Below, one piece after another: positions 1 through 64,000 of a DNA stretch of 64,000 nucleotides. Position 1 is the first letter of the stretch, and every line of letters starts with the position of its first letter. The DNA is from Mesocentrotus franciscanus (lineage: Eukaryota > Echinodermata > Echinoidea > Camarodonta > Strongylocentrotidae). The notes beneath the pieces were generated by a model. The model ran no database searches. It was not told where the DNA came from and saw nothing but the letters and a program-made list of their open reading frames with translations. The stretch lies in the NCBI GenBank assembly GCA_037976565.1, contig CP137673.1, forward strand, positions 7,961,202 through 8,025,201. Reading direction: 5' to 3'. A program made the translations under genes and the position numbers.

Positions 1-312
1 AGTATGGTATCCTTCTGAATTCAATAGAATGGTTCACAGTTTGATGGACATATCCATGTTGAGGCAAATTGTGATAAGCCTTCCAACAGTCAGAGATTAT
101 TGTTGTTCCTTCTTCAATATACTCTTTTATTAAGGGTAATAGGGTCTTTAACTCCTGCCTTCAACTGCGACAACGAAACTCTTTCTTGAATCATGTTTTA
201 TACCTCCAAAACCCACTGACCTTCTACGAAGCTTCCACAATGATATTTTCGTTTGCCAATTTTTCTTTCAACTATTTTACCTGGTCCTCCTAGTTTTGTG
301 TTTTTCATAGAC
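1..312 (-). pseudogene. Merlin-type (IS1595/ISXO2-like) transposase relic, left-arm copy
   Basis: Mirror copy of the relic at 32281-32592, cut by the window edge. Read on the minus strand it encodes the glycine-rich GGPGKIVE stretch, GKRKYH, EGQW and ISDCWKAY, which are hallmarks of the DDE domain of Merlin/IS1595-group transposases. The frame has a stop shortly after EGQWVLEV, and the residues that normally carry the first catalytic aspartate just after KIVE are missing. It is therefore inactive. It lies directly next to a truncated ATPase start, so Merlin probably landed in, or was joined to, the Polinton relic. Confidence 0.72.
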
Positions 313-351
313 ATAATTGCAAGGCAATTTTCTCTACAAAACATTGACTCC

Positions 352-402
352 CTGTAGTGTAGGGCCTATGCAGGTAAAAGGATGAACAAACTTTATGGTC
401 AT
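352..402 (-). pseudogene. Polinton packaging-ATPase 5' end remnant (left arm)
   Basis: The minus strand opens with an ATG at 402. The next codons match the start of the ATPase at 62099 (MT-KFVHPFTC then GPT), including the short upstream context. Homology stops around the Walker A loop, where Merlin-related sequence begins. Only about 17 codons survive, so there is no function. Its value is positional: it shows that the PolB relic next to it was once followed by the ATPase gene, as in the 57-64 kb element. Confidence 0.6.
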
Positions 403-1005
403 GGCGACAACAGTCTCCAAAGTTTCAACCCTCAATTCAATTCAATTCAATTCAATTTAACACACCACCCACGACAAATGACAAAAATAATGAAGTCTTT
501 AGATTAATGAAGGCATACCCCCGCAAGACATAATACATAACATAATTCTACTTAAACTTAAGTACATACCCCTATATATTCTTACAACACACTTCTGATA
601 AAGTAACATTAGGTTTACCCCTGTACTTGGATATTGTTGCGAACCCATAATTAAATTTCACTAAATTTGAACCCCCTCTGTAATGAATGCTGATTCTTGT
701 TCAAAGGAGGAGAGAGATGTCGCTTCAAAGTTAGAGGCCACGTAGGATGAGGTTGGTGAACCGAGCTGATGTTTGGTGTAAATGTATGCAAAACAAGCGA
801 TATTTGTGAGGAAAAACGCTAGGATACCTAGCTATCCACGTTTTAGGTCTCTGCTGCAATGCAATTAGAGGGAAGTGCAGTGCCGGAGAAAACGTGCTTC
901 TAGTTTGACAATTTCCGGACGAGTTATTTATTGAGTAGAGTGACGGAGTAATAAAAGTGAAATACGCATGGTATGGGACAATCAATTTGCAGTCACGTAC
1001 CTATA
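403..1005. other. Non-coding arm sequence with a pentamer run
   Basis: There is no convincing gene here. An (AATTC) run lies at about 433-458 and is mirrored as (AATTG) at about 32135-32160. A short open frame at 731-985 is repeated unchanged in the other arm, but it matches no family I know and is probably chance. Confidence 0.6.
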
Positions 1006-2956
1006 GGGGATGGTAAAAAGTCATCTTTGACATAAACTACCCTGTAGTCTTTATGACTCACCTGGGTTTCAATATGTTGCCTTTTGTTTACATGGGTGAT
1101 CTGGTGGGGTTGGTGACGATCGGTCCCTACTTTATGACCTTGTGTTACATGGTCTCATAGTTTATCACCGGTGAATTACTGTAGTTTAATGTGATGCCTT
1201 TACTTTGCACATTGTCTCGTGGGTGTTTAATTTGTAGGCATAGTTTTTAGGGCCTCCTGAGATGAAGGATGTGATGTACTTCCCATCTATTTCATCTGTC
1301 AGTTCTCCCAGATGGTCGTCGAGTGGAGGACACCATTCTCCAGGCATGTTGGATCTTTCAACGTACACGATACTGTCTGTATCGTAGTAGAGTACACAAT
1401 CCCTAACCGGTCTTCTAACACAAACAATTTTATTCTTGCTTGAGCCGTCATGAAGGCAGCAACCACGATGTTTGCCTTGGAACTCGTTTTTTCAAAATCA
1501 TCCTTCTTGACAGATCGAACCTCAACTACATTATCATTGACAAAATTGACGTCATTGATCTTGATTTCATCCGATGTCGGGAGCTTGTATAATCGAGCAG
1601 GGTCAAAGACGATCTCGGTCTCAGGGAGATTATTTCTCATCCCAAACCTACCCCAGAATGAATTGAGCTAAAGTTTGCTGAGTGACTGTAAACCCTTGTT
1701 TTTCTTGATCTTTTCTGGTTCCAGTTCAATCCATTCATGTTTGTGATAGTCGGCGATGTACTCGGCTTTATCTTCCTCTGTGTGACACCAGTCTGGCCAT
1801 CCCAATGCCTCCTGCTTGATTTTCAGGAATGTGTTGATGTAATACATAAACAGACCTGTATCCACAACTGGGCGATTGCCTTCCTCGTTGTATTTTGATT
1901 TGTCGCAAAAGTGCCAGACGGATTCGATTTCTAATATCCTATACCCCTTTTGGATTGCTCTTGCCCAGGTACTTCGAAGCATCCTTTCCTTTTCGGTATG
2001 TTTGCTAGGCGATTGTTGATAGTTTTCCACACAAGTGCAACACAGAGGGAATAGGAGTTTCCATTCACTTTGATGGGAAGGACAGGATGGAAAAGGTCTT
2101 GGGGGTAAGACCTTGCACCTGATGAGACCGTAATAAGCCGACACGTCATTGAAATGGTAGGTAATGACTCTGGGGTGGCCAAGGGATACGATCCATATTT
2201 ATTGATGCTTGGATAGAGCGATGTGAAGTCTATGTACTTGATTTTTTTCCTCCTTGCATTTGTAGAGTAAGCAGCTTTTAGTAGTACGTCCACTGTAAAA
2301 GGATGCACGGGGGTCCAGTGGGACTGGATTAGGATGCATCTCTCTGATGCGTCGAGGGAGGGTCTTTTCCTCCTCGTTCCAGTCATATTCCCACATGGTG
2401 ACGTAATGCCAATCTTTGAGGATGGTTTGCAGTTTGCACGTACCTTTTCTTCTCCAAGGTGTCTAGGTGCAACTCTCCCATTGTTTTCATGAGTCCTCTT
2501 CTCCCACTGTCAGTACCGGTATCGAAGGAATAGGCAGCACTTGAGGCATCCGTGCCAAAAACAGCTATTGAATTCATAGATGGTTTTATTTTGATCGCAA
2601 TAACCATCGACCTTGTATTTGGCAACCCTGACCTTGCCTTCATTGCGTGCATGTGTGATGAGGTTGTAGTGGCCATCGTGCACGTACAGGTAGATGGTGT
2701 GATCTCTATCTTCTGGGCCTGCATAGATGATGAAATCTAAATGTTCCCTAGAGACAAGCACAACACTATACGGTACTTTGCCATGCGCTCGGTACTCTAA
2801 AAAATTTTAATCTCAGCAATTCCGCATTTGGTGTTGACTGGAATCCCTGCTTTCCTGTACGTGTCCACCGCATACTCGCTGCTCTTTACCCTTGCCTAAT
2901 TGTATTCCAGTTAGGATGCTTTTCTATGCAACGGATGCCTGTCACGATCACGATCA
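1006..2956 (-). pseudogene. Polinton-type PolB relic, left-arm copy
   Basis: Minus-strand copy of the PolB relic at 29640-31590. Recognisable pieces in gene order (right to left) are: an N-terminal module ending near IIYAGPEDRDHTIYLYVHD; the pre-palm block with EFNSCFWHGC; polymerase motif A DFTSLYPSINKYG; the LFHPVLP and CCTC region; the KNKGLQSLSKL helix followed by a stop; NSFWGRFGMR (motif B); and the C-terminal SGGPKNYAY block. The zinc-finger and exonuclease region is absent, and the N-terminal module runs straight into the pre-palm block. Several frameshifts and the shared stop make it non-functional. In this family PolB does protein-primed replication in the nucleus (known for the family, not shown here). 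Confidence 0.9.
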
Positions 2957-3062
2957 GGGAATATCCTATTCTCTTCTGTAACTATACATCCCATAATACT
3001 TTTTCCATACCATGGAATCCCAGGTCGTGGTATACATTATTGAACAGCTATGTTCCTTCCTA

Positions 3063-4709
3063 TTACTGATTGGGTAACGCCTGGAACTGTAACGAAAAAC
3101 TGTCATAAAGTAGTACACAAATAGACTATGGTCAGTTCTACAACTGCAGATATAAATATTAATAACTAAAGTGCATTTCGCCAAATTTAATCTAACCCCT
3201 CCTGCAATTACACTATTATTTGCACAACTTTACACCCTCCCCTTAATTGAAAATTTCCTAGATGCTTTCTTAACATCACTTTAATTATCAACTGATATAA
3301 ATAAGTTTTATATGAAATCACATTCCAACTCACTTGGGGTATATCTGCTCTGCCGAAGAGCTCTTCATAGTGCATGCTGATATGGTTACACAGAAGTTGG
3401 ACTTTGGTTAAGGAGAGATTTCCTTTTCTCTTTGATTCCTGTTTAAAAAATAAATTGAGTTAAAATTGGTTAAATTAGCCATATTCTCACTGAAAAATCA
3501 ATGGGGCCCCAATTCTTTAAAATTCATTTGCCTATGAAGTATGAATGACTTCCACTCCTCAAAATTTACCATTACTTCTAAACTTCCTGTTACTTACGCC
3601 TACACTATCAATTAGCTCACTGTTGAACATCTTGTACTGTGTACTATCATAACAAAAAACATGTATTACCAATTAAACACCACCTTAATCTCCCATTTAT
3701 TCCTTGCCTATTAAACAGCCTGACAAAACCACAATTTCACATACTTTTTCTGTTCTTCCAACATATATAATAACAAATTCAATCAACATTTCAATTATAT
3801 AATACAAATGGATGCACAATTCACTTTGAATTCATTCAGAATAATCTACACCTTAATGTAGGGGGGGGGGGTGAATGGTAAGAAATAACCAGGATGAGTG
3901 GGGGGGGGGCAGACTTTGCATTATACAGATGATAATGGCAGCCTGAGGAGTTGAGTTGGTGCTCTTTATTGCCTTATTCTGTCTGGACACGTAAAGCACT
4001 GTGATAAAATTGGTCATAGATCGTTATCAATTACCAAAATGAACAAAGAAACATCTTTCAGAATTATGACAAAGAAGATAATCAGTGTTTTCCCAAAACA
4101 TTTGAATCATTGAGACATTGCAAATGCCCAAAGTGTAAAAACTGGATGATAATAGATCAGAATTCTTCGACATGTATGTTAATCATGTTTCACTACACCA
4201 AAACCTAGTACAAATTCACGAGCGCCCAAATTCATGACTACAATAGTCATACGCCAAGGCCCAATGGACCGTGCACACAAAGGCATTCTACACGCTCATG
4301 TACAGGCATAGCCTACGCATTCAATTCATCTACGTGTAATCTACATGTACATTGATTAGTCACACCCTCTTAACATTATGTAACAACTTTCTCACCTTAA
4401 ATGACACCTTTCTGTAATAATTATTAAATTCTTTGAACATATGTATATTTATAATTATACTGATTCGCTTGTACCAGGATATGAACAAAACATAGCAGCA
4501 ATTTTATCAAATATAACAATTTAAACACCACTAAAAATTAAGCTTGCTTACCTACCTGAAAAAAGGTCACGGTTCATAAAGCCTGCCACCAACGGCCTTC
4601 TTACATTAATCATTTGTTAGTTTTCTCAATATCCAATCAAAACTTACTTCACAGTAAATAACGAGCAGTGGAATCCATCCTGTAATTCCTAAATTCAGCC
4701 ACTTCTAAT
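3063..4709 (-). pseudogene. Partial mirror copy of an OB-fold-like spliced gene
   Basis: Minus-strand counterpart of the gene at 27750-29537. The middle exon (3438 down to 3334, 105 nt) keeps its AG and GT borders and its open phase-0 frame; it differs from the other copy by a Met for Ile change. The last short exon (3086-3063) ends in the same stop. The upstream exon is only partly present (4709-4648) before the gap, and it differs from the other arm by small indels. It is probably not expressed as a complete gene, but the gap hides the 5' part. Confidence 0.55.
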
Positions 4710-5209
4710 NNNNNNNNNNNNNNNNNNNNNNNNNNNNNNNNNNNNNNNNNNNNNNNNNNNNNNNNNNNNNNNNNNNNNNNNNNNNNNNNNNNNNNNNNNN
4801 NNNNNNNNNNNNNNNNNNNNNNNNNNNNNNNNNNNNNNNNNNNNNNNNNNNNNNNNNNNNNNNNNNNNNNNNNNNNNNNNNNNNNNNNNNNNNNNNNNNN
4901 NNNNNNNNNNNNNNNNNNNNNNNNNNNNNNNNNNNNNNNNNNNNNNNNNNNNNNNNNNNNNNNNNNNNNNNNNNNNNNNNNNNNNNNNNNNNNNNNNNNN
5001 NNNNNNNNNNNNNNNNNNNNNNNNNNNNNNNNNNNNNNNNNNNNNNNNNNNNNNNNNNNNNNNNNNNNNNNNNNNNNNNNNNNNNNNNNNNNNNNNNNNN
5101 NNNNNNNNNNNNNNNNNNNNNNNNNNNNNNNNNNNNNNNNNNNNNNNNNNNNNNNNNNNNNNNNNNNNNNNNNNNNNNNNNNNNNNNNNNNNNNNNNNNN
5201 NNNNNNNNN
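4710..5209. other. Assembly gap (500 N)
   Basis: Exactly 500 N, the usual placeholder for a scaffold gap of unknown size. It sits where the inner end of the inverted-repeat arm should be, so the local order and orientation deserve caution. Confidence 0.99.
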
Positions 5210-5635
5210 GGTACTAAATTCGAAATGACTTAGAGAAAATATCACTTTGGATGAAAGGTTTTTAACCAACCAGATAAATCAACATATCATGTGCTTCAAG
5301 TAAAAGACCTGCAGTAATTTAAAGACATTGTGGTTTTGGTAAGCATAAATTTGTAAAAAGGTGAATGCGAGTTGAAATATACACATGGTAAGACAATGGA
5401 TGTACATAATAGTCATATACCCACAGCCCTTGCATAATATTTGGGTAAAGATAAAAGATTTTTCTCGCAATGTTTATTGTGCAAGTTACTGGATTTCATA
5501 TAATTAATAATACAGGTAAGAGGTAAGTCCTCCCTGATATCAATTTGATTTTAATAAGGGCAGAAAAATGAGAGAAACAAATTAGTGAAAGTTGAGCAAT
5601 ATCCGATTAACTAGAAAAGTTAACGCAAAGCGTAC
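5210..5635. other. AT-rich non-coding stretch
   Basis: I see no gene, clear repeat or RNA here. It is not the mirror of the sequence at 27.4-27.9 kb, so the inverted repeat does not continue past the gap. Confidence 0.6.
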
Positions 5636-7405
5636 CATCCCCTCGCAGGGTACAAATGGCGTATATATGTCAGAACAAGTTACCTCCATTACACTATTAT
5701 ATTAGTAGGCAAGGAAGTTAACCACATTTTCACATATATAATTAGGTGTTTTTGCATATTGAATGAGCTATGACCTTCCACCTTTGACCTACATACTCGG
5801 AAATTGAAATTAGGCTGTGTTTTGATACCATGTACTTTCATATCAAATTTGATTAAAATCCGTCAAACATTATAAAAGTAATTGAACGGAAACCAGATTC
5901 GCATATTAAATGAGCTATGACCTTTGACCTACAAACTCTGAAATCAAACTTAGGCTGTATTTTGATACCAAGTACCTTCATATCAAATTTGATTAAAATC
6001 TGTCAAACATTACTAAAGTTATCAATCGGAAACCAATTTTGCATATTTAATGAGCTATGACCTTTGACCTACATACTCAGAAATTGAACTTAGGCTGTGT
6101 TTTGATACCAAGTACCTTCATATCAAATTTGATTAAAATCCGTCAAACATTATTAAAGTTATCGAACGGAAACCAGATTCGCATATTTAATGAGCTATGA
6201 CCTTTGACCTACATACTCCGAAATCAAACTTAGGCTGTGTTTTGATTCCATGTACCTTCATATCAAATTTGATTAAAATCCGTCAAACATTACTAAAGTT
6301 ATCAATCGGAAACCAGATTTGCATATTTAATGAGCTATGACCTTTGACCTACATACTCAGAAATTGAACTTAGGCTGTGTTTTGATACCATGTACCTTTA
6401 TATCAAATTTGATTAAAATCTGTCAAACATTATTAGAGTTATCGAACGGAAACCAGATTCGCATATTTAATGAGCTATGACCTTTGACCTACAAACTCTG
6501 AAATCAAACTTGGCTGTGTTTTGATTCCATGTACCTTCATATCAAATTTGATTAAAATTCGTCAAACATTACTAAAGTTATCGATCGGAAACCAGATTGG
6601 CATATTTAATGAGCTATGACCTTTGACCTACATACTCAGAAATTGAACTTAGGCTGTGTTTTGATACCAAGTACCTTCATATCAAATTTGATTAAAATCC
6701 GTCAAACATTATTAAAGTTATCGAACGGAAACCAGATTCGCATATTTAATGAGCTATGACCTTTGACCTACATACTCCGAAATCAAACTTAGGCTGTGTT
6801 TTGATTCCATGTACCTTCATATCAAATTTGATTAAAATCCGTCAAACATTACTAAAGTTATCAATCGGAAACCAGATTTGCATATTTAATGAGCTATGAC
6901 CTTTGACCTACATACTGAAATTGAACTTAGGCTGTGTTTTGATACCATGTACCTTTATATCAAATTTGATTAAAATCTGTCAAACATTATTAGAGTTATC
7001 GAACGGAAACCAGATTCGCATATTTAATGAGCTATGACCTTTGACCTACAAACTCTGAAATCAAACTTCGGCTGTGTTTTGATTCCATGTACCTTCATAT
7101 CAAATTTGATTAAAATTCGTCAAACATTACTAAAGTTATCGATCGGAAACCAGATTGGCATATTTAATGAGCTATGACCTTTGACCTTTGACCTACATAC
7201 TCCGAAATTGAACATAACCTGTATTTTGATACCATGAACCTCCATATCAAACTTCATTAAAATCCGTCAAACATTACTGAAGTTATCAATCGGAAACCAA
7301 ATTTGTTACGGACGGACGGACGCACGCACGCACGCACGCAAGGAAGGAAGGAAGGACGGACAGCAGCGTTTCTATATCCCCTCCGACTTCGTCGGCGAGG
7401 GGATA
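5636..7405 (+). mobile_element. Non-autonomous Helentron/HINE-like (pearl-type) element
   Basis: The block structure is typical of these elements: a short unique left end (ATCCCCTCGCAGGGTA near 5637), a core of tandem ~140-bp units (5754-7303), a microsatellite of ACGG/ACGC/AAGG steps (about 7308-7360), and a right end with a perfect-looking hairpin. The hairpin stem pairs CCCCTCCGAC with GTCGG-AGGGG (7375-7405). It has no coding capacity. Helentron-related interspersed elements and bivalve pearl elements share this layout. The assignment rests on architecture, because I cannot compare it with a library. Confidence 0.55.
5754..7303. repeat. Tandem ~140-bp repeat with four-unit higher-order period
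   Basis: About eleven units start at GCATATT near 5754, 5901, 6041, 6181, 6321, 6461, 6600, 6740, 6880, 7018 and 7158. Each contains GAGCTATGACCTTTGACCTA and TATCAAATTTGATTAAAAT. Units 6041-6599 carry four distinct variant types, and the same four types recur in the same order at 6600-7157. This is a ~558-bp higher-order repeat duplicated once. Confidence 0.92.
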
Positions 7406-9424
7406 AAAAAGGAAAGCTACAAATATTTTCATTTGTCATCCATGAAATATAAATAGGCAACACTGTAGTGTGACGTATATTGCAAGCTCTCCTCCTATTT
7501 GCTCAGTACAGAACATTTCACGATGACGTAATAATGCCCAGTGACCAAAATTTGAGTCTGTCGATTGGTTGGATTGATCTCGTACATGAATATTCATATG
7601 CGCGCATGATTATTCACGCTGGGATTGATCCAGCCTAAAAGCGATTTAGTGAACCAGTCAGGTAGAATCAATTTTATGCTGGGATTGAAATCAATCCCAA
7701 AATTTTTTAGGAGTGATATCGTTCCCAGTTAGTGAATCACCCCCCTGGAGAGAATGGGCATTTTCTAAAAATCATATTTTATTGAGGAAAAATCGTACTG
7801 TCATATTTACTTTATTTATTAACTAAATTTTTTTTATTTTATTTACTAAACATCATATGAAATACGGTAAAATCATACTGGTTGGCAGATCTGTAAGACA
7901 TCTTAATCTCCACATCAAGATTGAGTCACAGTTCAGCCAGCACCATGCCTTTCTTGAACCAGAGAATTTCCTCCTGTATCCTCATTAGTATGGCAACAGC
8001 AGAAAGTCGTGAGGTCCTAGAAGTTTCTCATCTTGCCTCATAGGTCCATCACTTTGCTCTGTTGGTGATGCAAAGATTATATCAATGTTCCCATTTAAAT
8101 TACACTGTCTATGCCAGTCAAAAGCAGGAAAATCAGTGTTGACAAATTAATAATTTTTTTACAGGTAATTGGGGCAAAAACAGGGCAAGAAAGGTGATAT
8201 GAAATTCTCGAACTCGAGGTCATGTTCTTTATTTAAAAAAGGAAGAAATTTTACCATATGACTCTATGAGCATAATCTCACATACCGGTAAGGCATTACA
8301 CCCATGTATCGGACCATCAAAAATTTATTGCTTGTTTTTTATCCCTACCCTTCCATCTTTTTGTCAAAATGTCTCACCTACCCCCTGCAAGGACTGCATC
8401 TCTTATATGCCTTCACCAATATGTACATTCGTTGATCAAAGATCCTGTGACCTTTAACATATAACCTCAAGGCTAACCCAAACATGTACAAGTACTTAAC
8501 ATAAATTTAATATGTTTAGTTTGGCTTGGTCGACACTGGTTTTAATCTTTGTTCAGGGAGTTCGCTAAATTCAGCGAACTCTGTGCATGCACCTTTGTAT
8601 GCTATACTAATCGCTTTTATCGTAAAGTATCAAATTGGCAACGCAATAAACAGTTTTTATGTGTATACCTCGTGTCTTTGCATTCAGCCAGAACTAACAT
8701 CGCGATCAACTCAATCTTGTAAGAGGTCAGCATTTTTGTAATGTAAATTACACCTTTACTAATTATCATCAGGAACACATGGAAGGTAGACAAATGGCTA
8801 CCACTCCGGTATCAAAATCTGACATTTAATTCATATTTATTTGTCGACCGATTTTAAAATGCTTTTTAAGAGAAGAAAGAAGAGTCCACTAGCGAAGTTT
8901 TAAGCCACTGTGCAATATTCGTTGGGTGCAAGGAGGGGTGATTTCGGTGCATTTTAGGGTTTGTTTACCTGCCTCTCCGCGCAGGTCTATGGCTTGGTGA
9001 TATCAATATATTTTACATCATCACCAATCTAAGGCTATACTGTATACACGACTACCTTTTTCATTCTAAGTACTAGGGGTACTGATGGTGGGGTGCGCGC
9101 GCAACCCACCGTCAGTACGGTATGCAATTGTATTGTGCAGCAGTTTGCCGTGAATCCGGTGAGAAAGTGTATATTATAAGTCTTCATTTTTAGGAAAAAT
9201 ACTCCCAAAGGAGTTACGGGGTCAAAGTAGGGATATGCTTTTGAACAAGCGCCACATTTTATTTTAATTTGGTTACTGATTAAATTATTCAAAAACATAT
9301 TCATATGGATATGGACACTTGGCATTCCATACTTAGTCGGAGGATTAAACCATGCCCATGGACTAAAGTTAGTCTGCTTTCGAGAATACCACCGGCCACC
9401 TTAGTTAGAAATCTATAATAATAA
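7406..9424. other. Non-coding stretch
   Basis: No gene is supported. Short open frames at 8266-8741 show no recognisable domain. The segment 7600-7740 has repeated GGGATTGA and (T)TAGTGAA(T/C) motifs that could belong to an old repeat, but I cannot define its ends. Confidence 0.5.
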
Positions 9425-9905
9425 TAATATAGTTCTGTATAATAATACAAATTTTGAAATTTCTACTAGTAGTACTCTACCTTGTTATCAACGAGATGAA
9501 GAAAAAAAAGTATTGAAAGGGGGCTGAGCTGAATCAACATCAAAGCACACCCGCATATCGGGGTTTGATTTCTCACTCTCCGAACATGTGCTCCCTTGTT
9601 TTTCCTCACCGCTGAAGGAGGAGTGACCGTCGGTCGGCCTCATCGGCCGGGTGGGCTGGCGGCTGGGAGGTGTCGAGACACTGTCCTGCAGAAGCAATAC
9701 AAACGCGAAAGCAGTGCTTTTGTTTTAGAGCACGATCCATTTCATATAACGATGCTTTTTAACTGCCCAAAATATTACCACTGCTGTTTCAATACATGGG
9801 TCATTACAGATTGAGTGACGTGGTCATCTAACGACTCTTGAAATAGCGAGGAATTTAAGCGAGGAACTTCAGCGTTAAAAAACAGGTATTCGCGCCATGC
9901 ACCTG
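9425..9905 (-). repeat. Dispersed repeat, copy 1 (inverted relative to 48745-49205)
   Basis: About 480 bp that matches 48745-49205 in reverse complement with many substitutions. Shared landmarks include CTTGTTATCAACGAGATGA, the stretch around TTTTTCCTCACCG, and AACGACTCTTGAAATAG. Parallel open frames in both copies come from shared ancestry, not from a gene, since neither shows a known domain. Class unknown. Confidence 0.75.
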
Positions 9906-10028
9906 TACCTGTCTACTGGTCTGAAAAATGCAAGCATTGCGTATGATATAAGTGCGCCGACCCTGGCCCTTTGTTAGCTAGCGCTAGCCAGGTACCTTGG
10001 GGACTATGAAGCGCCGTTTGTAAACTTA

Positions 10029-10029
10029 T

Positions 10030-10067
<38 letters not shown>

Positions 10068-10140
10068 TGTGAGTGTGTAATTGGGTTTTACAGACGTGTA
10101 TCAATCAGATATGATTATTTACGTCTGGGGAACGACCTTT
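10029..10140 (-). repeat. SINE 3' tail with (TG)n microsatellite
   Basis: A TG/GC-alternating microsatellite (about 10029-10078) is followed by a segment whose reverse complement matches the 3' part of the SINE at 45905-46090 (AAATAATCATATCTGATTGA and the CACACA tail). This is a 5'-truncated SINE in minus orientation. Confidence 0.65.
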
Positions 10141-10305
10141 AATTTGAAGGAAAATATGCGAGGGAGCGTAGCTTCTGAGTGAGAAAATTTTTGCATTTTT
10201 ATTTGTCTAAACACTGCACTCTTGGGCCCTCCAGAGCCTAAAAGTGTGTTGCAGTCTTTAGTCAGTATTTGCTATACATTTTTTGTGTGCACTTTTTCAA
10301 ATTTT

Positions 10306-10337
10306 CTGGGGGGGGGGGTTAGGGTTAGGGTTAGGGA
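10306..10337 (+). repeat. G-run and short interstitial TTAGGG repeat
   Basis: A run of nine or more G is followed by about three TTAGGG units. It is too short to be a telomere. It could be a repair scar or part of a G-rich repeat. Confidence 0.7.
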
Positions 10338-13332
10338 TCCCCCCTAAAAAAATGAGGGGGGGGTGTCCCCCCGGGATTGCCGCCCCTGCCTATTATCATC
10401 TATTTGATTCACCTGTTTTCATGAAATAGGCCTACATCATTCCTGTTTTTTTCCTCATACGATGCCTGATGCACGGTATGCACCAATGATTTATAATCAT
10501 CATACAGTAGACCAACTCCTCTTTCATTATTTCTCTCTAAATGTACAGCTAGGAGTAGAAAACCCCTTTTTGAAGAGTCATAAATAGGGATCATTTGTGA
10601 TTTAAAGTGAAAATCCAAGCTTAAAATAGTGAAATTTGCTCTCAATGGTACTTGTCTAACATCTATATCTGCTTTGGAATGGATTCTATGATAATTTGAA
10701 GTGGATTCAACTCCAAATGAAGAGAAATACATATAGAGTACCGAAGTGTGACGTAACATTGGCCAAGTTGTCAAGGTTGCTGGTTCCAAACAATTATATG
10801 CTAAACAATGGTTTGCTGATCACATCAGCACCCAAAGCTGAATTTGCCCTACCCCAGACTGTTGCTTGAATGATTTCATGGTGAACCTCATGTCCAGGCC
10901 TGTTATTTCGAACCAGTAACCTGGACGACGAATATATGACGTTAGCACTTCGGTACTCAAGTGATAAATGACTCCTTAAAGGGTGGATTTCCCCCTATCC
11001 ATTAACATGTCAGTTGCTTTCTTCGCCTCTCTGAATGGTCACTGGTTTGCCACTTCCCCCTTTTCTCTTCTTCCGACTCTTTCTACCCCTCTCTCAAAAG
11101 CTCAAACAGACTGGTAATGTAAACTTATCATTTATTGTGACTTGAAGGGCTGTAGGCTGCAGCCCACAAGACTGACAAGCTGGTCTGGTGATCGTTTTGA
11201 CAATTTCTCTGAAAACCCTGCCCCAGTGTGTACCCATTCAAAACACTGGGAGGGTGGCATTTAGCCCCCATCATCCCATTCCTCTAAAAACATGTAGGGA
11301 TTTCAACAAGCCTTTCTGATTATGTTGATATTTAATTTCAAGATATTATCTAAGATATCACTTCCCCCAAAAAAAAAAAAAAAAAATTGTGGTCATGTCC
11401 ATCATTCATATTCCTCACTAATTAATATAAGCAAGCATATGTATTAAGAAAATTTAAAAAAATAAAATCAAAACCACAAAACAAACAAAACATACAGCGA
11501 ATTCTGTAATTTATAAAAATATAATTTATTAAAATTGCCAACCTAAAACTTTGGAGGCTTGCGAATAATCTTTCAGTTCGAGTATTACCAATTATCATCA
11601 CCACTTAAAATAAAATGTGGGACCATTACAATGAAACATTATGTAATCATAACATGATTTCTTTGGGATATACATTAGGTACAAATATACAATCTAATAT
11701 ATTCATTGTTAGATCATAGTACTATGCCACATATTCAGTACCAACTGTACATGCAATGAAAAGCATGCAATTTTACACACATAAATAAATAGGATAGCAT
11801 TTTAAAGAAATGGAATGTGAAATAATAATGGTCATTTTTGTGCATGAATAAACATTGAAAAGAAGGTATACATGTATACAGCTATACACATTACAAATTT
11901 AAGAAACAAAAACAAAAACAAACACCCCAAAAAAAAAAAAAAAATGAGGAATAAAAAGGATCTTACAACTCACTTTCTAAAATGGTTGTCATTCATATTC
12001 ATAACACAATATTTCACCCCTATTTTTTTTAAGGATTTATGCACAGACACAGATTTTGAAAATTTTATCTAATTTAATTTCTTTTGTACTCCATGTTGAC
12101 TATAATGAGTTCACAAGAAAGAGCAAAATCACTAAGTAAGTTTAAGTCAAAACAGGTATACAATAGAAAAGACAAAAAAAGTTATGCAAAATTAGTAAGA
12201 CCAAAACACATGTAATATCATTGTTGACAGTAAGAACGATCTTTAATATAAACAAAAAATGATCAAACTACAAACAAAATGCAAGTTTCTGATAAAAATT
12301 GATTAGTCATTCCATAATATTCTATGCACTTCATGAACTACTGCATAAGTTTTTTTAAGTGTAGAAAAATAAATACATGTCACTAATTTTTTATGGATCA
12401 CATAACTCTTAATTACAAGCAAAAGAAAAAACAAAACATGGAAAGATCATTCTTATTTTCCTATTAAAAAAGGAGGCAACATATTTACTCATACATTTAA
12501 AGTAGAAACTTATATGATTTAAAAAGTAATATATCTTAATAGCCGAACCACCCCTTTAAAATAATGTAACAGTTTTACAATCAAAAGAATTACAGACAAT
12601 ACAAATTATTAGACATTATTGACTTGGGTAATCAAATTCCAATGATGAAGATTTAAAAGAACCCACACCCAAACATACATAAGTGATTACCAAACTAATA
12701 TTAAAAAAGAGAACTGTAAAACAAGAAACTTAGGAGCTTGTTGAATCTTTGCGAATTTCCCAAGTGGTTTTGACTTGTGAACTATTCATGAAGTGAAATT
12801 ATTTAATGAAAACTGACACAAAACTGAATATTTTGCAATTCGCAAAAGCTTCTTGCTATGAAATTTGTTTGCAATAGTTTCACGGCTCTAAAGTTTCTGG
12901 TTTTACAGTAAAAAGATTCATAACAAATATATCTCACATCCTTTCTATACATTTTTTTTTTTTTTTCAATAGTTTTTTTTTATTGATTCCAAACAATACA
13001 AATCACTCTTAGAAATAAAATACAATTGTTTTTTCTTAACTAATTTCAAACCATTTTCATAACATAGATTGTACGATTGATGAAAAAAAAAGGAAATCAA
13101 TTGTAACATAAAACAAATGACCCCATCCAACCAAACACACTACTAACCCCCACCCTCCCCACCATGCGACACACACACACCAGTGCACATACACACACAC
13201 ACACAAACTCATCCACACAAACAAAACACGCATCCCCCCACCCACGTTCACACCCTCCAGAAACATCCTACCCACACAATGTAATACTCCCCCTGTAGGC
13301 AATTATCACATATTTTCTATGGGGTTCATTAA
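10338..13332. other. Long AT-rich non-coding stretch
   Basis: No coding signal. It contains homopolymer A/T runs (for example near 11370, 11930 and 12950-12980) and a CA-rich microsatellite at about 13168-13205. Short frames here lack domains. Confidence 0.6.
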
Positions 13333-13719
13333 AGGTAAAGACCAGTTTTGGAAACGCCCCTCTCTCACAAAATGAAATGGAAGCTCTCATTACCAATCAT
13401 GTGAAAGAATATGTTTTGACTAATACGTGATGATACCAATTTTGCCGTGAAACTGCCTACTAATTGATATATTTGGTAAATTATTATATCTATTGGGACC
13501 AAGTAGATATCGCGCGTGGTCGCATAGTCCCATATACATCTTTCTGTGTACAGTGCTTGTAACTTTAACCAAGACTGGGCAAAATTTCTTATAATTTTGA
13601 TGATTTCAGAACCTTGCAGTACACACCAATACTTATATGCTAGATGATCAACCTTTTCTGATCGATTACACAACGTTTCTTTCACAATGCAATCGCATGA
13701 CCAGAACTGGTCTTTATCT
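13333..13719. mobile_element. Small non-autonomous DNA transposon (MITE) with TTAA target duplication
   Basis: A 387-bp insert is flanked by TTAA at 13329-13332 and 13720-13723. Its ends are inverted repeats: AGGTAAAGACCAGTTTTGG on the left and the reverse complement of AGATAAAGACCAGTTCTGG on the right (17 of 19 matching). TTAA duplication is used by the piggyBac and Kolobok superfamilies, and the AG start favours a Kolobok-like relative. It has no transposase gene. Confidence 0.85.
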
Positions 13720-13723
13720 TTAA

Positions 13724-14789
13724 AATAGGTCTAAAATGGACAAGCAAACTTTATTTTTAAAAAGGAGGGGGAAAAAAAGAAGACATGGAAGTATCTAAAA
13801 AGAATGAATTCCAAATATTTCATCCTTTTAATATATTAAAATTAGGCTCATCTTCCCTGATAGCAGACTGTCTTAAAGACGTCATCAACTGGTCAACCGT
13901 GACCCGTCTATGACAGATATGAATACGACATGATTTTTTAATGTTATGGAGATTAGAATGTGATGTAGTAATCATGTTACTTGCATGACAATTTTACAAC
14001 TTGTTATAATGCTTATTATGTAATATATGTATTGCCTATATAGACCAATATTAACCAGTAGGATCTAATGGTTTGAACAGGGGTGTAAAATACTAAGTCA
14101 AACCAGTACAAACCTTTTGAAGACCAGTGACTAAAAAACAAACAACTATTGTTCAAGGAACCTTGCAAGCAGTTGACTAGAAAACTGTTTATGGTTGCTG
14201 ATATTTCTCCTCTGTACCAGCAAAATGAGACAGTTCTCTGCTTTATCCTAAAAAGTATTAAACCTCATTGTATAAGCGCGGCCCTGAGCTGAGGCAAAGC
14301 CCAAGACTGCTAAGCTTGGAATAGGCTTCAAAAGGTACATGTATTGACTTGCGACTTTTGTGTGCACTTGGTCTTTGGAAATTAGTCATATGTCTTGATC
14401 ACACATGAAAGAAGGAAACTAATCATTTGAAATTTCTTATAAAATCATGTTAGTGGCCCTTGTGGGTTAAATGATATTTGAGTCCACTCTTGTGTTTCCA
14501 ACACATGATGTGACTTAACTGAGCCTGTATATATTTTTCACCTTCTTAAAGGCCATTGGCTGCAGATTGATGCAAGCATCTTATTCATCTGGCTTGTTTC
14601 AAGATGCCTCATGCAGACAATGATGTCTTTGTAATCGAGGTCCAGGGCATAGTAAACACACGGCAGGGTCTTACAGTGTCTGTATTACAGCCAGATGTCA
14701 TTTCTTATCTTTTTTAAACCTATAATGTCTTTGCAAGAACTGAATACGTAGTCACAGAGCTCCAGAGATTTTCATGAGAAATTGAGAAA
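13724..14789. other. Non-coding stretch
   Basis: No gene or clear repeat recognised. It is AT-rich, with no long open frame. Confidence 0.6.
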
Positions 14790-16616
14790 TTTTGTGGTAT
14801 CCTTCTTTCCTCTTTCCTAAATCTTCAGTGGAAAAAGCCGCAGAGAGTGTACGGGATGTTGTTCGCCGTGCAACTTCATCCATCAACCGTGCTCATCATG
14901 GTAATACAAATGGGGTAAGTGAACGTGATGCTCTTAACAAGAGATGTGGGTTCTTCATACAGTATTTACCATGTCCTTGATACACCTGCTAACGCTGGAC
15001 ATTCAGCGCTTGGCTTCCTCGAATTGCACCTCGTGAACTTCCGGCACCGTCCAATCACAATGGCCCAGGTATGCGCTATACCTCCAAAAACGTGCCTCCT
15101 CCCCACATTATTTTGACCTCTCTTCTGATGAAGAGGATTCACCAAATTCCTCCACAAAGTATTGTGAAAAATGGATTGAAAAGACAAATTGGTGGAAAAC
15201 GCAATCACTCTGACCATTCGACCGGTGGAAATACAAAAATAAAAACAAAAAACAACCCCATCCATCGATGTATATCCCGAGGAGGAGGAAGAAGAAGAAA
15301 TGTTCTCAGATATACCGGCACTTTACCATCCTCTCCAAAATGGGTGTTCGTTGACCAAAGGATGTCAAAGTGTTTTGGGGTTAAAAAAGTGATTTAAAAC
15401 CTATTGTATTGATCAAAGGTATGATGGGATACATTCGCTCATCTCTCAATGAATTTAAGACGTTGATATTGGCAAATACATCAGAGCGAGATTATGTCAG
15501 ACTCGTACTAGTGTCTGATCAATTAAACGTCCCTATCGCTTTTCCCTGGGCCACCATGAGGGATTTTGATATAGACAATTCTGGAACGAATCGAAGAGGT
15601 ACTAAATAGCAACAAGGATTTTTCATCAATCCCGGATTCATGATTCAATTCCATCATGTTGTGAACCCTGTGGGGGCGCAAGTTTGATGGCTTATCCACC
15701 ACTCTAGCTGCTCTGAAGAAAAAAAATCCATTGTCACAGTCCCCGAGGGTAATGATGGTATGTGCTTCACGAAAGCTATCCTCATTGCAAAAATTGGTCT
15801 AGGAACGATCGCGCTACGCCGGCTGCATTTTTATCCGAGGCATGTAAATTGCACAGGTTGGCGGGTGTACCAGAGGGTGAGGTTGACAGTCGTCAATACA
15901 ATGCCTTTCAGGCTGTTCTTTCACCAGATTATAGATTGATGATTTATAGGGTCGTCACAAAGAAGCTCTCATGTATGCAGGTCCTCCGGCAGGTGAACCA
16001 CTCTTTTTGTATTATTAGTGAACCATGATGTGCAAGTTTTGTGTGAACAGAGTGTCACGAGACGTATCGTGATCCGAGATATCACAACTGCTGTTGCAAC
16101 GAATTGTGATCATGATACTTTCTGTGAGACCGATAATACAGCCTGTGTATGTGATAAATGCAACGTGACATTTCTTACTGAAGGCCATTTTAAAATGCAC
16201 ACCATTCACATGTTTTTATGGTAAAAGCGCATGCCAAAGAAACTTCAAATGTCGAAGTTGCCAGAAAATTTTCGACACTGACTTAATGGGAATTGAAAGA
16301 GAGGATCATAAATGTTCTAACAAGAAATGCAATACCTGTAAAGAGACTGTAGACGGCCACTACCACAAATGCTACATGAAGGTGCCGCACTAAAGCCCTC
16401 ATTTCCAACAGGAAAATGCAAAGCCTTCCCCGCTTTGACCCCAAAAGAAAAAAATTAAGAAAATTAAGAAAAAGCAAGGAAAATAATTTTTCCACAAAGT
16501 ACATTTTTTTTATATTTCGAATGCACGCAGGAAACAGGTTTGTATGTTCCAAACCATGTCCATGCCACTTGGGAGTGTGTAAATTGCATGGACGGTAAAC
16601 ATCCCGCAAAGCAACA
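14790..16616 (+). pseudogene. PolB N-terminal and zinc-finger/exonuclease-start relic
   Basis: Successive broken frames give a low-complexity N-terminus that ends in an acidic SSDEED-type patch. Then come the RDYVRLVLVSDQLNVPIAFPWA module (about 15484-15555), the YAGPP module near 15975, zinc-finger cysteines around 16040-16380, and the first exonuclease block near 16495-16560. An apparent GTAAGTG donor at 14915 matches the same point at 36226, suggesting a conserved intron or low-complexity region. In this family these modules precede the polymerase core. Frameshifts and stops are dense, and the exonuclease block is cut short and joined to a palm fragment. Confidence 0.8.
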
Positions 16617-18298
16617 TTGCAAACGATGCGGCCCTCAGGACGAAAGGTCCATCATCCTGTCTTGCCACACCGTTCGGGGGGTAAGTTGACTATCACTCTA
16701 TGTAGAACATGCACTACATCTTTAAACCAAGGCCCTTGTTCCCATAGTGAATTAAAAGGTGTGTGGGTGTCTGAGGAGTTAAAAAAGGCAATGGAAATAG
16801 GGTATTCTAATTTGAAGTTAGAAGAAGAGTGCCACTTTCCAGCTTCTACACAATACAATCGTCAGACGTACGAAGATGGGCTATTTGCCCCTTACATCTA
16901 AAGTTTTTCGTGGGCATTTCATAAAACTCACGGCCACGCCTACCAATCCACGGGGGATCGACCCCTTTTTTAGATGTCTCACACTCCCAAGCGCCTGTAA
17001 CTTACTGTATCGTACTAACTATCTCCAACCCGAGAAAATTGGTTTGATCCCTCCGGATGGTTACATCAGTTCTAAAAACAGTCAATCAGTGCAGGAGAAT
17101 GGCTTCATCACAAAGCACTCACCAGGCGTATTGATATACAACATGCCTTTCACGGTGGAGTATGTATGGTACACGCGAGATATGTTGACGACTACGGGGA
17201 GATACGGGAATAAAAACATGTATGGGATTTTTGGGGTGTTTTACCATGGATGTCCAACATGTTTTGTCAAGGGGGACCAACAAACCTCACAATAGGAAAG
17301 AAAATGGTGGATCTGTATAAGAAGACGGTACGTAGGATTGACCTCCTACAAAATGCAGGATACATCGTTCATCATACACAGTCATGATTGGAAAGTCGAA
17401 AGAAAAAACCCCAAAATACTGGCAAATGTCTGTCATCTAAAAGACATGTTTCAACAGCCCCTCAATCCTAGACATTCGTTTTTTTGAGGGCGTACCGATG
17501 GTTGTTCATTATTTTACGAGGCCAAACCTGGGGAAAAAATTTTGTACGATTTCACCAGTTTATATCCGTACATTAACAAATTCTCAAAGTACCCACTCGA
17601 TCACCCTAGGATTATTTTGTCGCACTTCCTACCCATCGAAAGTATTTACGGTCTGGTAGAATGTAGGATAACGCCCCGTAAAGAGCTCTATCATCCCGTA
17701 CTACCTTATAGGTCCTTTGGTAAGCTCATGTTCCCTCTCTGTCGAACATGTACCGATACGTTGAATCAAGAACGATGTAACCATTCTAAAAGCGAGAGAG
17801 AGTTGGAAGGTGTTTGGGTTAGTGAAGAACTGAAAAAAGCTGTAGAGTTTGGGTATACTAACCTTAAAAGTTTGGCATTATAACAGATTTACCGTCTATG
17901 ACAAAAGCACACGTACAGGAGGGCTGTTCACGTCATACATCGACGCGTTCATGCGTATTAAAAAACAAGAATCGTCTGGTTACCCCGCACACGTGAAAAA
18001 TCCTGAGGATCGCAAGAATACTTCTCTCACGAAGGTATCCAACTCGATCCCGCAAAGATAGCCCAAATTGGGCTAAGAACAATCTCAATGTTCTATGGGG
18101 TAAATTTGCCGAAAGGGAAAACTTGAAGAAAACAGTGTTTGTAAGAAGACATGGCCGAATTATTGAAATATTTCAGAGATGATGGGGTAGAGGTGAAAGA
18201 CTTGATCGTTCGTAATGAACACTCCATTACATTACACACAGACCGCGGGATTCATAGCAAGTTTTACGACCGCACTAGCGTGTCTGAAATTGTATAAA
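16617..18298 (+). pseudogene. PolB core relic with out-of-order segments
   Basis: At 16617-16901 a fragment of the palm-side region (HHPVLP, LCRTCTTSLNQG, KAMEIGYSN) appears before its normal place. It is followed by the upstream pre-palm block (16902-17295, PFFRCLTLPSACNLLYR and YHGCPTCF). Motif A, DFTSLYPYINKFSKYP, follows at about 17548-17595, then HPVLPYRSFGKL, and finally the NIIIASFTTALA-type helix near 18245-18295. The second copy of the palm fragment resembles the minus-strand PolB at 55.0-55.3 kb more than its neighbours. The YDTDS motif C is lost. The 3' end is fused in frame to ATPase sequence. Confidence 0.82.
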
Positions 18299-18830
18299 AG
18301 TATCCTTAAAAAAACCTCAAAAATGATCGATAAACCACCGATGAATATAGTGTGGTTTTACAGCAAATACCAATTGTGTTATTCAGAAATGCATGCCTCC
18401 ATTCCAACCATTGAATTTCACGAAAATTTACCCATTGATTGTAACGATCTTACATCAGCCGAAAGGCCAACATTATTTGTCATTGACGATTTGATGGATG
18501 CTGCCGCCTACGACAAGAGGGTAGCTGCTTTATTTACAAAGGGTTGTCACCATAAGAACGTTAGTGTCGTTTATATAACTCAAAATTTATTTCACCGTGG
18601 TAAGGAGTCGAGGATCATTTCCCTCAAAACACAATATTATTGCCTGTTCAAAAATGGTAGGGATAAATTGCAAATAACGTGTCATGGAAAACATGGCGTA
18701 CTAAGTTTTTTCAAGAAGCTTATAACGATGGTACGAAAAGTAAATAGGGTTATTTGTTTGTGGATCTCAAACCGACACACCCGAGGACTTTACTCAACAA
18801 CGCATACATTTCAAAAGTATAAAATATCAA
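18299..18830 (+). pseudogene. FtsK/HerA-type packaging ATPase relic fused to PolB end
   Basis: The open frame from 18215 begins as PolB (FTTALACLKLYK) and becomes ATPase from about 18299. Walker B is present (TLFVIDDLMDAA), as is the downstream ITQNLFHRGKESRIISLKTQ block typical of Polinton/adintovirus packaging ATPases. The Walker A loop and everything before it have been deleted, together with the small ORFs that separate PolB from ATPase in the 57-64 kb copy. After ~18690 the frame shifts, but the homologous C-terminus (EAYNDGT-type segment) can still be followed. It cannot hydrolyse ATP as it stands. The family's role is packaging genome into capsids. Confidence 0.85.
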
Positions 18831-18848
18831 CGAACAGTCTATGGGGTC

Positions 18849-19151
18849 TTGACGAGTGCGGACACATGCCGTGCAAAGGAATTCCTCAAGACTGCGGACA
18901 GAGGTCTCATAGATGCCATCTGCGAGTGTGTCATCAACGTGCTTCGCAGAAATGTCAAACTCTCTTCTGTTCACAAACGTTCACTGGGCAAGCACAAACG
19001 TCATCTTCTCAAATTAGCAGACTGGAAGAGATCTCTAAAATAACGACAACAAATCGTCACTCCGGGAGGAGGTTTCTTCATTCCTCTTCCTTCCAGACTG
19101 GTGGGTCCCGTCTTGGGTGCTCTTTCGAACATTGTCGCCATTGGTAAATAG
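18849..19151 (+). pseudogene. pX-like small basic protein, one in-frame stop
   Basis: About 100 codons, with the same plan as 62781-63094: an N-terminal helix with an ICECVINVL segment, a basic middle (KHKRHLLKLADWKR), then a glycine-rich hydrophobic tail (GGGFFIPLPSRL and GPVLGALSNI). A single TAA (19041-19043) interrupts an otherwise open frame. No clean ATG precedes the frame, so the start may be damaged. Position after the ATPase matches the 63-kb copy. In adintovirus-like elements, proteins of this shape have been compared with adenovirus core peptide pX; condensation of packaged DNA is a reasonable inference. Confidence 0.72.
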
Positions 19152-19168
19152 AACAGAATTGAATACAA

Positions 19169-19849
19169 ATGGAAAACACGCGAAAAATGGTGTTGGTATC
19201 GCAAGAAACTTTACGAAATTTGCAAGCTTAACATCCCACGGTGAAAGAGAAACAAATCAACATGTTGGACGAACAGATAAGAACGATTCTTGAACGAGAC
19301 CATCTCAATATTCATCGTAAAGAAATCAAGAATATCGTGTTGCGCGGCACTTCACCCCGTGACTATGTGAGGCTCATTCTTTTTTCTGCGCAGTTAAATG
19401 TACCCGTCTCCTTTCCCTGGGCGACTGTGGAACATTTCGACATAAGCGCAATTTTGGATAGAATTGAGATCAGATTACATCATATCGTGAATCCTGCGGG
19501 TGGGCGCGCGAGTAAGTTTGATGGACTCCCCGAACAATTGGCTGCGCTTAAAAAGCGATCAATCATCACAATACCACCCTCCGAGGCCGACAAGAAAGAG
19601 GACATAGCGGACAGAAGGTTCGACAGAGCGGAAATGAAATACCGCATCGCCGTATACTACGAGTTCAAAGAGGAAGAAGATTATGAGCAAGACCGTGATT
19701 CAGAGGAAGAAAGGTGGGGCAACGAGTAAAATGACAGGTATAGAGAACACAGCGACGAGGACATCAAGGACGTAGAAGCCCCCGAGGTGTTAGAATTCCC
19801 AGATACCAACGATAGTGATGAGTACGAGGAGTACTTTAATGGGCAATAG
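19169..19849 (+). pseudogene. Chimeric ORF: capsid-side protein start + PolB N-module + acidic tail
   Basis: An ATG at 19169 opens like the conserved protein at 63095 (compare MENTRKMVLV with MEYTKKMTLV, and LDEQIRTIL with LDESIQSIL), with one in-frame TAA at 19229. Near 19320 it changes in frame to the PolB N-terminal module (RDYVRLILFSAQLNVPVSFPWA). Near 19590 it changes to the acidic protein module (EADKKEDIADRR). The 19241-19729 frame is fully open; a frameshift then leads to the acidic end (DEYEEYFNGQ, stop at about 19849). Three gene pieces joined without losing frame suggests either chance or selection for a coding product; I cannot tell which. Confidence 0.75.
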
Positions 19850-19909
19850 TAATAATAATAAAAATTATTAATAACAAAATAACACTACACTAAATTAAAT
19901 TACACCTAC

Positions 19910-20194
19910 GCACGACAGATGCCAGGTTCACGCACATCCTCTAGGGGTCGCCTTTGTTTGTTCACCCGCTTTGTACATGTATTAGTAAGATAATCCTTTC
20001 GTAATACTCGTTGTTATAGAGAGTTTATCCTTTTAACACCCAAGTACAATTATCCTAACCAGAACCAGATGTTAGTGTCACACGTTTGAAGTTTCATCTT
20101 AATCGTGAAATCCGTTGCGAGGGGTCTGTATATAATTGTGAGTTATTTTTTTGTTTTCTCTCACTTGAATCAGAACTTGAATCTACAATTAATC
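19910..20194 (+). promoter_or_regulatory. Upstream region of PC4-like A with TATA box
   Basis: The block contains TTCACGCAC and TAGGGGTCGCC followed by TTGTTCACCCGCTTTGTA. It is nearly identical to the unit repeated three times before the paralogous gene at 35343. A TATATAA lies at 20129-20135, 60 bp before the ATG. A 43-bp segment between TATA and ATG is missing in the other copy. Confidence 0.6.
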
Positions 20195-20827
20195 ATGGAC
20201 GCCTTTCCTACTGAAACCGATATTCTCAATGACGGACTAGGTGTTTCTCCTCGATTTTATAGAAAGGGAAAAGCTCCAAAGGAGTTATTCCGTACGTTAC
20301 TTTCCGTTGCAAGAGTAATGCACGTACTTGTAATACTGCTACACCGAGAGTTCTTCTATTTACATTTAAGAACATTTAACAGATTTGGAGAGGAGATTGT
20401 ATACAGTGGATCTTCTCTTTTCATGGGAGAAGACGAAATGTTTTCTTTTTTGAATGGTCTAGAGGAGATTGATAACCAGCTACACAGCTACGATGGCCAT
20501 GCTGGGGCTAGCTGCAGTATTGAAGTTGATACTTTCGGTAAATTCGATGAGCCAGACCGCTATAAAAATTTATCAACCAAATATGAAAGGACATCCTTAT
20601 ATGTAGAAACCGGTGTCGTGGGAGGTAAACAGTTCGTGGACATACGGCAGGTAATTGAGTACCACGGTAGAAGCTACAATACCTCCAATGGTATGTGTCT
20701 GTATGTAGATGCCTGGACAAAACTTGTACATCTACACGGTGAAGTCATGGACCGTATAAGGGAGGAACGTGATTTAGATGTTTCTGACGATGAGTTTCAC
20801 CACTTGCTATGGGTTGTACGATCTTAG
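20195..20827 (+). CDS. PC4-like protein A, copy 1 (3' end frameshifted)
   Basis: 210 codons from the ATG shared with the copy at 35343; the longer frame upstream is not conserved, so I use this ATG. The C-terminal half (about residues 130-190) has the PC4 pattern: a strand ending in KQFVDIRQVIEY, a turn with GMCLYVDAW, and a helix. The earlier part (about residues 45-100, YLHLRTFNRFGEEIVYSGSS and the following helix) looks like a second, diverged PC4-type unit. PC4-fold domains bind single-stranded DNA; here a role in replication or transcription of the element is inferred. Compared with the copy at 35343, a small deletion replaces the last ~12 residues after DDEFHHL. The two copies are otherwise very similar. 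Confidence 0.72.
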   Translation: MDAFPTETDILNDGLGVSPRFYRKGKAPKELFRTLLSVARVMHVLVILLHREFFYLHLRTFNRFGEEIVYSGSSLFMGEDEMFSFLNGLEEIDNQLHSYDGHAGASCSIEVDTFGKFDEPDRYKNLSTKYERTSLYVETGVVGGKQFVDIRQVIEYHGRSYNTSNGMCLYVDAWTKLVHLHGEVMDRIREERDLDVSDDEFHHLLWVVRS

Positions 20828-21015
20828 CAGCAGTACTGGGCCCCTTGGGCAGTTTTTAATCCGGGGTATTTATCCATCTTAATCTTTCTTAATCCTTCCA
20901 TAAAACAATAGGGAAGAGGAAATGAAATTTAATGAGGTATTTCCGGTCAGGAAGTGTGTTAATTAATGCAGGTAGTTTTTTACATGGGAAAGGGGGGCAT
21001 CTGGGTCATAAAACT

Positions 21016-21210
21016 CGAATTATGAGGGTCTTTCCTCTGGAGGAAGTGTTTACATCATGGAGTCATAATCATGGGAGAGGTCTGGGGATGGACGTGTTAC
21101 TGGTAGGACGGGCAATGACCAAATGACCAAAACAATGGGCCTGTCCCAGTTATGTTGCTTGTACTTAGGTACGTATCAGACCAATGAGAATGCGAGGATC
21201 CTTCTTGTGG
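21016..21210 (+). promoter_or_regulatory. Putative shared regulatory/terminal block
   Basis: Clearly related to 57055-57237. Common strings include CTGGAGGAAGT, GATGGACGTGT, GACCAAATGACCAAA and GACCAATGAGAATGCGAGGA. Here it precedes PC4-like B; at 57 kb it precedes PolB. It may be a promoter or an element-terminal sequence. Confidence 0.6.
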
Positions 21211-21260
21211 GAGTGACGTCACCACTGACGCCAGAAGGCCTACCGGGACACATCTTGGCA

Positions 21261-21794
21261 ATGAAGGTATGTGCTTTTGCCGTATGGTTTATTTATTTAT
21301 TTATTTATCTAAGTATTTTGAATAAATATATTAGTATACATGTATAGCTTAATTGAATGCATGGGGGGTGAGTGGATGGGAGGGTTACATGAAGGTCTTA
21401 CATCGTGGTAGCATGCATAATGATACTCATTTTTGTCTTTTATTCACAATAGGATCTGAACAGCGAGGGTAAAGAAAATACATACAAGGTGCGTGAAGAG
21501 GCAGGTTGTCATCATAGTCATGAAGAAAATTTTGAATTGTTTGAATTTGAATCGGGGTCAGAACCATTTCATTTGGGCGGGCAACGTTATGCGGTGGTAA
21601 AAAAATACAGGGGTGTCACATACGTTGCTATTCGGGAATATTACAAGGACAAAAAGAGTCAAAATACTCCAAATAGGATGTTACCGGGAATCAGGGGAAT
21701 CAATCTCACGGCAGACAACTGGTGGCAAATGACAAAATCCATCATGAGCATCAGTGATGCAGTCCGTGCCAAAATCAAGGCAGACAAAGACTAG
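21261..21794 (+). CDS. PC4-like protein B, two exons
   Basis: I propose exon 1 as ATG AAG (21261-21266) with GTATGT donor, a 186-bp intron, and exon 2 from 21453 after a CACAATAG acceptor. The frame then runs open for 114 codons. The C-terminal domain fits the PC4 fold very well: HLGGQRYAVVKKYRGVTYV, IREYY, a loop, GINLTADNW, then a helix ending SISDAVRAKI. The N-terminus is acidic (EEAGCHHSHEENFELFEFE). PC4 proteins are single-strand DNA-binding coactivators. The second copy of this gene lies at 44640-44973 on the other strand with a matching acceptor. The acidic gene follows immediately in both places. A start inside exon 2 (21489) uses no ATG, which is why I favour the spliced model. Confidence 0.7.
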
Positions 21795-21949
21795 TTTGGC
21801 TTTTCATTTTCATTTTCAACAAAATTTAATGAATAATAATAATAAAAAAAAGAAAGAAAAAAAAATGTAAAAAATATATATATATAGATATATATATATA
21901 TATACATATTGGCACTCTTTGCACGCTTGCTCTCTCACCCGCACCTTAG
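21795..21949. repeat. (TA)n run between PC4-B and the acidic gene
   Basis: Short spacer with an A-rich stretch and TA dinucleotides at about 21875-21905, followed by a pyrimidine-rich tract and a CCTTAG splice acceptor at 21948-21949. Confidence 0.8.
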
Positions 21950-23810
21950 GACGCCATCTTTCAACTGGAGCAAGAGTTGGAAAACACATGCCCCTTCGAG
22001 CCTACACCTAGCGTGACAGCGCCATCCCCTAGCTGCTGGGCACCAAGAAGAGAGCTGGAAAGACCAAATCATGCAGGCATGGACACCATTAAAGGCCAGG
22101 TTCATTGATTTTGAAATCGACTGAATTTGGTATCATTGTAATCAGAACATTACACTGAGTAAAACTATCACATTTGTGTAACTTGTAAATTTGTGCGAAA
22201 ATTATAAAAATTGATTAAACTTGACGAAATATCACCCCACTCGAGACCCGAAACATCGTAAGTCAGCTGATTTTTGAGTGACGTAGCACAATGAACAATT
22301 AATACAATGGGCCGCTCACCTGATCGGTGCGCGATGCAGTTTGCGTGCAATTCACATGTATATTGCATTGACTCTTGAGGACCGTACCCATTCTTACCCA
22401 ACGTTGTTTACCTTCATCAAAGTCACCCTGAAAATATCGATATGGACGAAAACATACTTGATTTGAGTTTTGAGGAGATAGAAGAAGGAAGTACCTCGGA
22501 CAGCGACAACGACAATGGAGATTTGGGAGATCTAGACCTAGAAGAAGATCTGGAAGATTTTGCCGAAGTCGATGGACAAGCACAAGCTGTCGGGCAGCCG
22601 CAGTCGCTGTGTATCTACATGAGCCCGCATATCACAGCCAGGCCAGCCGGCCGGCGCTTGATCGAGCTAGCTGTGAATCGCGAACCGGACTGATCTAAGT
22701 CTTCTCGACTTCCACTTTCCCCATTTATCTATCAAAAATCTAAACTAATCGGCCTAATCAGACATTTTCGTAATGAATATTTGGACAATTATATGTAAAC
22801 TTGTCGCATATTTTGCCTCAGAAGAGTCGTTAGTTCAGCATGCAAAATGTCCTAGGCACTCCCAGATCCGACACATACACGCTGAGCTGCCCTCAGAATA
22901 TGTGATTATTTTCCGATTTTTATGGTCAAATGTGACGGTAAATAACATAAAAATCGAATACACATTTGTAGAAAGTATTATTTATTCAGTGTATCTCATT
23001 CAAAGTGCCTAAAATAAAGGAAATATCACAACTGGCGGTAAATATACAAACAACGTTAACCCATATCTAAAACTTGCAATGGGTATCCAACATTGTCCCG
23101 AATGTGTGATTGTAGGTTGTTCATAATGTGACGTCATTTTATCGCATGTAAATAACGCCGTCATTTCACTTTGTGAGTGGGTTTTGGAAAGGGTATCAAA
23201 ATTGCAATTAATTTATTCCTCACAATAGTGAGGGCTTTAAAAGTACTTTAGTCATTTTGTTAATGTTCTCAGCAATCTGTAGAGGTGTGATTTGCCCTTT
23301 TTCCAAATTTCAATGAACCTGGCCTTTAAGAAAGTCCTCAGGTTTGATGACGACGACGACGACGTCATCCTTATTCCAGACGATGAGGAGGAGGAGGCTG
23401 TGGAAGAAGGAGAGATCATCTCGGTGGTGCAGCCATCTCAGAGGAGGGATATCAGCGACCAACTGCCCGTGGCTCCAGTCCTGATGGCTGTGAAGGCGTT
23501 ATCAGCTAGGATTCATACCCTGGTTGTCAAGGGATGCCGGGGATGTCAGGACAAACAGCCAGGGCAGGAAGCCCACCTGGAATGCCTGTATCAGGAATGG
23601 CACGAGAAGGTGGACAAACACTTCATCGGGGCCATCAACCGCCTCAACGAAAAAGAATTTTTGGATTTTTTACCGGCCGTCTACAACATATCCATCATGT
23701 TCGACGATGAAATGGACGAAGCCGTGGCCGAGGCGGTCGGATTCTTCCACTTTGACTTTCAAAACAACGACGTACGGGAATTTATAAAAACAAAGATGAT
23801 GAAGCAGTAA
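21950..23810 (+). pseudogene. Acidic CxxC/H/C protein gene, split by a transposon
   Basis: Part 1 (21950-22092) begins at a CCTTAG acceptor and encodes an IFQLEQELE helix. Part 2 (23336-23810) encodes a run of aspartates and glutamates (DDDDDDVILIPDDEEEE, EEGEIISV), then MAVKALSARIHTLVVKGC, GCQDKQPGQEAHLECL, a WHEKVDKHF helix and a hydrophobic C-terminus (LPAVYNISIMF). Cysteines and a histidine spaced C-x2-C, H, C suggest a metal site. A 1243-bp TTAA transposon sits between the parts; without it and one TTAA the frame stays open. The homologue on the minus strand (43847-44496) confirms the join. The family is unnamed to me. An acidic N-terminus suggests a nuclear regulatory protein (inference). 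Confidence 0.75.
22093..23335. mobile_element. TTAA-type DNA transposon inserted in the acidic gene
   Basis: TTAA at 22089-22092 and 23336-23339 flank 1243 bp with 16-bp perfect terminal inverted repeats (AGGCCAGGTTCATTGA). The ends differ from those of the 387-bp MITE at 13333 but share the AG start and TTAA use, which fits Kolobok-like or piggyBac-like groups. An acidic open frame (22442-22693) has no recognisable transposase motif, so the element is probably non-autonomous. Confidence 0.9.
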
Positions 23811-24150
23811 TGTGTGCTTCTCAGTTGTGTGAGGACTGTCACGAAACGTACAACGATCCCCTCACGCATATTAAGTGTTGTTGTAAATGCCCAGAATGAC
23901 ATTTCTTATGAAACGATCTTATGAAACGCTGTTTTCAGCTACACAGTGTAACCCTGCATAAAAAACTCACAGCCTGCCAAAGAAAATACAAATGTGACAA
24001 ATGCGAAAAGGTGCTCGACAGCGATGTAATAGGGTGTGATCCCGCTAATCATAAATGTTCGAATATATTTTGTAGAATCTGTAAAGAGGTTGTCGACGGC
24101 AGGAATCATGCGTGCTTCATGAAAGTAACATCCAATAGCCCTTACTACTA
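23811..24150 (+). pseudogene. PolB zinc-finger fragment leading into the tandem array
   Basis: Begins just after the acidic gene stop with CEDCHETYND and CCCKCPE, then KCDKCEKVLD, HKCSNIFCRICKEV and HACFMK. These are the two N-terminal zinc-finger blocks of the PolB family. The spacer between them (around 23900-23945) is of the type seen in the 37-38 kb array and unlike the following three units. Frameshifted and incomplete. Confidence 0.8.
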
Positions 24151-24225
24151 GGTTAAGAGTGCCAAGGAAACCTCAAGACCGCGGCCTATCGAAAAGTAGA
24201 GGCCGACAAGAAAGCCGAGGAAGAA

Positions 24226-24552
24226 ATGGAATACGACGATGATGAAGAGGACTGCGATGAGGACATCGCGAACAGAAGGCACGAAAAGGGTGAAATGAAA
24301 TACCTCATCGGCGTATACCTCGAGTACCAAGAGGAACCAGACTACGAACCGGACCATTCATCGTTTAGCATCGAGTACCGTGAAAGGTATGGGGAGCATA
24401 GCGACGAGGACATCGAGGACGTCGTGTATGACCGGGAGGACAGCGACGTAGAACACGGCCACGAGGACATCGAGGATGTAGAAGCCCCCGAGGAGTTCCC
24501 GGATACCGACGACCGCAATGAGTACGACAAGTACTTTAATGTGCAATGGTAA
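24226..24552 (+). CDS. Acidic ORF of array unit 1
   Basis: An open frame of 108 codons, very rich in Asp and Glu: EYDDDEEDCDEDI, KGEMKYLIGVYLEYQEE, then DEDIEDVVYDREDSD and an end at EYFNVQW. In frame upstream the reading continues towards the array joint, so the true start is uncertain. The same module ends the chimeric ORF at 19169-19849. It resembles no domain I can name. Opposite-strand open frames here are mirror effects of the biased composition. Either a fragment of a separate acidic gene or a tail of a fused product. Confidence 0.5.
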   Translation: MEYDDDEEDCDEDIANRRHEKGEMKYLIGVYLEYQEEPDYEPDHSSFSIEYRERYGEHSDEDIEDVVYDREDSDVEHGHEDIEDVEAPEEFPDTDDRNEYDKYFNVQW

Positions 24553-25248
24553 TAATAAAACATGGACCAAAAATAAACAAGACTGCGCACCAACCAAACA
24601 GTTTATGAGAATGGCTCGCGAACTTCACGCTCGAGCGAATGTTGAAGAGGGTGTAGTTGACTCGTGCCAGTACGCTGCTTTTCAAGCTGTGATAGCTCCA
24701 GAGTACAGGCTTATGATATACAGAGGTAGACGTAAGGAGGCATTGATCTATGCAGGACCTCCGGAAGGTATTAAATCCATTCACCTTTATCTGTCTGGGT
24801 CCCATTATAACGTCATCACCAATCCCTCTGCTTTTTTGTGTGTCTCAGTTGTGTGAGGACTGTCACGAAACGTACAACGATCCCCTCACGCATAAGTGTT
24901 GTTGTAAATGCCCAGATTGTTATGCAACAGATTGTGATAGCGGTGCGTTTCGTGACCCTGTATAACCAGGTGTAACCCTGCATAAAAACTCACAGCCTGC
25001 CAAAGAAAATACAAATGTGACAAATGCGAAAAGGTGCTCGACAGCGATGTAATAGGGTGTGATCCCGCTAATCATAAATGTTCGAATATATTTTGTAGAA
25101 TCTGTAAAGAGGTTGTCGACGGCAGGAATCATGCGTGCTTCATGAAAGTAACATCCAATAGCCCTTACTACTAGGTTAAGAGTGCCAAGGAAACCTCAAG
25201 ACCGCGGCCTATCGAAAAGTAGAGGCCGACAAGAAAGCCGAGGAAGAA

Positions 25249-25575
25249 ATGGAATACGACGATGATGAAGAGGACTGCGATGAGGACATCGTGAACAGAA
25301 GGCACGAAAAGGGTGAAATGAAATACCTCATCGGCGTATACCTCGAGTACCAAGAGGAACAAGACTACGAATCGGACCATTCATCGTTTAGCATCCAGTA
25401 CCGTGAAAGGTATGGGGAGCATAGCGACGAGGACATCGAGGACGTCGTGTATGACCGGGAGGACAGCGACGTAGAACATGGCCACGAGGACATCGAGGAT
25501 GTAGAAGCCCCCGAGGAGTTCCCGGATACCGACGACCGCAATGAGTACGACGAGTACTTTAATGTGCAATGGTAA
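25249..25575 (+). CDS. Acidic ORF of array unit 2
   Basis: Same 108-codon frame as unit 1, with a handful of substitutions (for example Asn-to-Asp near the end giving EYDEYFNVQW). Keeping full length in two neighbouring copies is compatible with recent duplication and does not by itself show selection. Confidence 0.5.
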   Translation: MEYDDDEEDCDEDIVNRRHEKGEMKYLIGVYLEYQEEQDYESDHSSFSIQYRERYGEHSDEDIEDVVYDREDSDVEHGHEDIEDVEAPEEFPDTDDRNEYDEYFNVQW

Positions 25576-26272
25576 TAATAAAACATGGACCAAAAATAAA
25601 CAAGACCGCGCACCAACCAAACAGTTTATGAGAATGGCTCGCGAACTTCACGCTCGAGCGAATGTTGAAGAGGGTGTAGTTGACTCGTGCCAGTGCGCTG
25701 CTTTTCAAGCTGTGATAGCTCCAGAGTACAGGCTTATGATATACAGAGGTAGACGTAAGGAGGCACTGATCTATGCAGGACCTCCGGAAGGTATTAAATC
25801 CATTTACCTTTATCTGTCTGGGTCCCATTATAACGTCATCACCAATCCCTCTGCTTTTTTGTGTGTCTCAGTTGTGTGAGGACTGCCACGAAACGTACAA
25901 CGATCTCCTCGCGCATAAGTGTTGTTGTAAATGCCCAGATTGTTATGCAACAGATTGTGATAGCGGTACGTTTCGTGACCCTGTATAACCAGGTGTAACC
26001 CTGCATAAAAAACTCACAGCCTGCCAAAGAAAATACAAATGTGACAAATGCGAAAAGGTGCTCGACAGCGATGTAATAGGGTGTGATCCCGCTAATCATA
26101 AATGTTCGAATATATTTTGTAGAATCTGTAAAGAGGTTGTCGACGGCAGGAATCATGCGTGCTTCATGAAAGTAACATCCAATAGCCCTTACTACTAGGT
26201 TAAGAGTGCCAAGGAAACCTCAAGACCGCGGCCTATCGAAAAGTAGAGTCCGACAAGAAAGCCGAGGAAGAA

Positions 26273-26595
26273 ATGGAATACGACGATGATGAAGAGGACT
26301 GCGATGAGGACATCGTGAACAGAAGGCACGAAAAGGGTGAAATGAAATACCTCATCGGCGTATACCTCGAGTACCAAGAGGAACCAGACTACGAACCGGA
26401 CCATTCATCGTTTAGCATCGAGTACCGTGAAAGGTATGGGGAGCATAGCGACGAGGACATCGAGGACGTCGTGTATGACCGGAGGACAGCGACGTAGAAC
26501 ATGGCCACGAGGACATCGAGGATGTAGAAGCCCCGAGGAGTTCCCGGATACCGGCGACCGCAATGAGTACGACGAGTACTTTAATGTGCAATGGT
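26273..26595 (+). pseudogene. Acidic ORF of array unit 3, frameshifted
   Basis: Homologous to units 1 and 2, but small deletions near 26481 and 26533 break the frame, so the reading ends early at 26497. The sequence remains alignable to the common stop. Confidence 0.75.
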
Positions 26596-27219
26596 AATAA
26601 TAAAACATGGACCAAAAATAAACAAGACCGCGCACCAACCAAACAGTTTATGAGAATGGCTCGCGAACTTCACGCTCGAGCGAATGTTGAAGAGGGTGTA
26701 GTTGACTCGTGCCAGTACGCTGCTTTTCAAGCTGTGATAGCTCCAGAGTACAGGCTTATGATATACAGAGGTAGACGTAAGGAGGCATTGATCTATGCAG
26801 GACCTCCGGAAGGTATTAAATCCATTTACCTTTATCTGTCTGGGTCCCATTATAACGTCATCACCAATCCCTCTGCTTTTTTGTGTGTCTCAGTTGTGTG
26901 AGGACTGTCACGAAACGTACAACGATCCCCTCACGCATAAGTGTTGTTGTAAATGCCCAGATTGTTATGCAACAGATTGTGATAGCGGTACATTTCGTGA
27001 CCCTGTATAACCAGGTGTAACCCTGCATAAAAAACTCACAGCCTGCCAAAGAAAATACAAATATGACAAATGCGAAAAGGTGCTCGACATTGATGTAATA
27101 GGGTGTGATCCCGCTAATCATAAATGTTCGAATATATTTTGTAGAATCTGTAAAGAGGTTGTCGACGGCAGGGATCATGCGTGCTTCATGAAAGTAACAT
27201 CCAATAGCCCTTACTACGA

Positions 27220-27515
27220 GGTTACAGATCCCAAGGAAACCTCAAAAACAGTCAAACCGTCCACAAATCTCCCACAAACCAACCACCACAGTCAAGAAGC
27301 TCCTCGGGAAAATGAAGGAGTACCAAAACAAAAAAAGAAATGTACGCAAACCGCGCCAGAAAAGAAAACATAACCTGAAAATTGTACAAAGTACATCTTC
27401 TTTGATTTCGAATGTACTCAGGACACGGGTGTTCACGAACCCAATTTTGTGCATGCATCGTGGGAATGCGAATCGTGTATGGATAAGGATGATTCAGTTT
27501 GTAAGCGCTGCATAT
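27220..27515 (+). pseudogene. PolB linker and first exonuclease motif, truncated
   Basis: The last zinc-finger block reads on through a Lys/Pro-rich linker into IFFDFECTQDTG (about 27385-27430). This contains the DFE of exonuclease motif I, followed by CESC and CKRC. The PolB homology stops near 27515. No polymerase core follows on this strand until the unrelated relic at 29640. Confidence 0.8.
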
Positions 27516-27749
27516 AATCATAATATCACTTTTCCATTGATGCCTGTACAAAATCTTGTAAACAAATGCTTTTTTCTCTGAAGTTACAAAAATGGATTTA
27601 CATGTAGCTCCTTTTGGAATTAAATTTTTGAATTATACATTTTTTAATTATAACTGGTTGAAATAAAGAATTCCATATGAGATGAATTGTATGTTATTGA
27701 GATCTGTTTATGCCTATGTGTGTGTTTTTTGTTGTTGGTATTTTAACAG

Positions 27750-29537
27750 GTAGGAAGCATCCAACAACAAGGGTCGAAAAGGGTGAGGATCCTGAATCTT
27801 GGAGATGGTGACAGCAGTGTAGAAGTGTCTTTGTGGGAGCATCATGCAGATCTGGTAGTTCAGCAACATGATCTTGTATTGCCGTGTGCATTAGAAGTGG
27901 CTGAATTTAGGAATTACAGGAAGGTGGATTCCACTGCGTCGTTTACTTTGGAAGTAAGTTTTGATTGGATATTGAGAAAACTAACAAATGATTAATGTAA
28001 GAAGGCCGTTGGTGGCAGGCTTTATGAACCGTGACCTTTACCCCGCTTTCAGGTAAGCAAGGCTTAATTTTTAGTGGTGTTTAAATTGTTATATTTGATA
28101 AAATTGCTGCTATGTTTTGTTCATATCGTGGTACAAACGAATCAGTATAATTATAAGGCATATACATATGTTCAAAGAATTTAATAATTATTACAGAAAG
28201 GTGTCATTTAAGGTGAGAAAGTTGTTACATAATGTTAAGAGGGTGTGACTAATCAATGTACATGTAGATTACACGTAGATGAATTGAATGCGTAGGCTAT
28301 GCCTGTACATGAACGTGTAGAATGCCTTTGTGTGCACGGTCCATTGGGCCTTGGCGTATGACTATTGTAGTCATGAATTTGGGCGCTCGTGAATTTGTAC
28401 TAGGTTTTGGTGTAGTGAAACATGATTAACATACATGTCGAAGAATTCTGATCTATTATCATCCAGTTTTACACTTTGGGCATTTGCAATGTCTCAATGA
28501 TTCAAATGTTTTGGGAAAACACTGATTATCTTCTTTGTCATAATTCTGAAAGATGTTTCTTTGTTCATTTTGGTAATTGATAACGATCTATGACCAATTT
28601 TATCACAGTGCTTTACGTGTCCAGACAGAATAAGGCAATAAAGAGCACCAACTCAACTCCTCAGGCTGCCATTATCATCTGTATAATGCAAAGTCTGCCC
28701 CCACTCATCCTGGTTATTTCTTACCATTCCCCCCCTACATTAAGGTGTAGATTATTCTGAATGAATTCAAAGTGAATTGTGCATCCATTTGTATTATATA
28801 ATTGAAATGTTGATTGAATTTGTTATTATATATGTTGGAAGAACAGAAAAAGTATGTGAAATTGTGGTTTTGTCAGGCTGTTTAATAGGCAAGGAATAAA
28901 TGGGAGATTAAGGGGTGTTTAATTGGTAATACATGTTTTTGTTATGATAGTACACAGTACAAGATGTTCAACAGTGAGCTAATTGATAGTGTAGGCGTAA
29001 GTAACAGGAAGTTTAGAAGTAATGGTAAATTTTGAGGAGTGGAAGTCATTCATACTTCATAGGCAAATGAATTTTAAAGAATTGGGGCCCCGTTGATTTT
29101 TCAGTGAGAATATGGCTAATTTAACCAATTTTAACTCAATTTATTTTTTAAACAGGAATCAAAGAGAAAAGGAAATCTCTCCTTAACCAAAGTCCAACTT
29201 CTGTGTAACCATATCAGCATACACTATGAAGAGCTCTTCGGCAGAGCAGATATACCCCAAGTGAGTTGGAATGTGATTTCATATAAAACTTATTTATATC
29301 AGTTGATAATTAAAGTGATGTTAAGAAAGCATCTAGGAAATTTTCAATTAAGGGGGAGGGGGTGTAAAGTTGTGCAAATAATAGTGTAATTGCAGGGGAG
29401 GGGTTAGATTAAATTTGGCCGAAATGCACTTTAGTTATTAATATTTATATCTGCAGTTGTAGAACTGACCATAGTCTATTTGTGTACTACTTTATGACAG
29501 TTTTTCGTTACAGTTCCAGGCGTTACCCAATCAGTAA
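27750..29537 (+). CDS. Spliced gene fragment with an OB-fold-like region
   Basis: Three exons share phase 0: 27750-27953 (after TTTTAACAG, before GTAAGT), 29156-29260 (after AAACAG, before GTGAGT), and 29514-29537 ending in TAA. The product has the look of an RPA-like OB strand series (KRVRILNLGDGDSSVEVSLW) followed by ESKRKGNLSLTKVQLLCNHI. Upstream exons are not visible; the region before 27750 is PolB debris. The family is widespread in invertebrate genomes in my recollection, but I cannot name it. The last two exons recur intact in the left arm. Confidence 0.5.
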
Positions 29538-29639
29538 TAGGAAGGAACATAGCTGTTCAATAATGTATACCACGACCTGGGATTCCATGGTATGGAAAAA
29601 GTATTATGGGATGTATAGTTACAGAAGAGAATAGGATAT

Positions 29640-31590
29640 TCCCTGATCGTGATCGTGACAGGCATCCGTTGCATAGAAAAGCATCCTAACTGGAATACAA
29701 TTAGGCAAGGGTAAAGAGCAGCGAGTATGCGGTGGACACGTACAGGAAAGCAGGGATTCCAGTCAACACCAAATGCGGAATTGCTGAGATTAAAATTTTT
29801 AGAGTACCGAGCGCATGGCAAAGTACCGTATAGTGTTGTGCTTGTCTCTAGGGAACATTTAGATTTCATCATCTATGCAGGCCCAGAAGATAGAGATCAC
29901 ACCATCTACCTGTACGTGCACGATGGCCACTACAACCTCATCACACATGCACGCAATGAAGGCAAGGTCAGGGTTGCCAAATACAAGGTCGATGGTTATT
30001 GCGATCAAAATAAAACCATCTATGAATTCAATAGCTGTTTTTGGCACGGATGCCTCAAGTGCTGCCTATTCCTTCGATACCGGTACTGACAGTGGGAGAA
30101 GAGGACTCATGAAAACAATGGGAGAGTTGCACCTAGACACCTTGGAGAAGAAAAGGTACGTGCAAACTGCAAACCATCCTCAAAGATTGGCATTACGTCA
30201 CCATGTGGGAATATGACTGGAACGAGGAGGAAAAGACCCTCCCTCGACGCATCAGAGAGATGCATCCTAATCCAGTCCCACTGGACCCCCGTGCATCCTT
30301 TTACAGTGGACGTACTACTAAAAGCTGCTTACTCTACAAATGCAAGGAGGGAAAAAAAATCAAGTACATAGACTTCACATCGCTCTATCCAAGCATCAAT
30401 AAATATGGATCGTATCCCCTTGGCCACCCCAGAGTCATTACCTACCATTTCAATGACGTGTCGGCTTATTACGGTCTCATCAGGTGCAAGGTCTTACCCC
30501 CAAGACCTTTTCCATCCTGTCCTTCCCATCAAAGTGAATGGGAAACTCCTATTCCCTCTGTGTTGCACTTGTGTGGAAAACTATCAACAATCGCCTAGCA
30601 AACATACCGAAAAGGAAAGGATGCTTCGAAGTACCTGGGCAAGAGCAATCCAAAAGGGGTATAGGATATTAGAAATCGAATCCGTCTGGCACTTTTGCGA
30701 CAAATCAAAATACAACGAGGAAGGCAATCGCCCAGTTGTGGATACAGGTCTGTTTATGTATTACATCAACACATTCCTGAAAATCAAGCAGGAGGCATTG
30801 GGATGGCCAGACTGGTGTCACACAGAGGAAGATAAAGCCGAGTACATCGCCGACTATCACAAACATGAATGGATTGAACTGGAACCAGAAAAGATCAAGA
30901 AAAACAAGGGTTTACAGTCACTCAGCAAACTTTAGCTCAATTCATTCTGGGGTAGGTTTGGGATGAGAAATAATCTCCCTGAGACCGAGATCGTCTTTGA
31001 CCCTGCTCGATTATACAAGCTCCGACATCGGATGAAATCAAGATCAATGACGTCAATTTTGTCAATGATAATGTAGTTGAGGTTCGATCTGTCAAGAAGG
31101 ATGATTTTGAAAAAACGAGTTCCAAGGCAAACATCGTGGTTGCTGCCTTCATGACGGCTCAAGCAAGAATAAAATTGTTTGTGTTAGAAGACCGGTTAGG
31201 GATTGTGTACTCTACTACGATACAGACAGTATCGGTACGTTGAAAGATCCAACATGCCTGGAGAATGGTGTCCTCCACTCGACGACCATCTGGGAGAACT
31301 GACAGATGAAATAGATGGGAAGTACATCACATCCTTCATCTCAGGAGGCCCTAAAAACTATGCCTACAAATTAAACACCCACGAGACAATGTGCAAAGTA
31401 AAAGGCATCACATTAAACTACAGTAATTCACCGGTGATAAACTATGAGACCATGTAACACAAGGTCATAAAGTAGGGACCGATCGTCACCAACCCCACCA
31501 GATCACCCATGTAAACAAAAGGCAACATATTGAAACCCAGGTGAGTCATAAAGACTACAGGGTAGTTTATGTCAAAGATGACTTTTACCA
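29640..31590 (+). pseudogene. Polinton-type PolB relic, right-arm copy, internally deleted
   Basis: The N-terminal module (IEKHPNW-like, then IIYAGPEDRDHTIYLYVHD near 29868-29925) is joined directly to the pre-palm block (HARNEGKVRVAKYKVDGYCD, CFWHGC). The zinc fingers and all three exonuclease motifs are missing. Motif A DFTSLYP is at 30371-30391, a TAG at 30933-30935 replaces the codon before motif B (NSFWGRFGMR), and motif C YYDTDS lies at 31213-31230 in a shifted frame. The C-terminal SGGPKNYAY block ends near 31450. At least four frameshifts. Closest in gene order to the 57-61 kb PolB. Confidence 0.92.
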
Positions 31591-32190
31591 TCCCCTATAG
31601 GTACGTGACTGCAAATTGATTGTCCCATACCATGCGTATTTCACTTTTATTACTCCGTCACTCTACTCAATAAATAACTCGTCCGGAAATTGTCAAACTA
31701 GAAGCACGTTTTCTCCGGCACTGCACTTCCCTCTAATTGCATTGCAGCAGAGACCTAAAACGTGGATAGCTAGGTATCCTAGCGTTTTTCCTCACAAATA
31801 TCGCTTGTTTTGCATACATTTACACCAAACATCAGCTCGGTTCACCAACCTCATCCTACGTGGCCTCTAACTTTGAAGCGACATCTCTCTCTCCTTTGAA
31901 CAAGAATCAGCATTCATTACAGAGGGTTCAAATTTAGTGAAATTTAATTATGGGTTCGCAACAATATCCAAGTACAGGGTAAACCTAATGTTACTTTATC
32001 AGAAGTGTGTTGTAAGAATATATAGGGTATGTACTTAAGTTTAAGTAGAATTATGTTATGTATTATGTCTTGCGGTATGCCTTCATTAATCTAAAGACTT
32101 CATTATTTTTGTCATTTGTCGTGGGTGGTGTGTTAAATTGAATTGAATTGAATTGAATTGAGGGTTGAAACTTTGGAGACTGTTGTCGCC
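31591..32190. other. Non-coding arm sequence
   Basis: Mirror of 403-1005. In the 57-64 kb element this interval would hold the small membrane and basic ORFs; I cannot recognise them here. Confidence 0.5.
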
Positions 32191-32245
32191 ATGACCATAA
32201 AGTTTGTTCATCCTTTTACCTGCATAGGCCCTACACTACAGGGAG
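32191..32245 (+). pseudogene. ATPase 5' end remnant (right arm)
   Basis: The ATG at 32191 and the following codons match the packaging ATPase start (KFVHPFTC, then GPT). Homology ends at the Walker A loop, just before Merlin-like sequence. Confidence 0.62.
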
Positions 32246-32280
32246 TCAATGTTTTGTAGAGAAAATTGCCTTGCAATTAT

Positions 32281-32770
32281 GTCTATGAAAAACACAAAAC
32301 TAGGAGGACCAGGTAAAATAGTTGAAAGAAAAATTGGCAAACGAAAATATCATTGTGGAAGCTTCGTAGAAGGTCAGTGGGTTTTGGAGGTATAAAACAT
32401 GATTCAAGAAAGAGTTTCGTTGTCGCAGTTGAAGGCAGGAGTTAAAGACCCTATTACCCTTAATAAAAGAGTATATTGAAGAAGGAACAACAATAATCTC
32501 TGACTGTTGGAAGGCTTATCACAATTTGCCTCAACATGGATATGTCCATCAAACTGTGAACCATTCTATTGAATTCAGAAGGATACCATACTAACACCAT
32601 AGAAGGACATTGGAGGCATGTTAAAGCCCTTACCGGCTTACAGTGACAAAAAGAGTCATCAGCCATCATACCTAGGTGAATTCTTATACAGATATCAATA
32701 TCCGAAAGAGAATCTGTTTTTACATTTCATCCGGGATGTTGCAATTGTGTATAATCCATATTCATAAGTG
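32281..32770 (+). pseudogene. Merlin-type transposase relic
   Basis: Frames in order give GGPGKIVE, GKRKYHCG, VEGQWVLE, a stop, TTIISDCWKAY (second catalytic Asp), VNHSIEF, NTIEGHWRHVKALTG (third catalytic Glu), and a C-terminal YLGEFLYRYQYPKEN typical of animal copies. The expected first Asp region after KIVE is deleted. Frameshifts occur near 32440 and 32590. Terminal inverted repeats are not evident. The superfamily is cut-and-paste; this copy is dead. Confidence 0.85.
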
Positions 32771-33424
32771 TACACTCCAAAATGACATTACTTTTGTAAT
32801 AACAAATACAAACATAAACAGAGCTGCAAAAAGAAGTAATCACCTATACTTTGTTGAATGAATGAGATGAATGAGATGAATGAGATGAATGAGTTGAATG
32901 AATCTTTGTTAGGGTTGCATTCACAAGGCCCATTCATTCTGTGGTGAATGATTCAGTTTTGTTCATCATAGAGTGCTCTTTCTGGTCAAGCCACTGAGGT
33001 GGAACAAGACTAAGGGCTCCTTAGGTCTGTGATGCTTATGAAACTTGGTGAAACTGAAGAGGTGACAAAGATTTGTTATGAGTCAATTTTATTTTTCATC
33101 TTTGAGTGTCTGATGAAGAAGAAGAGAAGGTGATTAAGTGTTTTAAAACACAGTCAAAATACCAGGGACATCGTCACTTTGATGAAAAAAAATAGCCAAG
33201 AACAGACATGCTTGGATTAGGACTTCTAAGGCAAATGTGCTGGAGATACTCGACAGATATCCCCCTACAGCCTGACCAGATGACATCATGACCTTCGTCA
33301 GTGAAGACACACCTCGCAAGCGGCGCGCCCAATTCACCCACATGTATTTTTAATAATAAACATTTAACTGTGTGAGAAACTCATGCCAGTCAACCGGAGC
33401 AGTATGTATGTACGTATAGTCCCA
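32771..33424. other. Non-coding stretch with a short minisatellite
   Basis: A 9-10-bp repeat of the form ATGAATGAG runs at about 32860-32905. The rest shows no gene. Confidence 0.7.
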
Positions 33425-33625
33425 AAATATGATTTATGATATTATTGATTAATATGAATCGATAATCAATAATCAATAAATATGGAATACATCGATAATC
33501 AATAAATATGAAATATGGATCGATAAATATGGATCAACAAATATGGATTAATAAATATAAATTATGGGTCGATAGATATAAACTATAGGTCGATAGATAT
33601 GAATGATGGGTCGATAGATATGAAG
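33425..33625. repeat. Degenerate AT-rich tandem repeat
   Basis: Repeated (A/G)TCGATA(A/G)ATAT-type words separated by 15-25 bp, giving a loose tandem array. Position just upstream of a promoter-like region may or may not matter. Confidence 0.65.
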
Positions 33626-33774
33626 GTATGACGCAAGGGTGGAAGGGTGCATAGACTCGTACAGGGTAAACATGTACGTCATCATCACGTCACAGTCTGA
33701 ATAGAAGATATCGCATCATCTATTAAATATAGAACAACCACGTCACGGTACCGAAATAGGAGCGCTAAAAAACG

Positions 33775-33840
33775 TATAAAATACCTCGGACACGTTCCAA
33801 AAGAAATAGTAATCGGACACGTTCCAAAAGAACTAGTATT
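33775..33840 (+). promoter_or_regulatory. Core promoter candidate of PC4-like C with a direct repeat
   Basis: TATAAAATA at 33775-33783 is followed by two copies of CGGACACGTTCCAAAAGAA (from about 33787 and 33813, 26 bp apart). The first ATG of the downstream ORF is at 33871, a normal distance for a TATA promoter. Confidence 0.5.
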
Positions 33841-33870
33841 ATACAGTTCATCTTACAACACGTCAGCAAC

Positions 33871-34354
33871 ATGTACAGTTACTACAGCCATAGTACAAAG
33901 ACCAATACCGAAGATATGGAAGGTGTACCTCATGAGAATGAACACGGATTTTCATCGTCCGAACCCTTATTCATAGACGACGGCAAATCAAATCTACAGC
34001 CAGGAAAAAATGGCCGACCAAGGCAGACACGTGGGAGAGAAAATCATGAAGGGACGTCAGGCGGACAGCTACAAGAAGGATGTAGACGGAGTTGGTACAG
34101 GCGTGACATCCAACGATGTGAAAGCCACAACCGTTGCCAAGTTACCAATCTGCATGAAGGATGGACGCGCCAAATGTCGCCGTGCAAAAATTCAGAGGTC
34201 AAGTCTATGTCGACGTTCGAGATTACTACGAGTCAAATGGACAGTACTTTCCGACAAAAAAAGGCATCACGTTATCTGTGAGGGAATTCAAAGCAGTCCT
34301 GATGATTTCTAAAAACATCAACCGTGCAATCTACAGTGGAGAAAACCCGTAGTA
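33871..34354 (+). pseudogene. PC4-like protein C, frameshifted or spliced
   Basis: Three overlapping frames each carry part of a plausible protein. An acidic/serine N-terminus starts at 33871 (EHGFSSSEPLFIDD), a basic middle frame spans 34010-34200, and the PC4-type domain lies in the third frame at 34161-34352. That domain reads VAVQKFRGQVYVDVRDYY, then KKGITLSVREF, then a short helix. It is the simplest PC4 domain in the window. Either two small frameshifts or unseen short introns separate the parts. It lies 5' of a second PC4-like gene (35343) and a PolB N-terminus on the same strand. Confidence 0.65.
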
Positions 34355-34631
34355 GCATCGAGACAAAAAACCTCGGATATGTAATGGAGTGAATATGAAT
34401 TTGAAAAAAGATAATAAAGTCGTCACCCTTTTAGTAAAATCCAACATGTTTATTCTACTTTGTTGTGTTTGTTGTCTTAACGTCAAGGTGTAACGTGTAT
34501 TGACCCTGAAAGACACAAACGAGAGAGAGAGAGAGATTAACGCTTGATTAATTGTGACGTGAGTAAAATTAAAAGTTTGTAATACATAGAGGGAATAGAT
34601 GAAGAAATAGAGAGAGAAAGAGAGGGGGATT
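34355..34631. other. Non-coding spacer
   Basis: Contains a GAGA-rich patch (about 34522-34536 and 34606-34626) and no gene. Confidence 0.6.
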
Positions 34632-35342
34632 TCACTAGTACCTTAAAGAAGAGGAGGATTATAGGACAAAGACCTTTTACATGTATTAACGGATAAGGTT
34701 GGAACACTAAAATGCAATTACGGCGACCTGTGAATGGTGTCAGGTTCACGCACAACTTCTAGGGGTCGCCCTCATTTGTTCACCCGCTTTGTAGATGTAT
34801 TAGTAAGATAATCCCTACGTAATACTCGCTGTTATAATCAAAACTTTTGCTAAGAGGGGTTTCACTAGTACCTTAAAGAAGAGGTGGATTATAGTTACGG
34901 TGACCTGTAACAGGTGTCAGGTTCACGTAAAACTTCTAGGGTCGCCCTTGTTTGTTCACCCACTTTGTATATGTATTTAAGATAATCCCTTCCTTATACT
35001 CGCTGTTATAATTAAAAATTTTGCTAAGAGGCGGTGTTTCAATAGTACCTTAAAGAAGAGGAGGATTATAGGACATAGGACGTAAATGAAATTACGACGG
35101 CCTGTGACAGGTGTCTGGTTCACGCACAACTTCTAGGGGTCGCCTTTGTTTGTTCACCCGCTTTGTACATGTATTAGTAAGATAATCCCTTTGTAATACT
35201 CGTTGTTATAGAGAATTTATCCTTTTAACACCCAAGTACAATTATCCTTACCAGAACCAGATGTTAGTGTCACACGTTTGAAGTTTAATCTTAATTGTGA
35301 AATCCGTTGCGAGGGTCTGTATATAATTGTCTACAATTAATC
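34632..35342 (+). promoter_or_regulatory. Three tandem upstream repeat units plus TATA of PC4-like A copy 2
   Basis: Units of roughly 180-230 bp begin with AGTACCTTAAAGAAGAGG at about 34637, 34866 and 35043. Each contains GGTTCACG, a TAGGG(G)TCGCC box and TTTGTTCACC. A TATATAA occurs at 35320-35326, only 17 bp before the ATG, because 43 bp present in the other copy are missing. Repeated boxes upstream of a viral-type gene could be promoter or origin elements (inference). Confidence 0.65.
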
Positions 35343-36008
35343 ATGGACGCCTTTCCTACTGAAACCGATATTCTCAATGACGGACTAGGTGTTTCTCCTC
35401 GATTTTATAGAGGGAAAAGCTCCAAAGGAGCTATTCCGTACAGTACTTTCGTTGCAAGAGGAATGCAGGTACTTGTAATACTGCTACACCGAGAGTTCTT
35501 CTATTTACATTTAAGAACATTTAACAGATTTGGAGAGAAGATTGTATACAGTGGATCTTCTCTTTTCATGGGAGAAGACGAAATGTTTTCTTTTTTGAAT
35601 GGTCTCGAGGAGATTGATAACCAGCTACACAGCTACGATGGCCATGCTGGGGCTAGCTGCAGTATTGAAGTTGATACTTTCGGTAAATTCGATGAGCCAG
35701 ACCGCTATAAAAATTCATCAACCAAATATGAAAGGACATCCTTATATGTAGAAACCGATGTCGTGGGAGGTAAACAATTTGTGGACATACGGCAGGTAAT
35801 AAAGTACCAGGGTAGAAGCTACAATACCTCCAATGGTATGTGTCTGTATGTAGATGCCTGGACAAAACTTGTAAATCTACACTGTGAAATCATGGACCGT
35901 ATAAGGGAGGAACGTGATTTAGATGTTTCTGACGATGAGTTTCACCACTTGGACTATGGGTTGTACGATCTTGTATTGTTACAGCAAGGCCTGATTGAGG
36001 GCAAATAA
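35343..36008 (+). CDS. PC4-like protein A, copy 2 (full length)
   Basis: 221 codons from the ATG to TAA. Highly similar to 20195-20827, with an undamaged C-terminus (HHLDYGLYDLVLLQQGLIEG). Two diverged PC4-type units can be seen: residues about 40-95 (YLHLRTFNRFGEKIVYSGSS plus helix) and about 130-185 (KQFVDIRQVIKYQGRS, GMCLYVDAW plus helix). Single-strand nucleic-acid binding is the family role. It is the most complete accessory gene in the window. It lies 180 bp before the start of a PolB N-terminus. Confidence 0.75.
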   Translation: MDAFPTETDILNDGLGVSPRFYRGKSSKGAIPYSTFVARGMQVLVILLHREFFYLHLRTFNRFGEKIVYSGSSLFMGEDEMFSFLNGLEEIDNQLHSYDGHAGASCSIEVDTFGKFDEPDRYKNSSTKYERTSLYVETDVVGGKQFVDIRQVIKYQGRSYNTSNGMCLYVDAWTKLVNLHCEIMDRIREERDLDVSDDEFHHLDYGLYDLVLLQQGLIEGK

Positions 36009-36189
36009 CGGCGATACACGATATACCCACCCCAAGAGAGAGTTGTTAGACCCTAGGGTATAGCTATATGTCTCTGATCTCTATTTTTGTTTTAAATAAA
36101 CTACGTTTAAATCAGTTACCCTTAAATAATTTTTTTATTGGCATCTTTAAATTTCTTTTAAATTTTTGTTAAGAAGAAAAGAAGAACCA

Positions 36190-37815
36190 TGTCCGGCCCC
36201 AAGCATCAACACCAGCACAAGACGGGTAAGTGAACAAACTATTTCTAACCATTCAAGAGATGTGGGTCATGCCTTAGGACAGCGCATTGTAGCAAACAGG
36301 CGTGAAGTTCGCTCCGTCACATAGTCACACCCTGCAAGGACCTAGCTCGCTATAATGGTTCAGGTGGGAGGGTGTAACAGGGGTTCATCGTTCCACCTCC
36401 CCATGTCAATATTTACATATCCTCTGACGAGGAAGATTTCGATGTACAGCAAGGTGGACAGAAACGCAAACATAATATCCCATCCGTAGTGACTCCCCCA
36501 AAGAAAATCTCACACTCTACCTCTACACCTTCCCAACTTACTCCTCCCCTCCTCTTGATACCGTTCAAACGGGTAAGAATAAAAATAAAACAAAAAACAG
36601 GGGTCCACCTTGCTCTACAACGGAGAGTCAAAATCCCGTTCAAATTTTGAAATACCTGGCGATGAGCCATTTCAGGACTTGCCCACGCACCTTCCCTCTA
36701 CCCCAAACTGGGAGTTCATTGGGCAACGGATTTCTAAACGGTTTGTGAGTAGAGAGGTATGGTACGACCATCAAAGTCAACTCCATAACGCCACCACGAT
36801 ATCCGAAGTTCTCGATTACCTCCGAACATCTTTGGAAGAAATCAAGGATATCGTGTTGCGCGGCACTTCACCCGTGACTATGTGAGACTCATTCTTGTTT
36901 CTGCGCAGTTAAATGTACCCGTCTCCTTTCCTGGGCGACTGTGGAACATTTCGACATAAGCGCAATTTTGGATAGGATTGAAGAGGTTTTAAATGGCAAT
37001 CAAATTTTTTCATAGATCTTGGATTCACGATACGGTTATATCATATCGTGAATCCTGCGGTTGGCGCGCGTAAGTTTGATGGACTCCCGAACAACTGGCT
37101 GCGCTTAAGCGATCAATCATCACAATACCACCCTCCGATGATAATCTTTGTTTCGTAAAAGCACTCGTGATCGCCATGTTGCACTCTAAAAATGACAAAA
37201 GATACAGAACATGGACCAAAAATAAACAAGACCGCGCGCCAACCAAACAGTTTATGAGAATGGCTCACAAACTTCACACTCGGCGAATGTTGAAGAGGGT
37301 ATTGTTGACTCGCGCCAGTACGCTGCTTTTCAAGCTGTGATAGCTCCAGAGTACAGGCTTATGGTATACAGAGGGAGACGTAAGGAGGCATTGATATATG
37401 CAGGACCTCCGGAAGGTAAAGCCATCTATCTGTATCTGTCTGGGTCCCATTACAACTTCATAACCAATCCCTCTGCTTTTCTGTGTGCTTCTCAGTTGTG
37501 TGAGGACTGTCACGAAACGTACAACGATCCCCTCATGCATAAGTGTTGTTGTAAATGCCCAGAATGACATTTCTTATGAAGCGATCTTATGAAGCTGTTT
37601 TCAGCTACACAGTGTAACCCTGCATAAAAAACTCACAGCCTGCTAAAGAAAATACAAATGTGACAAATGCGAAAAGGTGCTCGACTGCGATGTAATAGGG
37701 TGTGATCCCGCTAATCATAAATGTTCAAATATATTTTGTAGAATCTGTAAAGAGGTTGTCGATGGCAGGAATCATCGTGCTTCATGAAAGTAACATCCAA
37801 TAGCCCTTACTACTA
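36190..37815 (+). pseudogene. PolB N-terminal relic (first unit of the 37-kb array)
   Basis: ATG at 36190 (MSGPKHQHQHKTG) runs into GTAAGTG, as at 14915. It is followed by the low-complexity segment, the acidic patch (SSDEED), an LRTSLEEIKDIVLRGTSP module near 36825-36870, the YAGPPEG module near 37400, and both zinc-finger blocks up to 37815. Frameshifts are frequent (for example within the RDYVRL module near 36871). It lacks exonuclease and polymerase parts. Confidence 0.8.
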
Positions 37816-38760
37816 GGTTAAGAGTGCCAAGGAAACCAAACCTCAAGACCGCGCCTATCGAAAAGTAGAGGCCGACAAGAAAGCCGAGGAAGAAATGGAA
37901 TCTGACGATGATGAAGAGGACTGCGATGAGGACATCGCGAACAAACGGGTGAAATGAAATACCTCATCGGCGTATACCACGAGTACCAAGAGAAACAAGA
38001 CTACGATCCGGACCATTCATCGTTTAGCATCGAGTACCGTGAAAGGTATGGGGAGCATAGCGACGAGGACATCGCGGACGTCGTGTATGACCGGGAGGAC
38101 AGCGACGTAGAACATGGCCCGAGGACATCAAGGATGTAGAAGCCCCTGAGGAGTTCCTGGATACCGACGACCGCAATGAGTACGACAGTACTTTAATGTG
38201 CAATGGTAATAATAAAACATGGACCAAAAATAAACAAGACCGCGCACCAACCAAACAGTTTATGAGAATGGCTCGCGAACTTCACGCTCGGCGAATGTTG
38301 AAGAGGGTGTAGTTGACTCGCGCCAGTACGCTGCTTTTCAAGCTGTGATAGCTCCAGAGTACAGGCTTATGATATACAGAGGTAGACGTAAGGAGGCATT
38401 GATCTATGCAGGACCTCCGGAAGGTAAAGCCATCTATCTGTATCTGTCTGGGTCCCATTATACCTTCATAACCAATCCCTCTGCTTTTCTGTGTGCTTCT
38501 CAGTTGTGTGAGGACTGTCACGAAACGTACAACGATCCCCTCACGCATAAGTGTTGTTGTAAATGCCCAGAATGACATTTCTTATGAAATGATCTTATGA
38601 AACGCTGTTTTCAGCTTCACAGTGTAACCCTGCATAAAAAACTCACAGCCTGCCAAAGAAAATACAAATATGACAAATGCGAAAGGTGCTCGACATTGAT
38701 GTAATAGGGTGTGATCCGCTAATCATAAATGTTCGAATATATTTTGCAGAATCTGTAAAG
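37816..38760 (+). repeat. Second unit of the 37-kb chimeric array, cut by a gap
   Basis: Same composition as the 24-27 kb units: acidic module (37860-38206, frameshifted near 37945 and 38120), PolB YAGPPEG piece and zinc-finger blocks, then 500 N. The period to the preceding unit is about 1008 bp. The spacer CATTTCTTATGAAACGATC type links it to 23811-24150 and not to units 1-3. Confidence 0.88.
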
Positions 38761-39260
38761 NNNNNNNNNNNNNNNNNNNNNNNNNNNNNNNNNNNNNNNN
38801 NNNNNNNNNNNNNNNNNNNNNNNNNNNNNNNNNNNNNNNNNNNNNNNNNNNNNNNNNNNNNNNNNNNNNNNNNNNNNNNNNNNNNNNNNNNNNNNNNNNN
38901 NNNNNNNNNNNNNNNNNNNNNNNNNNNNNNNNNNNNNNNNNNNNNNNNNNNNNNNNNNNNNNNNNNNNNNNNNNNNNNNNNNNNNNNNNNNNNNNNNNNN
39001 NNNNNNNNNNNNNNNNNNNNNNNNNNNNNNNNNNNNNNNNNNNNNNNNNNNNNNNNNNNNNNNNNNNNNNNNNNNNNNNNNNNNNNNNNNNNNNNNNNNN
39101 NNNNNNNNNNNNNNNNNNNNNNNNNNNNNNNNNNNNNNNNNNNNNNNNNNNNNNNNNNNNNNNNNNNNNNNNNNNNNNNNNNNNNNNNNNNNNNNNNNNN
39201 NNNNNNNNNNNNNNNNNNNNNNNNNNNNNNNNNNNNNNNNNNNNNNNNNNNNNNNNNNNN
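38761..39260. other. Assembly gap (500 N)
   Basis: Exactly 500 N. PolB array sequence on the plus strand enters from the left and integrase on the minus strand leaves on the right, so an element boundary or misjoin is hidden here. Confidence 0.99.
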
Positions 39261-39639
39261 CTTTTTCTAAAATTATGTCTTGCAGGGCGATGTAAAGTAT
39301 ACGTATCATTCCCTTCCATCCACTTTTTGATCTGTTCACGTCTAAGGTTATACACACCGTCACTTTTCACATAACGGTATAATCAGGGGCGTCAATCCTG
39401 GGGACACGTCCCCACGATTGGGGTTAAAATCTTTCTTTCTTTTTCTTTCTTTCTCTCTTTCTCTCTGTGTTGCCCTTTTTTTTACTTTCCAAAGTTGCCA
39501 GCTGAACTAAAGTGTTCCCACTGTTTATACGTTATTTTGGACCATTCATCTTTTCATTAGGCCCTATTCCCCCTTTTCCCCCGGATTTGCTCAATGAAAT
39601 CTACGGTAGATGTGTAACGCGAGTATACATGTACGTACG

Positions 39640-40650
39640 ATCGGTCCAGCATTCAGTGCCCGTACATACAGTGATTCTGTCCGAGCATTGCTGAACAACT
39701 ACGAAAATGTCTTGGAAGCACTTGAACCTTCATCTAAGAACTTTGGAACTGATCTCTCTTCCCGTGCCACTTGCTTGAAGAAGTGTCTCTCGGCAGGAAA
39801 ATGTGTTTTGGGCCTTGTTGTGGCATTACCAGTTATGATGTGTATGGAGAAATTCAATAGAATCCTTCAAAGTCCCTCAGCCACTATTTCAGTAATGCTT
39901 GCTTCTGCAAGCTTGTTAAGAATGGGCTACAAGAGTTCCGTTCTGAAGAGAGTTTTAAAGCTCTATATGAAGAAGCAATGAAGAAAATCGAGCAGTGGAA
40001 GCTAGATCCCCTAATGTCACGCAAAGAATGAATTCCAGCTAGATACACTGAGGGATCGCAGCAATATGTTTCAGAATCTCTAGAAGAAAAGCATCGTGTA
40101 GAGTTCTTCAAGCTAATAAACAGTGCCCTTTCTAATTTCAGGATCTACTTCACCTCAACAGACATAGAAGAACAAAAAAGACTGGCATCGATTCTACTAT
40201 GTGGATCAATTGATGATGATCTCATTGACAAGTTTGAATTGGGGATGGTCTTAGGTGTGAATAATATTGGTCTTCCTCCGACATCAGTTCAAATATTCTT
40301 CTGTGGAAGAATACAGGAAGACATTTCAGGGCATGATTCCGGAAGTTAGGGGGATGTTCCCAAATGTTGAGCAACTTCTGAGACTCCTGCTTGTTTCACC
40401 AGCAAGTTCTTGCCAAGCAGGAAGATCTTTCAGTGCCCTAAGACGTGTAAAACATGGCTCAGAAATACCATGAAGCAGGAGAGATTGAACCATGCTATGT
40501 TGTGCCAGGTCCATAGGGAGCGACTTGCACATGTCAAAGCCAGGGACATAGCTGCTGCATTTGTTCAAAACTCAGAAAGCAGAGAACGAATATTTGGAAG
40601 AATAAAATTAAGCTTTCACCACATTTTCCAGGCAAAACAGGAACTGTAAT
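39640..40650 (+). pseudogene. hAT transposase relic
   Basis: Broken frames include YENVLEALE, a long helical middle, YVSESLEEKHRVEFF, and the C-terminal dimerisation block SSCQAGRSFSALRRVK with WLRNTMKQERLNHAML. The last two motifs are diagnostic of the animal ZMYM1/ZNF862-related hAT lineage. At least three frameshifts are present (near 40030, 40290 and 40450), and the N-terminal BED finger and first catalytic residues are not recognisable. Confidence 0.8.
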
Positions 40651-40983
40651 TATACATGCTAAGAAAGGATGATATCAACGCCAAATTTGTAGGGAACTGT
40701 GTGTGTTTCATTTCTAGAAATCACATGTAAGATATGTAACATTGACTACCTTGTGTGGGACTTTTGTGTCTTTCTGAGTATCATATTCTGCTTTATTAAA
40801 ATATAAAAATAATTAAAGTGCATTATTTTGTTTTGAGGGTGATATTAGTTCATTTTTGATGATTCATCATAGGATGTAATAATATAACTTTTGACTAGTT
40901 CAATCATAAAATTTGAATGGAACAGCATATATGGTGTAATGTTGTTGTTATTTATTTATTTTATTTTTTGCAAAAAAATATGA

Positions 40984-41181
40984 TCAGTGATCAATCATGT
41001 CAAATGCTTGGGCGAAGTATAGAAATATACCAAGTGTCGTCACTTGCCTATCATAAACACTATCAAAGTCACGAATGAGTGTTTGTTTTTTAGCCTTTTC
41101 TGAATCCTTACAGGTGTTCAAAGAGATTAAGAGAACATTACTTTCTGTGTTTCTCTGAATTAAGATAATCCATGCCGTCAA
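40984..41181 (-). pseudogene. LINE reverse-transcriptase fragment
   Basis: The minus strand reads LIRDFDSVYDRQ, then LGIFLYFAQAFDMIDH, the conserved block before the RT catalytic site in CR1/L2/Jockey-type LINEs. It is truncated at both sides and lies inside the hAT. Confidence 0.65.
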
Positions 41182-41214
41182 ACCCCCTTTTGGCAGAATA
41201 ATGTTATAAACGAT

Positions 41215-41445
41215 GTACGAGAGGGATAGATAAAGAGATAGAAAGAGAGATATATAGAGAGAGAGATAGAGGGAGAAAGAGAGTTTATAGAGAAAGAGGG
41301 AGAGAGATAGAGGGAGAGATAAAGCGAGAGATAGAGATAGAGGGAGATAAAGAGAGGGTGAGAGATAGAGAGAGAGAGAGATAAAGATTTAGAGAGGCGG
41401 AGAGATAGATGGATAGAATACAGAGAAAGAGAGATATAGGGGAGA
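41215..41445. repeat. (GAGA/GATA)n low-complexity tract
   Basis: About 230 bp of GAGAGATA-type simple repeat within the hAT. The Ser/Leu-rich open frame on the opposite strand is an artefact of it. Confidence 0.9.
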
Positions 41446-42001
41446 CGTCCTCCGTTCGCGTTCACCACAGTTGTAACCCATTTGGCATCATTTTTTTCAG
41501 AACGTAGTGATGAGAACGACTGAACGAGTCTGGAGTGTTGGGGGCTTTATGAAACCAAGATGAGCGCGCCATTGCGGTCCTTGCTTTAATATGCCCCTCA
41601 ATTTTTCCTCTATAGATCTAAGGGTTTCTAAATTATTGAGATATGGAAATTCTGTTAAAGTAAGTTATATATTATGGAACATTTTCGCTTTTTAGGAAAA
41701 AAATGCAAACATTAACCCTTTCGTTTATTATTTTGTTTTATTCAGTCTATATATTTCACTGTTTCCGATACTAAATTTATATTGGGAGGGGGTGTTAACC
41801 CTTATGCCACACCATACCCTGCAAACAACGCATTCTATGTCCTCCGACCCTCCCCCTAATCCTCACTGAACTTGTGTCCCCCCACGGTCTAATTCGGATT
41901 GACGCCCATGGGTATAATCTATCAACACCACCAAAACCAGCTTCATTCGCAGGATCAAAGTAAATTTTCCTCAAATATTCATCCATCGAGACAATCGTCA
42001 T

Positions 42002-42239
42002 AGAGTCACATGCACCCAAGAATCAATTCACAAATGAGACAACATTCGGAGTCACACATTTTTTAAATTTAAAAAATAAATAAATATTAAGTAAAACGAA
42101 ACGTTAAAATAAAAAAAATCAATGTTATATTTTGTTTTTCTTCAAACAATAACAGCATAGGATTTTATTGACTTCATTCAAATGTACATTTCTTTTGACA
42201 CATAATATTTATTTTGAAAAATAAATAAAAAAAATGAAT
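42002..42239. other. AT-rich region upstream of the integrase
   Basis: No gene. It would hold the integrase promoter, but I see no clear TATA element. Confidence 0.5.
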
Positions 42240-43225
42240 ATTATAAATAATAATAATAATATTTATAATGCGCACATATCCACCTCAAGAGATGCTCAAG
42301 GCGCCTAACAAGGTAAATACATTGAACATAAGAAAGTACATGAGAAGTTACAGAGAACGAAAATAATTTAACATAATTAAATATAATTAAACATAATTAA
42401 ACATCAGATTTTGAAATAAACAACGTCTTCACTAAGGAATTTAGACATTAGATAGGGTTTCAAGTTTTTTGGAACAACTTTTGATTGGCTGACATTTTGA
42501 TTGAATGGGGTAGGGAGTTCCATAACAGGGGTGCAGCAGCTATAAAAGCTCTGTCACCCCAACTCCTTTGTTCTTAATTGTATTAAATTTGTTGAATTGG
42601 AGGAACGAAGACCTGCACGAGAACTTGAAGAGATACTGAGAAGAGAGGAAATATATTCAGGGACAAATCCATTTAGTGAACAGTAGGTGAGTAGTAGAAT
42701 TTTATATTTGATACGCTGTTCTATTGGAAGCCAGTGAAGGTTCTTGATTATTTGAGTAGTATGGGTCGAACGTTTAGATTTAGTGACAAGGCGGGCAGCT
42801 GCGTTTTGAACCTTTTGTAGTATGTGAATTTGGTATTTAGGAAGTCCATAAAGGAGAGAGTTACATTTATCGAGATGAGATGTTACAAAAGCAGGAATCA
42901 ATTGTTGAGTGGTTTGGGGTTAAAATTTCCTTATAGCGCGAAGATTACGAAGATGATAATAGGCAGCTTTCACACAGTTTGAAATTTGTGCATCAAGAGA
43001 CATGCTTGTATCGAAAATGACACCAAGATTTCTTGCCTTATCTGAAGGAGCAATGTGCACAGAACCAACACGTATATGAGAAAAACAATTTTGGAAAGTT
43101 GTTGTCTGGAGCCTAACAAGAGAAATTCTGTTTTATCGTCATTTAGTTTGAGATAGCAATCATTCATCCATTTCCGTACATCACGAATACAAATTTCAAG
43201 ATCTTCAATTATTAGAAGTAACAAA
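42240..43225 (-). mobile_element. 5'-truncated CR1/L2-like LINE, 3' end
   Basis: Minus-strand frames carry WMNDCYLKLNDDKTEFLLLG (43100-43190), then HLDKCNSLLYGLP, LQKVQNAAARL and LHWLPIEQRIKYK (42700-42880), the C-terminal part of reverse transcriptase. The 3' end near 42240 has the GCGCCTTGAGC-type motif and an ATT-rich tail, both usual for L2/CR1-like elements. Confidence 0.85.
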
Positions 43226-43846
43226 GTATTTATAAACAATGTTTTTTTCTTCTTCTTCAAATTATTTTCTTCCCTTTAACAAACATGTTATCACAGTTAA
43301 CAATTAAACAATAAACAAATTTATAAAGTATAAACATTTGTTAACTTAGAAATAACTACACGCAAATCTGTTTTCATTAAAATACAGTTCATTAAAAACA
43401 ATGTAGCAAAAACATAATCATTATTATAAAAGCACAGTTATCTGTTTCCATTGAAAAGACAGTTGATTTAAAAAAAAAAAAAAAAAACTAGGTCTACCTA
43501 AACCACATTTACATTGTCAACAATTGACTTGACATTAAATGAACAAATGAACAACAACAATCAATAAAGTATAAACATTTGTTAACTTAGAAATAACTAC
43601 ACGCAAATATGTTTTCATATAAAAAGACAGTTGATTAAAAAAAAAGGTGGAAAAAGCCAATGTAGCAAAAAGACATAATCATTATTATACAAGCAGTTAT
43701 CTGTTTTCATTTAAAAAGACAGTTGATTAAAAAAAAGTGAAAAACCAACGTAGCAAAAACATAATCATTATTATAAAAACAGTTATCTGTTTTCATTTTA
43801 AAAGGCAAATTATTATTTAAAAAGGGAAACGCTTCCTAAAGCACAT
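43226..43846. repeat. AT-rich complex tandem repeats
   Basis: Blocks recur several times: AGTATAAACATTTGTTAACT (about 43327, 43566), CATAATCATTATTATA (about 43413, 43673, 43759) and AAAAGACAGTTGATT (about 43455, 43623, 43715). Lies 3' of the minus-strand acidic gene. Confidence 0.8.
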
Positions 43847-44496
43847 TTACATTGTCAACAATTTAGACTTGACATGTTTCAGTATATACATGTGGCTTTT
43901 TAACATGAACTGAAAAAATTCCACCGCTTCGGCCGCACAGTATTCCTGTTCGCATTCAAACATCAATGCACTGTTATATACGACATCGAACAAATCCATG
44001 AATTATTGTTGTTTTAGTCCTAATACTGCTCTATCGAAATATTTATCAACCCGTTCCTCCCATGACATCCATAGGCAATCCCCATGATCCTTTTGAGCCG
44101 GCCTGTCATTTTGGCATTCCTCGCACGTTTCAATGACAAGTCTGTTTATGATGCTCGCTAAAGCTTTTTTGACCATTTTAATTAGTACAGGACATACCGG
44201 TATGGAGTTTTCTTCTTCTTCTTCGCTGCGCTCCTTCTCCCCTGTCTCCTCATCCACAATGTCGTTGCTCTCCTCCTCGGCATCATCATCATCAATGACG
44301 AATATCTCTCCTTCTTCATATGAGAGGACACGCTTAATATCTCCCATTCCTCTATCCAGCTTAGGCCTTGCAGTACCGCGTACAGATGGCGCCATACAGT
44401 CATGTATTGGTGGTTGCTGGACGATGTGTGGGTCAACTGGACGGGAAGTTCTCCCAGTCTCGCATCCAACTCGCGTTCCAGTTCAAAGACGGCTTC
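43847..44496 (-). pseudogene. Acidic CxxC/H/C protein gene, second copy
   Basis: Begins at a CCCTCTTCAG acceptor (44497-44498) with EAVFELERELD, like 21950. After a one-base frameshift near 44395 the main frame gives GDIKRVLSYEEGEIFVIDDDD, an Asp/Glu-rich run, CEECQNDRPAQKDHGDCL, WEERVDKYFDRAVL, a TAA at 44003-44005, then FMDLFDVVYNSALMF and a further stop at 43847. Spacing of Cys and His is the same as in the 23-kb copy. It shows where the transposon interrupted that copy. No transposon is present here. Confidence 0.78.
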
Positions 44497-44639
44497 CTGA
44501 AGAGGGAGAAGAGCATAGCCATATAGGTGTATACAGTTTTAAGAGAGAGTGTGTTTTATCTTCATAAATAGGCAGTGCATTAATACTTTAACCCACCCCA
44601 ACCCCATAACAATTAAAAAGAATAACATCATGTCTATTA

Positions 44640-44973
44640 CAACTTTTCGGTGTTCTCTTCTTCTTTCACAAAGGCCCTGCATGACATTGTCATTTATTTG
44701 AAAAGCGGCAGCCTTCAACTTTCACCAATTGTCGAACGTTAAATTAATACCCTTCAAACCCGGTAGCATTTTGTGACTCCCATTTTTCTTGTCGTAGTCT
44801 CTGATGTTTATGTATGGAACACCCCTAATTTTTTTTCACGGCAAAACGCTTACCACCCACAAATGGTAAGGTTTCGACCCCAACTCAAATTCACACGTTT
44901 CAAAACTCTCTTCAGTACTGTAGTGACAACCAGCCTCTTCCCATTCCGTTTTGATGTGCGACCCCTCCTTGGC
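44640..44973 (-). pseudogene. PC4-like protein B, second copy
   Basis: After a TTTTTGTTAG acceptor the minus strand encodes EEAGCHYSTEESFETCEFE, then a damaged strand, KKIRGVPYINIRDYD, then MLPGLKGINLTFDNW and a final helix. It aligns over its length with 21453-21794. Two in-frame stops (replacing a residue before KKIRG and another after DNW) or small indels inactivate it. Order (PC4-B then acidic gene) and the acceptor position match the other copy. Confidence 0.75.
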
Positions 44974-45129
44974 CTAACAAAAACAATGATACAAAATTTT
45001 ATTACATATAATAAAAAAATATTTTAAAAGGCATTGCATTATATAACACAATATATTACTTATAATTATGATATCAAATAATAACAACAGACACAATAAA
45101 GATAAGAATATATATATATATCTTACTTG

Positions 45130-45400
45130 GATTGCTAATATAATTCTCCCCGTTACTGGATGATTGCGTTGACATTACGTTAAACCCTGTCAGTTGACGG
45201 TGGAGCCCCGCTGTTCCCCTCTCATAATTATGTCGTAACATTTGGGGTGCTTGCTCACGCCTTGTGATGCCGGAAATAAAAATGGACTGCTTGGTCTAGA
45301 CTCCATTTTGGTATTTTACCTCGGTACTGTTCTATACTAACAAGTTGACTCCTCAAGTGGTTATGGTAACAACATTTGCATGCCATCTTTTATACATTTG
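45130..45400 (-). promoter_or_regulatory. Putative promoter and first exon of PC4-B copy 2
   Basis: On the minus strand a TATAAAAG lies at 45387-45394. ATG candidates follow at 45318 and 45172; the latter frame leads to a GTAAGA donor near 45125. Phase does not fit the acceptor at 44973 exactly, so the exon model is tentative. Confidence 0.35.
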
Positions 45401-45584
45401 ACTTTCATTTAGGCCACACCCATTTTGATACCAATATCACCCCATATTTGACCAATCAACACTATACCCACATTTTGCAAAGTCATATTTCCTCCTCATT
45501 ATCTAATCCTATCCCCATATTCTTTAATTACTACCTGTAACTTCTGGTCGTTAATTACTAATCCCTTAATCCGGTCATGTGACC

Positions 45585-45893
45585 GGAAGGACCGGAAGGA
45601 AACGTCCCATCGAGACTTAGCTTACTACTTACAATAGGCACTATTAACTTTTCAAATGTAACATTTTCATGTATGTATATGAAAACTCCTCCACCTCTTC
45701 TATCTCTATCATTCCTGATAACATTGAAATGAGGTATACTTATTTCACTATCTCCAACTGAATCATCAAGTCTGGTTTCATTGAGAGCTACAATTTGAAT
45801 ATCATTATTGCATAAAATAGACCCAATTTTATCAAAATGTTTCAATAAGCTAACGATGTTCAAATGAACAAATTTGACACCTTTAATTATCAC
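45585..45893 (-). pseudogene. LINE endonuclease fragment
   Basis: Minus-strand VKFVHLNIVSLLKHFDKI, IVALNETRLDD and RDRRGGGVFIYI are the start of the AP-endonuclease domain of CR1/L2-type LINEs (LN at the metal site, NETRLD). It is truncated at 45610. It may belong with ORF1 at 46.5-47.1 kb and the RT at 42.2-43.2 kb. Confidence 0.8.
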
Positions 45894-45904
45894 ATAGTTT
45901 AGAG

Positions 45905-46090
45905 TTTAGGCGTTGTGGCGTGCGTCTGTAATCCAGCTAACAGTGGAAGTTACAAACTGATTCAGCAGAGGACGCAGGTTCGAAACTGAGTCACGTCTTT
46001 CGGATGGTGACGTTAAAGGTCGGTCCCCAGACGTAAATAATCATATCTGATTGATACACGTCTGTAAAAACCAATCACACACACACGTAT
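45905..46090 (+). mobile_element. tRNA-derived SINE
   Basis: A Pol III B-box-like GGTTCGAAACT (about 45979) is followed by CTTTCGGATGGTGACGTTAA, a block found in SINEs of marine invertebrates, and a 3' tail ending in (CA)n. The tail half also occurs at 10079-10140 in reverse. Confidence 0.65.
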
Positions 46091-46341
46091 ATTCTACTGG
46101 ATTGATTACTCGTTTTATTAAAATGCTCATCCAGTTTCTGCTGTAGTTTACTTGTCGCAAATTCTGGTGGATGATTATGATAAAGGGTAACTGTTTCAAA
46201 ACACAACATGTGCAGATCCACGCTATGAAGTTCAAAGGGATCATTGTATGATGCGTCAGACACTGTGTGCATATTTAATAGACCTTTTTGATGTACCTTA
46301 ACAGACTTTTGGCATATCCCACATAAACAATCCCTAACCAT
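46091..46341 (-). other. Unrecognised open frame
   Basis: A minus-strand frame from an ATG at 46341 has paired cysteines (CLCGICQK) and a histidine-rich segment (YHNHPP). Its end overlaps the SINE. No family is recognised; it may be a gene fragment or chance. Confidence 0.25.
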
Positions 46342-46479
46342 TTAGTTTGTAATTTATGAATCATAAAAAGATAGAACAACTAAAAAACAGATCAATATAA
46401 AAGTACAAGGACGTTAAAGTTCTAGCAATGCACCACGCTGAATAGAAGCACTGAATTAGAGAGAGTCATCTCAAGTCAC

Positions 46480-47130
46480 TTTCGTTGGTGATTAAGTGTT
46501 TGATTGTTTTGCCTTCAGAAGTGGGGAATTTGGGGCCAAGAATTCTTCCGTCTAATGACCACGCCGCTAGAATCTTTCCACATTTTTCGCTTTTGACAGT
46601 AAATGAGCATTTGACTGGGTTAGATCTTCTTCGATACCCATCTTCGTGCCTTTAAGCTCGCGACGTTTGGAAATGATTATTCTTCGCATACGATAAAAAA
46701 CGAACGTAACAATTAATGATGACATCTGGTTTCGGTTCGTCGTCTTTTTTAGGCGCATTGCGTGCATTACTCCTTGTCGAGCGGCTCGGCGGCTTCAAAA
46801 CTTCTGCGTTCTTTCAGTTGAAGGAAGTCGGTGCGAACGTTCGATGTTCTCCTTCGTCAGAAGGTCACTTTAAGCTTTTCATTGGCAATTTCACAGAACT
46901 AATGAGGGCATCAGTATCTTTGCCCTCTTTCTGCGCGACTCGATAGAATCGTAGATAATTGCGTCGCGAATATTGTGGCTTGGTTGTTTGTGGCTCGCTC
47001 GACCCTGTCGAGTGATGATAGTTGATCTTTTAATTGATCTCCTTCTCTCTTTCAATGATGCTGCATTCGATCGATAAGCTTTCCTTCATTGTTCTTAACG
47101 CGAGTTAAGATCGTATTAATCCCAACGTGG
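46480..47130 (-). pseudogene. LINE ORF1-like relic
   Basis: Broken minus-strand frames resemble LINE ORF1: a coiled-coil start near 47100 (NNEGKLIDRMQ), then SSLIVTFVFYRMRR, SKRRELKGTKMGIEEDLTQ and a short tail. Upstream position relative to the endonuclease fragment fits a LINE. Multiple stops. Confidence 0.5.
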
Positions 47131-48744
47131 TATGTAGCGTTGAATGGCGTCATTAGCAAAGGATAAGACCGGGTCACGTGTGACGTCCGAAGACAGCATG
47201 GCGGCAAATAATGTTTAATCGATTGCTATATAAATAGTAGGCAATTAAGTTCCAATTAACGCAGTTGACTTAAGCAGTGATCAAATTATAGGTGCATTCC
47301 ATATATATAGTTATCAAAATATCATATTACAATATGACAGAAAGGCAGAGCACAAGGTCAAAGTTGCATACCAGTACATACGGGGGCAGATTGCCGGTAA
47401 TAATACGTGCTCGTCTATATGTGGTATATATACAGAGCTTCGCCTGGCAGATTTCAGACTAAATATCCAGGCTAAATATGCATGCAGTCGGAATATAAAC
47501 AAAAGTAGCACTAGATGATATACAAAGTAAATTCAGTATATCCAGCACAGAAAATAGTGATTTTCCTGGCAATAAACGGACCCCTTGCTCACTGCATGTT
47601 CAACCTCGCGTAATTTGTTAATACCACTTTCTCTTTCTCTAACTCATAATACATTCATGCTATCAATATATCTTTGTTCACTTTCAAATTCTAATGATTG
47701 TTAGAAAACGGTCCCATGATTCAAAGGCAAGTCCGTGGATTAACAAATCCTTAACCTGATCGACACTCTGTCGCTATAACAAGTATTGAAAGTGATTTAA
47801 GTAACAAAATCTTCATTTTTTTAAATTCAGATATATGTAAAGATAATCATTATTCACTAATCATTATTTTAACCACACAAGCATGATTTTTTTTTCATCC
47901 TGATCCTCTTGTTTTATCAAGGATAGTAAAATGTATGTTGTAAATAGCAAATCGAAAGTTCTATAATAACATTGTATCTTAAATAACAATTAGGTGACAT
48001 TGACCTACATGCCAGTGTCCTGCGGCAACCTAGCAACGGTACACACATAGAGAATGTTTGTAACCAAACACATCGTTATAATTGTACAAGACTACAAGTC
48101 ATTATAATAAACGTTTTTCTCCTGCTTAAATTTCTGACAGTTCAAGCTAGAGATAGAACATGTGTGAAAACCAATACAATTGTTTCAGATATTTGAGACC
48201 AATTATTTTAGGTATAAAAGAGACAATAAGTTCAAGAAACTTTTTTTTCAAGCGAGTATCAAATATAAATGTAAACTGTACAAAAATCCAATCATTGAAG
48301 AAATATATTTAAAACAAATTATGTGGAAATTATATTTGTATATAACGGATATCATGAAATCGTCAGTCATATAATGGATATCGTGCATTCATTATTTATA
48401 AATACTTTGAATTGCTTTATACATTGTATATAAATAATTGCTATGCAATGTAGTAAGGTAAATAATGAATTATATATAAATAATTAGTGTAAATAATAAG
48501 TCTACAAACGGCGCCTCATAGCTACACGGGGAATTTTTGTTCAGACCTGGGTACCCAGATTTGGTTTGGACGGAGTGCAGGTGTGCCGCATTTTGAAGGG
48601 TCCTTTAGGCAGATTTTTCTTTCGAAATACAACTGGTACCCATTGCATTACAAAGGCATTAGAGCGGCACATCCCCGTATGTGAGTACCCCCCGCCCCCA
48701 GACTTTAATTCAGTGCAAGTGCAGGTACCGGTACAACTGCGAGG
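47131..48744. other. Non-coding stretch
   Basis: AT-rich, no supported gene. Short AT-rich open frames (for example 48180-48374) have no domain. Confidence 0.55.
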
Positions 48745-49205
48745 TGCATGGCACGAACGCTAACATTCCTCGCTTGAATGAGCTATTTCAAGAGTCGTTA
48801 GATGACCACGTCACTTAATTTGTAACAAGCCATGTATTGAAACAGCATAAGAGATAATTTAGGCCGTGAAACAGCATCGTTATTTCAAATGGTTCGTGCT
48901 CTGAAACTGAAAGCACTGCTTTTGTATCGGCTCTGTGCAGGACAGCGTCTCGACATCGCCCGGCCCAGGCCATGCCAGCCGCCAGCCCGACGGTCATTCC
49001 TTCTTCGGCGGTGAGGAAAAACAAGCGAGCTCGGCCCGGGAAATGAACATATTGAGCTCGAGAGTGAGAAGCACCATTAAGGCGATATGCTGCTGTTACT
49101 GGTTAATGTTTAATGTTCGTGTGCTTTGATGTTGGTTCAGCCCCTTTCATCTCGTTGATAACAAGGTAGAGTACTAGAAATGTCAAAATTTGTATCACTG
49201 ACTGA
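48745..49205 (+). repeat. Dispersed repeat, copy 2
   Basis: Reverse-complement partner of 9425-9905. Shares GAGTCGTTAGATGACCACGT and CATCTCGTTGATAACAAGG. Divergence is substantial, so the family is old. Confidence 0.75.
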
Positions 49206-51424
49206 TTATATAATTATAAACAAATCTAGACCGTCGACGGTAGACATTTGATGATGTTGGAGGCTATCTAGATTCTAATCTAGACTCAATTAATATTACA
49301 TTGAGAAAGTTATGAATGAAAAGGTAGTCGTGTACATGTCTTAAGACTTTACTTTAGTAGGAAATTTTGGCAGATACAAGTGTACTGATACTATTCGGGA
49401 TCCCAGGGGTACCGTCTCGGTCAAATATAAATAGTCTAGGGTCTACTGTAAGCATTTGTGACCAAGAAAATGCGTATAAAGGGTGTTTTTTAGATTGGAC
49501 GCGGTGCCTCATTAAGGGTTTAAAAAACATTCATTTCGGGCTGTTTTCAAGAAAAAAGGTACTCTTTCAAAATGGTTTAAAATCCTGCTGTACGCGCCGG
49601 TATATGGTTTAGGGGTATTTTACTAGCCCTCGGCCTCGGGGCCAGACCGGGGGGAAAAAAGGGGGTAATGATTGCTCACTGGCGAAACCACTCCTACATT
49701 GCATGAAGTCTAACCGTAAATGGGATGGACCTCATACCAGCTTTTCAGCTGAGAAGTATAAAAGTTTCTAGCCTTAACTCTTTGTGCGTATCCCCGTAAA
49801 CCCTGCATGCGTTGCATTTATTTGCAGCGTGCACTTTTTTCCGCGTTTATAAGGTATCTCTAATTTCTTATCATATCAAACTCATTTGGTATTAGTGTTC
49901 TTTACCTGTATGATACTTTTTTTTCTAAACATGTATTTTCGGTATGTAAATATATGTTCACTTCTGTCCTTTTCAACAAAACTTTGGCACTCTATTTTGT
50001 TCCTACGTTGGTGAGTGGTGACAAGTGTTTTATATTCATATCTGATTCAATAAGCTTTCCAGTGGTACCAAAATCAACATACACTGTATCCCAACCAGAA
50101 GAAAAGCCATTATAACAGAAAGCAAAGGGATGGGATTTAGGGATTTAGGGATTTAGAGCTTTTGTGCACTCAGCATTCTTTCAAAAAAGGTGCTAGACTA
50201 TATAATCAGAGACACAACAATATAAATATTGATCGGACTTCCTGAGTACGCTGTCCCATGAGCATGCATTGTCTTTTTGCTATTGATCGTTTCCAAGATG
50301 ATACAATGGGTTTCTTGTAACACTGATTTTGAAAGTGAATATACTGTACTTGCCCTAGCTACATTGTACATAAATCTGGGTCAATATTCTGATGCTCCAT
50401 GTTCATATTGAAAGCTTTGTGAAGTGCATGTATGTAACAGCCGTCTATTCGGTCGAGGTGCCATGATTCAATTACAAAATAAATGCAAAGAAAACGCCAA
50501 ATTACTCCGAAATATCCTATGAAAAGCTAAACTATGAAGTCACATTTGCAAATGGTGAGTGTATGAACCACACAAACAATGCGTAATAGGGCCGATGCAA
50601 GCGTGCAATTGTATGTAATTTGTGTATGAATAGCACGTAGTGTGATTTGTGCACAGGCGAACAAAACGCAGGGCCGACGGTGCACTGGTGCGAAAAGAAT
50701 GCATTAAGAGTTAAGGGCTTGGTGATAATGACTTTTTAATATATTATTTTTATTGTTTTTTTGTAACCCTGTAACCGATCATCAGATCGGGGGCGATCTC
50801 TGGCCGATTTACATAAATTGGATGATAAATTCTAATCACCGATCATGGAAAAATAATGAATTTTTATTTTCTTCTGATCTTTTTTTCTTGAATTTTGACA
50901 AATTGTCAAATTTTTGGAGGCAGATTTCAGCAAAAAAAATCATCAGATTTTCCTCGATCTGCAATCCGATATCGACATTGGGAGCCATCCGATCATACTT
51001 CAAACTTACAAGGTTAGTTTTTGATGTCTCATCATCTTGAAAGATATATTTTGTCACAATAGCCACAACTACAAGAGATACTGCATAATAACACAGTTTC
51101 ATTTCTCGTATGTTGGCTTTGAGTGTGACTTTAACCCCTTTTTCCATATGTTCTTTTTTCTTTCACAATACCTACAGTTATCTGGACATGATGATTTTGA
51201 AGAGCTGCATTGCTGCAAACACAACTTTGCCCCAAGGAGTGAGTTAGCTACATCCACTTGAGGAACTGAAACTAGAAATTTATGCTGCCCTTGGGTATGC
51301 CACTCCAATATTTGCAACAAGCCTTGTAAGGAATCTGCACATCTGAACGTGAAGTTGCCCAAACGAGAGATACCAGTGTTCATGTTCAGTGCTTGAGAAA
51401 CGGAACGATTCATAGCAGAAAATT
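49206..51424. other. Non-coding stretch
   Basis: No supported gene, RNA or element ends. Slightly repetitive GATTTAGG near 50135-50155. Confidence 0.5.
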
Positions 51425-51765
51425 GACACCCATCGTCACTCCTCACATCGTCACTCCTCGCATCGTTTCCAGAATGAGGATCACAAGTATTCACTGGATG
51501 CAGAAAACATTGGCAATGGCAGCAGTGCAGCCATTCATCGTCATTCCTCACATCGTTTCCAGAATGAGGATCACAACTATTGAAGGGATGCAGAAAACAT
51601 TGGCAATGGCGGCAGGGCAGAGCGTCCATTGTCACTCCTCACATCGTTTCCAGAATGAGGATCACAAGTATTCAAGTGATGCACAGAACATTGGCAATGG
51701 CAGCGGGGCAGTTTATCAATCGTCACTCCTTACATCGCTTCCAGAATGAGGATCACAAGAGAGGT
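51425..51765. repeat. Four-unit 90-91-bp minisatellite
   Basis: The word TTCCAGAATGAGGATCACAA recurs at about 51467, 51557, 51648 and 51739 (last copy similar), spaced 90, 91 and 91 bp. Because the period is not a strict multiple of three, the cysteine-rich minus-strand frame across it is unlikely to be a real zinc-finger gene. Confidence 0.9.
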
Positions 51766-52959
51766 TTGGCTGTTTTGTTTGTATCATGGCCATGACCGAA
51801 GGTTGCGAAGTTGTGTTGATGAGTCTGTGTCTGCATTTCCAAATCATATGCGGAAACTTTTGCATTATTTTGTAGGGTGTGACTTAGCCCTAGTGTGACT
51901 GCTAGATTTAATTGAAATTTGTGTGGGTATGTTTTCTGATCTTTATAGAGGTAAAATGGTTACTGGTATGTTTTGATCCATCATTGATGATCTCGGATAT
52001 TGCTCAGAAAATTGAAATATTTGAGGATATAGATATTTAAAAAACATGCAATGACATTTTGTACAAGACAACATCTTGCTCTAGAGAGTGACTATGCTCG
52101 ATAATGGAAAATAATAACTTTTGATTAGAATATTAGCTTAAATTGTAAATGATTGTCTGTACATCTAAACATACGTTCCTCAAATATTCAGCCCCCAAAT
52201 AATGGTGTATATTTATTGTTGGTGAACCTCAAGAAGGTCGTGATCCGATATTTGCTTCTGCGACATTTGTTCCAGGCTTTATTATGTATACTGGAGCAGT
52301 TGTCGTTGGAGCATGTGTCGTAAAATCCAGAAAGGCAAATATTTTCTTGTGAAATATTGGAAACACCCAGGAGGGCAAACATTACTGCCCCATTACTCTC
52401 ACTCCTTCCAAAAGAACCCCCAAAAAAAAGAAGTGTATCTTTCAAAAATCCAACTTTTACAGAAAATTTGGTTAAATCAAAGAGATGAAAAGTTACACAA
52501 ACTGTGGATTATACCTACCTGTTAAGAAGTCCTGATAAATATTTCTTTCTGTGATTCTGTTTTGTGTGATGAATGTCTTTATATGATTACAGTGTGTGTA
52601 TGACCATGTGATATGATCTGATTGATTACTAAATGGTTACCAGCTAGCCTTTACTCAAAGCCTAGACATTTTGAATTAGATCTAAATGGACAAGCAAATT
52701 TTTGCTGTTTTTAAAACCTAATTGCCCAAAAATGAGATCGTCTGCAGACTTATTAGGATATTTCAGTGCCCAAAACAGACCAAACAATTTGATTTTTATA
52801 TAATTATTGGATGGAAATCAATCATTTTTTAATATTCCCCGTAAAGCACTCAGTTTTGCTGTCAATGCTTGTATAGACTATCTCCCCTCATACTCAAATT
52901 TACGACGTTGGGGTAAAAGACTTGCAAATGTCCTTTCTGTCCGACCACAACCAGTGTCT
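51766..52959. other. Non-coding stretch
   Basis: No supported gene. Short frames at 52188-52525 lack domains. Confidence 0.5.
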
Positions 52960-54421
52960 TGCACCATATACATGTACATGTACTGACTCACTGCTCATCC
53001 CTCTTGGATAGATTCACATGGAGACACAATAGTGTCCTCATGGCAATGTACATGTATAAAAAAATTAAGGAAACCAGCTCGGGCGCCTTCGATATATACA
53101 TGGATATTGAAGGTTTAATACTCTGTTACTATCCCTCCCCACGTCCTAGTCACTTCCCAGTGACCGGATTTGGTTATAGTGTGGAGGAGAGAAAAAGGTT
53201 GCTAACTTGTATTAATTACTGTTTTTTCTTTCTTTGCACTGTACCTCAATGCCATCAATGTACACTCTCTAGTTCATCACATAATATTTTAAGTACAGCA
53301 TCAATGTATACCATATTCTACATGGATTTCACCAAGGCTACTAGCAAAATATTGCTTAAACTGCTTTGGTACTTCCTAGGCAGGCAAATCAAAGAAAGGT
53401 AAAATGCAAAAAGCCTGTGGACACCCTTCCGAGATCCCAACAGATTGGCCGTCTCAAAGTCATCATTATAAAGCACAAATGGAAGAACCAAATCGTCACC
53501 CTCTTGGAAAGCAGTTTTGTAAAATGAACCATCACGTTATGAGTTCAAAATTCCATCTGCTGCATGCACTGCATTCTCATTAAAGATGGCACGCATCATA
53601 CCAGGCTGCTCAAGGAAGGCTTTCAAAACCTTATTTACAGGTACATACTGAAAGGTATCCTCCTTTTGCACTTGTTCCATTCGTCCAGTAACTCAGTTCA
53701 GTTGAGCTACATATCGGGCACCCAGCACTTTATCAATTGTGCCAGTAAACTCTTGCACATTTTTTCAGTAATCTGGTATTGAATTTGCCTTTAAACTTGC
53801 CAAAAAGAGAGCTTTTCTCTCCTTTAGGTCATTTTCAAGGGACTCCCCTTTGGAAACTTCACAATCATCAGGATCTTCAACCTCACCTTCCTCATCAACT
53901 TCCTCTTCATCACTTTCTTCCTGACCTGTTTTCTATATGTTTTGCCATAGGAAAATGTACAAAGGCATTCAGGGCATGTAATATGCATGACTGTAGTAGT
54001 GTTGATGTTATGGACATATTTCATGTGGTGAAATATTTCTTTAGCATTTACAAGGCCCAAACACTTTAAATTTAAAGTTAAAGTTTAATAGATACCTGCT
54101 CCTCTGCATCAACGGTTGCATCTCTGTTCAGTTACGCAAGATATTCTCAATGTTTCTGGAGGAACTTTGCACGAGGACCAAATTTAGGTACCAATTCTGC
54201 AACCATCTGAGCATCCAGTTGTAGGAATGCCTCCTGTATTTTCCCGCAGCACCTTTCAAGGCTTCCTGGGCTAACTCCCATGACTTCACCAACTTCTCAC
54301 AGAGCTCTATGACATATTCATACTCATCTTCCAACTCCGGCATTACATCATCATTTGTCCACAATGCCCTTAACACATCATAGACACTTGCCAAGACCCA
54401 GTCTTCACTAAACCAAGTTTT
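52960..54421 (-). pseudogene. Relic of a SAM-domain-associated repeat-derived gene
   Basis: Minus-strand pieces in order: an exon start at 54421 after a CCTTTTCAG acceptor (WTNDDVMPELEDEYEYV and KLVKSWELAQEALKG); a SAM-like end in another frame (DAQMVAELVPKFGPRAKFLQ, about 54150-54215); an acidic segment (EESDEEEVDEEGEVEDPDD); a block near 53440-53620 (LEQPGMMRAIFNENAVH, then DDLVLPFVLYNDDFETAN); and CLPRKYQSSLSNILL near 53350. This order resembles a family of multi-copy SAM-containing proteins seen across fish and invertebrates. The first piece also recalls the end of Gypsy integrase. Frames are broken and the product is not viable. Confidence 0.45.
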
Positions 54422-54589
54422 CTGAAAAGGAATATGTAGTCCATGGTGATAAAAAAAGTCATATAAATTAAACATTTCCATTGTCACCGCTAATATCAAA
54501 CATAATCAGTATCTCCATTACCTTTACTACTGCTATCACCTTCACCAATATTACTGTTAGTAAGTGAGAAGCATTACCCTTTAAACAAA

Positions 54590-56365
54590 TTTCTTGTCCA
54601 TCTAATATTTTTCTGTCGAGCTAAAGCGGCTGTGAATGAGGCTATGATAATATTTGTATTCACATTATGGTTGACGAAACCGCTTGCCATGGTATGGTGT
54701 ACTTCGATCAAATGTTCATTCAAAACGATAATACCCTGTACGTCAATAGATTTGTCATTCAACATGTCTAATAATTTCACGCTTGTTCTGACAAAAGTGA
54801 TCTTTCTCAAATTGCTTCTTTCGGCAAATTTTCTCCACAGCACATTGATAATCCCTTTCGAAATTGCACGCAAGCCAGGATTTTTTTCAATTTTTGCTGA
54901 ATCAAGAAGGATACCCTCGTGTTCGAGGTAACTCGCGATGTAATGCTCTTTGTCTGACATTGTGTGGACATGGGCGGGGTGACCCAAGGATTCTTGCTTG
55001 ATTTTCACGAAAATATCGATGTAAGGGGCAAATAGCCCACCTTCGTGCGTCTGATGATTGTATTGTGTAGAAGCTGGAAAGTGCCACACTTCTTCTAACT
55101 TCAAATTAGAATACCCTATTTCCATTGCCTTTTTTAACTCCTTAGACACCCACACACCCTTTAATCCGCGCTCGCTGTTGCTATGGGAACAACGGCCTTG
55201 GTTTAAAGATGTAGTGCATGTTCTACATAGAGTGATAGTTAACTTACCCCCAACGGTGTGGCAAGACAGGATGAAACAATTTCTTTGGCGGTACAATGGT
55301 ACATTTGACGAGGCCAAAGATGCTTTCTAAGGAGGGAAATTCGAGTGCATGATGGTTGGATGGCCGATGGGATATTTGCCATATATATTGATGAAAGGGT
55401 AGAGACCAGTATAGTCGTAATATATGATCTTTTCACCGGTTTTTCGTGGTAGAAAAGTGAACATCCACCCGTCCTTGCCCCATAAAAAGAATCCCTGGGA
55501 TTGAGTGGCTCCAGAAAGACGTCTTGGAGGTGTGCAATGTGAGGGCGGAGTGGACACCAGAATATTTCCGTATTTCTATTCACATTCCCACGTCAATGTA
55601 CCGTTGTTTTTCTGCATCTGAATGCAGATGCTGGGTAACCTGATGACTCCTGTTTAATTTTTACAAAGGAGTCGATGTAGGTAGCAAATAGACCCCCTTC
55701 ACTAGCTGACTTGTTGTACACAGTGGACCTCTCAAAGTGCCAAACTTCCTGCATTCTAACGTTAGTGTCACCCTTCTCAACAGCCTTTTTTTATTTCCTC
55801 ACTAACCCAAACACCGTCTAACTCCTGTTCAACATCCTTGTGATTACAAGTACCCTGGTTCACTGTGTCGGCACAAGTATGGCAGAGGAAAGGTCAAGTT
55901 TCCCTGACCTGAATGGTAATACAGGGTGGTATAAATCCTTGGGAGGGATAATTTTACATTTGACCAACCCAAATATGTCCTCGAGAGGTGGGAAATTGGA
56001 CAAAATGATACAAGGATGTCTAACAGGATATTTTGAGAATTTATTGATGAAAGGATACAAACTTGTGAAATCATAGTAATGTATCCTTTCACGAGGCCCA
56101 GCTTCGTAAAACAGACGGCAATCATCCGCCCTCCCCCCCCCCCTCCCCAAAGGAATCTCTAGGATTTAAAGGTTGACGTAATCCTGCGCAAAAATGCTCG
56201 ACACGCGGTAGTACAGCCCTAACTTTTTCACCCATTTTTGTTAGTCCCAGTCGTGTTCCCAAATGACGTGGACCTTGTACCCCGCTTGTTTTAGGAGACG
56301 GATTCTGTGCATCGTGGAGTTGTACAACACACCCATGTGAAGTACAATCTCAGCAATTTGACACA
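54590..56365 (-). pseudogene. PolB relic, two partial copies in tandem
   Basis: From 56365 downwards: pre-palm IWEHDWD (near 56255), DFTSLYPFINKFSKYP (motif A, about 56070), HPVLPFRSGKL, then EVWHFERSTVYN near 55740. Near 55600 a new copy starts (NRNTEIFWCPLRPH, RDSFYGAR, a damaged motif A around 55430). It continues as a long open frame 55317-54574: LCRTCTTSLNQG, EELKKAMEIGYSN, AISKGIINVLWRKF (motif B changed) and NIIIASFTAALAR. Motif C is absent. The long frame of 247 codons is open by luck or recent origin. It closely matches fragments at 16.6-16.9 kb. Confidence 0.85.
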
Positions 56366-56589
56366 CAAAGTTTGAATGTCTAAGAAAAATGGTCATTTTG
56401 AATCAGATTAAAAACATATTTCAACAAGGTATTCTATTCTATCCTGAAATTTTGAAAGAAGGTAGATCAATAAATTAAATTTCCACCCCAAACCACCTAT
56501 TTAAGCTGTTTACTCTAAAACTCCTGTCGGGACTTACAATGTATAGGTCTTTTTGTGGTGGAGGGTAACATATTATAATTATTTCAAAC

Positions 56590-56935
56590 TTACTTCAGCT
56601 GTTCCATTTCTCATGGACGTCTCTTGTTGAAGATGGTCAGACGGGTAAGTACAACTTCTGAACAACACTTGAAATTTGTACCATTTGGCATACGCCTCAA
56701 TTGTTTGGTGGCACTGCGAATTTCTTTGACCAGATGGTTGGAGAAATCCCTGAGGTAAGTTGAATCTTGATTATACCTCCGCTATCCCATGACAGTCAGC
56801 GCTTCTGTTGATACCATTTCAGGCCATTCACTGTCCTTAAGCTTTAAGAAGCGATTGATCTCTTTCTCAGCCACATCATAATTTCTTCTCAAGGCACGAC
56901 AGAAGATAGGTACCCCTATATAGGAAGTGTTAATT
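56590..56935 (-). pseudogene. Exon relic of an uncharacterised multi-copy invertebrate family
   Basis: The minus strand encodes PIFCRALRRNYDVAEKEINR, SEWPEMVSTEAL, then after a stop RRYNQDSTYLRDF and LTRLTIFNKRR, ending at a GTAAGT donor. I recall this pattern (basic RY, then L-LFN-RR) from abundant uncharacterised proteins of echinoderms and cnidarians. Function unknown. Two stops make it a relic. Confidence 0.4.
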
Positions 56936-56939
56936 GGCA

Positions 56940-57260
56940 TTTCCGGTTAATTAGTTAATCCTTCCGGTTAATTAGTTAATCCTTCCGGTGACTTCCGGTA
57001 AACAATAGGGGGGTGTTAATGAGTTAATTGGGGTGTCCTTCCGGCGGAAGTTACGTAATGAGGGTACATCCCCTGGAGGAAGTTCTTTTGTTTACATCAT
57101 TCATTCATTCATGGAGAGGGTGGAGGATGGACGTGTGTAGGGTACGAGGGACAAGGACCAAATGACCAAACAATGGGCCACCCGGCATGTATGTTGAATG
57201 TGTGTGTGTGTTACCGACCAATGAGAATGCGAGGATTTTTTTTAGAAAGGAAGTGACCCA
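56940..57260 (+). promoter_or_regulatory. Repeat-containing block upstream of the 57-kb PolB
   Basis: Two to three copies of TTCCGGTTAATTAGTTAATC (about 56943-56990) precede a block shared with 21016-21210. It is likely the left flank or promoter of the element. Confidence 0.55.
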
Positions 57261-57414
57261 AAGTTGGTACTTGTTTGTGATTGGACGAGAGAAAATGGTG
57301 AACCTATGGGCAAGTATCATATGACATCTAACTGTCGTTGAGTCAACATCGCTTTGTTTTTGTTGTAATACTGGCCAGATTCTATAATGTACCATGATTT
57401 CTACATGTGATTTA

Positions 57415-60400
57415 ATGCACAAGCTTCGGGCATGTACATGCCTGGAAGAAGTATCGAGTTTTCGTGAGGAATATTATGAAGACCTTGAACCAGAACAACA
57501 TGCTTTGGTATTTGCAAGGTCATCCTACTTTTTGAGTTTGCAGGACTTGGAAGATGGTAAGTGCTAATCATATTTATTTATTTATTTTCATATTCATAAT
57601 TGAATAATTTTGTAGTGTTACCATATCGGGTTTGCATCTGGAATTCAAGAACATGTACGCAAATACAATGCTAATGTAACTGATTACACCGTTTCTTTCC
57701 AACCCATAGAAAATAACGGTCCCATGATAGAAATGATGCCACGCGTAAATGAGATGTTTGAAAATATCATTGAAGAGATGGTTGAGGGGGTAAATGATAG
57801 AGATTTTGTTAGGATTGTTTTCAATTCCCACAATTAGATAGACCCGTTAGTATGCCATTTGTAAGGAGGGGTCAAATGAATCACGAAGCATTTGCAACCA
57901 AACTTGAGAATACTATTCAATCGAATGATAAGGTAAGCTTGGACGAAACAGTCTCTTTCAACATATTACACATGGCTATGCCAAATGGTGGTGGTTCCAA
58001 TGTGAAGTGCTTAACCATCGAAGAGACATTGTCCAGAAAAGATGCATCATCAGGATGAAGAATAAAGATAACATGTGTTGTCCAAGGGCTATCGTAACTG
58101 GCATTGCCCGGATTGAAAAACACCCTAATTTTGAGTCGATCAAACGTGGTTACAAACAGCAAAGGGAATATGCCATTGAGCTGTATAAACAGGCCAAACT
58201 TCCAGAAAATACCAAATGTGGCATCGAAGAGATTAAACTCTTCGAAAAGACGGAATTCATGGCGGTTTCAGGGTGGTGGTTGTTTCAAAGAGCACTTAAA
58301 CTTCATTACGTATGCTGGCCCGAAGACAGGCAGCATACCATTTATCTGTATGTTCATGACAATCACTTTGATCTCATTACATCAATGGCCGCCTTCTACA
58401 ACAAGTCATATTTTTGCCACGAGTGTTTGGTAGGATACGACAAGAAACTCAGACACGACTGCATTTTCCGCTGCAAACTTTGCAAGGGAGATGACTGCCC
58501 CGTCTCCAATGACCCCGATTCCTACAAATTGTGCAAAAAATGTAACCGTAACTTTAAGAATGCTCATTGTTTGTCAAATCACAAGCAACATGGCGTATGT
58601 AACCTGTACTTTAAATGCCCCGAGTGTCAGATTCTTTGTAACAGAGACGCTTAGAAAGCATAAAGCCAAGCACATTTGCGGCCAAACTTTCTGTCGATTA
58701 TGCAAAAGTATGTTAATCCAGGTCACAAATGCTACATTCAAAAAGAACCACAACGGGAAGAAAAGGATGACTCTTCCGATGAGGAGGAGGATGAGGTTAG
58801 GCGCACATTGACAAATGAGGAGATGGAGGAGTTAGGGCTTAATAACGCAACGGAGAGAGTTATGGTTGATGATGATGATGATGATGTTACTGACCCTGGT
58901 AGGAAAACCGCTGGTCTAAGTAATCTCAATAAATACGTCTTTTTTGACTTTGAGTGCACCCAAGAAACGGGTCTGCATGTTCCTAACTATTGCGTGGCCC
59001 ATAGGGCATGCAAGCATTGTGCTGAAAAGCCATTTGAAGAAGAGTGCAAACGCTGTGGGAAGTTAGAGGACAAGCAAAAGGTTTTCAAAGGTCCTAATAC
59101 CGGGGATGAATTCTGCGAGTGGGTATTTGGATCCAAAGAGAATTCACGCTCTGTTTTCATTGCTCACAATTTCAAGGGGTATGATGGTGTTTTTATCCAA
59201 GATTATCTCTATCGGAATTGCATCATCCCCAACCTCATACTTGCTGGAGGAAAATCATGAGCATGGATGTTTCATTCAATCAGATCAAATTCATTGATTC
59301 TTTGAACTTTTTTGCCATGCCCCTTTCTGCTCTTCCCGCTACATTTGGAGTGGAGGAATTGAAGAAGGGTTTTTTTCCGCATCTCTTCAATACGACAGCC
59401 AACACTCATTATCAGGGGCCCGTACCAGATGCCAAGTACTATCATCCATCTGGCATGTCGCCAAAAAGAGGAAGAATTCCTTGAATGGTATGAGAAGGAG
59501 GTTGCATCTGGAAAAGATTTTGTAATGGAGGATGAAATACATGCCTATTGTGTGAGCGATGTTGACATATTGAGGCAATGTTGCTTGAAATTCGGAGCAT
59601 GTTTCGAGAGATCACCAAACTCAACCCAGAGGATACGGGTGTTGACCCATTCTCGAAATGCATCACCATCGCTTCTGCGTGCCATTTGGTGTATCGGAGA
59701 AATTTCTTAAATGAATACTCCATCGGTGTCATTCCTCCTCTTGGTTACGCACCAAAAGACATGCAGTCTAACAAGGCATTGAGATGGTTGGCGCATGTCG
59801 CGGAACAAGAGAATATCTACATTCAGCACGCGAGAAATGAAGGTGAAGTGAAAGTGGGTAGATATTACATGGACGGTTATTGCCTAGAAAACAAGACCGT
59901 GTACGAATTCAACGGTTGTTTCTGGCACGGCTGTCAAAAATGCTACTCATTCAACACAGACAGTGGTCGACCTGGAGTGAAGAAAACGATGGGGGAGCTA
60001 TACCTCGACACGCTCGAGAAAGAAAGGTGCGTACAAAACATACTTAAAGATTGGAAGTACGTTACGATGTGGGAGTGCGACTGGAAAAAAGAAGAAAATT
60101 CCATCCCTCAACATATCAAGCAAAGCTTGCCTAACCCCATCCCCCTCAATCCTAGAGAAGCATTCTATGGAGGTCGTACCAATGCCAGCTGTCTGTTGTA
60201 CGAATGCAAAGCTGGTGAAAAATAAAATATGTCGACTTCACTTCCTTGTACCCCAGCATAAACAAATACGGGTCTTACCCAGTAGGCCATCCCCAGATCA
60301 TCACGCAAAACTTTAAAGATTTGTCGGATTATTACGGTCTGGTAAGATGCAAAGTATTACCTCCCAAGACTTGCTCCATCCTGTTCTCCCATGCAAGGTG

Positions 60401-61553
60401 AACGGTAAACTTCTCTTCCCTTTGTGCTACACTTGTGCAAAAAATGTCCAGCAGACACCATGTACGCACAGCGAGAATGAACGCATCATTCACAGCACAT
60501 GGGTTACCTTGGAGGTGGAGAAGGCTGTGGAAAAGGGGTACAAGGTAATTGAAATTGAATCTGTCTGGCATTTTGGAAAGTTGGCGCAGAATCTCAGAAA
60601 CAAGCGCATTCCCATTGATATGTTAGATGTAGATAACCTCTATAGGGCCAATGGACTGTTCACCGCTTACATCGATCAATTCCTCAAGATCAAACAAGAA
60701 GCCTCGGGCTGGCCCGATTGGTGCCGAACCGAAGAAGATCGAGAAAAGTACATCCAAAATTACTTTGAGAAGGAGGGCATCACATTGGACCGAGAGAACA
60801 TAAAAAAGAACAAGGGGATGAGATCTCTAAGTAAACTCATGCTCAACTCCTTCTGGGGGCGGTTTGGCATGAGAAGCAATCTCCCAAACGTTAATGTAAT
60901 TAGCGATCCTGCTCAGCTCTACGCACTTCTGACCTCGGATGAGTACAGAGTGCTTGATTTCAACTTCATCAATGATGAGATGGTAGAAGTTCGATATGTC
61001 AAGAATGATGAGTTTGAAGAGCAGAGTCCTCGATCCAATGTGGTGATAGCTGCATTCACGACGGCACAAGCGAGGCTAAAATTGTACGACGTCATTGACC
61101 GAGTGGGGAACGTGTCCTGTATTACGACACGGACAGCGTCATTTACCTCGAAAGGTCAAACAGACCCGATGAATGGTGTCCTCCACTCGGGATTACCTCG
61201 GCGATCTCACTGATGAGCTGGATGGGAGATACATAACTTCCTTCATCTCAGGAGGCCCAAAAAATTACGCCTACACAACAAACACCGGTGAGAGCACCTG
61301 TAAAGTAAAAGGGATCACCCTAAACTACAGCAATTCTCAGGTCATCAATTATGAAACGATGAAACAAATGGTAAAAAATGTAGGCTCGGGCCCTTCCGAA
61401 AAGATCACCGTCACCAACCCCCACCAAATCACTCGTGTCAATAAAAGACAACGAATCGAGACTCGAATGGGGCGTAAGGACTACAGGGTCGTGTATGACA
61501 AGCGCGTCATCAAGCCTGACTTTTTTACCATCCCGTACGGGTATGTAGAGTAA
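57415..61553 (+). pseudogene. polB: Polinton protein-primed DNA polymerase B (most complete copy)
   Basis: A candidate first exon starts at ATG 57415 and has a GTAAGT donor at 57557; the body follows from about 57617. Modules in order: RDFVRIVF region; AIVTGIARIEKH near 58090; the YLYVHD module near 58345; zinc fingers (CHECLVGYDKKLRHDC, CKLCKGDDC); an acidic linker (DSSDEEEDE and a D6 run); exonuclease I FFDFEC near 58950; exonuclease II HNFKGYDG near 59165; exonuclease III YCVSD near 59546; EFNGCFWHGC; motif A DFTSLYPSINKYG near 60232; motif B LNSFWGRFGMR near 60843; motif C YYDTDS 61120-61137; C-terminal SGGPKNYAY. All catalytic motifs survive, but about eight frameshifts interrupt the gene, some at A runs. 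In-frame nonsense changes are almost absent. Confidence 0.93.
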
Positions 61554-61645
61554 TATATATCATTCGTGACATTTTTTTTTACTCTTTATCTTGTTTTTGA
61601 GGGGGGTTATTTATTTCATGGATGATGGCACATTGAATCATTTCT

Positions 61646-61900
61646 ATGAGTAGCCGTTATGCGAGAAGCATGCTCTCGGAGGGACAGTCTTTTGTCTTTT
61701 TTACAAGACCTACATCATTTATAGGACTTGTTATTTTATTTGGGGTGCATACAGCATTGTTCATTTATTTCACGTTGCAATCCCTTAAACCAACCGAGGC
61801 TCCTTTGAACTCGACATCTCTGGCAGTGGGGATTGACCAACAAACGGCAGAAAACATCGTATCCACAACGTTGCATGATGGGTTGGACTACATTCCGTAG
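61646..61900 (+). CDS. Small single-pass membrane protein
   Basis: 84 codons, between PolB and the ATPase. One strong hydrophobic segment at residues ~24-45 (SFIGLVILFGVHTALFIYF) follows a short basic N-terminus (SSRYARSM). The C-terminal part is polar with an NST sequon. No homologue is recognised. Its place among packaging genes suggests a virion or membrane-interaction role (inference). Confidence 0.6.
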   Translation: MSSRYARSMLSEGQSFVFFTRPTSFIGLVILFGVHTALFIYFTLQSLKPTEAPLNSTSLAVGIDQQTAENIVSTTLHDGLDYIP

Positions 61901-61946
61901 TAGAGGAGTACGCCTCTGTTCGTTCTATTATTATCATACTTTATGT

Positions 61947-62102
61947 ATGTTGAGAGAATTCAGGGCATGGATTGGGAGAACCACGCTGCGTATTGCACGT
62001 GCCATCACCTACATCAATCCATTGCACTCTACATTCACCCCATTTGCCGTTGGTAAGGCCATACGAGGAGGGTTGACATTTTGTCGACGATTGTTACCAT
62101 GA
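61947..62102 (+). CDS. Small basic amphipathic protein
   Basis: 51 codons from ATG 61947 (an ATG at 61943 is in another frame). Rich in Arg with alternating hydrophobics: LREFRAWIGRTTLRIARAI and FCRRLLP at the end. Its TGA overlaps the ATPase ATG (ATGA at 62099-62102), a compact viral arrangement. Could be a minor virion or membrane-active peptide; unproven. Confidence 0.5.
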   Translation: MLREFRAWIGRTTLRIARAITYINPLHSTFTPFAVGKAIRGGLTFCRRLLP

Positions 62103-62734
62103 CCGTTAAATTTGTGCATCCTTTTACCTGCATGGTGGCAGGCCCTACGGGAGTGGCAAAACTGTCTTTGTACGAAAACTGTTAAAATACAATCAGGATT
62201 TAATTGAAAACCACCTCAAAAATTATTTGGTGTTATGGCGTGTATCAAAAGCCTATACTGAAATGATGGCCGAAGTGCCCACTATAGAATTCATAGAAGG
62301 ATTTCCAAGTAGTTTTGATGGTGTTATTGATCCCAACTTACGTAATTTGATCATTGTTGACGATTTAATGGCAGAATGCACAAAAGATGCAAATATGACG
62401 AGTTTGTTTACGCGTGGATCGCATCATCGCAACCTCTCTGTCATATTTATTGTTCAGAATCTTTTTCATGCTGGTAAAGAGACCCGTACCATCAGTTTAA
62501 ATGCTCAGTATTTAGTCATTTATAAAACCCCAGGGACAAATCGCAGATTACACATTTAGGACGTCAACTTTACCCGGGTCAAACAAAATATGTGCAGGAG
62601 GCTTACAACGATGCCACCAAAATCCTTACGGTTACTTGTTGATTGATTTAAAAGCGAACACGTTAGAATCTCATAGATTAAGAACACACATATTTCCAAA
62701 TGAATTTACTACTGTGTATGTACCAAAAAAATAA
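62099..62734 (+). pseudogene. FtsK/HerA-type DNA-packaging ATPase (frameshifted)
   Basis: ATG 62099 is followed by KFVHPFTCMVAGPTG, the start of Walker A, where one missing base at about 62146 shifts the frame. The rest is in frame 62227-62559: PTIEFIEGFPSSFDG, Walker B NLIIVDDLMAEC, FTRGSHHRNLSVIFIVQNLF (sensor region), KETRTISLNAQYLV. A second frameshift near 62550 leads to the C-terminus ending about 62734 (FPNEFTTVYVPKK). Total length of ~210 residues is normal for the Polinton ATPase. It powers genome packaging in related viruses. Confidence 0.88.
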
Positions 62735-62780
62735 AAGTATAAGGTAAGACGTGAAGTTGGGAAATTATCATTAGTTCATC

Positions 62781-63094
62781 ATGTCTCACAACGTAAAGAC
62801 CCATGTGCCTGAACTGCGCGTACTTGCCAAGTGCACTCCTCGACAGAGGAAAGCCTTTTTGGAGCATGCAACTAAAACATTGATTACTTGTCTTTCGGAA
62901 TGCTGCTCAAATACTTTAAAAGGCAATGTACTCTAACAGCTTCGCAAAAGAAGACTTTATCTCGGTATAAGAAACATATGCGAAAAGCTGCTGATAAACG
63001 TAACAGTCATAAAGTCAGAAAAGATACTTTTGTACAAAAGGGAGGATTTTTAAGCGCAATTCTCGGTCCTATTTTGCGGCTTTTGACGGGATAG
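62781..63094 (+). pseudogene. pX-like small basic protein (one frameshift)
   Basis: ATG 62781 (MSHNVKTHVPELRVLAKC) opens a helical N-terminus with CLSECCSNTL. A single-base shift near 62930 leads to the basic core (KKTLSRYKKHMRKAADKR) and the VQKGGFLSAILGPILRLL tail. Its TAG directly abuts the ATG of the next gene. The KGGF-L----P-L tail is common to adintovirus-like pX candidates and may be membrane-active or DNA-condensing (inference). Confidence 0.78.
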
Positions 63095-63847
63095 ATGGAG
63101 TATACCAAGAAAATGACGTTGGTACCGGAGGAAATGGCACGGGCAGTTCAGGCATCCATGGGAAGTGCTCAACCCACGAGCAGGGTGTTATCCAAGTTGG
63201 ACGAGAGTATTCAATCCATTTTACAATCTAGCGGTGTATCGGACAAGGATAAAGTGGTCCAATACCACGAAGCTTTGCAAAAATATCTACAATTACAACA
63301 TCATGAGGCAAGACCCACGTCGATTCATGTCAAAATGACAGAACAGCCTCCTCTGGAGAGCATCGCTCAAGATGCACCCTCTCAGAGTGAGACGGAGCAT
63401 ACCGGCTCCATGAGGGAACAAGTTTTAAAGACGTTGCCCGTGACGTTGAAGCACAAAGCTAAATTATTGATGGATCACGTTTTAAAGAAACCAGAAAATG
63501 AATTATGGGGATGGAATACTCGCGGAGAATTGGTTTTTAATGGTCGGGTCATCGGAGGTTCCAACGTCATTGATTTGATGTATGATGTATTAAAAGATCG
63601 TAACATGGCCAAGCCTATGGGTTGGCAATACTTTTTACAGGTCCTGCGAGACGCCAATGTACCAGAAACGTTGATTTTGAACAAAGACAGACGTGAAATC
63701 TTGCAACATATCAAACTGAAAGGGGCGAGTGCCACAAACTCCCCAAAAGTGTTACCACAAACACCACCCATCATCACGACGAGGTCTAAAATACATGCAC
63801 CTTCAAAAAAATCAAAGAAACCTTCTCTGAAATGGGAAAGCTTTTGA
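63095..63847 (+). CDS. Conserved Polinton-associated protein of unknown function (intact)
   Basis: 250 codons, intact, starting at the ATG next to the pX stop. The N-terminal half is helical and polar (EYTKKMTLVPEEMARAV, LSKLDESIQSIL); the centre has MREQVLKTLPVTLKHKAKLL. The conserved C-terminal core reads LWGWNTRGELVFNGRVIGGS, NVIDLMYDVL, then PMGWQYFLQVLRDANVPETL. The end is basic (KKSKKPSLKW). I recall this core from proteins near ATPase/pX genes in invertebrate Polinton-like elements, but no function is known to me. Its N-terminus recurs in the chimeric ORF at 19169. Confidence 0.75.
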   Translation: MEYTKKMTLVPEEMARAVQASMGSAQPTSRVLSKLDESIQSILQSSGVSDKDKVVQYHEALQKYLQLQHHEARPTSIHVKMTEQPPLESIAQDAPSQSETEHTGSMREQVLKTLPVTLKHKAKLLMDHVLKKPENELWGWNTRGELVFNGRVIGGSNVIDLMYDVLKDRNMAKPMGWQYFLQVLRDANVPETLILNKDRREILQHIKLKGASATNSPKVLPQTPPIITTRSKIHAPSKKSKKPSLKWESF

Positions 63848-64000
63848 TCGATTGTGGATATATAGAACCAAAGAAAAAAAAGTTGGAATAGAATAGTTGC
63901 AATATTTCACGTCTTTTATTTACATGTATATATTGTGTACTGATGATTATGTACGTAGATGATATGAAAAGTTCTGCGATGGATATGTTTTGTATTTTAA
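63848..64000 (+). other. Right edge, AT-rich
   Basis: No gene. In related elements capsid genes may follow; the window stops here. Confidence 0.5.

What the first reader, a model, noticed from the sequence alone, without database searches (positions are those of the whole stretch)
20195..36008. A Polinton family carrying three distinct PC4-like single-strand DNA-binding proteins
PC4-type domains occur in three unlike genes: A (20195 and 35343), B (21261 and 44640-44973) and C (33871). They differ in N-terminal extensions but sit next to Polinton genes each time. A protein-primed polymerase creates displaced single strands, so a set of PC4-fold proteins could serve as the element's own ssDNA-binding or late-transcription factors. 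I do not know of this being described as a Polinton gene set.
Basis: partly seen in the sequence, partly recalled or inferred. Interest (0 to 1): 0.78.

Follow-up and report, generated by a model that had tools for sequence, protein, structure and literature searches.

The report
PC4-type genes in sea-urchin Polintons
Virus-like mobile elements in what looks like a sea-urchin genome carry their own genes of a single-strand-DNA-binding protein family (PC4), one kind in one element lineage and up to two kinds in another, which may supply the DNA-coating protein these self-replicating elements were not known to have.

Summary
The PC4 observation holds. B and C are clear PC4 (PF02229) proteins. 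A falls below Pfam's cut-off, but its C-terminal half matches a PC4 profile at about twice the best of 200 shuffles; its N-terminal half may be a second repeat. "One Polinton family with three PC4 genes" is not right: the whole genome shows two lineages. Lineage 1 has C, then A, at the PolB end: C and A lie together between terminal inverted repeats (TIRs) on three chromosomes, though only one of these keeps a full PolB, and another locus has C without A. Lineage 2 has B, then X, beside the TIR at the integrase end (one TIR-bounded element with a 6-bp target duplication). A and B are neighbours in the window because two elements meet there. None of four TIR-bounded elements holds all three. 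PC4 lies within 25 kb of 29 of 36 capsid-like gene clusters. B is under purifying selection (three unsaturated pairs, dN/dS 0.09-0.23). Paper searches found no PC4-Polinton link. Most likely role, inferred and untested: the elements' own ssDNA-binding proteins for protein-primed replication; rival: RNA polymerase II coactivators. New variant of a known kind.

The parts
15071..19147 (+). lineage-1 PolB (broken) followed by A32-type packaging ATPase
   Evidence: PF03175 E=3.9e-8 for 17542-17880; the ATPase ORF 18215-19147 is under Pfam's cut-off itself (E=0.022) but matches the C20 ATPase piecewise at 56-83%, which hits PF04665
20195..20827 (+). gene A, copy 1 (diverged PC4-type; possibly two repeats)
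   Evidence: 64% to S. purpuratus XP_011673901.1; PC4 profile match; open frame
21022..21199 (.). remnant of lineage-2 terminal inverted repeat, between A and B
   Evidence: 74% over 185 nt to the C17 TIR, E=3e-23
21141..21267 (+). likely 3' part of B exon 1, ending AAG|GTATGT (inferred; partly overlaps the TIR remnant)
   Evidence: sequence read directly; a frame ending in similar residues precedes the domain exon in the C9 copy L047
21453..21794 (+). gene B exon 2 with PC4 domain
   Evidence: PF02229 E=2.4e-10; 33 matches in own genome
21950..23810 (+). gene X (unknown; acidic, Cys/His motif), downstream of B; first part inferred
   Evidence: ORF 23283-23807 similar to 43850-44482 and to C17 and C8 copies next to B; no Pfam hit
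23811..27514 (+). tandem units of about 1,023 nt of lineage-1 PolB N-terminal sequence mixed with A C-terminal-tail sequence
33410..33556 (.). remnant of lineage-1 terminal inverted repeat, upstream of C
   Evidence: 74% over 148 nt to the C20 TIR, E=1e-17
33871..34352 (+). gene C (frameshifted here); PC4 domain in 34161-34352
   Evidence: PF02229 E=4.8e-16; open frame with a similar start at C20
35343..36008 (+). gene A, copy 2
36166..38760 (+). lineage-1 PolB N-terminal part (broken, partly duplicated), downstream of A; assembly gap follows
43850..44482 (-). gene X', broken
44725..44973 (-). gene B', broken PC4
   Evidence: PF02229 E=7.5e-9 for 44725-44835; two TGA
56901..57479 (.). lineage-2 terminal inverted repeat
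   Evidence: 94% over 584 nt to C17 TIR
57932..62556 (+). lineage-2 PolB and A32-type ATPase
   Evidence: PF03175 E=4.4e-10, PF04665 E=1.6e-6; nearly identical PolB pieces at C17

Best explanation
These are element-owned PC4-family genes in two lineages of sea-urchin Polinton. Lineage 1 has C plus, in part of it, a second, diverged protein A at the PolB end. Lineage 2 has B at the integrase end. Shown: the domains, their place between terminal repeats, the repeated order C then A (with PolB next where PolB survives), and purifying selection on B. Inferred: B and C bind single-stranded DNA as PC4 dimers and coat the strand displaced by the protein-primed polymerase, the job done by DBP in adenovirus and p5 in phi29 (recalled). 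A, with a PC4-like half, perhaps a second one, and an acidic C-terminal tail in its S. purpuratus relative, would be an accessory or partner ssDNA-binding protein.
For: PF02229 above cut-off for B and C. PDB sequence hits to human PC4 and MoSub1. C and A lie between TIRs at C20:22799580-22825243, C16:2029847-2044429 and C5:21604494-21618300. B lies between TIRs at C17:14636003-14651188, with AG...CT ends and GGTAAG on both flanks. TIR sequence lies in 7 of the 8 best B loci, L029-L036; not L036 (weak in L029, L034 and L035). 29 of 36 capsid-like clusters lie within 25 kb of a PC4 cluster (24 of 36 within 15 kb); 30 of 48 PC4 clusters lie near a capsid-like one, against 0.11 expected by chance. 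dN/dS of B in the three pairs with dS below 1: 0.11 (window/C18), 0.23 (C9/C17), 0.09 (C14/C21). C and A sit on the PolB strand directly upstream of PolB at C20 and, with PolB remnants, at C16 and in the window. Best Foldseek rows for the poor A model: MoSub1 and PURA repeats I-II, E 0.014-0.05.
Against: B is not in the PolB unit in lineage 2; it heads the strand with X, INT and the capsid-like genes. In A the aromatic residues of PC4's DNA-binding face (F77, W89 in human numbering, recalled) are not kept. Both AlphaFold models are poor: pLDDT 42 for A, 43 for B; no Foldseek row for either reaches E 0.001. Of the three lineage-1 TIR-bounded elements only C20 keeps a full PolB frame and an unbroken A; C16 has PolB remnants and a broken A, and no PolB piece was found in C5. 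B and the capsid-like gene are broken in the C17 element. Seven of 36 capsid-like clusters have no PC4 within 25 kb, and 18 of 48 PC4 clusters have no capsid-like gene there. No binding data exist.
Confidence: 0.5

Rival explanations
1. The PC4 proteins are transcription coactivators: the elements are transcribed by host RNA polymerase II and bring their own SUB1/PC4 to open promoters or re-initiate on element genes.
For: PC4/SUB1 is a known RNA polymerase II cofactor (recalled; start of the abstract of PMC9600219 seen in the listing). No RNA polymerase was recognised among the element ORFs read, though none was searched for. B and C keep the canonical domain. B heads the capsid/integrase strand in lineage 2.
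Against: C and A stand next to PolB in lineage 1. Nothing tested separates the two roles.
Confidence: 0.3
2. The PC4 genes serve packaging, integration or genome compaction in the virion rather than replication.
For: In lineage 2 the order is INT-X-B on one strand.
Against: No virion data; in lineage 1 the genes are in the PolB block.
Confidence: 0.1
3. The PC4 genes are captured host SUB1 cargo without an element function.
For: A host-like SUB1 exon exists at C10:8309042, with a possible splice donor after KKG, so a donor gene may be at hand.
Against: Repeated positions in several elements, low dN/dS for B, and C copies only 29-39% identical over their whole length yet still open point to long maintenance.
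Confidence: 0.05
4. All three genes belong to one element family.
For: A and B are neighbours in the window.
Against: A lineage-2 TIR remnant lies between them. At C17 the A-like sequence is outside the TIR. None of 4 TIR-bounded elements has all three.
Confidence: 0.03

Closest known systems
Polinton/Maverick elements (polintoviruses, adintovirus-like)
   Same: PolB, A32-type ATPase, C5 protease, integrase (with chromodomain in lineage 1), TIRs, 6-bp target duplication
   Different: PC4-family genes as part of the gene set; no paper in the library holds both 'polinton' and 'PC4'
Human PC4/SUB1 and MoSub1
   Same: Pfam PF02229 domain over nearly its full length in B and C
   Different: Element genes carry their own N-terminal parts (C: MYSYYN or similar start; B: an exon upstream of the domain, inferred); the PC4 domain of the open B and C frames lies in one exon, unlike the host-like exon at C10:8309042
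Pur-alpha repeats I-II / Whirly proteins
   Same: A's (poor) model aligns to PURA I-II over 105-122 residues
Adenovirus DBP, phage phi29 p5, PRD1 P12 (recalled)
   Same: Proposed role: ssDNA-binding partner of a protein-primed polymerase
   Different: Role here is inferred; no similarity to these proteins was tested
PC4-type proteins of viruses of bacteria (T5 homologue 4bg7; viral contigs)
   Same: PC4-type domain in a virus genome
   Different: The ten ORFs printed are 72-93 aa long with no long N-terminal part. Of 9 ORFs from 5 of the 12 contigs, 5 match PHROGs families and 4 match none; tail families appear only in L054. Polinton genes were not searched for on these contigs

Membership tests
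PC4/SUB1 (PF02229): B and C | Pfam domain above the curated cut-off | tested here: met
   B 40.2 bits, C 58.4 (window) and 57.2 (C20), cut-off 25
PC4/SUB1 (PF02229): A | Pfam domain above the curated cut-off | tested here: not met
   16.8 and 16.6 bits; no hit for P0001 or C20 A. So A is called PC4-like, not a member
PC4-like fold: A | profile-level similarity to PC4 | tested here: met
   hhalign score 41.2 (C-half alone 37.7), maxima of 200 shuffles each 20.0 and 19.2; N-half 17.8, 99th percentile 17.0, maximum 18.5: borderline. Shallow alignments: 4 A sequences, 11 PC4 sequences that include B and C
PC4/SUB1 (PF02229) | four strands then a helix | tested here: inconclusive
   topology seen in low-confidence models of B and A; Foldseek top rows are human PC4 for B and MoSub1 for A, none at E 0.001 or better
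PC4/SUB1 (PF02229) | ssDNA binding as a dimer | not testable with these tools
   needs protein
Polinton/Maverick | TIRs and 6-bp target duplication | tested here: met
   C17: TIR 93% over 327 nt, GGTAAG on both flanks; C16: TIR 93% over 646 nt, ATGGTG one base from each end; C20: TIR 90% over 651 nt and C5: TIR 81% over 404 nt, no clear target duplication at the BLAST ends
Polinton/Maverick | PolB, integrase, A32 ATPase, C5 protease | tested here: met
   C20: PF03175 E=3.7e-44, rve E=4e-11 with Chromo E=6e-6, PF04665 E=6e-7, PF00770 E=3e-5; C17: rve E=1e-15, PolB and ATPase by tblastn; the C17 protease is named from recalled motifs
[quoted passage not shown]
   No Pfam hit and no PDB relative (best row E 0.004 over 23 residues of a designed protein); the 447-aa ORF L016:918-2258 is called capsid-like from recalled motifs and its place next to the protease
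Host SUB1 | intron inside the PC4 domain | tested here: inconclusive
   the open B and C frames aligned read through the domain; the host-like exon at C10:8309042 ends after KKG at a possible GT donor, but the rest of that gene was not found or fetched

The most novel reading that the evidence does not exclude
Sea-urchin Polintons carry their own dedicated single-strand DNA-binding system built on the PC4 fold: a canonical PC4 acquired or relocated separately in two lineages (B at the integrase end, C at the PolB end), plus in part of one lineage a second protein, A, in which two PC4/PUR-like halves and an acidic tail are joined in one chain. This would fill the missing-SSB slot of a protein-primed replicon and make animal Polintons a functional counterpart of the adenovirus E2 block (DBP plus polymerase).
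Probability: 0.4. Interest if true: 0.75.

Novelty: new variant of a known kind. Interest (0 to 1): 0.58.

Why it matters
Protein-primed strand displacement exposes long single strands, and other such replicons encode an SSB (recalled: adenovirus, phi29, PRD1). No SSB has, to my knowledge, been named for Polintons, and the paper searches here found no PC4-Polinton link. A PC4 gene that recurs at a fixed place in each of two lineages gives a testable candidate. It also shows a eukaryotic transcription cofactor family inside virus-like elements. The two lineages place the gene at opposite ends, a natural experiment on whether PC4 serves replication or late expression.
Full report
What the window is. 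The window is G000:C8:7961202-8025201 of a 773-Mb, 21-contig genome. The window holds several broken Polinton pieces on both strands: PolB, A32-type ATPase and others.

Lineage 1. At C20:22799580-22825243, between inverted repeats of 90% over 651 nt, lie an unknown ORF, integrase with chromodomain, a capsid-like block, C5 protease, a retroelement insertion (called Gypsy-like from its ORFs, recalled), then on the other strand two small genes, ATPase, a 1,553-aa PolB frame, A (286-aa frame) and C. C is the gene next to the repeat. C and A stand in the same order between TIRs at C16 (TIR 93% over 646 nt; PolB largely deleted, ATPase kept; A frameshifted) and at C5 (TIR 81% over 404 nt; no PolB or ATPase piece found; A with one TAG). 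In the window, a TIR remnant (33410-33556), C, A2 and PolB N-terminal sequence follow one another. At C13:102.6-106.5 kb, C is followed by PolB with no A frame between, so A is not universal. Searches with window A and with C20 A find A on C8, C16, C5, C20 and C17 (and weak rows elsewhere) but not beside the C-type copies on C4, C21, C2, C13 or C18; these searches score only the best candidates.

Lineage 2. At C17:14636003-14651188 the inverted repeats are 93% over 327 nt, the ends read AG...CT, and GGTAAG flanks both sides. Inside are PolB and ATPase on one strand, and on the other protease and capsid-like genes, integrase, X and B, with B next to the repeat. The C17 copies of B and of the capsid-like gene are broken. 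Frames of both without stops occur together at C9 and C14. TIR sequence lies in 7 of the 8 best B loci, L029-L036, strong in L030-L033 and weak in L029, L034 and L035. The A-like sequence at C17:14653190 is outside the TIR. In the window a TIR remnant at 21022-21199 lies between A1 and B, so I read their adjacency as a junction of two elements.

Association in the whole genome. PF02229 finds 41 stretches over the cut-off and B finds 33, together 48 clusters. A query with the capsid-like ORF, independent of PC4, finds 79 rows in 36 clusters. 29 of 36 of these lie within 25 kb of a PC4 cluster (24 of 36 within 15 kb), and 30 of 48 PC4 clusters within 25 kb of a capsid-like one (26 of 48 within 15 kb); 0.11 would be expected by chance. 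One of the 29 (C8:8026379) is counted only through the broken B' in the window, about 20 kb away, which is not the same element; segmental duplicates are counted apart, and all rows are lower bounds. Seven capsid-like clusters have no PC4 within 25 kb; three of these (C8:8733448, 8774637, 9013862) are single short fragments. In the two that I sampled, and beyond the capsid-like gene of the element that begins at window 56901, the stretch read holds unrelated, LINE-like or tandem-array sequence, so presence or absence of PC4 there is undecided. A host-like SUB1 exon lies at C10:8309042 and ends at an apparent splice donor.

Selection. NG86 values for six open B exon-2 frames give dN/dS of 0.09-0.33 in 13 of 15 pairs; two have undefined dS and ten more have dS above 1. 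The three pairs with dS below 1 give 0.11, 0.23 and 0.09. For C, five of six pairs are saturated.

Mechanism. Established by others and recalled: PC4 binds single-stranded DNA as a dimer and helps RNA polymerase II; protein-primed polymerases displace a strand; adenovirus and phi29 encode SSBs. Inferred here: B and C coat the displaced strand. The C-A-PolB block in lineage 1 fits a replication unit. The place of B at the head of the integrase/capsid strand in lineage 2 fits that less well and leaves a transcription role open. In A the aromatic residues that face DNA in PC4 (recalled numbering F77, W89) are replaced while the arginine at 86 is kept, so A may be a partner rather than a binder in its own right.

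Literature. No paper in the library holds both 'polinton' and 'PC4' (0 papers). Wider searches: Polinton, Maverick, adintovirus, p15 coactivator, PF02229 and SSB terms (30 of 162 listed, none with the p15 or PF02229 term); PC4 phrases with Polinton, virophage or Nucleocytoviricota (20 of 208 listed, none with a PC4 phrase); Maverick, Polinton, coactivator, sea urchin (all 10 listed; PMC7786948 holds Polinton, Maverick and coactivator as words, not read); Polinton/Maverick with SUB1, PC4 or SSB terms (15 of 478 listed, none with both Polinton and PC4). Only passages found by term were seen in PMC11071308, PMC11071296, PMC10120064, PMC8097293, PMC4028283, PMC4981718 and PMC6431247: PC4 has 0 occurrences in the first six and was not among the terms for the last. 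The founding Polinton paper and the adintovirus paper are not held, so prior mention there or in subscription journals is not excluded.

Verdict. The single-family reading is replaced by two lineages with different PC4 genes. The SSB role is the most likely of the roles considered, at about even odds.

Noticed in passing
window 1-4448 and 28084-32592: Near-perfect inverted duplication (arm pieces 99-100% identical, about 23.7 kb apart) holding PolB copies; mirrored C and A copies continue outside the window start at C8:7957.8-7959.9 kb.
   Followed up: partly
window 21950-23810 and 43850-44482; C17:14648949-14649672; C8:7932749-7933212: Gene X, acidic with a conserved Cys/His stretch, lies downstream of B in these four places; no Pfam hit, function unknown.
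   Followed up: partly
window 23811-27514 and 37208-38700: Tandem units of about 1,008-1,024 nt mixing PolB N-terminal sequence with the acidic C-terminal tail of gene A.
   Followed up: partly
window 5673-7229: Tandem repeat with a period of about 140 nt.
   Followed up: no
window 38761-39260: Run of 500 N, an assembly gap inside Polinton sequence.
   Followed up: no
window 39610-40640: Coding-like stretch resembling a hAT-type transposase end (recalled resemblance; Pfam gave nothing firm for 39610-39978).
   Followed up: no
L038:4213-5220, L015:3-776, L010:927-1568: Unknown gene next to the integrase and TIR in lineage 1 (C20, C16, C5), at the end that B takes in lineage 2.
   Followed up: no
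G000:C2, C8:7648701, C10, C13, C18, C20:15670492: Nine PC4 stretches of equal score (39.5 bits, profile positions 4-36); the one read (C13) is a C-type copy with a frameshift in the domain, so this may be one copy multiplied after it was broken.
   Followed up: partly
G000:C20:11332501-11333800 (L040): A broken C-type PC4 copy directly downstream of LINE-like reverse transcriptase sequence (recalled resemblance).
   Followed up: no
G000:C8:8028501-8034500 (L064): Tandem array with a period of about 1.46 kb carrying a repeated 175-aa frame of unknown kind, just beyond the capsid-like gene of the element that begins at window 56901.
   Followed up: no
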